64,000 nucleotides of DNA from Dysgonamonadaceae bacterium (GCA_031275735.1 JAISOJ010000048.1:1-64000); one strand, 5' to 3'. Positions 1 through 64,000 are shown, numbered from the stretch's first letter. Notes: generated from the letters alone by a model not told the origin. Numbers and translations: made by a program.

Positions 1-150
1 CTGTTTTTCGGATGCTCGTAACGAAACAGTTTTTCTTCCAGACAGGCAATATGCTTTTTCAACAGGGAGATCTCCTCGCTCTGTTTTTTCACTGTGTTTA
101 ATAACAGGGTAATATCAGGCGCTATCTGCACTTTTTTTGTCGTTATTTTA
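1..150 (-). pseudogene. IS66-type transposase (TnpC) N-terminal fragment, runs off the window edge
   Basis: Reverse-strand translation reads VQIAPDITLLLNTVKKQSEEISLLKKHIACLEEKLFRYEHPKN, resembling the coiled-coil N-terminus of IS66 transposases; whether it is complete cannot be judged at the edge. Confidence 0.45.
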
Positions 151-349
151 TTTAAACGAAACTTTTTTAATTTTAGTGGGTAAAGCCTTGCTTTTTTTTA
201 CGGCTGAATAGTTACTATATTTTTTATTTCCGCTTATTCGCCAACGCCTGAATGAACCGCCTGCATCCGGCGTAGCGAGGACGCTACTTTATATCTTTAT
301 TTTATCCTTCGGATGTAATCTTTACTAATTGCTTTTTTGCCATAAGTGT

Positions 350-739
350 TTAATTTATAGAATCTAATATGTTGTATAGCTGATTTTCTTCCATGATCGC
401 CACTTTTTCTCCTGCTTCCTGTAATTTTTTTATTTTCTTCATTTTAGAAGATCCGAAATTTTTACCAATGATTACATAATCTGTCTTACGGGATATAGAT
501 GTATTAATATCAGCACCGTATTTTTTTAGTAAAAATGCTAAATCTTCACGAGAGGAAAAACGGTCAAATATACCTGTCAGAACAATTTTTTTGTCATAGA
601 AAACAGTATCCCTGTTATTAACGATTGATAAATCCTGCATTTTTGTTTCATGTGAAATTTCACGTTTTTGTTTATCGAATGAATTGCGAGGATAAGATTT
701 TTGTTTTTTTTCGGGATACTGTAACGCATCCGGATCCAC
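350..739 (-). pseudogene. BRCT-domain C-terminal part of a DnaQ-like exonuclease gene (decayed)
   Basis: Translation contains FYDKKIVLTGIFDRFSSREDLAFLLKKYGADINTSISRKTDYVIIGKNFGSSKMKKIKKLQEAGEKVAIMEENQL, a clear BRCT pattern; the upstream minus-strand segment 737-819 encodes YKMEDHHNALADAKACALVYIEYLI (DnaQ ExoIII-like HxAxxDA motif) in a different frame. Confidence 0.7.
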
Positions 740-819
740 TCCTTATTAAATATTCGATATAAACCAGAGCGCAAGCCTTTGCGTCTGCCAGTGCATTGTG
801 ATGGTCTTCCATTTTATAT
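737..819 (-). pseudogene. DnaQ-like 3'-5' exonuclease remnant (ExoIII motif) abutting the IS630-type element
   Basis: Reverse strand reads YKMEDHHNALADAKACALVYIEYLI; the 5' part of the gene is not found beyond the IS. Confidence 0.6.
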
Positions 820-824
820 TAAGT

Positions 825-1343
825 CTAATAAATATTTTCAATTAGATTGCAGACCGACATTATCTGTTGTCCGGAGGTATGCTCGTGCCATTCATGGAAG
901 TCTATCAGGCGTTGCTCCATTGATTTCACCCATCTGTTGTGGGTCACCTGTTTTCGAATTAACCACCATACCCGCTCAATCGGATTCAAGTCAGGCGAAT
1001 ACGACGGCAAAAATATCAGTTCTATGCTCTCCCTGTAACGTTCTAATACTGGTTTTAAACGTTTGGCGTGATGAAAACGGACATTGTCTAGCACCATATA
1101 TATCTTTTTCCCGGTGAAAGCCCGTACACATTTAACAAGAAAACTGAAAAATGTTTTTGTGGTACCACTCTCCGCCGTATCCACGATCAGTTCGCCACTG
1201 TGCGGATTGACTGCCCCGAAAAGGGTTCTTCGCTCGCGCTTGCGCTGAGACTGAAACACTTTGGGCTGTTTCCCCTTTTCCGACCACGCATACGAAACAC
1301 CTGCCGTATTGGACAGCGAGGCCTCGTCTTCAAACAACACCAC
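825..1343 (-). CDS. IS630-type transposase, C-terminal DDE ORF
   Basis: MVLFEDEASLSNTAGVSYAWSEKGKQP...YMVLDNVRFHHAKRLKPVL...IELIFLPSYSPDLNPIERVWWLIRK: DDE-superfamily motifs of IS630 transposases; overlaps the upstream ORF in another frame. Confidence 0.85.
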   Translation of the reverse strand: MVLFEDEASLSNTAGVSYAWSEKGKQPKVFQSQRKRERRTLFGAVNPHSGELIVDTAESGTTKTFFSFLVKCVRAFTGKKIYMVLDNVRFHHAKRLKPVLERYRESIELIFLPSYSPDLNPIERVWWLIRKQVTHNRWVKSMEQRLIDFHEWHEHTSGQQIMSVCNLIENIY

Positions 1344-1863
1344 ACTGCCGGCGCTTCGTTCCTGAAGTTTTTTTTATTGCAGAAACTGCCTCTACACGCT
1401 CTTCGGCTTCGGGGAAAAAGCCTTTCCCTTTTTGATAACTTAAGCCAATCGAATGTAATATATTGTATATTTGAGCCTTCTTATAGCTGACACAAAATGT
1501 GCGGCGAATGTATTCCGATACCAACGCCCATGTCCATGTGCCGCTCGAAAATCCCTCTTCTTCCGGACTTGACAATACAACCTGCTTTAATTGCGCTTTT
1601 TCTTCCCTGCCCAGACGACTCGGACGACCTCTGCGAGGACGTTCTTTCAAGCCGTCAACGCCATGAGCATTAAACCGGTGTACCCAGTTGCATATGGTTT
1701 TGTGGCTCGTATTATATACACTTTGCAACTCTTCGGCTTTTTTCCCTAATGCTATCTGATAGACCGCATACAGCCTCACCCCCTGTGAAAACTTCTCATC
1801 CCTGCGTAATTGACCGGCTATTTCTTCCGCCGCTACGGTTACCTTTAGTCTTTCCTTTGCCAT
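1330..1863 (-). CDS. IS630-type transposase, N-terminal ORF (HTH domains)
   Basis: HTH-type N-terminus (RLYAVYQIALGKKAEELQSVYNTSHKTICNWVHRFNAHGVDGLKERPRRGRPSRL) typical of IS630 transposases. Confidence 0.8.
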   Translation of the reverse strand: MAKERLKVTVAAEEIAGQLRRDEKFSQGVRLYAVYQIALGKKAEELQSVYNTSHKTICNWVHRFNAHGVDGLKERPRRGRPSRLGREEKAQLKQVVLSSPEEEGFSSGTWTWALVSEYIRRTFCVSYKKAQIYNILHSIGLSYQKGKGFFPEAEERVEAVSAIKKTSGTKRRQCGVV

Positions 1864-1968
1864 ATCTTTTATTGTTTTGGCAAAGGTATGTCTTTTTTTA
1901 ATTTGTATAAATTTATTGGACGTTTTTTATCCCTATTATAATTATTTTATAACATAGCCTCAAGAATG

Positions 1969-2000
1969 TTTGCACTATCAAAAAAAATGGCATACCTTTG
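1969..2000 (+). promoter_or_regulatory. Bacteroidetes-type promoter (-33 TTTG / -7 TACCTTTG), likely for ssrA
   Basis: TTTG at 1969-1972 and TACCTTTG at 1993-2000 with a 20-nt spacer, about 120 nt upstream of the mature tmRNA. Confidence 0.7.
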
Positions 2001-2127
2001 CAGCGGAAAAGAAACAAAACAATATCCAAAATCTGTAATTTTGTTACTAGTTTGTTTCTTAAATCAGTTAGTTGTTTTCTGCTAGTTGTTTTGTTTTTTT
2101 CTGAGAGCAAGATAGTTAAAAAATCAT

Positions 2128-2525
2128 GGGGTTGACCGGTTTTGACAGCGGGTAGAAGTGGTTTGTAAGCATGCAGCGCATCGTTGTTCAGCGCTTAAAT
2201 CTTGAATGACAAAAAATTAACTGGCGAAAATAATTACGCTCTCGCTGCTTGATCGAAGTATAGTAGATCTTAAGCTTTATTCTGTCTCAAGGAGGCGGAA
2301 CGAGACATCACCCGGAGCTGTGGCTTCGAAGCGATCCGACTCGGTGGTGCAGCTATATCGGAGATAGCGTGAAGTGAACCTTGGGCTTCAGGCGAAATTC
2401 AAAGGATAAGCTCAATATTGGTGGCCTTAATCTTGTATTGAGTCGAAAACCTAAGTAAGGATAAGCATGTAGAAAGCAAATTAATTCCTCGTTTGGACGA
2501 GGGTTCGAATCCCTCCAACTCCACA
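2128..2525 (+). ncRNA. ssrA: Transfer-messenger RNA (tmRNA)
   Basis: 5' GGGGTTGACCGGTTTTGACAGCGGG, tag ORF ...GGC GAA AAT AAT TAC GCT CTC GCT GCT TGA (GENNYALAA*), and 3' GGACGAGGGTTCGAATCCCTCCAACTCCA T-arm/acceptor pairing with the 5' end. Confidence 0.97.
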
Positions 2526-2963
2526 AGTAATATTGAAAGTCAATCTATTGCAAACAAGAAGGACTAAAATAGGGACTTTCAGTGGTGTTTTTTATTTATC
2601 CCATCTATATACTTTAATGTACCAATAATTTTAATACTTGAACTTTTTGTTCGAAATATTTGCAATAGATTTTGCTCTTTTAATTGATAATAAGTGAATT
2701 ATATCTGATAGTTCAAATTTATCAGCTAATAACATATCTGCAATTTCAGAATTCGACAACTCTTTTACTATTTTTAACAAAATGTTTATCGTTTTTTCTA
2801 AAAACTTCATTTGCCTATTCTGAAAAACTTTCAGAATATTCTACTATTGTTATCTTCGTCATATTTGTTAATAAGTAAATGTAAATTTATAATAACCAAA
2901 TGGTTGGTGATATTTAGTTTTATTTCGGAGCACCAGCAAAATCCTGTGTTTGGATAAAGGAAA

Positions 2964-3240
2964 AGATTTATAGCTTTGCGTTATGAAAAAAGCGAATCCC
3001 TATTTGAATTTGGCAGATTTACATATTGCCGGAAGAGATAGCCATTTCGTTTGAGTTGGTAGATGTAAAAGAAGAAAGCAGAAAGCTCCATCTGTATTTG
3101 GATGAGCAAAATGAAGCGTCTGCAGGTTATGAAATGTCGTCGCTGAAGTGCGTAAGCTAAAGTCCATGACCTGGTAGCTAAAAAAAGGTGTCGCGTCCAA
3201 CAGGTTAAGCGAAACTTATTTTCTGCGCACCTCATTGACG
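2964..3240 (+). pseudogene. Transposase N-terminal remnant (frameshifted)
   Basis: Forward reading MKKANPYLNLADLHIAGRDSHFV*, then in another frame EEIAISFELVDVKEESRKLHLYLDEQNEAS..., resembling N-termini of small Bacteroidetes transposases; disrupted by frameshifts. Confidence 0.4.
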
Positions 3241-3324
3241 GTTTGTGAAAAATTGCTTTGGCTTATTTGCAGATTTTTATAATTTGACAGGTTGCAATGT
3301 GGATTAAATTCCTTTCTTTTCCTC

Positions 3325-5208
3325 CTAATTTTCCAGCTTCTTATACCAATTGTTGTAAAGCACGACCGATGTGGCCAGGATAATCATCGCACCGATACCG
3401 GCAAAAGTAAATTCTTTACATACCAAATAGATAGGAACTGCAACCAATCCCGTTTGCCAGATGATACCGGTGACTACATTCACCAGGTCGCGCCTGAAGT
3501 TCCGGTTTCGTTTAAAATTCGGATCTTCTGCTTCGACTAAGGCAGTGACCGGCGCCCAAAATCCCCAGGGACGGGTTTTCTTGTAAAAGTTTTTCAATGC
3601 TTCCGTTTCGGTAGGGGGAGCTGAATAAGTTCCTAAGAGGCAACCAACTACGGAAAACAACAGGATAATCGGAAAATAGTACAACGGCTCGCTCAGCAGC
3701 GTCCATTGAGAAGGCAATCCGGCAACGATATGCGTCATGACCAAAGGTAAAATCAGGGCGGGAATCATACCGGCAATCATTCCCCAGGCAAAACCGCGGG
3801 AATTGAACCGCCACCAATGCCATTTCAGGATGTTGGCGGCAATGTAACTGCCGTAAAGCGCATTCGTAACCCATTGCAACACCTGATCCACGTTTTGCGC
3901 TACGACGCCGAAAAAAATGCTGACGAGAACAATTACAATTCCGACGATGTAATTGGCATGAGTTGCTTGTTTGGGACTTGCCTGCGGCCTGAAAAATTTG
4001 ATGTAAATATCGTTAACAATGTAAGCTTGCGCGGCATTCAGGGTTCCGGCAAAAGTGGACATGAAAGCAGCTAAAAGTCCGGCGATTACTATTCCCGTCA
4101 GACCCACAGGAATGTAGGGATGGGCGATAATGGCAGGAAGCACCAGCTCGAAATCAATGAGGCCATCTAAGTTCCGGATGCCCGGTTCGATGTCTTTGAA
4201 CAAAATAAGACCTAATACGGCAATACCGGCAATCATCAGGTAACGGACGGGCATTAAAATGATGCTTACGAAACCGGACATTAAAGAGGCTTCGCGCGGA
4301 TTTTTGGTAGAAAGGATTTTTTGCATATCGTAGGTAGGAGCAGGACCTGCTACGGAAGCCAAAATACCTTTCAGCAGAACCATCCCAAAGAAGAAACTGA
4401 AAATATGGTATGCCGAATCGCTAATCGTCCGGTTAAATTCCGAAAAAACGCCTTGCCAATGCAGTTCCAGGGTTTTACCGAAACCGGGCGACATCCATCC
4501 GTCAGGAAGCAGGTGATGAAATGTTTCGGGAGTGATGTGCATAATCGCAATGATGGCTATGGTAATGGCAGCTAAAGTCATGATGATGTATTGGGCTACG
4601 TCTGCCCAGACAATAGACATCATTCCGCCTAACAAAGCATAGAATACCGCAAATAAAGTAAATGTAATTCCCCATAAATGAGGTATATATGCATCCGGAG
4701 CAGAGGCGAGGAAAGGAAAAACCGTCTTCAACGGCAGGAATATTTCGACGAATTTACCCATTCCGATAAAGCCGTAAGCCAACATTCCCAGACAGGAAAT
4801 GACGGCAAAAATGACAATGATGGCGTGCGAAAACCGGGCGTCTTTGCCATTTCCAAACCGAAAAGCAATCCATTCGGCTCCGGTGGTACATTCCGAACGG
4901 CGCAACCAGGCAGAGAGATAGACCATTAAAAATATCTGGTTAAATACAGGCCATAACCAGGGAATGTAAATGCTCTTGAGTCCGTAAACTACAGTGATGG
5001 CTACTAACCAGACTGTCCCCGAAATATCGAACATTCCCGAAGCGTTAGATAAGCCTAACATGTACCAAGGCAATGATTTACCTCCTAAAAGATATGATTC
5101 TAAATTCTTGGAAGCTCTCTTTTTCAAATATAAACCGATGAAAATGAGAAAACCCAAATAAATTGCAATGATTGCAATATCTACTCCATTTAACAATATC
5201 TCTTTCAT
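3325..5208 (-). CDS. Sodium:solute symporter (SSS family), likely manno-oligosaccharide/mannobiose uptake
   Basis: 627-aa multi-TM protein with SSS features (SYLLGGKSLPWYMLGLSNASGMFDISGT...); last gene of the mannan operon. Confidence 0.85.
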   Translation of the reverse strand: MKEILLNGVDIAIIAIYLGFLIFIGLYLKKRASKNLESYLLGGKSLPWYMLGLSNASGMFDISGTVWLVAITVVYGLKSIYIPWLWPVFNQIFLMVYLSAWLRRSECTTGAEWIAFRFGNGKDARFSHAIIVIFAVISCLGMLAYGFIGMGKFVEIFLPLKTVFPFLASAPDAYIPHLWGITFTLFAVFYALLGGMMSIVWADVAQYIIMTLAAITIAIIAIMHITPETFHHLLPDGWMSPGFGKTLELHWQGVFSEFNRTISDSAYHIFSFFFGMVLLKGILASVAGPAPTYDMQKILSTKNPREASLMSGFVSIILMPVRYLMIAGIAVLGLILFKDIEPGIRNLDGLIDFELVLPAIIAHPYIPVGLTGIVIAGLLAAFMSTFAGTLNAAQAYIVNDIYIKFFRPQASPKQATHANYIVGIVIVLVSIFFGVVAQNVDQVLQWVTNALYGSYIAANILKWHWWRFNSRGFAWGMIAGMIPALILPLVMTHIVAGLPSQWTLLSEPLYYFPIILLFSVVGCLLGTYSAPPTETEALKNFYKKTRPWGFWAPVTALVEAEDPNFKRNRNFRRDLVNVVTGIIWQTGLVAVPIYLVCKEFTFAGIGAMIILATSVVLYNNWYKKLEN

Positions 5209-5211
5209 AAC

Positions 5212-6390
5212 TCATAATTCATAACTCCCATTCATACACATGCGAGCGTTGTGGTAAGGGCATTTCCACGCGCCGGCTTTATCGTCCGTCCGGTTTTGTT
5301 TGCCGTCAGGGAAAACGCTCCAAACCCATTCGCCGTTTTCTTCGTCCCGGATGTATTGTTTGATGTACTCCCAACATTTTTTTGCTGTGTCCAAGTATTT
5401 TGGGTTTCCGGTGATTTGATAAGCATAAACGGAACCGGCCACTGCTTCTGCTTGTACCCACCAATGACGGTCTGCGTCAACGTGCATTCTTTCGGCTTCA
5501 TAAATCAGACTTCCGTCTTCCCGTATCCCTTCATAAGCCGCTTCAATCAGTTGTATGACCAACGGTTTTATCCTTTTCAAAAGGATTTCATCGTTCAATG
5601 TTTCCGCAGCTTCATAGAGTAACCAAACCGCTTCAATATCGTGTCCATAAGAAACGAGGGAAGATTTGACTTCCCATTGCTCGTTGAAAAAAAGGTTTAG
5701 GTGATGGGTTTCGGGGTGAATGATGTGGTGACAAAAAATTTGTATCAGCTCTTTTTGCGCCTTGATTAAATCCGGGTCTTTCCATACCCGGAGCAGATTG
5801 GTATAAGGTTCCAAGATATGAAGATGCGTATTCATGGATTTCGCTTCGTTGGCATCTTTTTCACTTAAACGCATGTCGCCAATGGCTTGCCAATCGCGTT
5901 GAAATGCTTCCAAATAACCGCCATATACAGGGTCGTGCGCCTGTTTTTCGATAAGCCGGAATAAGGCGATGCTTATTTCCAAAGCTTCGGGTTTGCCGGT
6001 CGCCCGGTAAAATTCGGAGTATCCGTACAAAGCAAATCCCTGTGCATAGGTCTGTTTCCGTAGATTTACCGGATTTCCTTTGCTATCTACTTCCCAATAT
6101 ACTCCGCCGTATTCTTTATCGGTAAAATAATCGAGGATGTATTGATAGGCGCGTTTGGCTATTTCTAAGTATTGCGAATTTTTTTCGAGACGGTAAGCGG
6201 CAGAAAAAGTCCAAAGTATCCGGGCGTTCAACACAATACTCTTATTGGCGTGTTTATGTAAACGCTCGTTTCCGTCGATACGTCCATAAAAACCGCCGTT
6301 CTCCCCGTCCACCATATTTTTTATCCAATAGGGGAGAATATTGTTTACCAGCTCGTTGTGCAGTTCTAATCGAAATGTTTCCATAATCAA
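5212..6390 (-). CDS. AGE-family 2-epimerase, probable mannobiose/cellobiose 2-epimerase
   Basis: (alpha/alpha)6-barrel AGE motifs: ARILWTFSAAYR, DANEAKSMNTHLHILEPYTNLLRVW, SYGHDIEAVWLLYEAAE, DRHWWVQAEAVAG; next to GH130. Confidence 0.87.
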   Translation of the reverse strand: MIMETFRLELHNELVNNILPYWIKNMVDGENGGFYGRIDGNERLHKHANKSIVLNARILWTFSAAYRLEKNSQYLEIAKRAYQYILDYFTDKEYGGVYWEVDSKGNPVNLRKQTYAQGFALYGYSEFYRATGKPEALEISIALFRLIEKQAHDPVYGGYLEAFQRDWQAIGDMRLSEKDANEAKSMNTHLHILEPYTNLLRVWKDPDLIKAQKELIQIFCHHIIHPETHHLNLFFNEQWEVKSSLVSYGHDIEAVWLLYEAAETLNDEILLKRIKPLVIQLIEAAYEGIREDGSLIYEAERMHVDADRHWWVQAEAVAGSVYAYQITGNPKYLDTAKKCWEYIKQYIRDEENGEWVWSVFPDGKQNRTDDKAGAWKCPYHNARMCMNGSYEL

Positions 6391-6396
6391 TGTTTT

Positions 6397-7602
6397 TTAG
6401 CTACAAGGCAAATGGCAAAAGGCCGCATTTTTATTTACTAATTTGATGATTGTTTCTACCGATGTTTGGGAACATTCGCCGTCGGCAGGTGTGTTCAGGC
6501 AATAATCGACTAAACGGTCGATGGTGGAGGTTGCCAAATGCATCCGGGTGTCGGAGGAGGCATAATAGATATAAACCGTTCCGTCTTCGTCGGCAATCCA
6601 GCCGTTGGAAAACAAGACATTGGATACATCGCCGATCCGTTCTTTGCCTTTAGGCGCCAGGAAATGGCCGGCTGGTTCGGCGATCACTTTTGCCGGATTT
6701 TTCAGGTCGGTCATGTACAGGTAAAGGACATAACGAAGCCCCGCGGCGCATGCCCGAACGCCATGAGCCAGATGCAACCAGCCTTGAGGCGTTTTGATAG
6801 GATGAGGCCCTTCTCCGTTTTTAACTTCTTTGATGGTGTGGTATCGACGGAAGTTGATGATTTTTTCTTCTTTGATTTCTGCTTTTGTCATGTCTTCTAC
6901 TAAAGCCCAACCGATGCCTCCGCCGGAACCGGCGTCGATAAATCCGTCTTGAGGACGGGTATATAGTGCATATTTTCCATTCACAAATTCGGGATGAAGC
7001 ACTACATTTCGTTGTTGTGATGCGGATTTCAAATCGGGGAGCCGTTCCCAGTTAATCAAGTCGCGGGTACGGGCAATTCCGCAGGAAGCAATTGCTGACG
7101 ATAAGTCGCCGGGGACAGCATGTGGGTCTTTCCGTTCGGCACAGAACAAACCATAAATCCATCCGTCTTCGTGCCGGGTCAGCCGCATGTCATAGACATT
7201 GGTTTCAATTTCTTCTCCGTTCCTGTCTTGGGGAGAAAGAACGGGAAGGGAAAGCGGGTAATCCCAAAACCGGAAATTATCAATACCGTTGGGACTTTCG
7301 GCTACGGCAAAAAACGATTTGCGGTCGTTGCCTTCTACCCTGACAAGTAGCACATATTTGTCGTTCCAACGAATAGCTCCCGAATTAAAAGTTCCGTTTA
7401 TCCCGATGCGTTCCAATAATCGCGGATTTGTTTCGGGATCGAAATCGTATCGCCAAATTAAAGGCGTATGCTTTGCTGTTAAAACCGGGTTTTTGTATCG
7501 TTGATAAATCCCGTTGGTCGTTGATTTTTTTTCGTTTTTTCGGGACAACAATATTTCGTGCTTCTCAAATAATTGCTTTACTTGCTGTTCAAATATCTCC
7601 AT
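6397..7602 (-). CDS. GH130 family, probable 4-O-beta-D-mannosyl-D-glucose phosphorylase
   Basis: [67 protein letters not shown]...[21 protein letters not shown]130_1-like. Confidence 0.9.
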
Positions 7603-7618
7603 AACTTATAATTTATAC

Positions 7619-10600
7619 TCATAATTCATAATTCCCCATAAGTATTTTGGGTAAAGCGGAAAATGTGCGGAAATCCGCTTCACCCGGGCTTCCCGGATAC
7701 GGAACGTAAAAATGGGAGGGACGGTTGTAGGCGTTTCTCCAAAATAAAATGTATGCTATTTTATAATCTTTGATAGTATTGTAAACGGCGTCGGTAAAAT
7801 ACTCCGAATAAGGAATTTTCTCCATTCCGGTTTCCGTAATCGCCGGGATTTTTCCGGATTTTTCCGCATAAGCGGTTATTATATCCAAGTTGATCTTCAA
7901 GTTTTTTTTGTATTTTTCTATTTGTTGAAATATTTTTTTCGGTTGTTGTTTTTCGTTTTCACCGTTGGCGTAACAGTCGAATCCTACGATGTCCACATAA
8001 TCATCGCCCGGATAACGTTCCATGTATTCGCTGATGTTTTTTGTTTCGGAAGGAGAAAAAGCATATAAAAGGTTGTGTACGTTTCTTGTATCGCGGAGGT
8101 ATTTTACGGTTGTTATCCACAGTTGTTTGTATTCTTCCGGCGTTGATTGTTTGCTTCCCCACCAGAACCAGTCGCCGGAATGTTCATGGAACATGCGGAA
8201 TATTATAGGGAGCGAATTTCCTTCGTCGTCTTTTAAGTCGAGGAAGAAATCGGCAATCCGATCTAACCATCCCAAGTATTTTGCGTGATTTTCACCTCCA
8301 GGAAGCACCGATTTGACTACGTCGTTCCGCGTGCAGTCCCAGGCATTACGACCGGTTACAATATTATCGCTATGCCAACTGACGGTGTTAATAGATCCTC
8401 GGTTATGCCCTTCCTGCATATAACGTTTCATGTTTTCGAAATAAATAGAATCCAGGTTATATTCGCGGCCCCGTTCGATGTGTCCGATATCCCAACCGTT
8501 GACCGCCGGGTATTTTCCGGTAACGTCGTGTATATCCGATCGATTAGGTTCGTTGTACCAGTTGTGTCCGTAAGCCAATCCATCTTGGTGTCCAAGCATA
8601 ATACCTTTATCCAAAAGTCGGAGCAGGCGGCTGTGCAAGGCTCGTGTTTCGGGAGTTGCGTTCCGGTCGGCAGGAGCATGAAAAGCTTTTACGGTGAGGA
8701 TTGCGGTTTTCAAATCTTTGTTGTCGGAAGAAGAGCCGGTCATTATTTGGAATGTTCCCGGCTCAATCACCCAATGCATCTTTTTGTCTAAAAATCCTAA
8801 TTTGCCTGGAGTGAGGGTAAATTGCGCTGTTTTGGTTTCTCCCGGTCTTAAATATATCCGAATAAAGTCTTTCAGTTCTTTCACCGGACGGGTTACTGTG
8901 CTGTATTCGTCGCGGATGTATAGTTGCACGATTTCTACGCCCGGAAGCGATCCGGTATTGGTGACCGGAATGCTTACGGAAACGGTTTCGTTGTCTGTGA
9001 TTTCCATTTTATCTAATTGGATGTCGCCGTATTGATAGGTGGTATAGCTTAAGCCGTACCCAAACGGGAAGAGCGGCGTATTGGGGCTTTCTTTGTAACC
9101 GTGGAAATACTGCGAGGGTTTGTGATTGTAAACCATTTGTATTTGTCCGGCGTGCCGGGGAATGGTAACCGCCAATTTTGCCGATGGATTTACTTTTCCG
9201 TAAAGGATTTCGGCAATGGCTTGCCCACCGTACATGCCCGGTTCCCATGCGTTTATCAAAGCGTCAGCATGGGTTGCCGCCCATTCGACGCCCAGTGGTC
9301 GTCCGGATATAAGTATGACGATGGTCGGTTTTCCGGATGCTTTTACTTTTTGAATCAATTCTTCTTGCAAGCCGACTAAGTGAATGTCCGATCGGTCGGT
9401 ATCTTCGCCGCTGGTACGTTCGTTCCAACGGAAGCGCATCATGTATTCGCCGGCAACGACGATATTCAAATCGGCTTCCCGAGCTTTCGTAGCGGCTTCT
9501 TCTACTTTTGCAACGTCCATGTTGCGCGGGTCCCATCCTTGATTGATAAATGTGAGATTGGTGTTAGGCGCTATCATTTGCAACCCTTCCAGGACAGTGA
9601 TTACATTTTCTTCTTTTTGGAGACTCGACCAGTCGCCCAAAATATTCTGGTCGTCGGCATTGATGCCGGTAATCATTATTTTTTTGTATTTTTTTTCGTC
9701 TAAAGGCAGGATGCCGTTGTTGGTCAGTAAAACGATGCTGTTACGAGCCGCTTCCAATGCCGTTTTCCGGTGTTCGTCGCTTAGGCGGATTTTCATTGAT
9801 TTTTCCGGGTCGCAATAGGCATTTTCATCGAATAATCCCAACAGGAACTTGGCAGATAGAATGCGCCGTACCGATTGGTCGATTCGGGAGAGGGGAATCC
9901 GTCCTTCTTTCACTAGTTCGCCCACTTGCTCGTTCCAGTGAATACCATGCATGTGCATATCCATTCCTGCCATAATGCTTTGGTAAAAGGCTTCTTTCAG
10001 TGATGGGGCCGTATGGTGAACGTCGTAGAGGTGTTCGATATCCATCCAGTCGCTGACAACAAAGCCTTTGAAACCCCATTCTTTTCTCAAGACGTCTTCC
10101 ATCAACCATTCGTTTTCGTGCGCCGGCACGCCGTTTACTTCGTTGTGGGCAGTCATGAGAGAACCTCCTCCTGCATTAATTCCGGCTTTGAAGGGCGGGA
10201 AAAATATTTCCCGTAGGGTTCGTTCCGAGAGGTCGGCGGGAGCAGCATTTGCTCCGTTGACAGGTTCGCTTCCGGCTACAAAATGTTTGATGCAGGCTAA
10301 GACATTTTCGGAAGAAAAATTTCCTTGATATCCCCGCGTGGTTGCCGCTCCCATTAAGGAGACCAGATAGGGATCTTCGCCGAATGTTTCGCCAACTCGC
10401 CCCCAGCGGGGGTCGCGGGCGACTTCAACATTAGGGTTGAAAGTCCAATGCAGGTTCATAGCCCGCATTTCGCGTGCGGTTTGTTGAGCAATTTGGTAAG
10501 CCATTAGCGTGTCGAACGAGCAAGCCAGGCCGATATTGGTCGGATAGACGGTGTTGTCTGGCGCATTCGCATTTCCATGAATAGCGTCTATTCCAATGAT

Positions 10601-10984
10601 TAAAGGGATTTTGAGTCGGCTTTGCATGGCTAAATTTTGCAGATAGTTGGCCTCTTCAATGGTGATGACATGGAGAAAAGAGCCGATCAGTCCTTCTTTG
10701 GTCAGGCGTTCTATTTCTTCGGTAGATACGCCCGGATAAAAGGCGTTGGCGGTGTTATTTTTCAAATCTTCTTCCGTCATGTTCCGTTCGGCATTGCGAA
10801 TGTGTTCCAATCCGACGAACTGGTTCATTTGCCCGATTTTTTCTTCCAAGGTCATGCGGCTTAATAAATCTTCTACTCGCTTGTCAAGCGGCTGATTTTT
10901 ATCCTTGTAAACAGGATTATCTGCTCTTGAAATTTTCATACACGCTAATAAAGCTAAAAAAACAATTATTCCTTTTTTTATCAT
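7619..10984 (-). CDS. GH3 beta-glycosidase fused to a C-terminal GH26 beta-mannanase domain
   Basis: N-terminal GH3 (RVEDLLSRMTLEEKIGQM..., FVVSDWMDIEHLY nucleophile region, FnIII-like tail) followed by GH26 (LGHQDGLAYGHNWY..., IIFRMFHEHSGDWFWWG acid/base, PAITETG nucleophile). Likely start MIKKGIIVFLALLACMKISRADN at 10984, overlapping the upstream stop (TAATG). Confidence 0.9.
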   Translation of the reverse strand: MIKKGIIVFLALLACMKISRADNPVYKDKNQPLDKRVEDLLSRMTLEEKIGQMNQFVGLEHIRNAERNMTEEDLKNNTANAFYPGVSTEEIERLTKEGLIGSFLHVITIEEANYLQNLAMQSRLKIPLIIGIDAIHGNANAPDNTVYPTNIGLACSFDTLMAYQIAQQTAREMRAMNLHWTFNPNVEVARDPRWGRVGETFGEDPYLVSLMGAATTRGYQGNFSSENVLACIKHFVAGSEPVNGANAAPADLSERTLREIFFPPFKAGINAGGGSLMTAHNEVNGVPAHENEWLMEDVLRKEWGFKGFVVSDWMDIEHLYDVHHTAPSLKEAFYQSIMAGMDMHMHGIHWNEQVGELVKEGRIPLSRIDQSVRRILSAKFLLGLFDENAYCDPEKSMKIRLSDEHRKTALEAARNSIVLLTNNGILPLDEKKYKKIMITGINADDQNILGDWSSLQKEENVITVLEGLQMIAPNTNLTFINQGWDPRNMDVAKVEEAATKAREADLNIVVAGEYMMRFRWNERTSGEDTDRSDIHLVGLQEELIQKVKASGKPTIVILISGRPLGVEWAATHADALINAWEPGMYGGQAIAEILYGKVNPSAKLAVTIPRHAGQIQMVYNHKPSQYFHGYKESPNTPLFPFGYGLSYTTYQYGDIQLDKMEITDNETVSVSIPVTNTGSLPGVEIVQLYIRDEYSTVTRPVKELKDFIRIYLRPGETKTAQFTLTPGKLGFLDKKMHWVIEPGTFQIMTGSSSDNKDLKTAILTVKAFHAPADRNATPETRALHSRLLRLLDKGIMLGHQDGLAYGHNWYNEPNRSDIHDVTGKYPAVNGWDIGHIERGREYNLDSIYFENMKRYMQEGHNRGSINTVSWHSDNIVTGRNAWDCTRNDVVKSVLPGGENHAKYLGWLDRIADFFLDLKDDEGNSLPIIFRMFHEHSGDWFWWGSKQSTPEEYKQLWITTVKYLRDTRNVHNLLYAFSPSETKNISEYMERYPGDDYVDIVGFDCYANGENEKQQPKKIFQQIEKYKKNLKINLDIITAYAEKSGKIPAITETGMEKIPYSEYFTDAVYNTIKDYKIAYILFWRNAYNRPSHFYVPYPGSPGEADFRTFSALPKILMGNYEL

Positions 10985-12246
10985 TATTCCAGTATTTTTT
11001 GATAGAATTGGTATCGGATTTCCCACCAGGAAGCAGGCACATCGTGTCCCTGATCGGGGAAAATATAATATTGTTTTTCCGAATTTATCCGGTTGTATCC
11101 GGCAAAATTGGTGTGCGGGGGGCAAACTTCGTCTTGCAATCCGACAGCCATAATAACAGGGCATTGGATTTGCGGCGCCAGATTTTTAATGTCAAAATAG
11201 CTCAATACTTCGTAGATATGGTCCCAAGTAACGGAAGGATTTTCTTTCCGGTAGTTTTCAAAATCTACTCTGGGCCAATGGACGATTTTGAAATAGTCTT
11301 TGTAGTCGGAAAGGAAGGGGATGAAAGGCGCAGCAGCTTTAATTCGATGGTCTAAAGCGCAGGCGGCTAAAGTGAAAGCGCCTCCTTGGCTTCCGCCTTC
11401 GGCGACGATTTTTTCCGTATCTATTTCCGGGCGGGAGGATACGAAGTCGATGGCGCGCACCAAGTCCATGAAAGCGCCGCGGTAATAGTATGTTTCTTTG
11501 CTTTCCAATCCGTATGTAATCCATTTGCCGTATTTGTTTCCGGCTTCCAATAGTCCTTGCCCGCGTGTGGAGAGGACAAATTCAGCGAAACCGGGATTGT
11601 TGTCCGGATTAGGAATCCAAGGTTTGGAACCGTAACCCATGTAGGAAATGATGACGGGGTGTTTTCCTTTTTTGACAGGAACAACGTAGTATCCTTCAAT
11701 GGTTTCGTTACCAAAGGATTTCATTTTTACGTGATACACTTTTCTGATCTTGGAGGAGGATTTTTTCAATTCGGACAGTTGGTACTCCGGTTTTACCTGG
11801 TCTAATTCTTTTCGGGTACTGTCCCAAAATGATTGAAAATCGGGTTGGGCATCCCCCGGAGAGATAATCTTTTCGGGTTCATAGCCGATGTTGAATTTTT
11901 TTTCTTCACTTTTTTGTCCGTTTGTTTCCTGGTAGATGCAGCAACGGTAGAAACCCGGCGCAGGGAAAGCGAATGTGAAAGTTGTTTGAATAGAGTCATT
12001 TGCATATATTTTAATTTGTTGTGAAAAAGAATATACCGGCAGATAGTCGTCGGAAGTAATGTCCAGATGAATTTGCGATGCAATTGATTGGTTTGTCTGG
12101 TTTTGTAGGACAACTGCAATTGTTCCTTTTTCATCTCCGTAAAATACCCAGTTGTCCCGGATATGGAAAGACAGATCCGGAAAGTTATCTGCCTGTACTA
12201 CAACAGACAGACTGCATAGAAAATAGATTAAAATCGTTTTTTTCAT
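10984..12246 (-). CDS. CE7-like acetyl esterase (acetylxylan esterase/cephalosporin C deacetylase family)
   Basis: GYYVVPVKKGKHPVIISYMGYGSKPW...STRGQG...AEGGSQGGAFTLAACALD...VGLQDEVCPPHTNFAGYN...GHDV: RGQ, GxSQGG, D and H motifs of CE7. Confidence 0.85.
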   Translation of the reverse strand: MKKTILIYFLCSLSVVVQADNFPDLSFHIRDNWVFYGDEKGTIAVVLQNQTNQSIASQIHLDITSDDYLPVYSFSQQIKIYANDSIQTTFTFAFPAPGFYRCCIYQETNGQKSEEKKFNIGYEPEKIISPGDAQPDFQSFWDSTRKELDQVKPEYQLSELKKSSSKIRKVYHVKMKSFGNETIEGYYVVPVKKGKHPVIISYMGYGSKPWIPNPDNNPGFAEFVLSTRGQGLLEAGNKYGKWITYGLESKETYYYRGAFMDLVRAIDFVSSRPEIDTEKIVAEGGSQGGAFTLAACALDHRIKAAAPFIPFLSDYKDYFKIVHWPRVDFENYRKENPSVTWDHIYEVLSYFDIKNLAPQIQCPVIMAVGLQDEVCPPHTNFAGYNRINSEKQYYIFPDQGHDVPASWWEIRYQFYQKILE

Positions 12247-12276
12247 TTCAATTGTTTTTATTAATAAAATGTATCT

Positions 12277-13287
12277 TCAATTTTCTCTCATTATTTTTCT
12301 GATTTGAAGCCCCCATTCTTTCAGGTCATTGTCCGTCCAGTTACTTGCGGGCGAAGCTGGGGATTTTATCATGGAGCAAGTTTCGTCTTTGTCTGAAATC
12401 GACCAGGCTACCCAGCTCAGTCGGTGTTCATCCATCCATTGCAGCCAACTACTCCATTCCATTTGGTCGATAAGTCCGTCGCCAGAGGCTTCCATGCCGG
12501 CGCATTCCGATACGAAAAGGGGTAAGCCTTTTGAGAGGGCATAAGCGGCTTTGTTGCGCAAATCCTGTTTATGGGTGGCGGCGTAGAAATGAAGGGTGTA
12601 CATGATGTTGTCGTAACCGGTAATCGGGTCGTCGGCGACAATGTGTACATCCTGATCCCAATGCGGACTACCGACGAGAATGATGTTGTCTTTGTCAATG
12701 GAACGAATGGTCTTAATAATCTCTATGGAATAGGCTTTTACGTCCGGCCAAGGCATATCGTCCCACGGTTCGTTGAATATTTCGTAAAAGATATTCGGCG
12801 TGTCTTTGTATTTAGTGGCGATTTGGGTGAAAAATGTTTTTGCTTCTTCGAGGTGAATGTAATGTGCGTGCCAATCGATGATTGCATACATATCGTTTTC
12901 AATCGCCGCATCAATTACCGTTGTCAGGCATTGCATCGCTTTTTCCGGTTGCCGCAGGTAAGCTCCATCCGGTTCAACGCCGATAGCTGCCCGGAGGAGG
13001 TTCGGTTTCCAGTCTTTTTTCAGCCATTCTACTGTTTCTTTGGCGTAAAAACGCGGCCACCATTGATGCCATCCTAGACTCACGCCGCGCAGAACAATTG
13101 TGTCTCCGTTCCGGTCGGTTAATGAAGCGCCTTTTACCGCTAATTGACCATGTTTGCCCACGAAAGTAGTATCGACGTCCTGTTCTGCCGGATGGTTGTT
13201 TGCTCTTTCGCAGGCGAAAACGGAAATTGTGAGCAGGCAAGCAAACAATAGATTTTTTTTCCGGTTTTTTGTTTTTTCTGATTTCAT
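12277..13287 (-). CDS. GH5 family glycoside hydrolase (endo-mannanase/glucanase), lipoprotein
   Basis: LVIF-type lipobox (TISVFAC), IFYEIFNEPWDD acid/base, LFVSECAGMEASG nucleophile; start set at MKSEKTKNRKK, which removes the overlap with the upstream gene. Confidence 0.87.
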   Translation of the reverse strand: MKSEKTKNRKKNLLFACLLTISVFACERANNHPAEQDVDTTFVGKHGQLAVKGASLTDRNGDTIVLRGVSLGWHQWWPRFYAKETVEWLKKDWKPNLLRAAIGVEPDGAYLRQPEKAMQCLTTVIDAAIENDMYAIIDWHAHYIHLEEAKTFFTQIATKYKDTPNIFYEIFNEPWDDMPWPDVKAYSIEIIKTIRSIDKDNIILVGSPHWDQDVHIVADDPITGYDNIMYTLHFYAATHKQDLRNKAAYALSKGLPLFVSECAGMEASGDGLIDQMEWSSWLQWMDEHRLSWVAWSISDKDETCSMIKSPASPASNWTDNDLKEWGLQIRKIMREN

Positions 13288-13295
13288 TTTACTTG

Positions 13296-14660
13296 TTATT
13301 TTAGTGATGGTATTTCGCCGCGTGAAATTACTTTTTCGTTGGCGAAAGCGTTTTTCCAATAGGCGGCGTTTGCATGTTGATGCGCTTCACTGTTGAAAGC
13401 GCTTCCGGAAAGGTTATTTGTTCTTTCGTAATCGTACCACGACATAAACCACGACCACGTAGCGCCGGCGTTCCACTGTTCGGTAATTCCGGCCACGTTT
13501 CCACATTCGCTGAGGGCGATTATTTTATGGGGGAAACGGTTTTTCAATGCGTTGTATTCTTGCAACATTCCGCGGGCTTCCGGTTTGTTGTACATATCCC
13601 GTCCGATGATATCCACATATTCGTCGCCGGGATACCAATCATTGTCGTTGAGTTCGGCTGTCCAGACCCAAATCAGGTTGTTCAATCCTTTTTCCTGAAA
13701 GAAGTCGAACATGATTTTCCAAAGCTCTTTGCAAGGTTGAGCGCCTTTTGCGCCCCACCAAAACCATCCTCCGGCGGCTTCGTGCAGGGGTCGCCAGATG
13801 ACGGGTATATTTTTTTGTTTCAAAAGTAAAAGGTTATTGCTTATTTTTTCCAAATCGGCTTTGATTACGCCGTTTTCGTAAGTTCCTTCCCGAACGGCTT
13901 TGGAAATATCGAACGAAGTTTTGTCCGTATAAAACTCATAATTGTTGCTTCCCTGACCGACAGGTACATTCCAGTGCCACATAGCGGCGACTATTCCGTT
14001 GTTGTTCCACCAGTCTTCCACGACTTGGGTATTTTCGTAATTAATCCAGTTGGCAGGAGAGGCGTAGAGGTGGATGTAATCGAAAGCGTTCAGGGCAGGG
14101 TATTTCCCTGTGTGATGATAGACCCATTCGGCCTCGTTGGTATTCCAGTTGACGTTGGCAACTGTACCGGAAATGATTTTTTTTCCATGATTTTCTTTCA
14201 GGAAATTGTATAGTTTTACGGCTTCGGGGGAAGGGGTTTTTGTTACTAAGGCGCTGACTTCCACCGGCGGTAAAGCGTCTGTGGTAAAAGTCAGGGAAAA
14301 CGGTTCGGGATTCAATTTACCGGGCAAGGCTTTTATGGAATTTTTTTCCAGTATGAGCGTGTATTCCGTTTTTTCGTCCAATCGATCCAAATATACGGTC
14401 AATGTATTTTCCGAAGCAATCGCTTCCTCGACATCAGTTCCGTTCAACTTCATTTTTGTTTCATCAATGACGGTAATTTTCCTGTCGAAAGTAAAAACGA
14501 CGCTATCGGTCTGCGGCGAAACCACAGCGTTGTTTGCCGGAACAGTTGAAACTAATGCCGCTACGGATTCCTCCTCAAGGAGATCGTTGTTGTCTTTGTC
14601 GTCGCAGGCAAAAAAGAGCGGCGCAATAAATCCTACTATGAATAATAATTTATAGTTCAT
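13296..14660 (-). CDS. GH26 beta-mannanase with N-terminal Ig-like (Big_5/SbsA-type) domain, lipoprotein
   Basis: Lipobox LFFAC; SSTVPANNAVVSPQTDSVVFTFDRKI-type Ig domain; IPVIWRPLHEAAGGWFWWGAKG and KIIALSECGN catalytic motifs. Confidence 0.92.
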   Translation of the reverse strand: MNYKLLFIVGFIAPLFFACDDKDNNDLLEEESVAALVSTVPANNAVVSPQTDSVVFTFDRKITVIDETKMKLNGTDVEEAIASENTLTVYLDRLDEKTEYTLILEKNSIKALPGKLNPEPFSLTFTTDALPPVEVSALVTKTPSPEAVKLYNFLKENHGKKIISGTVANVNWNTNEAEWVYHHTGKYPALNAFDYIHLYASPANWINYENTQVVEDWWNNNGIVAAMWHWNVPVGQGSNNYEFYTDKTSFDISKAVREGTYENGVIKADLEKISNNLLLLKQKNIPVIWRPLHEAAGGWFWWGAKGAQPCKELWKIMFDFFQEKGLNNLIWVWTAELNDNDWYPGDEYVDIIGRDMYNKPEARGMLQEYNALKNRFPHKIIALSECGNVAGITEQWNAGATWSWFMSWYDYERTNNLSGSAFNSEAHQHANAAYWKNAFANEKVISRGEIPSLK

Positions 14661-14782
14661 GTTGGTTTTACAATCTTACAGATTGTGTTTCCTTATCGTT
14701 TTGTTTTTAATTGATTTTTATGAACGATTGAAAAACAAGGGCAAAGCTTTACACTTCACCCTTGTCGTTTGTTTTTTCTTTG

Positions 14783-17137
14783 TTAATTAATTAATGTTAC
14801 CTTTGAAACGATCATGTTCTGACCTCCGAAAATGATAGCCGTTGTTGACCAGCCGTCACTGACGTTTAATATTACATCCAGAATGGCTTGTGTCAATACA
14901 ATTTCGTAGGTAGTACCGTCTGCCGGTACACTTACAGATCCCCATTGTGGATCAAAATTCGGATCGTCGGGGATAGCTACTTTGCTCCAAGCGGCATCTT
15001 GCAATGCAAATTGCGGATTTTCCGCAGTTGCTGTATAATAGAGTTTCAGTATTGTACCGGCTCTAACTCCCTCAAACGATTCTTTATATATACGCAAGGT
15101 ATTCGCCCAATTTCCAAAATCGACCGTTTCTTCCGAAATTACCGTTTCAGCCGGCGCACTTCCTGTGAAGATGGATACTTTAGAAACAATTGCGCCTGCT
15201 CCGGTCAACAGTATGGCCGATTGACTCCAACCATCGGAAACCTCCAAAATCGTATGGAGAATATCGGCAGTAAGAACAAATTCTACTTCTGTTGTGCCTT
15301 CGGGAAGGCTTACCGTACCCCATTGCGGATCAAAATTCGGATGGTCGATCGTTAATTTTGTCCAATTGGCATCGCTAAATGCGATAGAAGCGTCGGAAGC
15401 TATGGTTGATAGAGTCACTTTCATTTTGGAACCTGCCGGGACATTTTCGAAATATTCTTTGTTCAAACGTACCGGTTCGCCCCAGTTCAATTCATAAAGT
15501 CCTTCCCAAATGACTGTTTCGATAATGCCAGCACCTATTACCGGAATGGTATAAACGGCTTCTCCGTTGGAGGAAACAAGTTTCAGTTCGGTGTTGCCGC
15601 GGGCATTGTTGGGAATGGCAATGTACAATTTCGGCGCGTCGAGGATATATTTCGCTGAAATGCCGTTTATTTGTACATCGGTTAATTTATCGCCGTTTTC
15701 AATTTCAAGACTTAATGCGCTCCCTGCGTGAATTTCAGCTTTTGGCCCCGGCGGGTTGGGTATGTATGCAAAAAGGGGCGCTGTTATTTCCAATGTGGAT
15801 TCTACGGTTTCGCCGTTTGCCATAGTCAGGACAAATTTTCCCGAAACGGCATTCAACGGAACGGTTACAGTCAAGTTGTCCGGTGCGGAAGGCGCAACTT
15901 CTACTATAACGCTATCGGTTACAGTTGTGAAGGTTACGGCAACGACTAAGTCCAGATTGCGGCCTTGCAAGACGACGTCGGAACCTCCTGGTGCTGGTTT
16001 CGGGCTATAGGAAACGAGGTCGGGTTTCTGCGTCACAATGGCAAGTGGAACGGTTTTACCGCTTGCTGTGTTTAGTTGCAACTCGCCGCTTGTAGCTTTT
16101 TCGGGCATCTTCACTTTGATTTCGGTGGCGGATTGGGAACTTGGGGCCACAGCTTCGTCTACTCCGGGGAATTGGATCGTGGTTACCAGTTCCAAATTTA
16201 TACCTGTAATTGTGATTTCATCGCCGTCCCGCAGTTCTTCGCTGGGCGTGATTTTCAATTGGGCAGGCATTGCAACGCCTATATTCGCAATTACTACTTG
16301 TACTCCTGAAGCAGGTATCATCACGATTGCGCCATCGCTTACGTCGTTGGGGAGCGTAAATTTAAGCGCATCGTTTTCTACCGTAAAAGGCGTTTCGGTA
16401 CCGTTAGGCATTGCTACTTTCACTACCAAATCCAGGTCTTTACCTGCTGTGGCAATCTCTTCACCGGGTTTTTTGTCCGTTAAGTCCAAGACTTCGTTCA
16501 CCGATGGGAGTACTACTTGCAAAGGCTCCAACGTTTGATATTCGAGCGGAATAGGATCGTTATTCGCCAAAATAACAATACCGGTTTGCGCTTCTGCCGG
16601 AAGTGCAAGCTCAATTTTGGTGCGTTCCCATTTTATAAAATCTTTCCCTTCTATCTCTACTTTATCCGAAAAAATAACTTTTTCTATCAAGTTGAAATAA
16701 TTACCTTCGATAGTTAAAACTTGACCGGCTTTGATGGGTTGGGGAGTCATCTTGGTAATTTCAATCGGCTCTGAAATAGTTAATGAATCTTTCGAACTCA
16801 ATTCGAGATTATTGGGCCCAATCAGTTTAATGATTCCCGCTACGGTTTCCTGCGGAACAAGCACTTTGATTAACTTGCCGTCAATAACTTCAATATCGGT
16901 AATTTCAATATTGTTTGGCAGAATTACTTTGGTAATTTTGTCCAGGTTTGTACCTGCGAAACTTAATCTTTGTCCGCGTAAAGCCGGATTCGGACCGAAT
17001 GCTTTTAATGTTATTTCTTTACTACTCAACGAATTGGTGTCAAACTCTTCGTTTTCGCAAGCCGAAAAAATAAAAGCCGAACAAAATACGACAAGAAGTA
17101 TTTTCTGAATATTTGATATTAAATTTTTCTTATTCAT
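14783..17137 (-). CDS. Surface glycan-binding protein with multiple IPT/TIG-like repeats and two C-terminal repeated domains
   Basis: Lipobox FIFSAC; repeats of the type 'P.ITKMTPQPIKAGQVLTIEGNYFNLIEKVIF'; duplicated C-terminal segments (FDPQWGTVSLPEGTTEVEFVLTADIL... / FDPQWGSVSVPADGTTYEIVLTQAIL...). Confidence 0.8.
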   Translation of the reverse strand: MNKKNLISNIQKILLVVFCSAFIFSACENEEFDTNSLSSKEITLKAFGPNPALRGQRLSFAGTNLDKITKVILPNNIEITDIEVIDGKLIKVLVPQETVAGIIKLIGPNNLELSSKDSLTISEPIEITKMTPQPIKAGQVLTIEGNYFNLIEKVIFSDKVEIEGKDFIKWERTKIELALPAEAQTGIVILANNDPIPLEYQTLEPLQVVLPSVNEVLDLTDKKPGEEIATAGKDLDLVVKVAMPNGTETPFTVENDALKFTLPNDVSDGAIVMIPASGVQVVIANIGVAMPAQLKITPSEELRDGDEITITGINLELVTTIQFPGVDEAVAPSSQSATEIKVKMPEKATSGELQLNTASGKTVPLAIVTQKPDLVSYSPKPAPGGSDVVLQGRNLDLVVAVTFTTVTDSVIVEVAPSAPDNLTVTVPLNAVSGKFVLTMANGETVESTLEITAPLFAYIPNPPGPKAEIHAGSALSLEIENGDKLTDVQINGISAKYILDAPKLYIAIPNNARGNTELKLVSSNGEAVYTIPVIGAGIIETVIWEGLYELNWGEPVRLNKEYFENVPAGSKMKVTLSTIASDASIAFSDANWTKLTIDHPNFDPQWGTVSLPEGTTEVEFVLTADILHTILEVSDGWSQSAILLTGAGAIVSKVSIFTGSAPAETVISEETVDFGNWANTLRIYKESFEGVRAGTILKLYYTATAENPQFALQDAAWSKVAIPDDPNFDPQWGSVSVPADGTTYEIVLTQAILDVILNVSDGWSTTAIIFGGQNMIVSKVTLIN

Positions 17138-17155
17138 GATTGTAATTATTTGTAA

Positions 17156-18433
17156 TTAGGGTACTACACGAATGTTGTCTATTAATATAACCGGATCGCA
17201 GTTCGTACCGACGGCGTCTTTTTCATTGAATTTTTCAAGTCCGAAATTGGTCAGGTAAATATCCAAATTATTAAATGTATTCGGTAGTTGTTGCAACGAT
17301 CCACCCATAAATCCGATATCTATACCGGCATTGTTATATTTAAATTCAGAAAGAGGAATTGAAATAGTTTCCCAACCATCAGTTGTATAAGAACCGGTTG
17401 TTTGCCAGGGAATCCAAAATGCGCGAGCGTATTGATTGCTTTGATCCCAAAGCGGGTCGTTGTTATTTACCGGAGGCGCAAAATAAAATACCATCGGAAG
17501 TCCTGTCCATGCTTCCAATACATTTACTTCAAATTTCAAAGTAGAAGTAGCCGGATCACTGGAAAACAAATTATCAGTGCCATAACCATGATTTCCGCCA
17601 AAATAATAAAGCAATGCGTCGGTAGGGCCATTTGAGTAAACATCGGCAGCAACAGTGCCTGAAAAGCGTGCATAATTTCCTGTCAAAGCAAAATCGGGAT
17701 CATTTTCGACAAACGAAGGTGTATCCCAATCGTAACCTTTATTGCCTATACCTTCAAAGTCCATAATCCAACCGCGGTCGTCGTGGAAAACATCTTTGGA
17801 ACGCCCACTACTACCATACAGCGTTTTTACTTCAATGGCGCCTTTTATATCCATTGCGGGGGCTTTGAATACTATTTTGTTTTTTTCCACGCTTACCAAA
17901 TCCGAAGTGGGTACTTCATAGTCGCCGATGAACACTTTTATCAGACTGAAGTCGGGAGTTAAAAAGTAATCTCCGATAAGGACTGCTTCACTGCTTTCGG
18001 GCACTTGTTCGCATTTGATTCGGGTAAGTATCGGAGCTGGAATTTTTACTTCAAAGTCGTAATCAATCGTGTCTTTGGCGCCCGTAACAAAATACAGTTT
18101 ATCGGTTTCCAAGGTTGGTAAATCTTTCGGCACGTTCACAAAAAGCGTGTTTTTGGTAATCATATTAACATTCAACAAGGCTTTTACATCGTTGAACCAA
18201 ATTTCCTGAACACTTGTCAGATTTTCACCGATAATGAGGATGTTTTCTTCCATATAAGCGCCGGTGAGCAATTGTCCTGCTAAATTGCTGTCTTGATAGC
18301 GGATGTAATGGATCGTCGGCAGGCCATCGGTCGTTTCGTATTTTCCGGGCGTTTCTTCTTCGCATGATGTAAATAGGAGCGAGGAAAAGAAAAGTAATAC
18401 CGGAAGTATTTTATTTATATTATTAAATTTCAT
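17156..18433 (-). CDS. Surface glycan-binding protein (IPT/TIG type, SusE/F position)
   Basis: Lipobox LLFTSC, YMEENILIIGENLTSVQEIWFNDVKA IPT-like repeats and a glycan-binding-like C-terminus; directly follows SusD. Confidence 0.78.
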   Translation of the reverse strand: MKFNNINKILPVLLFFSSLLFTSCEEETPGKYETTDGLPTIHYIRYQDSNLAGQLLTGAYMEENILIIGENLTSVQEIWFNDVKALLNVNMITKNTLFVNVPKDLPTLETDKLYFVTGAKDTIDYDFEVKIPAPILTRIKCEQVPESSEAVLIGDYFLTPDFSLIKVFIGDYEVPTSDLVSVEKNKIVFKAPAMDIKGAIEVKTLYGSSGRSKDVFHDDRGWIMDFEGIGNKGYDWDTPSFVENDPDFALTGNYARFSGTVAADVYSNGPTDALLYYFGGNHGYGTDNLFSSDPATSTLKFEVNVLEAWTGLPMVFYFAPPVNNNDPLWDQSNQYARAFWIPWQTTGSYTTDGWETISIPLSEFKYNNAGIDIGFMGGSLQQLPNTFNNLDIYLTNFGLEKFNEKDAVGTNCDPVILIDNIRVVP

Positions 18434-18451
18434 GACTGTAATTATTTTGAA

Positions 18452-20266
18452 TTAATAATGGTATTGACTTAAATCGTAATCAATCGGGTCTTCTGCTAAA
18501 TGCGGATTCATTTGCAAGTCGGTCGATGGGAACGGCATAGTAAATTTAGCATGCGTAAACGGTTTACCATCAGGTGTTTCTTCGTTAATGCGCGGTGAAA
18601 CTTTACCGGTATCATTGCCTTTATCATCTTTTTCATTTTTAGGATAACCGTCTGTAACGCCCCATGAGTTCCAACCTTCATTTCTGTAATAATCATCAAG
18701 GCCGGCATAATTTTTACGGTTTTGTCCGTTGAGGTAAGCAAGCGCTTCATCAGGCTTGTAATAATGCCAACGTACAATGTCGTACCAGAAATCGCCTTCA
18801 AATGCCATTTCAAGGCGACGTTCTTTGAAAATGTCTTCCCAGGTGATGGACGATTTTTCGGGAATACCGGCTCGCTTGCGGACTTCGTTGAATGCCCAGA
18901 GTGCTTCGGCGTCGGTAGTTGAAGCGGCATTACCGAGAATGGCTTCGGCATAAACCAGATAAACATCTGCCAAACGCAAGATATGAGTAGCTAAGCTGGT
19001 ACCACGTCCGATCATCGGCACTCCAAATTCGCCTAAGTGGTCGGCATTGTTACCTACAATGTGTTTTACGCAGTTTGCTCCTGTGGAGCTATGAAAAGTA
19101 CCCAATACGTTGCCGTAGAATTTGGTAAAATCGAAACCTTGGTTAAAGCTTACCTGCTGTTCGCTGGCGTTTGTTTTTGTAGGGCGGTTTCGCCAGAAAT
19201 ATTCATACACGTCGCCGTACATCATCATGGTGGCTTTACGGCGCTTGTCGATATTGTTGCGATTGGGTGAAAGCGCTCCGGTCGGGTTAGAACCGTCAAA
19301 TTTTTCGCCGAAAGCTTCTTGCAAATCGAGTGATGGTCCTGTCCAACTGCCCCACGAGTCTGCTTCGGAAAATCCGGATGGAGTCAAATCACATTGCAAG
19401 TCATTCATCGCTGTCCAGTAATTGTCGGCGGCAGTGACCCAGCGCCATGCAATCAGGCTTTCGTCGTCGGTATTGTGGCTACCACGGAAAATGTCGGCAT
19501 ATTCAGCCGTCAATTCACGTCCGCTTTCACGTACTACTTTTTGTGCATATTCTTTTGCTTTATCCAAATCATCCTGGTTTCGGTCGCCGTTACGTCCATA
19601 GCCCGATTTGGTCAGATATACTTTAGACAGCAATCCGTAAGCGGAATATTTATCCAAGCGTCCTTTCGCATTATCTTCCGGTAACCATTCGATGGCCTGT
19701 TCCAAGGTCATTACGATGTAATCATATACATTTTCAATTTTAGCCCTGTACAGTTGGTTGTATTCTCCGGTATTCATCAGTTCCGTATTGTTGTGTACAA
19801 TGGGTACTGCACCATAAATACGTACCATAAAGAAATAGGCCATTGCTTTCCAAACCAGAGCTTCGCCTTTGGCGGTATGTCGTCCTGTTTCGGTAGTTCC
19901 GCTACCGGCGTAGAGATCAATATTTTCCAATATTGTATTGGCTCGTGCGTTTACCGCCCAGAGTGAAGCGGCCATGCTTTTTACTTCTTCCATGTCGTCG
20001 TTGGGCGTAAGCAACCAGAAACCATTATCCTCTATGAAATAATTACCTGATTGACAATCTCCTACACGTAACCATCCCCGGAAAAAGTCAAACCAGGGCA
20101 CTGTGTATAACGGATTTACGGCTTGCAGGCATTGTTCGTCATTTGTATAGAATTTGGCCAGCGTGTAGTTGCCTTTATCGGGGCGATTGAGAAAGTCTTC
20201 ACACGACGATATGTTGGCCATACCGATTATAAGCAGTAACAGTTTTATGAATTTTATCTTTTTCAT
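18452..20266 (-). CDS. SusD/RagB family outer-membrane lipoprotein
   Basis: Lipobox NISSC; EDFLNRPDKGNYT..., RLADVYLVYAEAILGNA...NEVRKRAGI...IFKERRLEMAFEGDFWYDIVRW. Confidence 0.96.
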   Translation of the reverse strand: MKKIKFIKLLLLIIGMANISSCEDFLNRPDKGNYTLAKFYTNDEQCLQAVNPLYTVPWFDFFRGWLRVGDCQSGNYFIEDNGFWLLTPNDDMEEVKSMAASLWAVNARANTILENIDLYAGSGTTETGRHTAKGEALVWKAMAYFFMVRIYGAVPIVHNNTELMNTGEYNQLYRAKIENVYDYIVMTLEQAIEWLPEDNAKGRLDKYSAYGLLSKVYLTKSGYGRNGDRNQDDLDKAKEYAQKVVRESGRELTAEYADIFRGSHNTDDESLIAWRWVTAADNYWTAMNDLQCDLTPSGFSEADSWGSWTGPSLDLQEAFGEKFDGSNPTGALSPNRNNIDKRRKATMMMYGDVYEYFWRNRPTKTNASEQQVSFNQGFDFTKFYGNVLGTFHSSTGANCVKHIVGNNADHLGEFGVPMIGRGTSLATHILRLADVYLVYAEAILGNAASTTDAEALWAFNEVRKRAGIPEKSSITWEDIFKERRLEMAFEGDFWYDIVRWHYYKPDEALAYLNGQNRKNYAGLDDYYRNEGWNSWGVTDGYPKNEKDDKGNDTGKVSPRINEETPDGKPFTHAKFTMPFPSTDLQMNPHLAEDPIDYDLSQYHY

Positions 20267-20284
20267 ATTTTTTATGTATTAAAA

Positions 20285-23200
20285 TTAAAATGAAATATTA
20301 AGTCCGAACGATATGGTTCTCGGCGCCGGATAGCGCCCTTGATCGAATCCGAATGTTCGTCCTTCAGAATCTTGCGGGTTGATGCCCACTTCGGGATCGT
20401 AACCGGTGTATTTGGTTAGTGTGAGCAAGTTTTGTACATTCATATAAATGCGGACCGATTCGAATTGCCATTTTTTTGCCAGAGCAGTAGGCAGGTTATA
20501 GCCTAATGCAATATTTTTAAGACGCAGATACGAACCGTCTTCAATGTAACGGGTGCTGATACGTGCGTTATTGTAGGACTGCGAACGTCCGGCGCGTGGA
20601 ATGTTTGTTTGCGGATTGGACAAGGTAACGTTGTCTATGTCTTCGTACCAGTTATTAATGGTGTATTTCGGATCTGCGATATACGGGTTGTCAATCGGAT
20701 ATTGCTTGTCCGGATCAATGGGTACAATATTGGCAAAGTCCATGACTTTGGTTAGTTGGTTACTCCAATAACCCATTCCGGTAAGGCTGCGATCCAATGC
20801 ATTGAAAACTTTGTTTCCGTAGCTTCCTTGTATGAAGATATTCAGGTCGAAATTCTTATAAATGAATGTATTGTTAAATCCGTAAGTGAATTTGGGCAAG
20901 GGAGAACCGATGAATGTCCGGTCGTCTGTAGTGATCTTACCGTCGTTGTTCAAATCGCGGTATTTGATGTCTCCAGCAAAAACGGTGGCATAGCGGTCGT
21001 ATCCGTTTTCGGGAATTTCGCCCCATAAATGATTTTCAATATCGGCTTTGTCTTTATAAACGCCGTCGGCAATGTATCCGTAAAATTGATAGAGCGAACC
21101 TCCTACCGGAGAAAGACAGACAACGTCGCTCCATTGTCCGTATCCTTCGATGCCGGAAGCGTCTGTGCCTTGAAGCGCTACTAATTTATTTTTGTTGAAT
21201 GAAATTTGAAAATCGGTGCTCCATTTGAAATCTCGACCGTCGATGTTGCGCGAATTAATCGAAATTTCCAGTCCTTTATTGTTTATGGTTCCAAAGTTAC
21301 CCATAGGAGCTGTAAGCGCCGAATTTGCGTTACCGCGAGAACCGAAATAAGTTGGTAATTGTAATTCCATCAACAGATTGTTGGCTGTTTTGTCGTAGGC
21401 GTCAATCACCAAATTCAAGCGGTCGTTAAAGAAACCCAAATCAAGGCCTATGTTCCATTGGTTTTGCGTTTCCCATTGTACATACGGGTTTGCTATTTGT
21501 GCTTGCTTGTAACCGGAACCTAATCCGGTAGGAAACATCTCGAGTGATGCGTCCCATAAGCCACCGTTGATACTTGAATTGCCGGTTTGTCCCCAACCGA
21601 TACGCAATTTTCCGTTACTAAGTTGAATAGCTTCTCTTAACGAATTCAAAAATAGTTCATTGGAAAAACGCCATGCACCAGCTACTGAATGGAAAGGCGC
21701 CCAGCGGTTTTTGGGTCCGAAACTGGAAGATCCGTCGTATCGGAATGTATAAGTAAGTAAATAGCGGTCGTCGTAGTTGTACGTTTCGCGAGTAAAGAAC
21801 GAGGCCATTGCAGTATCGCCCATTCCATCATCAATTTTTTGTGTATCAGGATCTCCCAACTTTGGATTATGGATTTCGTTTCCGGGCAGATTATCTGCGA
21901 TAATCCGTTGCCATTCCCAGTTTGATTCCCATGCTTCCTGGCCAACCATAGCTGTCAAATGATGTTTTCCAAATGTATTGTTGTAAGTCAAGTAATTTTT
22001 CAGCGCCCACCACAGATTATTCGAGCGTTGCAATGAAATATGGTTGATAGGCCGTTGTACGGCTACTCCAAAATCATAAGTGGGTTTCCATTGTTCAGAC
22101 CGGGTATTCCCTATGTCGTAATCCAGTTCCGAATGTAGGGTGAGTTGTTTTAACGGTTTAATATCTACAAAGAAATTTCCGTTCAGTTTTTGACGGTTCA
22201 GAAGGTTTTCGTCTATTTGCGCAATGGCAATGGGGTTGATGGTAGTATATCCTTCGCGCACGGTTGATGCATAATTTCCATAGATATCGTAAATCGGTAT
22301 GTCGGGAGGTGTTTGTAAGGAGTAGGTCAAAACGCCTTCATCTCCTTCGGCGCGGTTCAAATGTTCTTCCGTGTCGGCATACATGGCGTTCAGTCCCAAT
22401 GTCAGCCAACTGTTGAGTTTGGCGTCCAAATTGACGCGGAATGAATAGCGTTTGAAATCGGTTCCGATAATTGTGCCTTCTTGATCCATGTATGAACCCG
22501 AAACAAAGTACTTCACAGTTTCACTACCGCCTTGCGCAGAAATGTTGTGCGAATTCATCAATGCTGTACGGAAAACAGCGTCTTGCCAGTTGGTTCCTGC
22601 ACCAAGCAGCGAGGGATCGCTGTATTCGGGTTGCTCAAATCCTCCGGAAGTAGTTGCCATCAGAGCGTTGCTATAGGTAGCGTATTCGCGAAGATTCATG
22701 ATATCCAGTCTGCGTACTTGATTTTGTACGCCAAACATTCCTTCGTAAGTGAATCTTGCTTTTCCTTCTTTTCCGCGTTTAGTGGTTATCAATATAACAC
22801 CATTGGCTCCTTGTGCACCGTAAATAGCTGTAGCGGAAGCATCTTTCAGAATTTCCATCGATACAATATCTCCCGGATTTAATGTGGACAAGGGCGAGAT
22901 GCTTGAGGCGCTTCCGTTTCCCAAATCCAATCCTAATCCATTGCCTGTAGTTGTTCCTCCTTGCCAAATAACCCCGTCAATAACATACAAGGGTTCTGCC
23001 CCTGCATTAATAGTGGCTTGTCCGCGTACTCGCACCGATACCGCCGAACCGGGCGCACCGGAAGTCATCACTGAAGTTACCCCGGAAGCACGACCTTGCA
23101 AAGCTTGGTCGATGTTGGTAATCAGCGATCCTTTGATTTTGTCTTCTCCCAACGAAACCGAAGCTCCCGATAAATCGCTCCTCTTCATCGTTCCATACCC

Positions 23201-23524
23201 TACAACTACTACTTCATCCAGTAGCTGTGTGTCTTCTTTCATCACAATTTGGAGATTTGCCGAGTTATTAGTTACCGAAATTTCTAATTTTTGGTAACCA
23301 ATGTAAGTAAATACCAAAACAGCCCTTTCCGAAGGAATCGAAATGGAGAAGTTGCCATCGATGTCGGTGACTGTTCCCAAAGCTGTTCCCTGCACAGTAA
23401 CACTCACTCCCGGCATTGTTTCTCCATCGGTTTCCGACCGTACAACGCCCGAAATGCTTGTCTGCGCCCATGCACACACGCCGGTAAAAAGAAATACCAG
23501 CAAAAACAACATTCGTCTTTTCAT
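20285..23524 (-). CDS. SusC/RagA family TonB-dependent receptor
   Basis: Carboxypeptidase-regulatory-like N-terminus (ISGVVRSETDGETMPGVSVTVQGTALGTVTDIDGNFSISIP), TonB-box/plug VVVVGYGTMKRSDLSGA, C-terminal barrel RTISFGLNISF. Confidence 0.97.
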   Translation of the reverse strand: MKRRMLFLLVFLFTGVCAWAQTSISGVVRSETDGETMPGVSVTVQGTALGTVTDIDGNFSISIPSERAVLVFTYIGYQKLEISVTNNSANLQIVMKEDTQLLDEVVVVGYGTMKRSDLSGASVSLGEDKIKGSLITNIDQALQGRASGVTSVMTSGAPGSAVSVRVRGQATINAGAEPLYVIDGVIWQGGTTTGNGLGLDLGNGSASSISPLSTLNPGDIVSMEILKDASATAIYGAQGANGVILITTKRGKEGKARFTYEGMFGVQNQVRRLDIMNLREYATYSNALMATTSGGFEQPEYSDPSLLGAGTNWQDAVFRTALMNSHNISAQGGSETVKYFVSGSYMDQEGTIIGTDFKRYSFRVNLDAKLNSWLTLGLNAMYADTEEHLNRAEGDEGVLTYSLQTPPDIPIYDIYGNYASTVREGYTTINPIAIAQIDENLLNRQKLNGNFFVDIKPLKQLTLHSELDYDIGNTRSEQWKPTYDFGVAVQRPINHISLQRSNNLWWALKNYLTYNNTFGKHHLTAMVGQEAWESNWEWQRIIADNLPGNEIHNPKLGDPDTQKIDDGMGDTAMASFFTRETYNYDDRYLLTYTFRYDGSSSFGPKNRWAPFHSVAGAWRFSNELFLNSLREAIQLSNGKLRIGWGQTGNSSINGGLWDASLEMFPTGLGSGYKQAQIANPYVQWETQNQWNIGLDLGFFNDRLNLVIDAYDKTANNLLMELQLPTYFGSRGNANSALTAPMGNFGTINNKGLEISINSRNIDGRDFKWSTDFQISFNKNKLVALQGTDASGIEGYGQWSDVVCLSPVGGSLYQFYGYIADGVYKDKADIENHLWGEIPENGYDRYATVFAGDIKYRDLNNDGKITTDDRTFIGSPLPKFTYGFNNTFIYKNFDLNIFIQGSYGNKVFNALDRSLTGMGYWSNQLTKVMDFANIVPIDPDKQYPIDNPYIADPKYTINNWYEDIDNVTLSNPQTNIPRAGRSQSYNNARISTRYIEDGSYLRLKNIALGYNLPTALAKKWQFESVRIYMNVQNLLTLTKYTGYDPEVGINPQDSEGRTFGFDQGRYPAPRTISFGLNISF

Positions 23525-23572
23525 CTTAGATTATTTAGATATAATTAATGAATAATTTTTAAAATCGCTTTG

Positions 23573-23610
23573 CAAAGTTAGCGACAAGGTTAACAATTCT
23601 CAACAAAAAA
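23573..23610 (-). promoter_or_regulatory. Candidate promoter of the mannan operon
   Basis: Reverse strand TAACTTTG (-7 TAnnTTTG consensus) at 23580-23573, preceded by a TTG-rich -33 region; spacer not ideal. Confidence 0.45.
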
Positions 23611-23683
23611 AGGCTTGATTCCTTGTAAAAATGATACAGGATTTGTGATTATGAAACTTAAACAGGTAAAAAATGAAACATGT

Positions 23684-24034
23684 TTATAATTTTAACACAA
23701 TTGCGGCTTCTTTTATATCTCCAGAAAAAGGTGGATTGCGTTTGGCTAAACGGATTTCTACGGCTGTGATTGTTGGAAATTGTTGCTTGATGCGCCGGAC
23801 GATTCTTCCGGCTGCATGTTCCAATAATCGGGAGGGAATTTGCATTTCTTCTTTTACAACGGCATAGATAAAAGCATAATTGACAGTGTCTTCCAAATGA
23901 TCGGTCCGGATTGCGCGGCTTAAATCTGCATACAATTTTAAATCAACGGTAAATGTATTTCCGACTTTCTGTTCCTGTTCCATCACGCCATGATAAGCAT
24001 GAAAATTCATCCCCTTTAATTCGATGTATTGCAT
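23684..24034 (-). CDS. folB: Dihydroneopterin aldolase
   Basis: MQYIELKGMNFHAYHGVMEQEQKVGNTFTVDLKLYADLSRAIRTDHLEDTVNYAFIYAVVKEEM: FolB signature. Confidence 0.93.
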   Translation of the reverse strand: MQYIELKGMNFHAYHGVMEQEQKVGNTFTVDLKLYADLSRAIRTDHLEDTVNYAFIYAVVKEEMQIPSRLLEHAAGRIVRRIKQQFPTITAVEIRLAKRNPPFSGDIKEAAIVLKL

Positions 24035-24130
24035 TTTTTAATGTCTATCGTTTTTAATTTTATGCAAAATTACTTTTTTGTTTGTTTCTTAACAAATAAA
24101 TTGTATTTTTGCAAACAAAAATTTATCCTT

Positions 24131-24475
24131 ATGCTGAATAATAAGAATACTGTTCCCCAAGGGACCGCCCATAATTCTATTACACCTGGAACATTAATTA
24201 AAGGAGATGTTAAAGCAGAAGAAGATTTTCGTATCGACGGAAAAATAGAAGGCAATATCGAGTGTTCGGGAAAAGTGATTGTCGGTCCTCAGGCTGAAAT
24301 AGCAGGTAATATTTATTGCAACAACGCCGACCTGATGGGTAAAATAAAGGGTAATATTGAAGTAAATGAAACTGTGAGCTTAAAAGCCCAAGTCGTTTTT
24401 ACGGGAGAAATAATAGCCAAGTACTTAGACATTGAAGCAGGCGCTGTATTCAACGGCACTTGTACAATGAAATAA
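24131..24475 (+). CDS. Bactofilin (polymer-forming cytoskeletal protein)
   Basis: GTLIKGDVKAEEDFRIDGKIEGNIECSGKVIVGPQAEIAGNIYCNNADLMGKIKGNIEVNETVSLKAQVVFTGEI: bactofilin beta-helix repeat; start at the MLNNKN methionine. Confidence 0.92.
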   Translation: MLNNKNTVPQGTAHNSITPGTLIKGDVKAEEDFRIDGKIEGNIECSGKVIVGPQAEIAGNIYCNNADLMGKIKGNIEVNETVSLKAQVVFTGEIIAKYLDIEAGAVFNGTCTMK

Positions 24476-24486
24476 GGTATTCTTGT

Positions 24487-27165
24487 TTATGAACGTAATC
24501 GGATTAAATCTTTGATTTTCTCATTTAATTGCTCCATTTTTAACAATTCTTCAATGTTCAAGTGCATCCTGTATCTCCAATAATGACGGGAATGGGTGGG
24601 GATGTTAATCCTTTCCGAATCAATATCCGGATTTCGTGATGTTTCGTCGATGGATAACCAATCTTGAAACGGAATAATGCACAGCATAGAGCCAGACAAC
24701 AAGTGATTAGAAATGATTTGTTTGCAAATTTCAGGCGTACATTCCCAGGGCGCCTCTCCTATATTTCCAAGTACTTCATTATAATATCGTTGAGTCTTAG
24801 CTCGATTTTCTTTCCACCATCCGCGAAGAGTTGCCATGTCATGAGTCGAAGTTGTACAAACCGAAAGATAAGGATTATATTTTAGCGGAGTAAATTCTAC
24901 TCCCGGCGATTTCGGCATCCGTTCAATTTCCAAACTTAAAATTTGTAATTTATGCATAACTTCCGGCACCGATTGGGGAATCATTCCCAAGTCTTCGCCA
25001 CAAACCAGCATATCTGTACTATTTATTAAAGGTATCAATCGCTTATATGCTTGCTCTTTCCAAAATTCGTTATGCCGTTGGTAAAAATAATTCCTGTACA
25101 AATAATCGAATGCATATTTGTCCTGATTGTCCAATTCGTTGTAAATAAAGGATGAACTAGCTGATATACGCGGATGATAACAATTGCCTTTTTTGTCTTC
25201 AATAAACAAAACTTCATTACAAATAGCGAAAAGTCCGGATTTTATTAGCTGACTTTTTTCGTCATGTTTTCCGTCGAAGCAGGCTTGGATTTTTCTTTGT
25301 GTGTCGAAAGGACTTTTTAAAGCAAAATGGGTCGCCGTTATTCGATCTAAATAAATTTGTTTTACTTCAGTCGTATATTCCTTAAACAATTCGGGCAAGT
25401 TTTGTTCATGAATGGAAGCGCGTATGAGGTTTTCTTTCCGGAATTTCATTCCTGCATTTTCAATTTCTTCCCGACTAAAAGGAATCGACGGATTGAAATA
25501 GCCTAATAGCCCTTCAATTGATTGTTCCGGTATTTCCCATATTCGGAAGAAGCCAAGTATATGATCGATACGATAAGAATCGAAATAATCCGCCATTTTG
25601 CGAAACCGCTTTTTCCACCAATCGAATTGGTCTGCTTCCATAGCTTTCCAATTATAGGTGGGGAATCCCCAGTTTTGACCGGTTGCAGAGAAGTCGTCGG
25701 GTGGAGCGCCTGCTTGCGAGTGAATATTAAAATACGCAGGTTCAGTCCATGCTTCTATACTTATATTACTGATTCCGATGGGAATATCGCCTTTCAATAC
25801 GATTCCGTGCGAGTAACAATAATTACGTGCTTGGGTCAATTGTTTATCTAAGTGGAACTGAAGGTAATAATAGAATGCAATTGCGTTGTAATCAGTCGAT
25901 TCTTCTCTACAAAGTTCTTTTATCCGTGTTGGGGTGTAAACTGCATATTCATTCCATAGATGAAAATCGGCAGTGCCGTTTTTATCCCTTAAAAAAGAAT
26001 AAGCGGCGTAAGGAAGCAACCATTTTTCATTCTTTTGAAAAAAAGATTTAAATTCTTTTGAACCGATTGTTTTATCTCCCTCTTGTTCGTACAATTCATG
26101 AAAAAATTCCCATTTATAGAGGCTTACTTGTTCATAATCGACTGTGGATAAGGAATTCAGTTCTATTTGTTTTTCCCTGTAAAATTTTTTCCTTTGGGTA
26201 TTTTTCAATTCGCCCATAGCATCTACATTTAAATATAAAGGATGCAATGCATAAATAGAAATTGCGTTGTAAGGATAAGAATCCAGCCAAGTACGAGTCA
26301 TAGTTGTATCGTTGACCGGTAAAGTTTGAATAATTTTTTGCCCGGTAAGCTTTACCCAATCCGCAATTTTACATAAATCCATAAAATCGCCGATACCGAA
26401 ACTGCTTTCGGAACGAAGTGAAAAAACAGGAATAACCAGGCCTGCACATTTCCATTTGGGTTCTTCATCTCTGAATTGCAACCCCGATATAACAGTCAAT
26501 TCATTGTTTTTGAACTGCAAAACGGGTAATGTCCGGTTTTCTCCTTTTTCCCAACGTACAATCGATTTATCTTCATTGTTAATGATGCACAATTTATATT
26601 CGACGGGGAAGCGGAGATGAGTAACATCCAATTCCAACCACCATTCGGGAAAATTTTCACAACCTAATATAAGCGCTTTATCGACGTTCCAATTGCCTAA
26701 CTCTTCCTGATTTCCCAAAAGTGCCAAACTTTGGTTTTTGGTAATATTAGGTGCTAATACTTTTAGTAAAATTTTCTTTTTGCTTTTGACTACTTTTTCA
26801 TATTTATTGCAAGGATGTGCAAACAAGCTTTTTGTGAAAGCGGAGGAATAAAACGCCATATTCCTCGGTCTGTTTTGCCAATAGTCTAATAATACATACG
26901 ATCGCTTGGCATTCGTTATATCGATTTTATGATTTTTTTGCCATTCTTCGAAAATTAATTGATTGTTGGATATCATAAAATAACGGTATTCGAAAACAAC
27001 CGCTTGATTGGGTAAATTCAATTCCAAGGTCCAATTCCCATCTCCTATGTGATGCATCTCTTTAGCCGAGCGAATATCCCAATTGCCTAACTCGGTAATA
27101 GATCCGGTAATATATAGCGATTGACCCCAAACCGTATAGAAATTAATATTAAAACTAATTTTCAT
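24487..27165 (-). CDS. malQ: 4-alpha-glucanotransferase with two N-terminal CBM20-like domains
   Basis: Two starch-binding-like N-terminal modules (ITGSITELGNWDIRSAKEMHH; LLGNQEELGNWNVDKALIL) followed by GH77 motifs (RSESSFGIGDFMDL, GDIPIGIS, SYRIDHILGFFRIWEIP, LVCGEDLGMIP). Confidence 0.94.
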   Translation of the reverse strand: MKISFNINFYTVWGQSLYITGSITELGNWDIRSAKEMHHIGDGNWTLELNLPNQAVVFEYRYFMISNNQLIFEEWQKNHKIDITNAKRSYVLLDYWQNRPRNMAFYSSAFTKSLFAHPCNKYEKVVKSKKKILLKVLAPNITKNQSLALLGNQEELGNWNVDKALILGCENFPEWWLELDVTHLRFPVEYKLCIINNEDKSIVRWEKGENRTLPVLQFKNNELTVISGLQFRDEEPKWKCAGLVIPVFSLRSESSFGIGDFMDLCKIADWVKLTGQKIIQTLPVNDTTMTRTWLDSYPYNAISIYALHPLYLNVDAMGELKNTQRKKFYREKQIELNSLSTVDYEQVSLYKWEFFHELYEQEGDKTIGSKEFKSFFQKNEKWLLPYAAYSFLRDKNGTADFHLWNEYAVYTPTRIKELCREESTDYNAIAFYYYLQFHLDKQLTQARNYCYSHGIVLKGDIPIGISNISIEAWTEPAYFNIHSQAGAPPDDFSATGQNWGFPTYNWKAMEADQFDWWKKRFRKMADYFDSYRIDHILGFFRIWEIPEQSIEGLLGYFNPSIPFSREEIENAGMKFRKENLIRASIHEQNLPELFKEYTTEVKQIYLDRITATHFALKSPFDTQRKIQACFDGKHDEKSQLIKSGLFAICNEVLFIEDKKGNCYHPRISASSSFIYNELDNQDKYAFDYLYRNYFYQRHNEFWKEQAYKRLIPLINSTDMLVCGEDLGMIPQSVPEVMHKLQILSLEIERMPKSPGVEFTPLKYNPYLSVCTTSTHDMATLRGWWKENRAKTQRYYNEVLGNIGEAPWECTPEICKQIISNHLLSGSMLCIIPFQDWLSIDETSRNPDIDSERINIPTHSRHYWRYRMHLNIEELLKMEQLNEKIKDLIRLRS

Positions 27166-27180
27166 GGTAGAAAAATTTTT

Positions 27181-29277
27181 TTATTCGACAGTTAATTTAA
27201 AGACTTCTGTACTTTGTTCTTTTACTATTTTGATAAAGTACATTCCTGTAGGTAAATCTATTATAAAATAGTTGTTTGATGCTGATATTTGTTGTTGTGT
27301 AATCAAACGACCGGAAAAATCGTAAAACGACAAATCCGCTTTTCCCCCGTTATCACCTAAATTTATTGTCAGACGATTCCCTTTTTTTACAGGGTTCGGA
27401 TAAATAATTGCAACACTCTTTATCACTGTATGAGTAGCTGAAAAAGTCACGACAACCTCTATTTCTTCTCTTTCCGATTCGGCGTCTTTATATTGAATAC
27501 TAAGGCCGTAGATATAAGTTCCTTCTTGAGCAAGGGTTTCGCGGAAAGCATTTCCGTTTGTAAAATTAATAAATTCGGCATTACGATAAATATTATAGCC
27601 CTTTATTTCTTCTTCAACAGTTGGAGTTATCCAATTTAAAGTAAGCTGTTTTCCCGAGACAGAAGCCGTCAAATTAAGTAAAGACGCCATAAATTGGAAA
27701 GAAATCAAACCATTTTCTTCCGTAATTTCGGTAATAGGTTTTGAAACAGATTCTCCTCCCCAAGTGAGCATTGCCGGAGTAGTAGTTTTGTTGAAAGTTC
27801 TATTGAGAGACGCTCCGGGAAAAGTGCATAAATCGCTGTTAATTAATCCATAAGAATTGGGTTCGCCTGATGGAATTTCGTAAGTGGAAGCAGCATAAAC
27901 CGGATATACTTTTTGAGGGTGTTTGTTATTTACGGTATTCCGGCTTATGTCTTGTTGGGCTATACTCACATGATAGATGAGTAGTCCGTGACCTGGAAGA
28001 TAAAGATCAAAATTTCTTTTCTGTCTGTTTTCCAAAACAAAATACTCATTAGGCGTAGGAGTGTTAATTATATATGATACAGGATTTTCCGATGAGTTAG
28101 GCATATCGACGATTTTTTGACGAACATCCAATACATCCGGATTCACCCAGCCAAAAACAATTTTTTGATACATATTAATATGGGCAGGACAGGCGCCGGG
28201 ATTGGCGTTGTCTCCATTCCAAGCACCCATAGCCATTAAATCCCATTCGCCGGTTCCTATAAATTCGCCGTTACTTTCCCCATCCGAATCGTAAAAATCG
28301 GGAGCGCCGAAAATATGGCAAAGTTCATGGCATATAGCGCCGATATGCGTTATATTTGCGCCGTTATTGCCTCTTAATTCGGAAGAACAAGAATAAGTAT
28401 TTAATTGTTTATTACCGAAAGTAAGCGAAGGATATAAATTGGATTTATGCGACCAAATACAGTCGGCTTCCCCTCCCGATTCTTCGCCATAACCGGCAAA
28501 GATAAAGTGAAAAGTATCCAGGTAGCCGTCTCCGTCGTTATCAAAATCAGACGGATTGATTGAAGGATCATTAAATGCAAAATTTGCAGCTTCTCTAGCT
28601 AATTCGTCCGGATGTTTATCCAGATTGCCGTTTCCGTTTTCTCCATAGTAAGCTCTATTTTTTGCAGCTGTGTAAATACCTGTTACTGTTACTTCCAAAA
28701 TCAGTTGTCCATAAGAATTTTCCAAATAAAAATCCCGCACGCTGCCTCTTGCGCCGTTGGTGTTATAGCCGGATTGATTCATCAGTAATTCAAATTCTTC
28801 TAAAGTATGCGTAAAAGGTTTATCCGGAAATTCGATTAGAGCGCAAATCGCTCTTGCCGTACCTACAATGGCACGGGTAGAATATGAAATGGTTTTGTTC
28901 TCTATTTTTTCAATTTGCCTAAGCATTTGTTTTTGCCCGTTACTATACCGGAGTCCTTTGGGTATTTGTCGTAATCCGGCAATTACTTCCGGAGAGCGAT
29001 TCGTTATATTGGAAGCCTTGATATCGGATGGTATCATGTCGCCTTTTTCATTCAAAATTGCATAAACAATATTTTTATCTTTATCGTATAAAAGAGAATA
29101 ACCATCTTCCGATTCCATCCATTTGATTCGTTCATCCCCTTTCATTTTTACAATAATTTCTTCCTCTCCGGGTTGTGTGAGAGTAATCAAATAAGGATAA
29201 GCGGGTACCGAAAATGCAGATCGGGAAAATAAAACAATAGAAGCAAATATTATATATATGAGAAAATGTCTTTTCAT
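27181..29277 (-). CDS. M6-family metalloprotease with T9SS C-terminal sorting domain
   Basis: GAICHELCHIFGAPDFYD (HExxH) and C-terminal IIYPNPVKKGNRLTINLG...GMYFIKIVKEQSTEVFKLTVE; start set at MKRHFLIYIIF signal peptide. Confidence 0.88.
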   Translation of the reverse strand: MKRHFLIYIIFASIVLFSRSAFSVPAYPYLITLTQPGEEEIIVKMKGDERIKWMESEDGYSLLYDKDKNIVYAILNEKGDMIPSDIKASNITNRSPEVIAGLRQIPKGLRYSNGQKQMLRQIEKIENKTISYSTRAIVGTARAICALIEFPDKPFTHTLEEFELLMNQSGYNTNGARGSVRDFYLENSYGQLILEVTVTGIYTAAKNRAYYGENGNGNLDKHPDELAREAANFAFNDPSINPSDFDNDGDGYLDTFHFIFAGYGEESGGEADCIWSHKSNLYPSLTFGNKQLNTYSCSSELRGNNGANITHIGAICHELCHIFGAPDFYDSDGESNGEFIGTGEWDLMAMGAWNGDNANPGACPAHINMYQKIVFGWVNPDVLDVRQKIVDMPNSSENPVSYIINTPTPNEYFVLENRQKRNFDLYLPGHGLLIYHVSIAQQDISRNTVNNKHPQKVYPVYAASTYEIPSGEPNSYGLINSDLCTFPGASLNRTFNKTTTPAMLTWGGESVSKPITEITEENGLISFQFMASLLNLTASVSGKQLTLNWITPTVEEEIKGYNIYRNAEFINFTNGNAFRETLAQEGTYIYGLSIQYKDAESEREEIEVVVTFSATHTVIKSVAIIYPNPVKKGNRLTINLGDNGGKADLSFYDFSGRLITQQQISASNNYFIIDLPTGMYFIKIVKEQSTEVFKLTVE

Positions 29278-29630
29278 GAAAAATTTCTTTCTAATAGAGA
29301 ACAAAAGTAAATATTTTTTTTCTAAACAAGTAATTTTTTGTGTTTTTGTCAACCTGTTAATTATGCAACTTGAGAAATATATACCTCGTCTGCGTTATGC
29401 GCATAAATTGATAATATTATATTCGTTATCATTTTTCAAAAATAGATAAAAAATAACCTAACAATTAAAAAGAAAGATAAAAAGTATTGCAATTATTTGT
29501 CCTTCAACTGGAAATTTGGATTCGGTTTCGATTAATGCTGCCTTTAAATTAGAAAATAAAGAGATAACAGTGGGATTAACGGTTTGTTATACAAAATGCC
29601 GGATATTATCAACGCGTACAAAAAACAAGA

Positions 29631-29746
29631 GGCTGTCTCAAAAGTGCGTCATCCCGCACTTGAGGTGGGATCTCCTGTGTCTTTCAGGGGATTGCGGGTC
29701 AAGCCCACAATGACGAACACACCGCAAGAGGCTTTTGAGACAGTCC
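29631..29746. repeat. Nested palindromic intergenic repeat (MITE/REP-like)
   Basis: Outer arms GGCTGTCTCAAAAG / CTTTTGAGACAGTCC and inner arms CGTCATCCCGCACTTGAGGTGGGAT / ATTGCGGGTCAAGCCCACAATGACG. Confidence 0.75.
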
Positions 29747-29793
29747 CTTTTCCGGAAAAAACCTAATTAGAAAAATTACTAAACCCTTGCGTT

Positions 29794-32700
29794 TTACTTA
29801 ATGATTAGTTTCTGCAACATTTTTGTGTCGCTGTTTTCGATTTGAATAAAATAAACGCCGGAAGCAAGATTCAAATCCAGTTTCACTTTGCGTTCTTCTT
29901 TCGTTATGCGTTGGCTTTCGACAGTTCTTCCGGTCAAATCAAGGATACTGATCACCGAATTTTCGGGTACGGAAGAAACATATACAACATTCTCCGTCGG
30001 ATTCGGGTAAACCGTAAACGAACGGGCGTCCAACGACGGAATAGCCGTATATCGCCGGGTCGTGAACCATAACGCGACGTCCGAATCATAGTTTTCGATG
30101 CTTCCTGCCGGTATCAGCAAATCGTAAGAAGTTTCGTATTCCAGACTGTCATGCGCAATCGTCAGAACGCTACCGTCGATAGACGGCCTTAATGCAACGG
30201 ATTCCGGAGAAGCGGCGCTTCCCCTTTTCGTAAGCGTTATTCCCGATAAGTCGGAGCTGGTAATGTCTCTGTCGAAAGTAACGATGATACTTAATCCCGG
30301 ATCAACTTCCGTATCGCCATCGGCGATGTTGACGCCGACCAATTCGGGAACAATTACCGGATTGTAAACGGTGTAAAGAGCTACAATTTCCGCATTACTA
30401 CCCAAAACGCCCCAATCAGTTGCTGCCCCGCTTGCCGGATCCAGCTCGATCAGTCGTCCTTCTTCATCCGTATTACACATTGCCCAGAACAATCGCCCCG
30501 AATTGTGGTCGAATGTCATGGACTGTAAAAATCGCGGACTTATACCGGTACTTCCGATAGATGTTGCAACGCCGGTCGTCTTGTCGATTGAAACCAGGGT
30601 ACCGTTAAGATCCACGCCATACAAGTTACCGCTTAAATCGGCGGCAATTGTATATAAGTAAATTATACCGGTAATAGGTGTTACGGTCGTCAAAACGCCG
30701 GTTTCCGGATCGACCGTTTGTAATAATAGCCTTTCAGCTGTAATATCGTAAGAAACAGCATACAATTTACCTGTGGTATAATCGTAAGTCATATCGGAGG
30801 GCGATCCTGTTGCGGCGACTTTCGATATTTCCCTCCAATCGCTGTCCAATCGGATGAAATTAACCGGATTGCCGTCCCCGTCGTAACTGTAGGCATAGAT
30901 ATAGCCGCCGGCATAAGTTCCGGCAAAAACCGTATTATTGCCTTCTTTATAGCCGCTTACCGGAGTAATTACCGAAGGTTCGACCAATCCGAACGATACG
31001 GCGCCCATTTCACTCATATCCGTCCAGCTTGCATCAAAAATACGGTATCCGGAAAACAGTATATTATTGTTTGTAAACAAAACGGATATTGTATCATTGG
31101 TCAAGTCGCCGTCGTTGGGCAACGAGGTATAAACCTTCAATGTATAGTCTATTTTTGCCGAAACGTCTGCGGTTTGCGCAAAAGTAAATTCGGCCGTTTC
31201 TCCCGGCGTGAGGTTTCCTGTAAATGTTTCCACTACGGGAGCGTCGTCGTTCAGTACGTAGGCGATGTCGGTCGATGTAACGGCATTGGCGCCGTAATTG
31301 GCGAGTTTTACTTTTACTTCCGCGTCGGTTGCTCCTCCTTTTTTGGGCGACACGATTTGATCGACGGCTGCATCATAGGGATGGGGGGTAAAGCAACCGA
31401 TATTCGCTTCCCATCCGGCTACTGCAAGCGCGCTTTGTTTTCTAAATGCAAATGTCAGCGAGCCGTCCGGAGCCGACGAACGGAACGGCGCAGGCAGATC
31501 GGAGTACAGAAGACCGGTTAACGTGGCGATTAACCGGCTCTCATCTGCCGTATTACCGTTATAAACAAAGAGCGTATCTCCCGGATATTCATACATCATT
31601 CCCCAATAATCAATTATCTCAAAGGGAACGGAAGCGAAATTTGTAAATTCGGCTGTCACCCTTTTATCCGGCGTTTCCGGATAGAACGTGATCGTTTGAG
31701 TTTCATTCACGCCGCCTAAATAGTTTCCGTCGATTCCGTCGTCCGTAAATCGGATGCCGCAGGAAGTAATGGAAGCCGATCCGCCCATTACGGCTATATT
31801 ACCGTAATTGGTTACGGCAACGGCAACCGTATCGTTAGAATGGTCCGTATCGCCGGGATATTGCGTGTACGCTTTTATCGCGTATGTTTTTATACCCGAA
31901 AGGTTAAGGGTGGCGGTGAATGTAAATGCTTTCTCTTCGTCGACGCCGACGGCAAACGGAACGACTTCGGAAAACGGTTCTTCATTCCCTATTTGTACAA
32001 ATACCGGCGTATTGTTCAGCGGTTCGGCGCCGGAATTTTTCACTTTTACGGTAATCGTTTCCGTTGCCGTAAGGTTGCTTCCGCTTTTGGGAGCGGACAC
32101 AGCCGTAACGCCGGCGTCGGCGCCTGTTAATCGTTCAACCTTCAAATCGTCCAAATGCCATTGGTGTGCATATTCGCCTTGATACCGGAAAGCAATGCGG
32201 ATTGTTTTTCCCGCATACCTGTACAGGCTTATTTTTGTTTCCGTCCACGTACTGCCGAGAACGGATTCCGGCGACCAGATTTCCTCATAATCGTCGACGT
32301 CGGGGTTTTCTTTGTCTGCTGCTATCAACACGCTGTTTTTTCCATAGGAAGCAGCATTCGTATTGTAAGACCAGAACGAAAGGAGGCAGTAGCTGCCGGC
32401 GGGAATTTGTATTTCGGGAGAAACCAGCCATCCGTCCTGCCGAATGCCCCAAGGTCCGTACGCATGGTATACCGAGCGTCCGCCTGTATGATACACGCTG
32501 TTGGTTGCCGCCCATCCGGTTTGGGATCCGTCTTCATCGTAGTAAAAATCGGTCCAGCAGAACAGTTTCAAATCGTCTTCCGCGTCTTCGATGTAGGGGA
32601 AAGCGGAAACCGTACAGTCGCCGACGTTAATAACGGTTACGGTTGTTGTATCGTTTGCCGCCTTCGCATCCGATTCCAATTCCGTCCATGCCTTAATAAT

Positions 32701-34428
32701 GTAGGATTTCAATTCCGAAAGATCGGCGGTTGCCGCGAATGAATATTCCGTTTCGGCGCCGGCGGCGAGGGAAGGAATAAGGCCTGAAACCGGTGTTCCG
32801 TTATCTATTACTATTTTGACCGGAATATCGCTGCGCGCTTCGGTACCAAAGTTTTTTGCTTTGATGCGGAGCGCTTCCGAAGCGGTAAGGCTTCCGGAAC
32901 GCGGTTTAACAATCGCCGTCGCTCCGGCGTCGTTGGTAAGCAATTCGTTGATATTCAAGTCGTCAAAGTACCAGACATGTGCGTCGTTACCTTGATACCG
33001 GAACGCAAGACGGATGGTTTTTCCCGCATACGCAGTCAGGTTGAATTTTATTTCCACCCACTCGTCGATGACTGTTTCCGGCGACTGGACTTCTTCAAAA
33101 TCCTCAATCACAGGTTCGCCGTTGCTTTCGGCTATCAACAGGCTGTTTTTCCCGTAACTGTTGGGATAGTCATTGTAAGACCGGAACGAAAGTTCGAATG
33201 ACCGGTCGGCAGGGATGCTGATCAGGGGAGAAATCAGCCAATCGTCCTGATCTCCGTCGGCGAAAGTGTGCATAAACGAGTAATTTCCCGAATGGGAAAA
33301 TTCGGAAATCCGCCACGAACTGCCGTCTTCGTCCGCATCATAATCGTACCAGCAAGCCAAGGTACTCATGTCTTCAGCTCCTTCGAAATAGTCGGCTGCC
33401 GGTATGGGGACAGTACAGGGATCGACGCCTGTAAAGACGGTTTGCGAAACGGGGTCGCTTGCGCCGTCGCTGTTTGTAGCGTAGATGGTGTAGGTATGAT
33501 CGCCGTTAGCAGGCGTATTATCCGTCCATGTAAGGGCAGCGCCGGGAAGAGGATTGTTTATTGTATGCAAAAGCTCGCCGTCGCGTTCGATAACAATGGC
33601 GGTTAATGAAGTCAGAGCTTCGCCTCCGTTCGTTACGGCGGGATTTGTCCATGCAAGTTCCGCGCTGAGAGCGCCATCGGCGTCGGGCGTTACAGTGAAG
33701 TCAGCAGGCGCTGCAGGCGCTGTCATGATTATTTCCTTTACCTCGACGTCGTCAAACATAGTCACAAACGCATTTGCCTGAGAGTAACTGTGGAACCCGA
33801 TATAATAGTTGCCCGAAGTTTCCGGCGTATATTCACAGGAAACTTTGCTCCAATCGGGTACGTCTGTTCCTCCGTTGTCATAAATAAGCGTGGTCATGGC
33901 GCCGGCAGTGGAACCTGTTCCCGCTTTGACTTCCAGACGTTCGAATCGAGGCGGATCGCCGGCTATCAACACCCAGAAACTGATTTTATAGGTTTTTCCG
34001 GCCGTCAGGCCGATAGCCGGCGTTATCGCCCATGCATTATGGGCAACCGATGCGTGGTAAAGAATTTTTGCATACTTGTTTCCCGAATGGCCGGGAACGT
34101 CCTGTAAAGGGGCCGTTGTCCATTCGTTGCCGCCCGGAGTAGGTATATTCGTCCATCCGGCGGGGAGGGCTGTTGTCGTCAATCCTTCAAAGTCTTCAAA
34201 AAACAAACCTTGTCCGTTGGCGTCTTTGGCCGTTGCTTTTTCTTTCGGGGCTAACAACTTTTCCTGCCGGGCAGGACTTAGATCTTTGAAATCTTTTTGT
34301 TCGGAATAAGATTTCACCGCTTCTTTCCGAACAGGAACGTTCGGATGTTTGTACTTTTGAGGCGCTTGTCCTTCTGCTAAAGAAAAGCCAAACAGAAAAA
34401 TAATCAAGGATGTGATTCGTTTTCTCAT
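29794..34428 (-). CDS. Large T9SS-secreted multi-domain protein (cleaved-adhesin/MAM-like modules, CARDB-like, FnIII, Ig-like)
   Basis: 1544 aa; repeated modules with WLISPLISIPA...SYGKNSLLIAES...YAGKTIRLAFRYQG; C-terminal SFTVYPNPTENVVYVSS...GVYFIQIENSDTKMLQKLIIK sorting domain. Confidence 0.85.
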   Translation of the reverse strand: MRKRITSLIIFLFGFSLAEGQAPQKYKHPNVPVRKEAVKSYSEQKDFKDLSPARQEKLLAPKEKATAKDANGQGLFFEDFEGLTTTALPAGWTNIPTPGGNEWTTAPLQDVPGHSGNKYAKILYHASVAHNAWAITPAIGLTAGKTYKISFWVLIAGDPPRFERLEVKAGTGSTAGAMTTLIYDNGGTDVPDWSKVSCEYTPETSGNYYIGFHSYSQANAFVTMFDDVEVKEIIMTAPAAPADFTVTPDADGALSAELAWTNPAVTNGGEALTSLTAIVIERDGELLHTINNPLPGAALTWTDNTPANGDHTYTIYATNSDGASDPVSQTVFTGVDPCTVPIPAADYFEGAEDMSTLACWYDYDADEDGSSWRISEFSHSGNYSFMHTFADGDQDDWLISPLISIPADRSFELSFRSYNDYPNSYGKNSLLIAESNGEPVIEDFEEVQSPETVIDEWVEIKFNLTAYAGKTIRLAFRYQGNDAHVWYFDDLNINELLTNDAGATAIVKPRSGSLTASEALRIKAKNFGTEARSDIPVKIVIDNGTPVSGLIPSLAAGAETEYSFAATADLSELKSYIIKAWTELESDAKAANDTTTVTVINVGDCTVSAFPYIEDAEDDLKLFCWTDFYYDEDGSQTGWAATNSVYHTGGRSVYHAYGPWGIRQDGWLVSPEIQIPAGSYCLLSFWSYNTNAASYGKNSVLIAADKENPDVDDYEEIWSPESVLGSTWTETKISLYRYAGKTIRIAFRYQGEYAHQWHLDDLKVERLTGADAGVTAVSAPKSGSNLTATETITVKVKNSGAEPLNNTPVFVQIGNEEPFSEVVPFAVGVDEEKAFTFTATLNLSGIKTYAIKAYTQYPGDTDHSNDTVAVAVTNYGNIAVMGGSASITSCGIRFTDDGIDGNYLGGVNETQTITFYPETPDKRVTAEFTNFASVPFEIIDYWGMMYEYPGDTLFVYNGNTADESRLIATLTGLLYSDLPAPFRSSAPDGSLTFAFRKQSALAVAGWEANIGCFTPHPYDAAVDQIVSPKKGGATDAEVKVKLANYGANAVTSTDIAYVLNDDAPVVETFTGNLTPGETAEFTFAQTADVSAKIDYTLKVYTSLPNDGDLTNDTISVLFTNNNILFSGYRIFDASWTDMSEMGAVSFGLVEPSVITPVSGYKEGNNTVFAGTYAGGYIYAYSYDGDGNPVNFIRLDSDWREISKVAATGSPSDMTYDYTTGKLYAVSYDITAERLLLQTVDPETGVLTTVTPITGIIYLYTIAADLSGNLYGVDLNGTLVSIDKTTGVATSIGSTGISPRFLQSMTFDHNSGRLFWAMCNTDEEGRLIELDPASGAATDWGVLGSNAEIVALYTVYNPVIVPELVGVNIADGDTEVDPGLSIIVTFDRDITSSDLSGITLTKRGSAASPESVALRPSIDGSVLTIAHDSLEYETSYDLLIPAGSIENYDSDVALWFTTRRYTAIPSLDARSFTVYPNPTENVVYVSSVPENSVISILDLTGRTVESQRITKEERKVKLDLNLASGVYFIQIENSDTKMLQKLIIK

Positions 34429-34963
34429 GATTAATATAATTAAATAAAACTTAAAACAAAAATCAATTAAAAATAATACTATAACTCGTTACAAAGAATA
34501 CATAACAACTATCCGCAATACATTTTACAAACATTATAAGATCAGTAAAATCAAATAGTTATATCAATTGTTTATGATAAATCATTGGGACGTTATGCGG
34601 ATTGTCATTGAATGTATTAGTATAATATTATTTATAATTTGGTTTCAAAGATAAGTATTAATTTTTATAAATATATATAATATAATGATATTATTACGGT
34701 TAAAAGCTAAAAAAGATTGACGCCGGCCGCAATCGGGTTACTATGCTGTATCCTTTTTCTTCCAAACGGCGGATACGGCTTTCCGCAACCGCTTTTTCTT
34801 CTTCGTTTGTATTAGAATATGCACGATACATATTGTGGCCCGACGTCCGGTTGTCTTTGTACAGACTTGTGGATAAATGGGATAATCCGTGTTTCCGCAT
34901 CGTAAAACACTTCGTTGCCGTAATCAATAGCGATAAGGAATAGAACCAGACTAACGGGCTGAA

Positions 34964-36250
34964 TTATTTATCCCGTACAGCCGTTTTCGCAACGTTTACT
35001 CTTCCGTTAACAACCGATTTAACTAAAAAAACGCCCCGGGGCAAGTCCGTATTGTAACTGTAATTTCCCGAAGAAAGGAATTGACCGTTCAACAGGGTCG
35101 AAACGGGACGTCCGCCAACATCAAAAACCGATAACGAAACCGTTGCTTTCTCCGTTAACGACAAATCAAGGCTTATCCCCGATCCGGTATTCCGGATCTT
35201 CATCTCCGAATTTATGTTTCCCGTTTCTTTTATTCCCGTTACCGTATCCGATATTTTCAGGACTTGCCTGAATGTTCCCCGCGCGAATTTAAATAAACCG
35301 CTCTTTTTGGTTCCCAGCCAGATATTGCCTTTCGGGTCAATATTCAGGCATAAAATAAAATTTTGACCGGCAGGATCCGCTTCTTCCGGCAGGGGAGTTT
35401 CATAAGAGGTAAAGTTTTCGCCGTCGAACCGGACCAGGTATTTACCCGCAGCCAGCCATAAATTACCGGATGCATCGCTTTTTACATCATAAATGTTGTT
35501 TGCCGGAATAGTGGAATTGGCGGTATGGTAAGCCGTAAACTTTTCGCCGTCGTATTTCACCAAACCGTTGCCGGTTGCCAGCCACCGGTTGTTTTCGCCG
35601 TCGAACTCAATGGCATGGACGGATGCGGTTATTTCCGGAAAGGCCTGAATTTCAGTCCCTGTAAATTGCGCAAACTTCCATTCCGGCGCCGAACCGCCCA
35701 TCCACAACACGCCGTTACGGTCGAATTTCAAGTCGTAAATAAACCAGTAGGCTGCAACCGCACTCAGGGGAGTTGTCCACGAAAGCCATTCTTCCCCATC
35801 GAATTTATTCAGGAACAGCAGGGAGCCGATCCATTTATTATTTTCACTGTCAATGGCTATCGAGGTACAGTACTGATCGGTGGGAAGTCCCGAATTGGAA
35901 CTTGAGTAAACGGAACAGTTCCCGCCGTCGAATTTAGCGATACCGCTGAATTGGGTCGTCACCCAAAGGCTGCCCTCTTTGTCTTTGGCAATGTTGCGCA
36001 GGTGATTATCCGGCAAACCGGAATTGTCACGGTTATAAACAACCGTTTCTTCCGTTTCCGTATTCAGTTTCAGCAGTCCGCTGTTGGTCGCTACCCAAAG
36101 GTATTCGCCGTCGTTCAGTATCCGGGAAATCATCTCTTTGCCGGAATAATCTGTCCATTCGCCGGATTGTGAAAATGCAGCAACAGGGGAGAGCGTCAGG
36201 AAAGCAATCAGAATTGCCTGTCTCAAATTCGTAATCATTCGTGTTTTCAT
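34964..36250 (-). CDS. Secreted two-component-regulator-type propeller protein, T9SS sorting domain
   Basis: Repeats of the form DGEYLWVATNSGLLKLN...YNRDNSGLPDNHLRNIAKDKEGSLWVTTQFSGIAKFDG; C-terminal sorting-like domain; no kinase or DNA-binding domain. Confidence 0.8.
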   Translation of the reverse strand: MKTRMITNLRQAILIAFLTLSPVAAFSQSGEWTDYSGKEMISRILNDGEYLWVATNSGLLKLNTETEETVVYNRDNSGLPDNHLRNIAKDKEGSLWVTTQFSGIAKFDGGNCSVYSSSNSGLPTDQYCTSIAIDSENNKWIGSLLFLNKFDGEEWLSWTTPLSAVAAYWFIYDLKFDRNGVLWMGGSAPEWKFAQFTGTEIQAFPEITASVHAIEFDGENNRWLATGNGLVKYDGEKFTAYHTANSTIPANNIYDVKSDASGNLWLAAGKYLVRFDGENFTSYETPLPEEADPAGQNFILCLNIDPKGNIWLGTKKSGLFKFARGTFRQVLKISDTVTGIKETGNINSEMKIRNTGSGISLDLSLTEKATVSLSVFDVGGRPVSTLLNGQFLSSGNYSYNTDLPRGVFLVKSVVNGRVNVAKTAVRDK

Positions 36251-36297
36251 AAAATTTTAATTTTTAATTCGTTATCTGTTATAAAACTGTTATATTT

Positions 36298-38610
36298 TCA
36301 ATCCGTCACCAGTAACCGTTTGGTGCAGCTTCCGCTTTTTCCCGTCAGTTTGATAAAATAAAACCCGCCCCTGTCTATATTCAGAACAGGAAGGGAAAGT
36401 TGAATCAACGGTTGAGTATTACCGGTCAGGTTTCGGCGGCAAAGCAACTGTCCCGAAACATCGAATATTTCCAGTGATTGCACGTCAATATCCCCGTTCA
36501 GTCGGATGTTGACGCCGGTTTTTGCCGGATTGGGATAAACAGCAAAATTTTCCGTTTCCTTATCCGGCAGATCGGGATCGATACCCGTCTGCGAGTTGAG
36601 TTTGGCAGTAGATAAACCGCTTGAATAAAGGTGATTGAACCATATCAAATCCCTGTAATAATCCAATGTGATTTTTGAAACCTCGTCGAATGCAATTCCC
36701 GAATTATCTACATTATAGGATTGCCAGTTTGTACCGTCGTATCTGGTGACGCCCACATGTCCTATGGTAGCCAACCAGAGATTGTCATCCTTATCTACTG
36801 TAATATCCAGTATACTGTTGCCGGGAATACCGGAATTGTCTATATTGTATGTTGTCCACGCAGCGCCGTCGAATTTGGTAAGACCATGTCCCAACTCTCG
36901 CCCAATTACACCGTCTTCATCCCGGCAATGTATCCATAAATTATTTTTTGAATCGAAAGTCAATTTTGTAACAAAAAGACCCGGAAGCTCCGAATTTTCA
37001 ACGGTATAAATCTGCCAGTTTGTTCCATCGTATTTGAATAAGCAACCGTCTGCTTCTATGCCAACGCTTCTGGCATGTCCTGTTGCGCCCCAAAGATTAT
37101 CATCTTTGTCAATTGCCAGGTCATTAATCTGATAACTCTTTAAAGGACTGTTGGCAGGGGTAAACCGTTGCCAGTCTGTTCCATCGTATTTATAAAGTCC
37201 CACCACAGATGCCAACCAGGTATTCCCCTTTTTGTCAAAGCAGAAACGGGAATCGGGCAGTTCTTTGAATAAAGGGGAATTTTGTTGGGTAAAGGCAACG
37301 GTACTGTTATTATTGATTTTTAACACGCAGGTATCGCTGATTCCCAATGCAATCCATAAATTGCCGGATAAATCGCCGGCTACTCCGTTTATTCTTCTCT
37401 CCGCGACGAAATTGTCAATTTTTTCATAAGAACTTGACCAATTATTATCGGCATCTATTTTCACCAGATTATGTTTTGTGCCGAAACGGACAGTATTGTC
37501 TTTGTCAATATCCAAATTGAAGCCAATGTCGTTCGTAAGAAGCGGTGAAGCGCTCATATTGATTTGCTTAAAATTACCGTCGGAAAACCGGATTAATCCG
37601 TTTCGCCGCGTTCCGATCCAAACCGTTCCGTCATCTTCCGCCTCCAGACAATAGATAAGGTTGTTATCGTCTGTAATCAAAGGCGTTTCATAAACCGTAA
37701 AATTTGTTCCGTCGAATTTTACCAAATTACTCCTGCATGCCAGCCATAAATTGCCGAAAGCATCTTTTTTTACGCTATAAATCTCATTGTATGGCAGATT
37801 GGTGTTTGTTGTGTTGTAAGTGATGAAATTTGCTCCGTCGTATTTGACCAGACCGGTAGCTGTTCCCAACCATTTGTTGTTTTCACTGTCAATTTCGATA
37901 CTTAAAACGTCCTTATTAATGCCTGCTATCTTTTCAATACCGTTTCCGGTAAATTTAGCAAAATAAAATCCTGAAGAAACAGACGAACCGCCAATCCATA
38001 AAATATTGTCGTTATCAAACTGTAAATCATATATTCCCCAAAATGCATCGTATACGCTATTGGGAGTAGTCCATGATTCCCAATTCTCTCCGTCAAATTT
38101 ATTTAAATACATGTGAGCGCCAATCCATACGTTATCGTCATTATCTATGGCTACGGATGTACAGTTATGACTTGTCGGCAATTCGGAATTGCTGTCCTTG
38201 TAAACGGTACAGCTAGCGCCGTCAAATTTGCCAACCCCATAGTATTGGGCAGTTACCCAAATATTCCCGTCCCTGTCTTTTGCCAAACTCCGAAGATGGT
38301 TATCCGGCAAGCCGGCATTGGTACGGTTATAAAAAGTCTTCTCTTCGGTAGCCTTATTCATTTTAACCAGTCCGCCGTCGGTCGCAATCCACAAACAGTC
38401 GCCATCATTCAAAATTTCGGTTACCATGTTTCCATTGGTGTAATTTTCCCAGTCGGACAGTTGGGGAAATACTATATCCGGAAACAGGAAAAGTAATAAA
38501 AGCAGCAGAATGTTTTTCATACGTAAATAAGTTAACAAGTTGACGAGTAAACGAGTAAACGAATACCCGTTTTCATGCTCTTGGGTGTTTGAAATACATG
38601 GATGTTTCAT
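36298..38610 (-). CDS. Secreted propeller protein (paralog 2), T9SS sorting domain
   Basis: Reg_prop-like repeats; C-terminal NFAVYPNPAKTGVNIRLNGDIDVQSLEIFDVSGQLLCRRNLTGNTQPLIQLSLPVLNIDRGGFYFIKLTGKSGSCTKRLLVTD. True start may be internal (MKNILLLLLLFLFPD). Confidence 0.82.
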   Translation of the reverse strand: MKHPCISNTQEHENGYSFTRLLVNLLTYLRMKNILLLLLLFLFPDIVFPQLSDWENYTNGNMVTEILNDGDCLWIATDGGLVKMNKATEEKTFYNRTNAGLPDNHLRSLAKDRDGNIWVTAQYYGVGKFDGASCTVYKDSNSELPTSHNCTSVAIDNDDNVWIGAHMYLNKFDGENWESWTTPNSVYDAFWGIYDLQFDNDNILWIGGSSVSSGFYFAKFTGNGIEKIAGINKDVLSIEIDSENNKWLGTATGLVKYDGANFITYNTTNTNLPYNEIYSVKKDAFGNLWLACRSNLVKFDGTNFTVYETPLITDDNNLIYCLEAEDDGTVWIGTRRNGLIRFSDGNFKQINMSASPLLTNDIGFNLDIDKDNTVRFGTKHNLVKIDADNNWSSSYEKIDNFVAERRINGVAGDLSGNLWIALGISDTCVLKINNNSTVAFTQQNSPLFKELPDSRFCFDKKGNTWLASVVGLYKYDGTDWQRFTPANSPLKSYQINDLAIDKDDNLWGATGHARSVGIEADGCLFKYDGTNWQIYTVENSELPGLFVTKLTFDSKNNLWIHCRDEDGVIGRELGHGLTKFDGAAWTTYNIDNSGIPGNSILDITVDKDDNLWLATIGHVGVTRYDGTNWQSYNVDNSGIAFDEVSKITLDYYRDLIWFNHLYSSGLSTAKLNSQTGIDPDLPDKETENFAVYPNPAKTGVNIRLNGDIDVQSLEIFDVSGQLLCRRNLTGNTQPLIQLSLPVLNIDRGGFYFIKLTGKSGSCTKRLLVTD

Positions 38611-38657
38611 AAAGTATATTTTTAAATTAACAATTTTTTATACAGATGATTACATTG

Positions 38658-40879
38658 TTAATCCGTCACCAGCAACCGTTTGGTGCAGCTTCCGCTTTTC
38701 CCCGTCAGTTTGATAAAATAAAACCCGCCCCTGTCTATATTCAAAACAGGAAGGGAAAGTTGAATCAACGGTTGAGTATTACCGGTCAGCTTCCGGCGGC
38801 AAAGCAACTGTCCCGAAACATCGAATATTTCCAGTGATTGCACGTCAATATCCCCGTTCAGCCGGATGTTGACGCCGGTTTTTGCCGGATTGGGATAAAT
38901 GTCGAACCACTCAGCTTGAGCGTCCATTCTCACCGCTTCAATATCAACTCCTCCTGAATTGAGGCCGGCAACCGAAAGGCCGCCATCGTTAAGATGAGTG
39001 ATCCAAATCTTGTCACGATGATAGTCCAAAGCAATACCGGACGTCCAGTCGCTGGCCAGACCCGAATTGGAGGTGTTGTAAACTTCCCAGTCCACGCCGT
39101 CGAATTTGGTCAGTCCGCCTCCCTTGCCGCAAGTAGCCAGCCACAGATTATCCTCCCTGTCTATTTCGATATCCAGAATGGTATTGCTCGGAATATCGGA
39201 ATTATCCATATTGTAGGATGTCCAGTTTGTGCCGTCGAATTTGGTCAGCCCATATCCATATTCCTTACCTATTACGCCTCCATCATATCTGAAATGAAGC
39301 CACAGGGTTCCTTTAGAATCGAATTTCAATCCGTGAGGCGTGGACGAGGGAAGTCCGTCCGCTTCTTCCGTGTAGATGGTCCAGTTCACGCCGTCGTATT
39401 TGAAAACACAACCGTTGTTTTCCCCTGCCATTCCCGCCGTTCCCCAAAGGTTGTCATCCCCGTCGAATGCCAGCGCATTGACGCAATAGCTGGTTAAGGG
39501 ACTGTTTTCCGGACTAAAATGCTGCAAAGTGGAACCGTCATGCCTGTAAAGTCCGGATTGGGAAGATATCCAGGTATTTCCCTTCCGGTCAAAAAAGAAC
39601 TTCGAGTTGTTCGTGTTATCTCCCGTGAAAACTCGGTTGCCGTTATCGCTGACTTTCAGGATGCAGGTATCGCCCCTTCCGAAAGCCACCCACAAATCAC
39701 CGGCAGGACTGACGTTGGCCGAAGTAACCCGGCTTCCCTGAAAGTAGTCGTAGTTAATGTCTTCGTAGTAACTCGACCAGTTATCGTCCGGATCTATCCG
39801 TACCAGATTGTGCCGGGTTCCCAGCCAGACATTCCCGTCCGAATCAACCTCCAAATCAAAGGCAATATCGTTTGCTAAAAGCGGGGAATTGCTTACATTG
39901 ATTTGTTTGAATACTCCGTCTTTGAATTTTATCAAACCGCCCACCCGCGAACCCAGCCAGACAGTACCATCCGCATCAGCTTCCAAACTGTAGATAAAAT
40001 CATAGTAGTTATCAATATGCGGAATTTCATAAGAAATAAAGTTTTCCCCGTTATATTGAACCAAATATCCTCCGGCTACAAGCCAAATAATTCCGGTTTC
40101 ATTTATTATTTTCAGGTCACGAATCTTATTATTCGGAAGATTGGAATTATCGGTATTAAAAATGATATAATCGTTTCTCGTATATTTAACCAGTCCGGAT
40201 TCACCGGCCAACCAAAGATTATTATCATTATCAATTCAATATTATGTATAATACCACTGCTGCTGTTTTGAACAGCCTGTATACCATCTTCTGTAAATTT
40301 TGCCAAATAAACACCAGACCAAGATTCATCGGACATACTTCCTCCCATCCATAAAACACTGTCTTTGTCAAATGCTAAATCATATATATACCAGCTCGTT
40401 ATAAGACTGCTACCGTATGTAGTCCATTTTTGCAGGCTCGTTCCATCAAATTTATTTAAATAAGAACCACCGGAGAACCAAATATTGTTTTCATTGTCCG
40501 ATTTTATCGCATAGCACTGCTGAACTTCCGGAAAATAGGAAATGCCCCCGATTTCATTAAATTTACTGATACCGTTATATTCCGTACCCACCCAAATATT
40601 GCCCTCATTATCTTTTGTAAGTGTTCTCAGTTGATTTTCCGGTAATCCGCCATGAGTGTTGGCACGGGTATGGAAAGTTTTTTCTTCGGTCGCTTTATTT
40701 AATTTTACCAGCCCTCCACCGGTGGCTATCCAGAGATAGTCGCCGTCGTTGTACATTTTAGCAAGTATATTGCCACATGTATAGTTGCCCCAGTCGCTTA
40801 ATTGAGAGAACATTTCACCGGAAACGGTCAAAAACACAAGCAATAGTGCCGTTTTTAATTGTGTAAGTTTTCTTTTCAT
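38658..40879 (-). pseudogene. Secreted propeller protein (paralog 3), split by a frameshift near 40235
   Basis: ORF 40112-40879 encodes the N-terminus and ORF 38658-40211 the remainder; restoring one base near 40234 gives NIE(x)DNDNNLWLAGESGLVKY, matching paralogs. Confidence 0.8.
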
Positions 40880-41245
40880 ACCCTGTGCGTTTTTTTAAGA
40901 AAGATAATCTCTCTAACATCAGAGATTATCTTTCCATGTGTTATTAGCAATATTGCTTTTATATTTGTTGCAACGCATATATCAATTTATTTTCCTGGAT
41001 TTACAATCTTAAAAAATACCGACTGTTATGTATATTCATTACAAATGTACAACTATATTTTTGAATGTGCAAGTATTTTTCATGTAATTTCAAAAATCAA
41101 TAAAATACATGTTGCTATTGCTATTGTAAATAATTATAAATTAGAGATAACTGAAATTTTAACAGGCAAATGTATTTTGTTTAAAAATAAGTTCATTATC
41201 TTTGCAAAAAAAATAATACGGATATATTTTATTATACTTATCGTT

Positions 41246-41872
41246 ATGTCAAATAATACGAAAGAAAAATTATACAGGGAAGCTTTTAAATTGTTTCTTG
41301 GCAAGCCCTATGAACTTGTAACCGTAAGGGAACTTGAAAAGGCAATCGGAATGACGAGAGGCGCTATTTTTTACCATGTAAAAGACAAGGAAACACTTTT
41401 TAAAGAAGTTATCGAGAGATATTACCTGAAAAAACAGACGCTATACGAGAAGGTGGGCGAAAACATATTGGAACAGGATGTATCGTTACTGGAATTTATT
41501 GAGATATTCGTTGCAGGAGTAGAAAAGACCACCAAAGAAATATATGCTTTTGCAGGAAGTCCGGATAAAATTACTTTCTCCAATATAGACAGGTCTTATA
41601 TATCTCTATTATTAACGGCCGGTTATTATCTCTCCGATTTTAATGAAAAAATGAACAATGTTTTTCAAATAGACAGAAATACATGGTCGTTTTTTATCCA
41701 GAGAGCGATTGAGAAAGGAGAAGTCAAACCCAATACCGATACTAAACTGTTTGGAGAACTGTTTACGTATACTTACCTGGGCTTGGCCCTGAATGACGCC
41801 TTAAAGGAAGGTGTCAATGCCAAACATCTGAGAGAGCTGCTTTTAGAATTGTACAATAAAATTAAACGGTAA
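41246..41872 (+). CDS. TetR/AcrR family transcriptional regulator
   Basis: MSNNTKEKLYREAFKLFLGKPYELVTVRELEKAIGMTRGAIFYHVKDKETLFKEVIERYY: TetR HTH; start set at the in-frame ATG 41246. Confidence 0.9.
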   Translation: MSNNTKEKLYREAFKLFLGKPYELVTVRELEKAIGMTRGAIFYHVKDKETLFKEVIERYYLKKQTLYEKVGENILEQDVSLLEFIEIFVAGVEKTTKEIYAFAGSPDKITFSNIDRSYISLLLTAGYYLSDFNEKMNNVFQIDRNTWSFFIQRAIEKGEVKPNTDTKLFGELFTYTYLGLALNDALKEGVNAKHLRELLLELYNKIKR

Positions 41873-41964
41873 TATATAATTAGTCGTTCCTTAAAAATCT
41901 CCTTCTAGCGACAAGATAATGCAAGTTAATTAGTCAGTCCTTATTAAGTTATCATTTCATTGAA

Positions 41965-42225
41965 TCTCTTAGGGATTAATTCCCAGCCGCTTGCGGTGAA
42001 AAACGTTATCTTTCTGGATGGCACACAGTAAATATATTCAGAAGTGCACAATGTTGCTGTTTTATTTTATCACATTGTACTATGGGCAAAGTATCGCCGG
42101 GTAGTTTTTAGGGATTTGGTTGATTCAACTTTAAAAGGCAGATGCTTGGAGTTCTCTAAACGATATGAAATTTGTTTTTTAGAAACAGGTACAGATTGCA
42201 GATCATGTTCATTTTGTTGTTCTAT
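41965..42225 (+). mobile_element. IS200/IS605-type left end and tnpA (Y1 transposase) 5' fragment, decayed
   Basis: CCGCTTGCGG hairpin at about 41987-41998; reading across frames: MAHSKYIQK / HNVAVLFYHIVLWAKYRRVVFRDLVDSTLKGRCLEFSKRYEICFLETGTD / DHVHFVV (HxH motif), then the similarity stops. Confidence 0.7.
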
Positions 42226-42610
42226 CCTTAACTCCGACAATGGGAGTTTTTGAAGTACCTCTAGCTCTTTTGTTTTCTGATTTAACTTCAGGGTTGTTTG
42301 ATTTTCTTGGTTTTCCACCTGCATAGGTTTCATCAATTTCAACAATAGCTTCAAATAACTGTTTTTGTTCCTCATTTCCCATTGCCTGTTTGATCATATT
42401 TAACATTCTCCCAGCAGTTTTATAAGTACAACCTATTTCCCTTTGCAATTGCATTGCAAAGATACCTTTCTTTGCCAATAATATAAGGTTAATAGCAAAA
42501 AACCATTTTCTTAAATTTGACTGTGAATTATAAAAGATTGTTCCCTGAAATACAGAAAGTTCTGTTGAACAATTATTGCAATGGAAATTTATTGCTTGTA
42601 GTTTTACCAA
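42209..42610 (-). pseudogene. IS1595-family transposase fragment (both ends truncated)
   Basis: FHCNNCSTELSVFQGTIFYNSQSNLRKWFFAINLILLAKKGIFAMQLQREIGCTYKTAGRMLNMIKQAM...EIDETYAGGKPRK...RGTSKTPIVGVKDR, then stop; typical IS1595 N-terminus and the rest of the catalytic domain absent. Confidence 0.8.
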
Positions 42611-43812
42611 CTATATCTTATTCCTGCGTTGAATCCGACGATCAAAGGGTTTTCTGTTCGAGCGCTTTCCGGTTGATTGTTTTCCAAATAATAACTTATT
42701 TTCGGTTCGAGATAGATACTATAATTTTTAATTACTTTATATTCAACTCCTAAAGAAGCATTCAACGACCATTGCCATCCATCAATTTTTTTGTTGTGTA
42801 TGACGCGATTGACGCCATTCGGAAAATATCTATTTTGAGAATAGTGCGATAATAATCCTTTTTCAAGCATCGTTCCTGTGGATAGATAAATACCCCATTT
42901 ATTAAATGAGCTGCCTATTATTTTCGTGTGTAAATTAAGAGGAATTCCTAAATAATGCAATTGCAAAACAGCATCTCTTTCCGGATCTTTATTTACGAAT
43001 TTCGACGCGAGGAAAGTATATACTAAGCCGCTTTCGAGGGCAAAGCGGTCAATTAATTCTTTTCTAAAACTGACGCCGAAAGAAAGCGGGGCGTAATGCG
43101 TGATGCTGGAAAATTCTTCGTCTGTGAGTATAGCTGCCCTCAGGAAAGAAGGCATATCCAATGAACTTTCATTTACTTTTTTCTGCGAGAAAAAATCGGC
43201 ATAGGCTGAATGGTTGTTGTTATTCATAGCTAACAAAACTCCTCCCGATCCGATGTGAAAGGACATGCTTGTTGTTTTTTTCGAGAGAACCACATGAACG
43301 AATGTGTCGAGTTGGTCGGGAGGAAGCTTATTTAATAGATTTTTTGATTGAATAGGATGTTCTGTATCAGGTAAATCCGCGATAGGATTCTCTTCCTGTA
43401 CCTGTGTTTTGATTATCTCAGATTCAGGAAGAGTATCTGTTTCAAGGATCTTTCTTTCTGGTTTTTGGAAGTAAGCGACGCGTTTAGTTCTGTGATTTGC
43501 AGGCAAAATAATTGATACAATTTCTCCCTTAGATACCTTTTCTGTAGCTTTTTCCTCATGATCGGATAATTGTTCTGTTGTTCCATAATTTATTGTTTTA
43601 TTATTAAATGAAAATATTAACCATCCCAAAATAACGGCTATTGCCGCTGCTATTCCGGAAATCCAAGGCCATAAAGTTCTCTTTTCCGGTTTTGTATACA
43701 AGTATTTTTCTATTTCATTCCAACTGTCATTATCTAAAGGCAAAGAATAATTTTCTAATTTTTCTTTGATAATATCGTCGAAAGAATTTTTATTTTTGTT
43801 TGTTTCTTGCAT
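42604..43812 (-). CDS. Inner-membrane-anchored protein with C-terminal outer-membrane beta-barrel-like domain; probable sigma-factor partner
   Basis: N-terminal soluble ~47 aa, one TM (WISGIAAAIAVILGWLIFSF), periplasmic linker, then alternating beta-strand pattern ending in an aromatic residue (FNAGIRYSW); 3 bp from the sigma gene. Confidence 0.65.
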   Translation of the reverse strand: MQETNKNKNSFDDIIKEKLENYSLPLDNDSWNEIEKYLYTKPEKRTLWPWISGIAAAIAVILGWLIFSFNNKTINYGTTEQLSDHEEKATEKVSKGEIVSIILPANHRTKRVAYFQKPERKILETDTLPESEIIKTQVQEENPIADLPDTEHPIQSKNLLNKLPPDQLDTFVHVVLSKKTTSMSFHIGSGGVLLAMNNNNHSAYADFFSQKKVNESSLDMPSFLRAAILTDEEFSSITHYAPLSFGVSFRKELIDRFALESGLVYTFLASKFVNKDPERDAVLQLHYLGIPLNLHTKIIGSSFNKWGIYLSTGTMLEKGLLSHYSQNRYFPNGVNRVIHNKKIDGWQWSLNASLGVEYKVIKNYSIYLEPKISYYLENNQPESARTENPLIVGFNAGIRYSW

Positions 43813-43815
43813 TTT

Positions 43816-44367
43816 TTACAAATATAACTTTTGAATTTTATTTTGTAATAATTGTCTTGCTCGCGCCAGTTGCGAGCGAGATGAAGCTTCTTTAATTTTC
43901 AGCATCCGAGCTATTTCAGCGTGAGAATAACCTTCGATGGCATACAAATTGAAAACCGTCCTAAAACCGGTTGGAAGTTCATTAATATACTTAAGAATTT
44001 CATCTGCCGATAATTGGGATACCATAGAAACGTCGAAATTGTCCACAATTGTTTCATTATAATCTTCCATGCTTATATTTGATCGCCATACTTTTGCACT
44101 TCGCAAATGTTCTAAAGCAGTAGTTACAAATATTTTTTTCATCCAAGCTTCAAAAGAACCAGCGCCGGAATAATCGTCTATTTTTGTAAAAATTTTGATA
44201 AATCCTTCTTGCAAAATATCTTTGGCAGATTCTTTTTCTTTCACATAACGGACACAAATCCCAAACATTACGGGAGCATATAATTCATACAATTTTTTCT
44301 TTGCTTCTGTGTCATTGCGTTTACATGCTTCAATTAATTGTCTTTGTTCAGATATTTTGTTATCCAT
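43816..44367 (-). CDS. ECF-type RNA polymerase sigma factor
   Basis: YVKEKESAKDILQEGFIKIFTKIDDYSGAGSFEAWMKKIFVTTALEHLR ... LPTGFRTVFNLYAIEGYSHAEIARMLKIKEASSRSQLARARQLLQNKI. Confidence 0.95.
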   Translation of the reverse strand: MDNKISEQRQLIEACKRNDTEAKKKLYELYAPVMFGICVRYVKEKESAKDILQEGFIKIFTKIDDYSGAGSFEAWMKKIFVTTALEHLRSAKVWRSNISMEDYNETIVDNFDVSMVSQLSADEILKYINELPTGFRTVFNLYAIEGYSHAEIARMLKIKEASSRSQLARARQLLQNKIQKLYL

Positions 44368-44866
44368 TTATAGTTATCATGTATAAGATGAAAAAAAGAT
44401 TAAAAACGTTGCATGGAAAAATAAATTTTTTTTGATAAAAATCATACATAAAAAAGCAAGGAAATAAGAAACGACTGAAAATTAGTCGTTTCGGTGAAAG
44501 TGCGGTCACAGAACAGGGATGCTTAAAGCCGCCCAAAAGTCGTTTTAACCCCCGAAGCATAACTCCATCCGTAACTGCCTTCATTATTTCGCTGTTCGCG
44601 GCTTGTCACGGACGACGACTATAATTGCCTGTATCCAATATTATTTTGCCTGCTTTTCATTCCACAAAGGTAATCATTTCGGCAGGAACGGCAAAAATGT
44701 TGGAATCAGTAGATTCAAGTTATAGATGTAACTTAGAATAGAATTATTTTTTCGTAATATCTTTATTATTAGTTTAATAATAAATAATAGAACTCGTATT
44801 TCTAATTTAGTTGGTTAATAGTGATTAAAAATATATATCTTTGAAGCACAAATACAAGTAATTTGA

Positions 44867-46126
44867 ATGAAAGATATTCATAATTATGAAATAATGGCTC
44901 CAGTAGGTTCCTACGAATCGCTAGCTACAGCTATACGAGCAGGGGCAAATGCCGTTTATTTTGGAGTCGAAGGATTAAATATGCGCACAAATTCTTCTAA
45001 TAATTTTATTATTAGCGATTTATATAAAATTGCGAAGATTTGCGAAAAGCACCATATCCGCTCTTACTTAACTGTCAATACCATTATTTATAATAGCGAC
45101 ATCGAAAAGATGCAGACAATTATCGAAGCGGCCCAAAAAGCAAAACTTTCGGCAATCATTGCTTCCGATATAGCGGTAATGATGTATGCCCGAAGCGTAG
45201 GCATAGAGGTGCATCTTTCTACCCAATTAAACATTACAAATATTGAATCGATTCAATTTTACGCCCAATTTGCCGATGTTGTCGTCTTGGCTCGCGAATT
45301 AAATCTGGAACAAGTAAAAGAAATACACGACCAAATTGTTGAACGGCAAATCAAAGGACCTTCAGGTAAATTAATCCGGATAGAAATATTCTGCCATGGA
45401 GCTTTGTGCATGGCTGTATCCGGCAAATGTTATTTAAGTCTGCATGAAATGAATAGTTCGGCCAATCGGGGCGCCTGCAACCAGGTTTGCCGGCGTTCTT
45501 ACCTTGTCAAAGACAAAGAATCGGAGATTGAACTTGAAGTTGGTAATCCATATATTATGTCTCCGAAAGATTTGAAGACTATCCATTTCCTTAACAAAAT
45601 ATTAGATGCAGGCGTACAGGTTATTAAGATTGAAGGGCGCGCCCGCGGACCTGAATATGTCAAAATAGTAACCGAATGTTATAAAGAAGCGCTCCATTCA
45701 TATTGTGATGATTCGTTCTCGGAAGAAAAAATAAAAGATTGGGACAAGCGTCTGGAACGGGTGTTCAACCGTGGATTTTGGAATGGTTATTATTTGGGAC
45801 AACGCCTGGGCGAATGGAGTAATAAGTATGGGAATAAAGCCATAGAAAAAAAGATGTATATCGGGAAAGCCGTTAAATATTTTTCCAAATTGAACGTAGC
45901 AGAATTTCTGATGGAAACGCAATCTCTGAAAGTGGGCGATAAAATATTGATAACCGGACCTACCACCGGCGCATTATTTTCAGAAGTAAAAGAAATAAGG
46001 GTAAATTTGATTGTGGTAGAACAAACAAAAAAAGGAGAATATTTCTCCCTGAAGACGCCTGCAAAGGTACGCCCTTCGGATAAGTTGTATAAACTGATTC
46101 AAAACCCGGATACCCTGGTTGGGTAA
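44867..46126 (+). CDS. Peptidase U32 family protein
   Basis: EIMAPVGSYESLATAIRAGANAVYFGVEGLNMR...FCHGALCMAVSGKCYLS...NRGACNQVCRRSY...MSPKDLKTI: U32 signature with conserved Cys residues. Confidence 0.93.
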   Translation: MKDIHNYEIMAPVGSYESLATAIRAGANAVYFGVEGLNMRTNSSNNFIISDLYKIAKICEKHHIRSYLTVNTIIYNSDIEKMQTIIEAAQKAKLSAIIASDIAVMMYARSVGIEVHLSTQLNITNIESIQFYAQFADVVVLARELNLEQVKEIHDQIVERQIKGPSGKLIRIEIFCHGALCMAVSGKCYLSLHEMNSSANRGACNQVCRRSYLVKDKESEIELEVGNPYIMSPKDLKTIHFLNKILDAGVQVIKIEGRARGPEYVKIVTECYKEALHSYCDDSFSEEKIKDWDKRLERVFNRGFWNGYYLGQRLGEWSNKYGNKAIEKKMYIGKAVKYFSKLNVAEFLMETQSLKVGDKILITGPTTGALFSEVKEIRVNLIVVEQTKKGEYFSLKTPAKVRPSDKLYKLIQNPDTLVG

Positions 46127-46133
46127 TCGTTTT

Positions 46134-47399
46134 TTAATTTTTCAAATTATAGCAAATGCCGTTTTCTTTCAATAAAGAAGAATAATCGATGGATTCAAAT
46201 ATTTTATGAACTACGACAATTAATATGGCGTCAAATTTGCCACAAGGCAATTCGGTTGTTATATCCACGTCATATTCGCGTTTCACTTCTTTCGGATCTG
46301 CCCAAGGATCGTAAATGGTAATATTCGGACCATATTCTTTCAGCGTATTCAGCACATCAATAACTTTTGTATTTCGTATATCCGGACAGTTTTCTTTGAA
46401 AGTAATACCCATAACAAGGATAGCGGAATTTTTGACACGTATGTCTCCTTGAATCATTTTCTTTACCAATTGCGTAGCTACATATTCGCCCATGCTGTTG
46501 TTCAACCGGCGTCCGGCCAAAATGATTTCGGGATAATACCCTTGTTGTTGTGCTTTTTGCGCTAAATAATAAGGATCTACGCTAATACAATGTCCTCCGG
46601 CTAAACCCGGTTTGAACGGCAAAAAATTCCATTTAGTGGCAGCTGCCTTCAATACCATGTTTGTGTCAATATCCAATCTGTCGAATATTTTCTTTAATTC
46701 ATTGACAAAAGCAATATTAATATCGCGTTGAGAATTTTCTATCACTTTCGCCGCCTCCGCTACTCGCATGGTAGGCGCTAAATAAGTGCCTGCCGAAATA
46801 ACTGATGCATATAAATCGTTTACCCAAACAGCAGCTTCAGGCGTAGAACCCGACGTGATTTTTGTTATATTTTCTACGGTATGTTGTTTGTCGCCCGGAT
46901 TAATTCTTTCCGGAGAATAACCTGCAAAAAAATCTTCATTGAATTTTAAACCCGATACTTTTTCCACAACCGGAATACAATCTTCTTCTGTTGCCCCCGG
47001 ATATACCGTCGATTCATAAATCACTATATCGCCTTTTTTAATCACCCTCCCTACCATTTCACTGGCTTTATACAAAAGCGTTAAATCGGGGCAATTATTT
47101 CTATCAACAGGTGTGGGTACTGTTACGACATAATAATTACAACCGGCAATATCATCCAAATTGTCCGAACAAAATAATCCTGTTTTGTTAGAAGATTGCG
47201 AATTAAGTCCACAATGACAAGAGCATAACACCGATTGAAGCGAAGCATCGTCTACCTCAAGCGTATGGTCATGCCCCCTCATCAGTTCGCTTATTCTTTT
47301 TTTATCAATATCGAAACCTACCACAGGATATTTCGTAGCAAATAAACGAGCTAAAGGCAATCCTACATAGCCTAAACCAATAACTGCTATTTTTTTCAT
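46134..47399 (-). CDS. UDP-sugar (UDP-GalNAc/ManNAc-type) 6-dehydrogenase
   Basis: KIAVIGLGYVGLPLARLFATKYPVVGFD; YSPERINPGDKQHTVENI; FLPFKPGLAGGHCISVDPYYLA; contains an unusual CSCHCGLNSQSSN insertion. Confidence 0.93.
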   Translation of the reverse strand: MKKIAVIGLGYVGLPLARLFATKYPVVGFDIDKKRISELMRGHDHTLEVDDASLQSVLCSCHCGLNSQSSNKTGLFCSDNLDDIAGCNYYVVTVPTPVDRNNCPDLTLLYKASEMVGRVIKKGDIVIYESTVYPGATEEDCIPVVEKVSGLKFNEDFFAGYSPERINPGDKQHTVENITKITSGSTPEAAVWVNDLYASVISAGTYLAPTMRVAEAAKVIENSQRDINIAFVNELKKIFDRLDIDTNMVLKAAATKWNFLPFKPGLAGGHCISVDPYYLAQKAQQQGYYPEIILAGRRLNNSMGEYVATQLVKKMIQGDIRVKNSAILVMGITFKENCPDIRNTKVIDVLNTLKEYGPNITIYDPWADPKEVKREYDVDITTELPCGKFDAILIVVVHKIFESIDYSSLLKENGICYNLKN

Positions 47400-47463
47400 A
47401 AGATTGCAAACCTAATAATTTTTTGGGAATTATCAATAAGTTTTTATTTGAAGCGATTATTTT

Positions 47464-48801
47464 TTACAATTTTATCGGAACACCATTATAAAAATCCAAA
47501 ATTTTTGTTCTGAAAATGTAATCATATTTAGCTTGTATGGCTTCCGATTGGCTTTTTATCAATTTCGTTTTTGCCTCGTTAAATTCAAAGACCGAAGATT
47601 TGCCCGTTTCATACCGATCTTTCGCATATTGAAACGATTCGGATGTAGCCTTAACAGCTAATCCTGAGGCCCTGTATTTTTCTTGAGCGGCCGTAGCATT
47701 CAGATAGGCGGTTTCGATTTCTTTATAGAGCGTTTTTTTGGTGTTGTCTAATATTAATTGCTGGTTTTCGATATTGAGCCGGGCGCTCTTCACTTGATTT
47801 CTTACGGAAAACCGGTTAAAAATCGGAATATTCAAACTCAAACTAATGTATTCGCTTCCGTTGTTTTTTATTTGGTTGGAAAAAGGAGAGTTGGAAAAAC
47901 CTTCATTATACACGAAAAAATAGTTGGTTCCATAGCCTAAACCTAAATTTAGGCTCGGATAATATCTCGATTCGGCAATCTTCAAGGTTTTTTCGGAACT
48001 TTCCACCCGTAATTCTTGTTCTTTAATGACCGGTTTAATTTTTAATGCATTATCGAAAATAACTGCAGGCGGCTGCAAGCTGCTTCCATTTTCTTCTACC
48101 ACATTATCCATTTCCGGTGCATAAACATCGAAATCTACGCTTTTTTCCAATTCCAGGCTTTGCGCCAAATCCAGCAGTGCCAATTTGAGATTGTTTTTCG
48201 CCTGAACCAAAGCTACTTGATCGTTAGCTACCTGTGCCTCGATATCATACAATTGGGAAAAAGGCGCTTTGCCTTCATCTACCAAAACCTGCGTACGTTT
48301 TACTTGCAGTTGACTCAACGCCAGTTGGTCTTCATTAATCTTCATTATTTCCTTGTTAAATAATACCTGTAAAAACAGGGAAGCCACATTCAAAGCCAGG
48401 TTTTCTTTGGCTTTTTCCAAATTTTGAATTGCAGCTTGTAGCTCCAGCCGGTCTCGCGCAATTTCGTTCGGGATACGGAAACCTGTAAAAAGCGGAATGG
48501 AACTGCTTATCGAAAAATTGGTATTAGATTGCGAGCGGTTTTCGTACAAACCGGACTGAATCTGCGTGCGGCCAAAATTCCAATTCTGCCCTAATCCGGC
48601 ATTTAAATCCGGTAAGCGGCTCATTTTAGAAGTATTCAGATCGACTTCGGCGCTTTCCTTTTGAATCTTCAGTTGCTGAATAGAAATATTATGCTCAACG
48701 GCATAATGAATGCATTCTTCTAACGACCATTGGTTTTGAGCATGAACAGAAAGCGTAGAGATAGCCAGGCACGCTATAACAAAACGGATTATTGTTTTCA
48801 T
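47464..48801 (-). CDS. TolC-family outer membrane efflux protein
   Basis: WSLEECIHYAVEHNISIQQLKIQKESAEVDLNTSKMSRLPDLNAGLGQ...; repeated TolC coiled-coil pattern. Confidence 0.93.
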   Translation of the reverse strand: MKTIIRFVIACLAISTLSVHAQNQWSLEECIHYAVEHNISIQQLKIQKESAEVDLNTSKMSRLPDLNAGLGQNWNFGRTQIQSGLYENRSQSNTNFSISSSIPLFTGFRIPNEIARDRLELQAAIQNLEKAKENLALNVASLFLQVLFNKEIMKINEDQLALSQLQVKRTQVLVDEGKAPFSQLYDIEAQVANDQVALVQAKNNLKLALLDLAQSLELEKSVDFDVYAPEMDNVVEENGSSLQPPAVIFDNALKIKPVIKEQELRVESSEKTLKIAESRYYPSLNLGLGYGTNYFFVYNEGFSNSPFSNQIKNNGSEYISLSLNIPIFNRFSVRNQVKSARLNIENQQLILDNTKKTLYKEIETAYLNATAAQEKYRASGLAVKATSESFQYAKDRYETGKSSVFEFNEAKTKLIKSQSEAIQAKYDYIFRTKILDFYNGVPIKL

Positions 48802-48804
48802 TTT

Positions 48805-49947
48805 TTATTTCTTTTTCGGATTAAATTTTGCTTTCGGATCAATGGCATTTCCCCGTATTTTATCTTCCAAAGCCAAGCCTTCCTTTATTTCAATGTTGAT
48901 TCCATCGGACAGACCGATTTGTACTTGCTTTTTATCAAACGTCTGTTCGGGTTTTTCTACTCCGACTACGTAAACAAAAGCCGAATCATTGCTAAATTCA
49001 ACAGCGCTTTCCGGAATCGTGAGCACATCCGTCACCTGGGAGAGAACAATTTCAGCGTTAGCGCTATAGCCTGCGCGGATAAAAACCGAATCGGGCACTT
49101 TCACAGCCGCTTTTATTTCAAACAAAACCGCACCGTTCTGTTCCAAACCTTTGGGAGAAATGTATTCCAGTACGGCGTCGAATTTCTCGTTATTGATAGC
49201 GCCGACCGTAAGCGTGATAGGCATTCCTTCTTTGACTTTCCCGACTTCCGTTTCATCAATGTTGCCTCTGAAAATCAAATCGTTCATATTGGCAATCGAA
49301 GCGATTGTCGTCCCATCATTGAAAGTATTAGCTTGGATAACCGAGTTTCCTGCTTTGACAGGGACGTCCAGAATCATTCCCGAAATCGTGGAACGTATTT
49401 GCGTGTTACTCAATTGAGCGTACTTTTTCGATACGCCTTCCCGTACAATATCCAAAGCGTCCTGCGCATTGCTCTTCTCTTCTTTGGCTTTTTGATAGTT
49501 CGATTCGGCCGTATCGAACTCTTCTTTGGATATCACCCCTTTTTTGTACAATTGAGATTGACGGGCGTATTCGGTTTCGATCTGCTGAAGATTGATTCCC
49601 GCCACTTTCAGGCGCGATTCCGCCGAATTTAATTGCCCCATTTCGGGAATAACCTTTACCGAGGCAATAACGTCCCCTACCCTAACCATTTGTCCGGCTT
49701 CTTTCAAAACTTCCGAAACAATACCGGATATCTGAGGCTTAATCAAAATTTCATCCCTCGGTTCGATTTTTCCCGTTGCGATAGTTTTGTTTTCAACTGT
49801 TCCGGTAACCGGAGATACAATTTCATAGACCGTTATCGACGGCCGCGACTTGTTCCAAAGGAACGAAAAGGTTGATATTACAATCAAACCCAAAATAACA
49901 AACAAAATAATTTTACCAATCTTTTTCATAAGTAAACAAGTTGACAA
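48805..49947 (-). CDS. Periplasmic adaptor (HlyD/MacA-like) subunit
   Basis: VENKTIATGKIEPRDEILIKPQISGIVSEVLKEAGQMVRVGDVIASV...: MFP lipoyl/barrel-sandwich features. Confidence 0.93.
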   Translation of the reverse strand: MSTCLLMKKIGKIILFVILGLIVISTFSFLWNKSRPSITVYEIVSPVTGTVENKTIATGKIEPRDEILIKPQISGIVSEVLKEAGQMVRVGDVIASVKVIPEMGQLNSAESRLKVAGINLQQIETEYARQSQLYKKGVISKEEFDTAESNYQKAKEEKSNAQDALDIVREGVSKKYAQLSNTQIRSTISGMILDVPVKAGNSVIQANTFNDGTTIASIANMNDLIFRGNIDETEVGKVKEGMPITLTVGAINNEKFDAVLEYISPKGLEQNGAVLFEIKAAVKVPDSVFIRAGYSANAEIVLSQVTDVLTIPESAVEFSNDSAFVYVVGVEKPEQTFDKKQVQIGLSDGINIEIKEGLALEDKIRGNAIDPKAKFNPKKK

Positions 49948-50010
49948 GTTAACGAGTTAACAAGCGGCGAGTTAACAAGCGACAAGTTGACAAGTGACAA
50001 GTTAACAACG
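49931..50010. repeat. Short tandem-like minisatellite (ACAAGTTRAC units)
   Basis: AAACAAGTTGACAAGTTAACGAGTTAACAAGCGGCGAGTTAACAAGCGACAAGTTGACAAGTGACAAGTTAACAACG. Confidence 0.8.
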
Positions 50011-50102
50011 ACCTGATTCAATTCCCTTATTTTCATTTTCGTATAATTCGTATAAAACACGTGAATATTTCTAATTCATAACTCATAATTCATAACTCAT
50101 AA

Positions 50103-51356
50103 TCATTCCTCCCTGATCGCGTCTATGGCTTTGATATGCAAAGCACGAGAGGCCGGAATCGAACCGGCAAAAAGCCCGCATACCAATAGTACAATAGCGG
50201 ATACAATGGCCGTACCGAATGAAATCACCGGTTCGGACAGGTAAACGTTTTCCGCATCTTGCAACCAATATACATCGGCCAAATGCAAACACAATACGCC
50301 GAAACATAATCCCAACAATCCGGACATAGACGTTAAAACCAAAGTTTCCGACATAATTTGTACCATGATTGTTCGGGGCTTAGCGCCTAATGCCCTTCGA
50401 ATACCTATTTCTTTCGTCCGCTCTTTAACCGTGACCACCATGATGTTGCTGACGCCTATGATTCCGGCAATTAAGGTACCTGAGCCTACAAACCAAATCA
50501 CAATGGCAATTCCCAAAAATAAATACTTGAAAATGTTGAACTGGTCTTCCAGATTAAAGCCCCAAATTGCCTGCATATCTTCGGGAGCAATGTGGTTATT
50601 GCTTTTCAACGTTTCTTTCATCTTTTTTTCCATGACCGTGACCGATTGATGTGATTGAGCGGTCGCTGCAAGTACATGAACTATATCTCCCTGATTATTA
50701 ATTTGTTGCATTGTTGTATAAGGAATAACCGCCGTTTCTTCCGCGGGAGAGCCAATATTGATATCGGAAACTCCCGACGCCACACCGACTACCTGATAAT
50801 AAATCCCGTTAATCCGGATATATTTTCCAAGAGGATTTTCTTTACTTGGGAATAATTCTTCATAAATTGTTGTCCCGATAACGCACACTTTCCTTGCCTG
50901 GAGAACATCTATATCGTTGATGAAACGGCCGAAAAGCATCCGTTGTTGTTCGATTTTAATATAGTTTGCATGTAAACCTCTAACGCTATATGAGCCGGAA
51001 TTATCATTGAAAGCCACATTATTAGTCGAACGCGCCCCGAAAAGCATGGGCGAAAGGCAGTCTATTTCCGGTACCGATTGAAGGAGGATCTCCAAATCCC
51101 GATTATGTATATTCCAGTTGCGCCCTTTTTGAAATCCTTTATAGGGTAAAGCAGTGGTTCCTGCGCCCATGAAACAAGAATTGGTAGCAAAACCGTCGAT
51201 GCTTTCCATCATGCCTTTTTCCAGTCCATGACCGGCTCCCAGCATAATCATCAGCATGAAAATGCCCCAGAATACGCCGAAACCCGTAAGGAAACTCCTC
51301 GCTTTATTCCGGGTAATAGTTACCCATATTTCCTGTAACCTGTCTAAATCGAACAT
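50103..51356 (-). CDS. MacB-like ABC transporter permease
   Basis: TRNKARSFLTGFGVFWGIFMLMIMLGAGHGLEKGM; C-terminal FtsX domain VTVKERTKEIGIRRALGAKPRTIMVQIMSETLVLT. Confidence 0.94.
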   Translation of the reverse strand: MFDLDRLQEIWVTITRNKARSFLTGFGVFWGIFMLMIMLGAGHGLEKGMMESIDGFATNSCFMGAGTTALPYKGFQKGRNWNIHNRDLEILLQSVPEIDCLSPMLFGARSTNNVAFNDNSGSYSVRGLHANYIKIEQQRMLFGRFINDIDVLQARKVCVIGTTIYEELFPSKENPLGKYIRINGIYYQVVGVASGVSDINIGSPAEETAVIPYTTMQQINNQGDIVHVLAATAQSHQSVTVMEKKMKETLKSNNHIAPEDMQAIWGFNLEDQFNIFKYLFLGIAIVIWFVGSGTLIAGIIGVSNIMVVTVKERTKEIGIRRALGAKPRTIMVQIMSETLVLTSMSGLLGLCFGVLCLHLADVYWLQDAENVYLSEPVISFGTAIVSAIVLLVCGLFAGSIPASRALHIKAIDAIREE

Positions 51357-51367
51357 ACTTTTATGAG

Positions 51368-51727
51368 TTATGAATTATGAGTTCGTTTTTTTGATGTAAG
51401 AATGATGCTGCGAATGATTTTCAATAACTCTTCCGCATCATTATTTACTGATACAAATTCTTTTTCATCAATATATTCCGTTTCTTTTAACAGTTCTAAC
51501 CAGTAAAGTGTTTCATCACATTCTTTTTGAGCAATGGCGCATTTATGGACAAAATCAGCAGTGCTTTGAGCATTCAAAGCTTCACGTACATTGGCTCCGA
51601 TAGACGTTCCCGCCCGTAACTGTTTACTTAAAACAAATTCTTTCCTGTCGTTGCATAGCATCTTGTATAAACGAACCATGCGTATTGCAAATATAAAACT
51701 CTTATTTTTTATAATACTCTCTTTCAT
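51368..51727 (-). CDS. Four-helix-bundle protein (S23/IVP-like, Avd-related fold)
   Basis: FIFAIRMVRLYKMLCNDRKEFVLSKQLRAGTSIGANVREALNAQSTADFVHKCAIAQKECDETLYWLELLKETEYI: family signature. Confidence 0.93.
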   Translation of the reverse strand: MKESIIKNKSFIFAIRMVRLYKMLCNDRKEFVLSKQLRAGTSIGANVREALNAQSTADFVHKCAIAQKECDETLYWLELLKETEYIDEKEFVSVNNDAEELLKIIRSIILTSKKRTHNS

Positions 51728-51737
51728 AACTCATAAC

Positions 51738-52991
51738 TTATAACTCCTCCCTCATCGCTTCTACAGGCGAAATCCGCACGGCTTTCAGTGCCGGAAAATA
51801 TCCGGCCAGCACGCCCGAAACAATTAATATACACATAGCTCCTACCGCTACGCCTACTTCTACCGTCGGATTTCGAAAAACATAAGTCATTTCGGACGCC
51901 TCGGCGTTTTCCAAAATCGAATTGACTAATTCACCTAAACCCACTCCCAGAAACATTCCGATATAACCGAACAAGGAGGTGATAACAACCGATTCGATCA
52001 GTATATTGCTCAATATTGAAGCCGGCTTTGCCCCTAAAGCCTTGCGGATACCAAATTCGCGGGTTCGTTCCCGCACGGTAATCAGCATGATATTACCAAC
52101 GCTAACAATGCCGGCAATTAATGTTCCAAGACCGATAATCCAAATAAAGATCGATATGCCATTGAAGATACCGATGGTTTGCAAATAGTTTTCTAATTGA
52201 TTCCAAATACCGATCGGACGGGTATCTTCGGGATCAAAAACATGCAGTTTGGAGAGCTTTTCGCGAAACTGCTTTTCGAAAGCTTCATTTTCTTCTTTGG
52301 TTTCAAGTCCCTGTATCGTAAAAGCGATGTCGTTTATTCCCCAACCCTTGTTATACAATAATTGGGCGGTTGAAAAAGGGATGTACGCTTTTTCGTCATT
52401 TCCCCAGCTATTTTCTTCAAAAACGCCGACGACCGTATATCCCAATCCTCCTGCAATGATTTGTTTTCCGACCGGATCGTCGTCTTGAAACAAAACTTCT
52501 TTGACGCGTTGATTGACAACTACCGTTTTACGGGCGTTTTTCATATCCATATCATTGATGAAGCGTCCTTGATTATCTTTGATTCTTATTCCGTTAATGC
52601 GCCGGTAATCCGGATTTACGCCGAAGAAATTACAAGAAATGTTGTATGTTTTATAGCTGACAACGACATTGGCTTGGATTATCCCGGAAATCTCTACCGC
52701 TTCCGGTACTTGATTTTTTACCAAGTTCAAATCATTTTCATTTAAGTTGATGTTCCTGTTTTCCGGAAATCCTTTGTAAGGTATGGACGTTCTCCGCCCC
52801 CAAAATTGGAGGCTATTTATCGAACGGTTTCCAAAATTGGACATCACGCCGTTTTTCAGACCGTTTCCGGCCGACAGGAGGATGCAAAACATAAAGATTC
52901 CCCACGAAATGGAAAACCCGGTGAGGAACGTTCGCAATTTATTTTTTTTAATAGTACTGAATATTTCAGCCCAATTGTCTAAATCAAACAC
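51738..52991 (-). CDS. MacB-like ABC transporter permease
   Basis: KKNKLRTFLTGFSISWGIFMFCILLSAGNGLKNGV; ITVRERTREFGIRKALGAKPASILSNILIESVVIT. Confidence 0.94.
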   Translation of the reverse strand: MFDLDNWAEIFSTIKKNKLRTFLTGFSISWGIFMFCILLSAGNGLKNGVMSNFGNRSINSLQFWGRRTSIPYKGFPENRNINLNENDLNLVKNQVPEAVEISGIIQANVVVSYKTYNISCNFFGVNPDYRRINGIRIKDNQGRFINDMDMKNARKTVVVNQRVKEVLFQDDDPVGKQIIAGGLGYTVVGVFEENSWGNDEKAYIPFSTAQLLYNKGWGINDIAFTIQGLETKEENEAFEKQFREKLSKLHVFDPEDTRPIGIWNQLENYLQTIGIFNGISIFIWIIGLGTLIAGIVSVGNIMLITVRERTREFGIRKALGAKPASILSNILIESVVITSLFGYIGMFLGVGLGELVNSILENAEASEMTYVFRNPTVEVGVAVGAMCILIVSGVLAGYFPALKAVRISPVEAMREEL

Positions 52992-53003
52992 GATTTTTAA
53001 TAG

Positions 53004-53681
53004 TTATGAGTTATGAATCAGAATTGAATCTATTACTCCGTCTTTCAGACGAACGATTTTATCGGTAGCATCGGCAACGCTTTGTTCGTGCGTAACGATA
53101 ATCACAGTCATCCCCTCTTTATTGACTTCGCGAAGGATTTGTATTACTTCTTCCGAAGTTTTACTATCCAAAGCTCCGGTTGGTTCGTCGGCCAAAATGA
53201 TTTGCGGCTTGGCGATCAAGGCGCGTGCAATTGCCACTCGTTGTTTTTGCCCGCCCGACAATTCATTCGGCATATGATCCGCCCAATCCTTCAGCCCCAT
53301 TTTATCTAAGTACTCCAATGCAATATGATTCCTTTTTCTACGGCTTATTCCTTGGTAGTACAAAGGAAGCGCTACATTTTCCATCGCATTTTTGAAATTA
53401 ATCAGATTAAAAGATTGGAAAATAAAACCAATCATTTTGTTCCGTAATTCGGCAGCTCTGGTTTCGCTCAAATTCTTTATCAGTTGATTATTCAAATAGT
53501 AATCGCCCGTATCGTAAGTGTCTAAAATTCCTAAAATATTGAGTAAGGTAGATTTACCTGAACCGGAAGCGCCCATAATGGAAACCATTTCGCCTTGCCT
53601 TATTTTCAAGTCTATTCCTTTCAAGACATGTAATGGAGCTCCGTTATGATAAGTTTTATTTATCTGATCTAATTTTATCAT
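53004..53681 (-). CDS. ABC transporter ATP-binding protein (MacB/LolD type)
   Basis: Walker A GASGSGKST, signature LSGGQKQRVAIARAL, Walker B IILADEPTGALD; start set at MIKLDQINKTY. Confidence 0.95.
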   Translation of the reverse strand: MIKLDQINKTYHNGAPLHVLKGIDLKIRQGEMVSIMGASGSGKSTLLNILGILDTYDTGDYYLNNQLIKNLSETRAAELRNKMIGFIFQSFNLINFKNAMENVALPLYYQGISRRKRNHIALEYLDKMGLKDWADHMPNELSGGQKQRVAIARALIAKPQIILADEPTGALDSKTSEEVIQILREVNKEGMTVIIVTHEQSVADATDKIVRLKDGVIDSILIHNS

Positions 53682-54070
53682 TAGTTTTGTAATTACTTCA
53701 TTATTATATGACGAATATGTTTCGTTTTTATTACATTTCAGAAGCAAATAATTCGAAACGGTTACAAAGGTATTCATTGTTTTGGTACTTTGCAATACAT
53801 AGTATCTTATTTAGATAAAATCTAATTAAAATCAAAATTAATAAATTATTGTATAACGAATTATAGGTCAATCGATAAATTTAACTAACAATCGAGGGAT
53901 TTTGATTCAATCCGAATTACATAAACCCCTAAACAAAACCTGTTTTTTAGGGGTTAACAAAGAATTTTTTCGTAAATTTGCAGCCAAAAATATAAACAAG
54001 TTAACAAATAATTAAATAAATAATTTCATTAATTTATTATTTAAATTTTGTTTATTTGTCAAATTACAAA

Positions 54071-55858
54071 ATGAAACATATTCGAAATTTTTGCATAATA
54101 GCTCATATTGATCATGGGAAAAGCACATTGGCTGATCGCCTGTTGGAATATACTCAAACCATAGAAGGCAAAGCCATGCAAGCGCAAGTATTGGACGATA
54201 TGGATTTGGAAAGGGAACGTGGTATTACGATTAAGAGTCATGCAATCCAAATGAAATATCAATACCAGGGAGAAGAATATATTCTCAATTTGATTGATAC
54301 ACCGGGACATGTGGATTTTTCTTATGAAGTTTCCCGTTCGATAGCAGCCTGCGAAGGCGCTTTATTGGTAGTAGATGCTGCCCAAGGAATCCAAGCGCAA
54401 ACGATTTCTAATTTATACATGGCTTTGGAAAATGATTTGGAAATCATTCCGGTCTTAAACAAAGTAGATTTACCTAGCGCCATGCCTGAAGAAGTGGAAG
54501 ACCAAATTGTCGATTTATTGGGATGCGGCCGGAACGATATTCTTCGCGCCAGCGGAAAAACAGGAGAGGGCGTGTATCGGCTTTTAGAAACTATTATAGA
54601 AAAGATACCAGCTCCTAAAGGCGATCCGGATGCTCCGCTTCAAGCTTTGATTTTCGATTCTGTTTTTAATTCTTTCCGTGGTATCATCGCATATTTCAAA
54701 ATTGTCAGCGGTTCGATACGGAAAGGCGATCTGGTTAAATTTGTAGCTACAGGGAAAGAGTATGAGGCAGACGAAGTAGGTATATTGAAATTAGAGATGT
54801 CGCCTCGGAAAGAAGTAACTTGCGGCGATGTAGGCTATATCATTTCCGGTATTAAAGCATCTAAAGAAGTGAAAGTCGGAGATACGATTACGCATGTAAA
54901 ACGCCCCTGCAATCGAGCAATTGAAGGCTTTGAAGAGGTAAAACCTATGGTATTTGCCGGATTGTATCCGATAGACAGTGAAGAATTCGAAAACCTCCGT
55001 TCTTCGTTGGAAAAATTACAGTTGAACGATGCTTCCTTGACTTTTCAACCCGAATCGTCTGTCGCCTTAGGATTTGGTTTTCGTTGTGGTTTTTTGGGAT
55101 TACTTCACATGGAAATCATCCAGGAACGTTTGGATCGCGAATTTAATATGGATGTAATCACCACGGTTCCGAATGTTTCCTATTTGGTTTACGATAAGCA
55201 AGGAAACTGCAAAGAAGTTCATAATCCGGCAGGATTACCCGACCTGACATTGATCGATCGTATTGAAGAGCCTTTTATTCGTGCATCGGTAATTACCAGT
55301 ACGACTTATATCGGACCGATTATGAGTTTGTGTTTGGGGAAACGAGGCGTTTTAGTCAAACAAGATTATATTTCCGGAGACCGGATTGAGATTATTTACG
55401 ATCTTCCTTTGGGTGAAATAGTAATTGATTTTTATGATAAACTGAAAAGTATTTCCAAAGGTTATGCATCGTTCGATTACCACATGCATGATTATCGCCC
55501 GTCTAAATTGGTCAAGTTGGATATCCTCCTCAACGGAGAACAGGTAGATGCCCTTTCTACGCTTACCCATGTAGATAATGCCGCCGGCTTTGGACGTAAA
55601 ATGTGCGAAAAACTCAAGGAATTAATTCCCCGACAACAATTTGACGTGGCTATTCAAGCAGCTATCGGAGCTAAAATTATTGCCAGAGAAACGATTAAAG
55701 CTGTTCGTAAAGATGTGACGGCTAAATGTTACGGAGGCGATATTACGCGCAAGCGGAAATTGCTTGAAAAACAAAAAGAAGGTAAAAAACGAATGAAACA
55801 AGTAGGAAACGTGGAAGTTCCTCAAAAAGCATTCTTAGCTGTTTTAAAATTAGATTAA
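54071..55858 (+). CDS. lepA: Elongation factor 4
   Basis: [28 protein letters not shown]...[15 protein letters not shown]...ends [10 protein letters not shown]; complete LepA. Confidence 0.98.
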
Positions 55859-55896
55859 ATCGACGAAGTAAGTATTAAGAGCCGGCTAAGTAAGCA

Positions 55897-58197
55897 TTAT
55901 TCTATCTCAACGCGACATGAGAGTGTATGCCCTTCATTATCGACTACCGTTACCAAGTGGCTACCTTCAAGTAGCGTCGCTGTCAATCGATGAAAATCGC
56001 TGGTAGATGCAATATATTCATTATCAATATGCCAGAAAACAGTAGCTTCAGGATGGCTATGCGCCAACTCGAAAGTGATCTTTCCTTGACTACCATCTAA
56101 TTGTTTCGGGAGACGTACTTTTATATTTCCCTGCGGATAAATGAATTGCATCGGATTAAAACTATCTTCCCCACATCCCGGAAGGAACGGAGGTAAAGAT
56201 TTGTATTCCGGATGACGTTGCTTGTAATACCACGCCCAAGAGGGCGGAAGAGTAAACCAATTTTTTCGGATAACAGTCTCTGTTTCCACGCAATTTTTAT
56301 AGACCCTGAAACGCTCGTCGGCGCTTAGATACACTCCGGTATGCCATGGGCAAGGATCTGTATGTAAACCGTTCGAACAAATTAAAACCGTATCGACTTC
56401 TTCGCAGAAACGACCTTTCAAGTAACCGGACAAACGACATATTTCCGCTTCAACAAAAGCTTCCGCGGGTAATTCAAACCAATTGGAAGAAGGCAATATA
56501 TCAAAAATATCGAACATGACCGGACCGGCTGTTTTAGCGCCTGTTAAATTCGGTTTCCCTTCACCGGAAGCATTTCCTACCCAGACGCCTACTACGTACT
56601 GCGATGTAACGCCAATTGCCCAAGCATCGCGAAAACCATAACTTGTCCCGGTTTTCCACGCAATTTTCTGCATAGACGGAAGACTTTTCCAATCAATCTG
56701 TTCCGGTCGATTTACTTCCGTAATTGCATTGAATACTTGCCAAACAGCCCCCGCTTGAAAGGTATTTTTCTCCTTATTAATTTTTTCATTCATAGATAAA
56801 GCGTAATGACCATTCTCCAAATCGGATAAAGTCCGAGCCATATTAACATAAGCATTAGCAAGGTCTCCCAATCGGGCTTCGGCTCCGCCTAAAATCAACG
56901 ACAAACCGTAATGTCCGGATGGATGCGGTAAACGGGCAATATGATTCTGTTTTAGGAAATCATAAAATTTCGGTACACCATATTTTCGTAACAAGGAAAC
57001 CAATGGAACATTCAACGAACGGCTCACAGCTTCGGAGGCTGGAACAGCTCCCTCGTACTGTAGATTAAAATTTTGCGGCGAGAAACCGTTAATATTGATC
57101 GGAATATCCGGCAAGAGTGTACGGGGAAGAATTTCACCTTCCTGCAAAACAGCACAATACAGAAAAGGTTTTAAAATACTTCCCGTACTTCGTTCCGATT
57201 GAATAATGTCGACTTGATTACTTGAATCGTCCGTATTGAACAATACATTACCGCAATAAGCAATTACCTGATTTTTTTTTACATCAATCACAATCGCCGC
57301 CAGATTCCGGATATCGCTCTGTTGAAATTCACTATGCCAACGTTCCAAAACGGATTCTGTGCGGAGTTGTATATTTTTATCAATCGTGGAAACCGACTGT
57401 TTTCCCGGATATTTTAAATAAAAATAATCGACTAAATGAGGCGCTATTTGCGGCAGAGCCAACGGTTCGCCGGGCAACGGTTCGTCAAGCGCCAATTCGT
57501 AACTAATCTTGTCAAGAACTCCCTTATCAAAAAGTCTTTTCAGTAAACGGTTTCTTTTCTTCTGCAACAATTCCCTGTTTTTAGACAGATGCAACATCGC
57601 CGGTGCATTCGGCAAAACCGCTAATGTTGCCGATTCTGCCCACGACAAACGTGCGGGCGATCGACCGAAATAACGCCACGCAGCAGCTTCCATCCCGACA
57701 ACATTACCACCGAAAGGCGCGTGTGAAGCATAAAGCGCCAAAATTTTTTTCTTTGAATATTGAAATTCCAAACGGGTAGCCAAAATCGTTTCCAAACATT
57801 TTTCCCAGATTGTCCTATCTTTTTTCCTGCACAAACGTATCAATTGCATCGTAATCGTGCTCCCCCCACTGATTATCCGTTGTTTCCGTATATTTTGAAT
57901 CAATGCACGACCGATTGCCAGTGGATTAACGCCCCAGTGGAAATAAAAATACCGGTCTTCAAATTCTACCAGGCAAGCGCCGAATTTCTCAGGAACAGTG
58001 TCGCAAGGAGGAAAACGCCATTGTTCGTCACTAGCAATACGAGCGCCTAACAATTCTCCGTTCCGATCGGTTACCACTGTCGAATAAGGCGTTTCGAAAT
58101 GTTGTCTGGGCAAACGAAAGATACAGACAATAAACAAAAAAATAGCCGATAAAAAAATTAGCTTTTTTCTTCCGGAAATATCCTTGAACGAAATCAA
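55897..58197 (-). CDS. pbpC: Penicillin-binding protein 1C
   Basis: GT51 (EDRYFYFHWGVNPLAIGRALIQN...GGSTITMQLIRL), transpeptidase (STGSILKPFLY, KTGTSYGFRDAW), and PBP1C C-terminal domain. Confidence 0.95.
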   Translation of the reverse strand: MISFKDISGRKKLIFLSAIFLFIVCIFRLPRQHFETPYSTVVTDRNGELLGARIASDEQWRFPPCDTVPEKFGACLVEFEDRYFYFHWGVNPLAIGRALIQNIRKQRIISGGSTITMQLIRLCRKKDRTIWEKCLETILATRLEFQYSKKKILALYASHAPFGGNVVGMEAAAWRYFGRSPARLSWAESATLAVLPNAPAMLHLSKNRELLQKKRNRLLKRLFDKGVLDKISYELALDEPLPGEPLALPQIAPHLVDYFYLKYPGKQSVSTIDKNIQLRTESVLERWHSEFQQSDIRNLAAIVIDVKKNQVIAYCGNVLFNTDDSSNQVDIIQSERSTGSILKPFLYCAVLQEGEILPRTLLPDIPININGFSPQNFNLQYEGAVPASEAVSRSLNVPLVSLLRKYGVPKFYDFLKQNHIARLPHPSGHYGLSLILGGAEARLGDLANAYVNMARTLSDLENGHYALSMNEKINKEKNTFQAGAVWQVFNAITEVNRPEQIDWKSLPSMQKIAWKTGTSYGFRDAWAIGVTSQYVVGVWVGNASGEGKPNLTGAKTAGPVMFDIFDILPSSNWFELPAEAFVEAEICRLSGYLKGRFCEEVDTVLICSNGLHTDPCPWHTGVYLSADERFRVYKNCVETETVIRKNWFTLPPSWAWYYKQRHPEYKSLPPFLPGCGEDSFNPMQFIYPQGNIKVRLPKQLDGSQGKITFELAHSHPEATVFWHIDNEYIASTSDFHRLTATLLEGSHLVTVVDNEGHTLSCRVEIE

Positions 58198-58428
58198 AAT
58201 CTAAAACTATTTTGCATAATAATACCTCTATATACTTCATGCGGGATAATTTTGTGCATTGTACAGGAGAAAGAAGGAAAGGAAACGAGAAATAACGATG
58301 TGTTCTTTGTTTCTGCAAAATGGCATGTGTTTCCTTCCTCCCATTTACTACGCACAAACTATACCAAGCATAGTACAAAAATAATAAAAATTTACATAGC
58401 GTCGTATTTTATGCCAAAGATAATAGCA

Positions 58429-58488
58429 ATTCACGCTCGCCGTAGCGAACCGCGAAAGTATATGCGGTTCGTTATGACGAGTGTGAAT
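58429..58488. repeat. Long imperfect inverted repeat / hairpin
   Basis: ATTCACGCTCGCCGTAGCGAACCGC-gaaagtatat-GCGGTTCGTTATGACGAGTGTGAAT; four differences between arms, three becoming G-U pairs in a plus-strand RNA. Confidence 0.85.
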
Positions 58489-58507
58489 CGTTTGGAAAGA
58501 AAAATAA

Positions 58508-61500
58508 TTATTTCTTAACCACAAATTTATCCGTTTTTACCCCCGCCGGCGTTTGAACCGTAATGAAGTAAAGTCCCGGAGCTAAACTGCCGGTATTCAG
58601 TTTGTATTCGGAATTGTTTATTCCCTGTTCCCTGTGCACTGTAGTCCCGGAAGCATCGTAAACCGAAACTTTTTCTATCCGCTGATTAGCTAAGCGCACC
58701 CACAGCAGGTCGACGACCGGATTGGGGTAAAGCTGTAAGGAGGGATCTAGCGCTTTCACTTCGGGAAGGGCATCCACATTCTTTCCAAAATTAGGACGGA
58801 TATGGATGAAGCCTAAACCGTAACTCGAATCGATCCGGTACAATCCCGACCCGAAATCGCCGTAGAAATACCCGTTCGGATCCGTATCGTATGCAATAGC
58901 TATGCTTTTGCCGGTTAGCTGCTGTACTGCAAATAAATACCTGCAGGGTTCCAATTCGGTATCGGGAACGTCGAATACGATTGAGCTTCCGGCCAGACGC
59001 TCCTGTACTTGCGTGAAACGAGGTTCGCCCAAAACCAGCTCGTCGTCGATCGGATAAACAACAATGCCAAAATCATCACTATTGCCATTGTCGAAAAAGC
59101 CTATATTTATACTGGTCAGAACATCTTTTTTCACAAGTTCGTATACAAGACCGAACTTACATGTTCCGCCCGTTACTCCTAAGCCTCTCGGAAAATCGGA
59201 ATCGATGTTGTCCCACACGTAGGTCGAGTCGGAAACGGTTTTCTGAATTTGTATAGTATTATCATCCGGATTCGGATCGCCGGAGTCGATATTTGCCTTG
59301 AATTGCAAATTTAGGGGGCCTACCGGCAAGGCGGAGAACGTAACGCTGAGCGGTACTGCTTTTACTTCGCCGAAAGTTGAAAGCGTAAAGTCGGTCGTTG
59401 CAAGCGGGTTACTATCATTATTCATGTTCAACTCGACAGAACCGGTTTCTGCACCGGTACCTTGGTTTTGGACAAATACGTTGAATATTTTTTCTCCTTC
59501 TACCTGGTACTTAGGCGTTTTACGGGGAAAGGAAGCCGGCGATTCAACCCTGTTAATGAGAACGTCATGTCCCGGCAATGTAGATACCGATGTTTTGTAA
59601 ATAGCTAAATCGCCAATCTTTACAGGGAAAATACCGATAACATATTCCCCTGCTTCGGTAATATTCAGAACAATCTTGTCTTCCACCGTATTGTCGCTTG
59701 TATATTCATCGAAGTATTCCTTTACCGGCGTCCATCCGGCAGGATCAGATCCCGAAAGGCCGTAGGCAACATAGAAATTATCCGGAAATACAGTACCATA
59801 TGATAACCATCCGGCCGAATAAGTGTATGTAAAGCGGTAATTACCCGGTTGCAAAGCGATACAGCGGGAGAGCAGCGGGTACTTACCGATCGGGTACAGG
59901 CATCCGGAATAATCGCTGGCTCCCCAGGCGTTGGCTAGCGTTGAACTCCAGTCGTTGCGGTCTTCCTTGTTTGCAAAATCGCTTTCAAACGGAAGTTCCG
60001 CAATCGGGGAATAATGAGTAAGCGAAGTCGAAACGCTATTATCGGACGTATTTTCTTCGTTCGGAGTGGAAGCAGTTATTGTTATTGCATAATTCCCAAG
60101 CGTAGAAAAATCAGCCGGTTGGGTGAAATAAACTTCTTTAGACTCCCTGACGCCTATCGCCTCGTTAAAGGTTTCGGAAATGGCCTCGCTGTCGTTTATC
60201 CGGTAAGTCAGCGTAAATTCCGAGACAGGTTCGGTACCGTTATTTCGGACAGCGGATCCTAAAACAGTAGCAGAAGAAAAGTCGCAGGAAGAACCCGGCA
60301 CTAACAGATTGGCAAACGTAAGGTCGGGAATCCCTACAAATACGCCTTCACCGACAAAGATATTATCCAGAACAAGCGCCCATCCGCCTTCACTTTCCTC
60401 GGAATAGTAATGGAAAGCTATATGGTAAGTTCCAGGTTCCGGTACCTCGAAATCAATCACGGACGTCGGCCAATCTTCATGAATCAAGAAAGTATAATCC
60501 TTCAAAACCTCCATCTCTTCCCAATTAGGGGAAGGCCCGTATAAGACCCTTAACGATTCCGTACCGAATGCCATCGTCTGGAAAGTAATATGGTAAGTTC
60601 CCGCTTCCGGGAAAATCAACGGATAACTTATCAAATAGGCATCGCCCGTAGCCGAAATTTGTATTGCGCCGACGCCTCCGTCCGCATCCACGTTCTGATT
60701 ATCATAGAGCCAAGTGTAATTACCATTCGCATTAATAATCGTCCAGTAGGTCGTCATGTCGTCGCGACTGTCAAAGCCGCAATCAAAAGGTAAAGGCAAA
60801 GGAACCACATGTTCAGTTGTTCCGGTCGTTTGATTATTGAAAGGATTCATATCCTCTTCATAAGTAAGCCATGCCGTTACGGTATACAGGCCGACCTCCG
60901 AAAAATCGGCTTTCGCGTTGAAAGTATAGGTAACTTCGGCTCCTGGGGTTAAGGTTTCCGCATACGTTTCGGTAACCGTTTCCCCGTCGTTGATCCGATA
61001 GGATAATTCCACGGAAGAAACAGACTGCGTACCGACATTCGATAAAACGACGCCGATTTCTTCACTGTCAGTCAAGTTGGCTGAAACCGGCATCAAGGTA
61101 AGTCGGGTAAGCGCAACGTCGATGGGAGGATAGTATTCGACCAGACCCTCATATTCGATAATGAAAATGTATTCATACCCGGCCTCAAATGAAAAATCGT
61201 CCCCAAAAGCTGTTTCTTCCGTGTCGTACCAGAGACAAATATAAATGTCTCCGTAATTTTGATCGGGATTGAGGAAAATAATATCATACACGCCTTCCGG
61301 CACGGCTATGCTTATTTCATCGTCAAGTACCATTACAGGTTCGGTCAGATCAGCGCTTGCTCCTTCCGGAATGGTATATTCGCACATGTCGAAAAGTTGT
61401 TCGTCAACGAAAGAAATTGCATCAGGGTCTATGGCATGGTCTGCGTCCAGCAAGGCTTGAAAGCCGGTTCCATCCTCCCAGGGGTCGCCAATCACTTTCA

Positions 61501-61879
61501 ACGTTATGGTGGCGGCGTCTTCGTTGGTCGATTTTATTACGCAGGGATGCCCGATTTTGTAGGTTAGCGTTCTTTTCACAGATTCTTTTTTACTTCCCCT
61601 GATCCGGACAATTCCTCGCTTTCCTGCCGCATGGTTTTCTCCGGGACGGAGAACGGTTTTCCCGTTTTTCCTGATTAAGGACAGTTCGTTTTTCCTATCC
61701 GCCTGCATTCTTTCATAGAATTGGGGGTTAAAAGGAGTTTCAAGTTTGCTCTTTTGATTCAAACTTGCTTCTTTAGCATGAACACTCTCGATACGAGTGT
61801 TTGGTTTTGTATTTTGGGCGGTTACATTTAATCCCCAAATAACGGCCAAAACCAACAGCGTAATTAATCGTTTTCTCAT
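58508..61879 (-). CDS. T9SS-secreted protein with CARDB-like and cleaved-adhesin-like modules
   Basis: 1123 aa, signal peptide, repeats such as SVSSVELSYRINDGETVTETYAETLTPGAEVTYTFNAKADFSEVGLYTVTAW; C-terminal LQLYPNPVVDLLWVRLANQ...GLYFITVQTPAGVKTDKFVVKK. Confidence 0.87.
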   Translation of the reverse strand: MRKRLITLLVLAVIWGLNVTAQNTKPNTRIESVHAKEASLNQKSKLETPFNPQFYERMQADRKNELSLIRKNGKTVLRPGENHAAGKRGIVRIRGSKKESVKRTLTYKIGHPCVIKSTNEDAATITLKVIGDPWEDGTGFQALLDADHAIDPDAISFVDEQLFDMCEYTIPEGASADLTEPVMVLDDEISIAVPEGVYDIIFLNPDQNYGDIYICLWYDTEETAFGDDFSFEAGYEYIFIIEYEGLVEYYPPIDVALTRLTLMPVSANLTDSEEIGVVLSNVGTQSVSSVELSYRINDGETVTETYAETLTPGAEVTYTFNAKADFSEVGLYTVTAWLTYEEDMNPFNNQTTGTTEHVVPLPLPFDCGFDSRDDMTTYWTIINANGNYTWLYDNQNVDADGGVGAIQISATGDAYLISYPLIFPEAGTYHITFQTMAFGTESLRVLYGPSPNWEEMEVLKDYTFLIHEDWPTSVIDFEVPEPGTYHIAFHYYSEESEGGWALVLDNIFVGEGVFVGIPDLTFANLLVPGSSCDFSSATVLGSAVRNNGTEPVSEFTLTYRINDSEAISETFNEAIGVRESKEVYFTQPADFSTLGNYAITITASTPNEENTSDNSVSTSLTHYSPIAELPFESDFANKEDRNDWSSTLANAWGASDYSGCLYPIGKYPLLSRCIALQPGNYRFTYTYSAGWLSYGTVFPDNFYVAYGLSGSDPAGWTPVKEYFDEYTSDNTVEDKIVLNITEAGEYVIGIFPVKIGDLAIYKTSVSTLPGHDVLINRVESPASFPRKTPKYQVEGEKIFNVFVQNQGTGAETGSVELNMNNDSNPLATTDFTLSTFGEVKAVPLSVTFSALPVGPLNLQFKANIDSGDPNPDDNTIQIQKTVSDSTYVWDNIDSDFPRGLGVTGGTCKFGLVYELVKKDVLTSINIGFFDNGNSDDFGIVVYPIDDELVLGEPRFTQVQERLAGSSIVFDVPDTELEPCRYLFAVQQLTGKSIAIAYDTDPNGYFYGDFGSGLYRIDSSYGLGFIHIRPNFGKNVDALPEVKALDPSLQLYPNPVVDLLWVRLANQRIEKVSVYDASGTTVHREQGINNSEYKLNTGSLAPGLYFITVQTPAGVKTDKFVVKK

Positions 61880-62213
61880 AAGCTTTAAAATTAAATTGAT
61901 TGTTAAATAATAAAAAATCTATTAAGATCCTTGCGTTGACAAATTTTCACGGTTTCGGCTAAACTAGGAAATCTTCTCTTGTCTTTAAAAAGAAATGTTT
62001 ATTACTACGCGGACAGGCGCATTTTAGATAAGGCATAAACGGCATAATCTCTCCTTCTCCCTTTCTTTTCTCTAATAAAAACCCTTTAATATCCCAACAA
62101 AGAATGTTAAAGATAATTAACTGATTTCTATTTTCAAAGAAACAATCCATTTTCATAATAGGTATTTTTGTTCAAATTAAGTGCAAATATAACAACTTTT
62201 TTTTAATATTAAT

Positions 62214-62258
62214 GAAAAAATAAAAAACACAGGGCAAACTTAAGGCTTGCCCTGTATA
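62214..62258 (-). terminator. Rho-independent terminator-like hairpin (reads on the minus strand)
   Basis: Reverse strand ACAGGGCAAGCCTTAAGTTTGCCCTGT followed by GTTTTTTATTTTTT. Confidence 0.8.
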
Positions 62259-62343
62259 GCCAAACAGACCGCAGAGTGTACAAAATCCTGCTTCTGCGTG
62301 TCGCTCCCGGAGGCGCGTGACTGTCTGGCTACGGATTTTTTTT

Positions 62344-62682
62344 ATAAATCAATCCCATACTGCACTTCCAGCATATCGCCCATAATCTCATAGCCTTCAA
62401 TCTTTAATCGAGATTCATTAAGCTGACGACGCAACTCCGAAACTTCATGCATCCAATCACGCTCACTGACTTTTTTCGATTTTTCTTTCATCGCCGGCAG
62501 GATAATCGGTTCTTCAAAGTAGGCAAAAACGTGTCTTTATAACGACTAATCATCTTATTTACGGCATTGAGGATCATGACGGATTCTTCACTTAGCATCC
62601 GGGCGGTTTTTACACCACCCAAATACTCAGGGAGCATTCGTTCTTTTACCCTACGAGGTAATACAAAATTACTTAATTCCAT
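62344..62682 (-). pseudogene. IS transposase OrfA-like remnant (frameshifted)
   Basis: MELSNFVLPRRVKERMLPEYLGGVKTARMLSEESVMILNAVNKMISRYKDTF..., then another frame AYFEEPIILPAMKEKSKKVSERDWMHEVSELRRQLNESRLKIEGYEIMGDMLEVQYGIDL*; no OrfB adjacent. Confidence 0.6.
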
Positions 62683-62998
62683 TTCAAGTTGTCTTTTTAA
62701 TCTGTCAACCTATTTGGGAATGAGACAATTCAAATTTATTCACAAATTGAATCATTTTGCCCTGAAATCCAAAATTTATTTCAGAGCACTAAAAATCGCT
62801 TGGAATGAACTTGAGAATATCAAAAATTATAATCTTGCGTAACATGAGTTATTACTTTAATTTGGTGCAATTACGTTCGCGATTCAAGAGGAAAAATATC
62901 TTTTTTTACAATATTTATATGCCTAATTTAAAAAAGAACCGGTTAAATCGCATATTTTATAATATTATTTGTATTTTTGCGCTCTGAAAACTGTATCC

Positions 62999-63442
62999 AT
63001 GAGTGACTTAAATGATAAACAACAGCAACTGGATAAGCGTTACCTTCGAATGGCCCTCGTATGGGCAGAGAATTCGTACTGTAAACGCCGTCAAGTAGGA
63101 GCTTTAATTGTTAAGGATAAAATGATTATTTCCGATGGATACAACGGGACTCCTGCCGGATTTGAGAATGTGTGCGAGGACGAAAACGGATTGACAAAAC
63201 TTTATGTTTTACATGCTGAAGCTAATGCGATTACTAAAATTGCCCGTTCAAATAATAACAGCAAAGATTCGACTTTATACGTTACGGCTTCGCCATGCAT
63301 AGAATGTGCAAAATTGATTATTCAGGCGGGGATCAAGCGAGTTGTATATTCTGAACAATATCGTTTGACTGAAGGGATAGGGCTTCTTCAAAAAGCTAAT
63401 ATCGAAGTGGTTTATATAGGCAAAGAAGAATTAAACAAATAA
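62999..63442 (+). CDS. dCMP deaminase family protein (ComEB-like)
   Basis: RYLRMALVWAENSYCKRRQVGALIVKDKMIISDGYNGTPAGFENVCED...LHAEANAI...TASPCIECAKLIIQAGIKRVVY: HAE and PCxxC zinc motifs. Confidence 0.94.
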   Translation: MSDLNDKQQQLDKRYLRMALVWAENSYCKRRQVGALIVKDKMIISDGYNGTPAGFENVCEDENGLTKLYVLHAEANAITKIARSNNNSKDSTLYVTASPCIECAKLIIQAGIKRVVYSEQYRLTEGIGLLQKANIEVVYIGKEELNK

Positions 63443-63463
63443 AAATTTCATTCATCAAAACTA

Positions 63464-64000
63464 ATGAAATTAAAAAAGAAATCTTGGTGGATAATAATTA
63501 GTATCCTGCTTTCTTTGATCACCGGTTTTATTGTCGGTAGTTTTGTTTCGGGGAAATCTTTCGGGAGGAAATTGTTTTTTACTTCCGGAAACAAAATCAA
63601 TGTTATTTTGGACATCGTCAATGAAGATTATGTTGATGCCATCAATATGAAAGATTTGACCGAAAAGGCCATAGTTAACATTGTTGAAGAATTGGACCCG
63701 CATTCGATTTACATCCTTCCCGACGATTTGCAAGCATACAATGAAGATATGGAAGGGCATTTCGGCGGTATTGGAGCCGATTTTATCCAGTACAGGGATA
63801 CGATTGTTATTACAGGCATTGTCCCCGGAGGGCCTTCCGATCAAGTCGGTTTACTTCGAGGCGACCGCATTATTACTATTAATGATTCTCTATTTGTAGG
63901 AGATTCTATTACGGTAGAAAAAATATTGAACACAGTAAAAGGCAAAGTAGATACGGCTCTTAAAATAAGCGTGAAAAGGAATGGTTCCGATACAATGATT
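63464..64000 (+). CDS. S41-family C-terminal processing peptidase (partial, runs off the window)
   Basis: Own translation: MKLKKKSWWIIISILLSLITGFIVGSFVSGKSFGRK...LDIVNEDYVDAINMKDLTEKAIVNIVEELDPHSIYILPDDLQAYNEDMEGHFGGIGADF...IVPGGPSDQVGLLRGDRIITIND (PDZ). Missing from the ORF track because it is open at the end. Confidence 0.9.
   Translation, partial: MKLKKKSWWIIISILLSLITGFIVGSFVSGKSFGRKLFFTSGNKINVILDIVNEDYVDAINMKDLTEKAIVNIVEELDPHSIYILPDDLQAYNEDMEGHFGGIGADFIQYRDTIVITGIVPGGPSDQVGLLRGDRIITINDSLFVGDSITVEKILNTVKGKVDTALKISVKRNGSDTMI

Follow-up and report, generated by a model that had tools for sequence, protein, structure and literature searches.

Does a single gene of a Dysgonamonadaceae bacterium (GCA_031275735.1) encode two complete glycoside hydrolases, of families GH3 and GH26, and if so, what would two such catalytic sites do on one polypeptide? 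The gene lies in the window, the stretch of 64,000 nucleotides (JAISOJ010000048.1:1-64000) that was analysed as a whole. The original prediction was that one protein combines endo-cleavage with terminal removal, possibly with product channelling. The reading favoured here, with a probability of roughly 0.7, is that of a gene fusion, particular to this lineage, among the periplasmic components of a β-mannan/glucomannan PUL, in which, judging from relatives, a likely β-glucosidase and a mannobiose-releasing GH26 would alternate on oligosaccharides.

Two complete enzymes in one reading frame

Translation of the window yields a frame of 1,121 amino acids with no internal stops, in which a signal peptide is followed by a complete GH3 (N and C domains and an Fn3-like domain), a six-residue linker and a complete GH26 (Table 1). 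The four Pfam domains bear out the expectation that one frame holds both enzymes in full, and the catalytic motifs are intact as anticipated, with SDW and its putative nucleophile D312 in the GH3 half, and FRMFHEHSGDWFWWG (E934) and PAITETG (E1051) in the GH26 half. D312, as well as G526 and E527, is invariant in a 58-row alignment. Although the maximal open frame reaches 11164, the correct start is that at 10984, as a signal peptide follows it directly and the upstream AXE1 gene ends there in a TAATG overlap. This overlap with the stop of the AXE1 (CE7-type) gene also places the fusion inside the operon.

A frame of this kind might result from an assembly or frameshift artefact in which two adjacent genes are merged by a missing base, and the incompleteness of the source MAG (2.43 Mb, 114 contigs, 76% complete) gives this idea some room. 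The identical architecture is, however, carried by an independent MAG at species level, Dysgonamonadaceae bacterium Im510_bin99 (JAISNS010000230.1), of the same genus as the window genome; the labels L039, G425 and L131 all denote this one contig. The two fusion proteins are 87% identical and gap-free across the junction (84% nucleotide identity), and L039 also has the remainder of the operon, with the surface GH26, CE7, GH130, and epimerase, through to the symporter. Moreover, neither genome retains the signal peptide of GH26, a loss that lies beyond the reach of a single-base error. The recurrence of the in-frame fusion and the shared loss of the signal peptide lead to the rejection of an artefact, the probability of which is close to nil, and the question of assembly error raised at the outset is answered by a second MAG that is colinear, without insertion or deletion at the junction. 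Separate translation of the GH26 half is likewise rejected: near the junction, Met codons are confined to M748, in the tail of GH3, and M796, within GH26, and a signal peptide follows neither of them.

Purifying selection acts on both halves within one frame. Comparison of the window with L039 gives dN/dS values of 0.072 for GH3 and 0.126 for GH26, at a dS of about 0.7-0.8 (pairwise NG86, rough), and these low values indicate that selection keeps both halves in one frame. Over a 15-residue segment spanning the junction, the ratio is 0.42 (pairwise NG86; noisy, as the segment is short), and the linker is unconserved, reading AFHAPA in the window versus TDNCLLS in L039.

Table 1. Features of the GH3-GH26 gene and the surrounding operon (positions counted from the first nucleotide of the window).
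Feature	Position	Strand	Basis
Sodium:solute symporter, likely disaccharide importer	3325-5208	-	PF00474
Mannobiose 2-epimerase-like protein	5212-6390	-	PF07221
GH130, likely mannosylglucose phosphorylase	6397-7602	-	PF04041
GH3-GH26 fusion gene, 1,121 aa	7619-10984	-	Open frame, four Pfam domains, same fusion in L039
GH26 domain, BoMan26A/CjMan26C type	7634-8668	-	PF02156 (residues 773-1061, E 8e-50), structure matches, alignment
GH26 nucleophile E1051	7832-7834	-	PAITETG motif
GH26 acid/base E934	8183-8185	-	FRMFHEHSGDWFWWG motif
GH26 loop 2 (IERGREYNLDS)	from 8479 downward	-	Alignment
Six-residue linker AFHAPA (residues 767-772)	8669-8686	-	Between GH3 end ...TAILTVK and mature GH26 start DRNATPET
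Fn3-like domain of GH3 half	8726-8935	-	PF14310 (residues 684-753, E 9e-24)
GH3 C-terminal domain, with E527 (SGED motif, 9404-9406) as putative acid/base	9044-9736	-	PF01915 (residues 417-647, E 1e-54)
GH3 N-terminal barrel domain, with D312 (10049-10051) as putative nucleophile	9854-10852	-	PF00933 (residues 45-377, E 4e-68)
Signal peptide, residues 1-21, likely cleavage SRA|DN	10922-10984	-	By inspection: MIKKGIIVFLALLACMKISRA|DN
AXE1-family acetyl esterase (CE7 type), immediately upstream of fusion	10984-12246	-	PF05448, E 2e-69
GH5 endoglucanase-type enzyme	12277-13359	-	PF00150; top PDB hit is the cellulase 5i2u (E 1e-111)
Separate GH26 with Big_5 domain, lipoprotein, likely surface endo-mannanase	13296-14660	-	Cys followed by acidic residues (CDDKDNND)
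Two putative surface glycan-binding proteins (TIG; SGBP_B)	14783-18433	-	Pfam
SusD-like and SusC-like uptake pair	18452-23524	-	Named from sequence by inspection

The locus and the origin of the fusion

The operon runs in the order SusC, SusD, two glycan-binding proteins, GH26 lipoprotein, GH5, CE7, GH3-GH26, GH130, epimerase, and sodium symporter. A SusC/D pair, glycan-binding proteins, GH26, GH130, 2-epimerase and transporter characterize the mannan/glucomannan PULs of Bacteroidota, and all are present here, in the same order as in relatives. The initial assignment to a mannan locus holds, in the sense that one protein with two catalytic sites and a predicted export signal lies in a β-mannan/glucomannan PUL. 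Upstream of the SusC gene, a GH77 4-alpha-glucanotransferase with CBM20 domains is encoded (24487-27165, minus strand).

Several other features are found in the window. An IS630-type element (825-1863, minus strand) consists of two transposase ORFs, the HTH part at 1330-1863 and the DDE_3 part at 825-1343, which overlap by 14 bp, a two-ORF layout in which the halves are usually joined by frameshift; a small stand-alone BRCT-domain ORF (353-739, minus strand) adjoins it. T9SS-tailed proteins are encoded at 27181-38610 and 58508-61879 (both minus strand), including an M6 peptidase, a 1,544-aa multi-domain protein, a propeller protein, and a DUF2436 protein. No kinase domain was detected in the T9SS-tailed two-component-regulator propeller protein, and no T9SS tail in a related propeller protein at 34964-36250.

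The junction of the fusion (at ~8,660-8,690) can be compared with the ends of the separate proteins. Unfused GH3 orthologues terminate in ...DLKTAILTVK or ...DLKTAIVTVKQ, and in unfused GH26 relatives an initial lipoprotein signal peptide (..LFSCKQK..) precedes ..D.NATPET. The fusion reads DLKTAILTVK-AFHAPA-DRNATPET, that is, an entire GH3, six residues and a mature GH26, and its junction falls exactly where GH3 naturally ends and mature GH26 begins. It would thus appear that a complete GH3 gene was joined in frame to the next gene, a BoMan26A-type GH26, which lost its lipoprotein signal peptide in the process. The lack of a signal peptide in the GH26 part, which had been pointed out from the start, is real but expected, since the lipoprotein signal peptide of the unfused homologues is exactly the piece lost at the junction.

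The two genes are neighbours in many relatives. Among 70 GH3 loci, which are those fetched with the fusion protein and have a GH3 at least 55% identical, GH26 is directly downstream of GH3 in 27, within 3 kb in 2, fused in 1 (L039) and absent from 33, and 7 are at the sequence end; the notion that the two families are usually encoded by separate genes is borne out in most relatives. The order GH3-GH26-GH130 is found in several Bacteroides loci (L040, L047, L073), GH130 adjoins GH26 in many relatives, and a GH26 after GH3 usually precedes GH130; the order in a close relative (L077/G401) is GH3-GH5-GH26-GH130. In Bacteroides ovatus, bacova_03399 (GH3) and bacova_03400 (GH26) are annotated as neighbouring genes (PMC5217682).

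Among 1,274 genomes counted, a drawn, non-exhaustive sample (393 order, 41 genus, 48 family, 396 phylum, 395 class), only the window and G425 have a GH26 in a frame exceeding 1,050 aa. Other long GH26 frames (700-978 aa) were considered as further GH3 fusions; those scanned held carbohydrate-binding, T9SS-tail, GH5 or F5/8 domains, and no GH3. In the open-access literature searched, neither the strings “GH3-GH26” and “GH26-GH3” nor the exact architecture was found. The domains and the type of PUL are known, while the combination of GH3 with GH26 is uncommon and apparently new. The GH3-fused lineage is small, comprising two genomes, most relatives do without a fusion, and any adaptive benefit of the fusion itself is hypothetical.

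Other partners have been joined to the same type of GH26. In the GH26 tree, the window and L131 (another label of the L039 contig) pair with full support in a five-member clade (98/99) whose other members are L129, fused to GH5, and L077 and L130, which are unfused; L138 extends this to six members (93/87), with supports above the five-member level being moderate. L129 (G419, same genus; L129:1037-3130) encodes a GH5-GH26 protein of 698 aa, the GH5 half of which is 62% identical to the endoglucanase-type GH5 of the window and the GH26 half 66% identical to its fused GH26. In the 778-aa protein of L138 (L138:6962-9295, G239), the N-terminal domain matches CmMan5A (1uuq, E 7e-109). Another CmMan5A-type GH5-GH26 fusion, L150_723 (L150:723-3230, G687), the only fused one of the two GH26 copies in L150, lies elsewhere in the wider GH26 group, and these different clades suggest that the Man5A-type exo-mannosidase fusions of L138 and L150 may be of separate origin. 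Three partner types (GH3, endoglucanase-type GH5 and Man5A-type) occur in one small GH26 clade, beside unfused members, which suggests that fusion is at least repeatedly acceptable, and perhaps favoured. Separately, L134:5088-7595 (G428) encodes GH26 followed by a SASA esterase domain, and L135:1851-4169 (G419) a CBM48/esterase followed by GH26.

Predicted location and activities of the two halves

The L039 orthologue begins with MIKKGIIGFLVLITSMEISRA|DN and shares SRA|DN with the window. The window N-terminus contains a lipobox-like LLAC, but the Cys is absent at that place in L039, and the residues that follow C15 (MKISRA) are non-acidic, so that neither the conserved lipobox Cys nor the acidic export signal of a surface lipoprotein is found. 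Given that the orthologue lacks the Cys, a type I signal peptide is favoured by inspection, and a soluble periplasmic location is probably the simplest reading. Of the two locations initially envisaged, the periplasm is favoured and the surface is not supported. Unfused GH26 homologues have, by inspection, a lipoprotein-like signal peptide with no acidic export signal, and the fusion to GH3 may have freed GH26 from membrane anchoring.

The best PDB matches of the GH26 half are BoMan26A (4zxo, E 8e-91) and then CjMan26C (about 3e-78). The GH26 fold and the HE and TE glutamates are present, with E934 and E1051 aligning with the E188/E292 motifs of BoMan26A, and AlphaFold models this half mostly at >85 pLDDT. 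Loop 2 (ERGREYNLDSI) aligns without gaps with ELGGTHNLDKV of BoMan26A and ELGHTANLDAV of CjMan26C. BoMan26A is a periplasmic enzyme with mannobiose (M2) as its main product, in which loop 2 restricts the cleft beyond subsite -2 (PMC5217682). The GH26 half thus likely belongs to the BoMan26A/CjMan26C group and is predicted to release mannobiose from non-reducing ends. An endo role is unlikely for it, as these enzymes are its closest solved relatives and it retains loop 2 along with the two catalytic Glu; the endo enzyme of the PUL is likely the separate surface-lipoprotein GH26, which lacks the long loop 2 in the alignment. The endo-cleavage of the original prediction is therefore not supported for the fused GH26. 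Nevertheless, BoMan26A is not strictly exo, 18O labelling giving some -3 occupancy (PMC5217682), and limited endo action is accordingly possible.

The GH3 half has the N and C domains, Fn3-like tail, SDW nucleophile and Glu acid/base of its family and is modelled mostly at >90 pLDDT, and its nearest PDB chains are mixed (JMB19063; a β-xylosidase; periplasmic β-glucosidases). A review lists β-mannosidases in GH1, 2, 5, 113, and 164, and GH3 as β-glucosidases acting on glucomannan fragments (PMC10492685). In Roseburia, GH3 enzymes take Glc off the non-reducing ends of glucomannan fragments produced by GH26 and leave manno-oligosaccharides uncut (PMC6385246). Together with the endoglucanase-type GH5 in the operon, these observations favour a putative β-glucosidase, which is the most likely assignment from family knowledge and PUL context. 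The terminal removal first envisaged would, for GH3, more likely be that of glucose than of mannose, as GH3 is absent from the β-mannosidase families of the review.

Proposed alternation on glucomannan and its rivals

In the scheme proposed, the surface GH26 and GH5 would cut the polymer, SusC/D would import the oligosaccharides, and CE7 would strip acetyl groups. In the periplasm, GH3 would take the glucose capping non-reducing ends, and GH26 would remove mannobiose (or Man-Glc) there as far as the following glucose, with the two activities taking turns on a single soluble protein; the disaccharides would then pass via the symporter to the epimerase and GH130. Glucose at the non-reducing end would block this type of GH26, an obstacle that a glucosidase on the same chain would remove. 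With mannan, the periplasmic S. copri GH26A yields 88% dimers, but with glucomannan dimers make up only 34% and trimers 50% (PMC12704710), and with fewer dimers from glucomannan, a helper for GH26 makes sense. What is proposed is an exo/exo relay on glucomanno-oligosaccharides by the fused GH3 and GH26. It is doubtful that this extends to one oligosaccharide being trimmed alternately, glucose by GH3 and mannobiose by GH26, without leaving the protein, and to the mannobiose-releasing GH26 repeatedly accepting as fusion partners enzymes that remove whatever stops it (glucose, single mannose, acetyl groups). Two AlphaFold models are each good for one half, according to the family supplying the rows, and neither places both active sites.

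An endo/exo bifunctional mannanase, in which GH26 cuts internally, GH3 takes terminal mannose, and products are channelled between the sites, would be in keeping with GH26 being mostly an endo-mannanase family and with the -3 binding tolerated by BoMan26A. This reading is nonetheless improbable, in view of the mannobiose-releasing closest relatives, the endo-restricting loop 2, the separate GH26 lipoprotein already in the endo role, and the inactivity of Roseburia GH3s on manno-oligosaccharides in a family unlisted among β-mannosidases. A tolerated fusion without gain, where a deletion joined two adjacent co-exported enzymes whose domains work independently, is a far stronger contender that falls only a little short of even odds; it is compatible with the activities assigned above and denies the relay. 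The adjacency of the two genes in many relatives, the short and unconserved linker and the unfused state of the same GH26 in close relatives all speak for it, and constraint on the halves alone is compatible with neutrality of the link. Against it, the fused form has persisted to a dS of about 0.75 with both halves constrained, and the same small clade has separately been fused with endoglucanase-type GH5 and Man5A-type domains. As for the alternating exo-enzymes preferred here, the order of glucose and mannose in glucomannan is irregular, and an exo-enzyme that removes mannose pairs should stall at glucose. The natural fusions, whose partners are a likely glucosidase, a GH5 of endoglucanase type and an exo-mannosidase of Man5A type, together with unfused relatives, constitute a ready-made test of tethering.

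Among known systems, BoMan26A (B. ovatus; 4ZXO) and CjMan26C (2VX4-2VX7) resemble the fused GH26 in the catalytic Glu and loop 2, and BoMan26A is a periplasmic mannobiose-yielding enzyme in a mannan PUL (PMC5217682), as proposed for the fused GH26. Both are stand-alone enzymes, whereas the fused GH26 of the window has no signal peptide of its own and stands behind GH3. Bacteroidales PULs of the bacova_03399/03400 type carry the same two families side by side as separate genes, fused only in the window and L039. In L129, L138 and L150, the same or a related GH26 is C-terminal in a fusion, as in the window, but the N-terminal partner is GH5 and not GH3. The bimodular GH26|GH5_4 enzyme of Segatella copri likewise unites two glucomannan catalytic domains in one exported PUL protein; it is predicted to be at the surface and endolytic, with an N-terminal GH26 and GH5_4 as partner, in contrast to the C-terminal GH26 and GH3 partner of the window (PMC12704710). 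Finally, RiGH3A/RiGH3B and RiGH26 of Roseburia intestinalis show the same division of labour on glucomannan oligosaccharides as is proposed here, but they are separate proteins, with the GH3s being cytoplasmic, whereas the window would combine both activities in one exported protein (PMC6385246).
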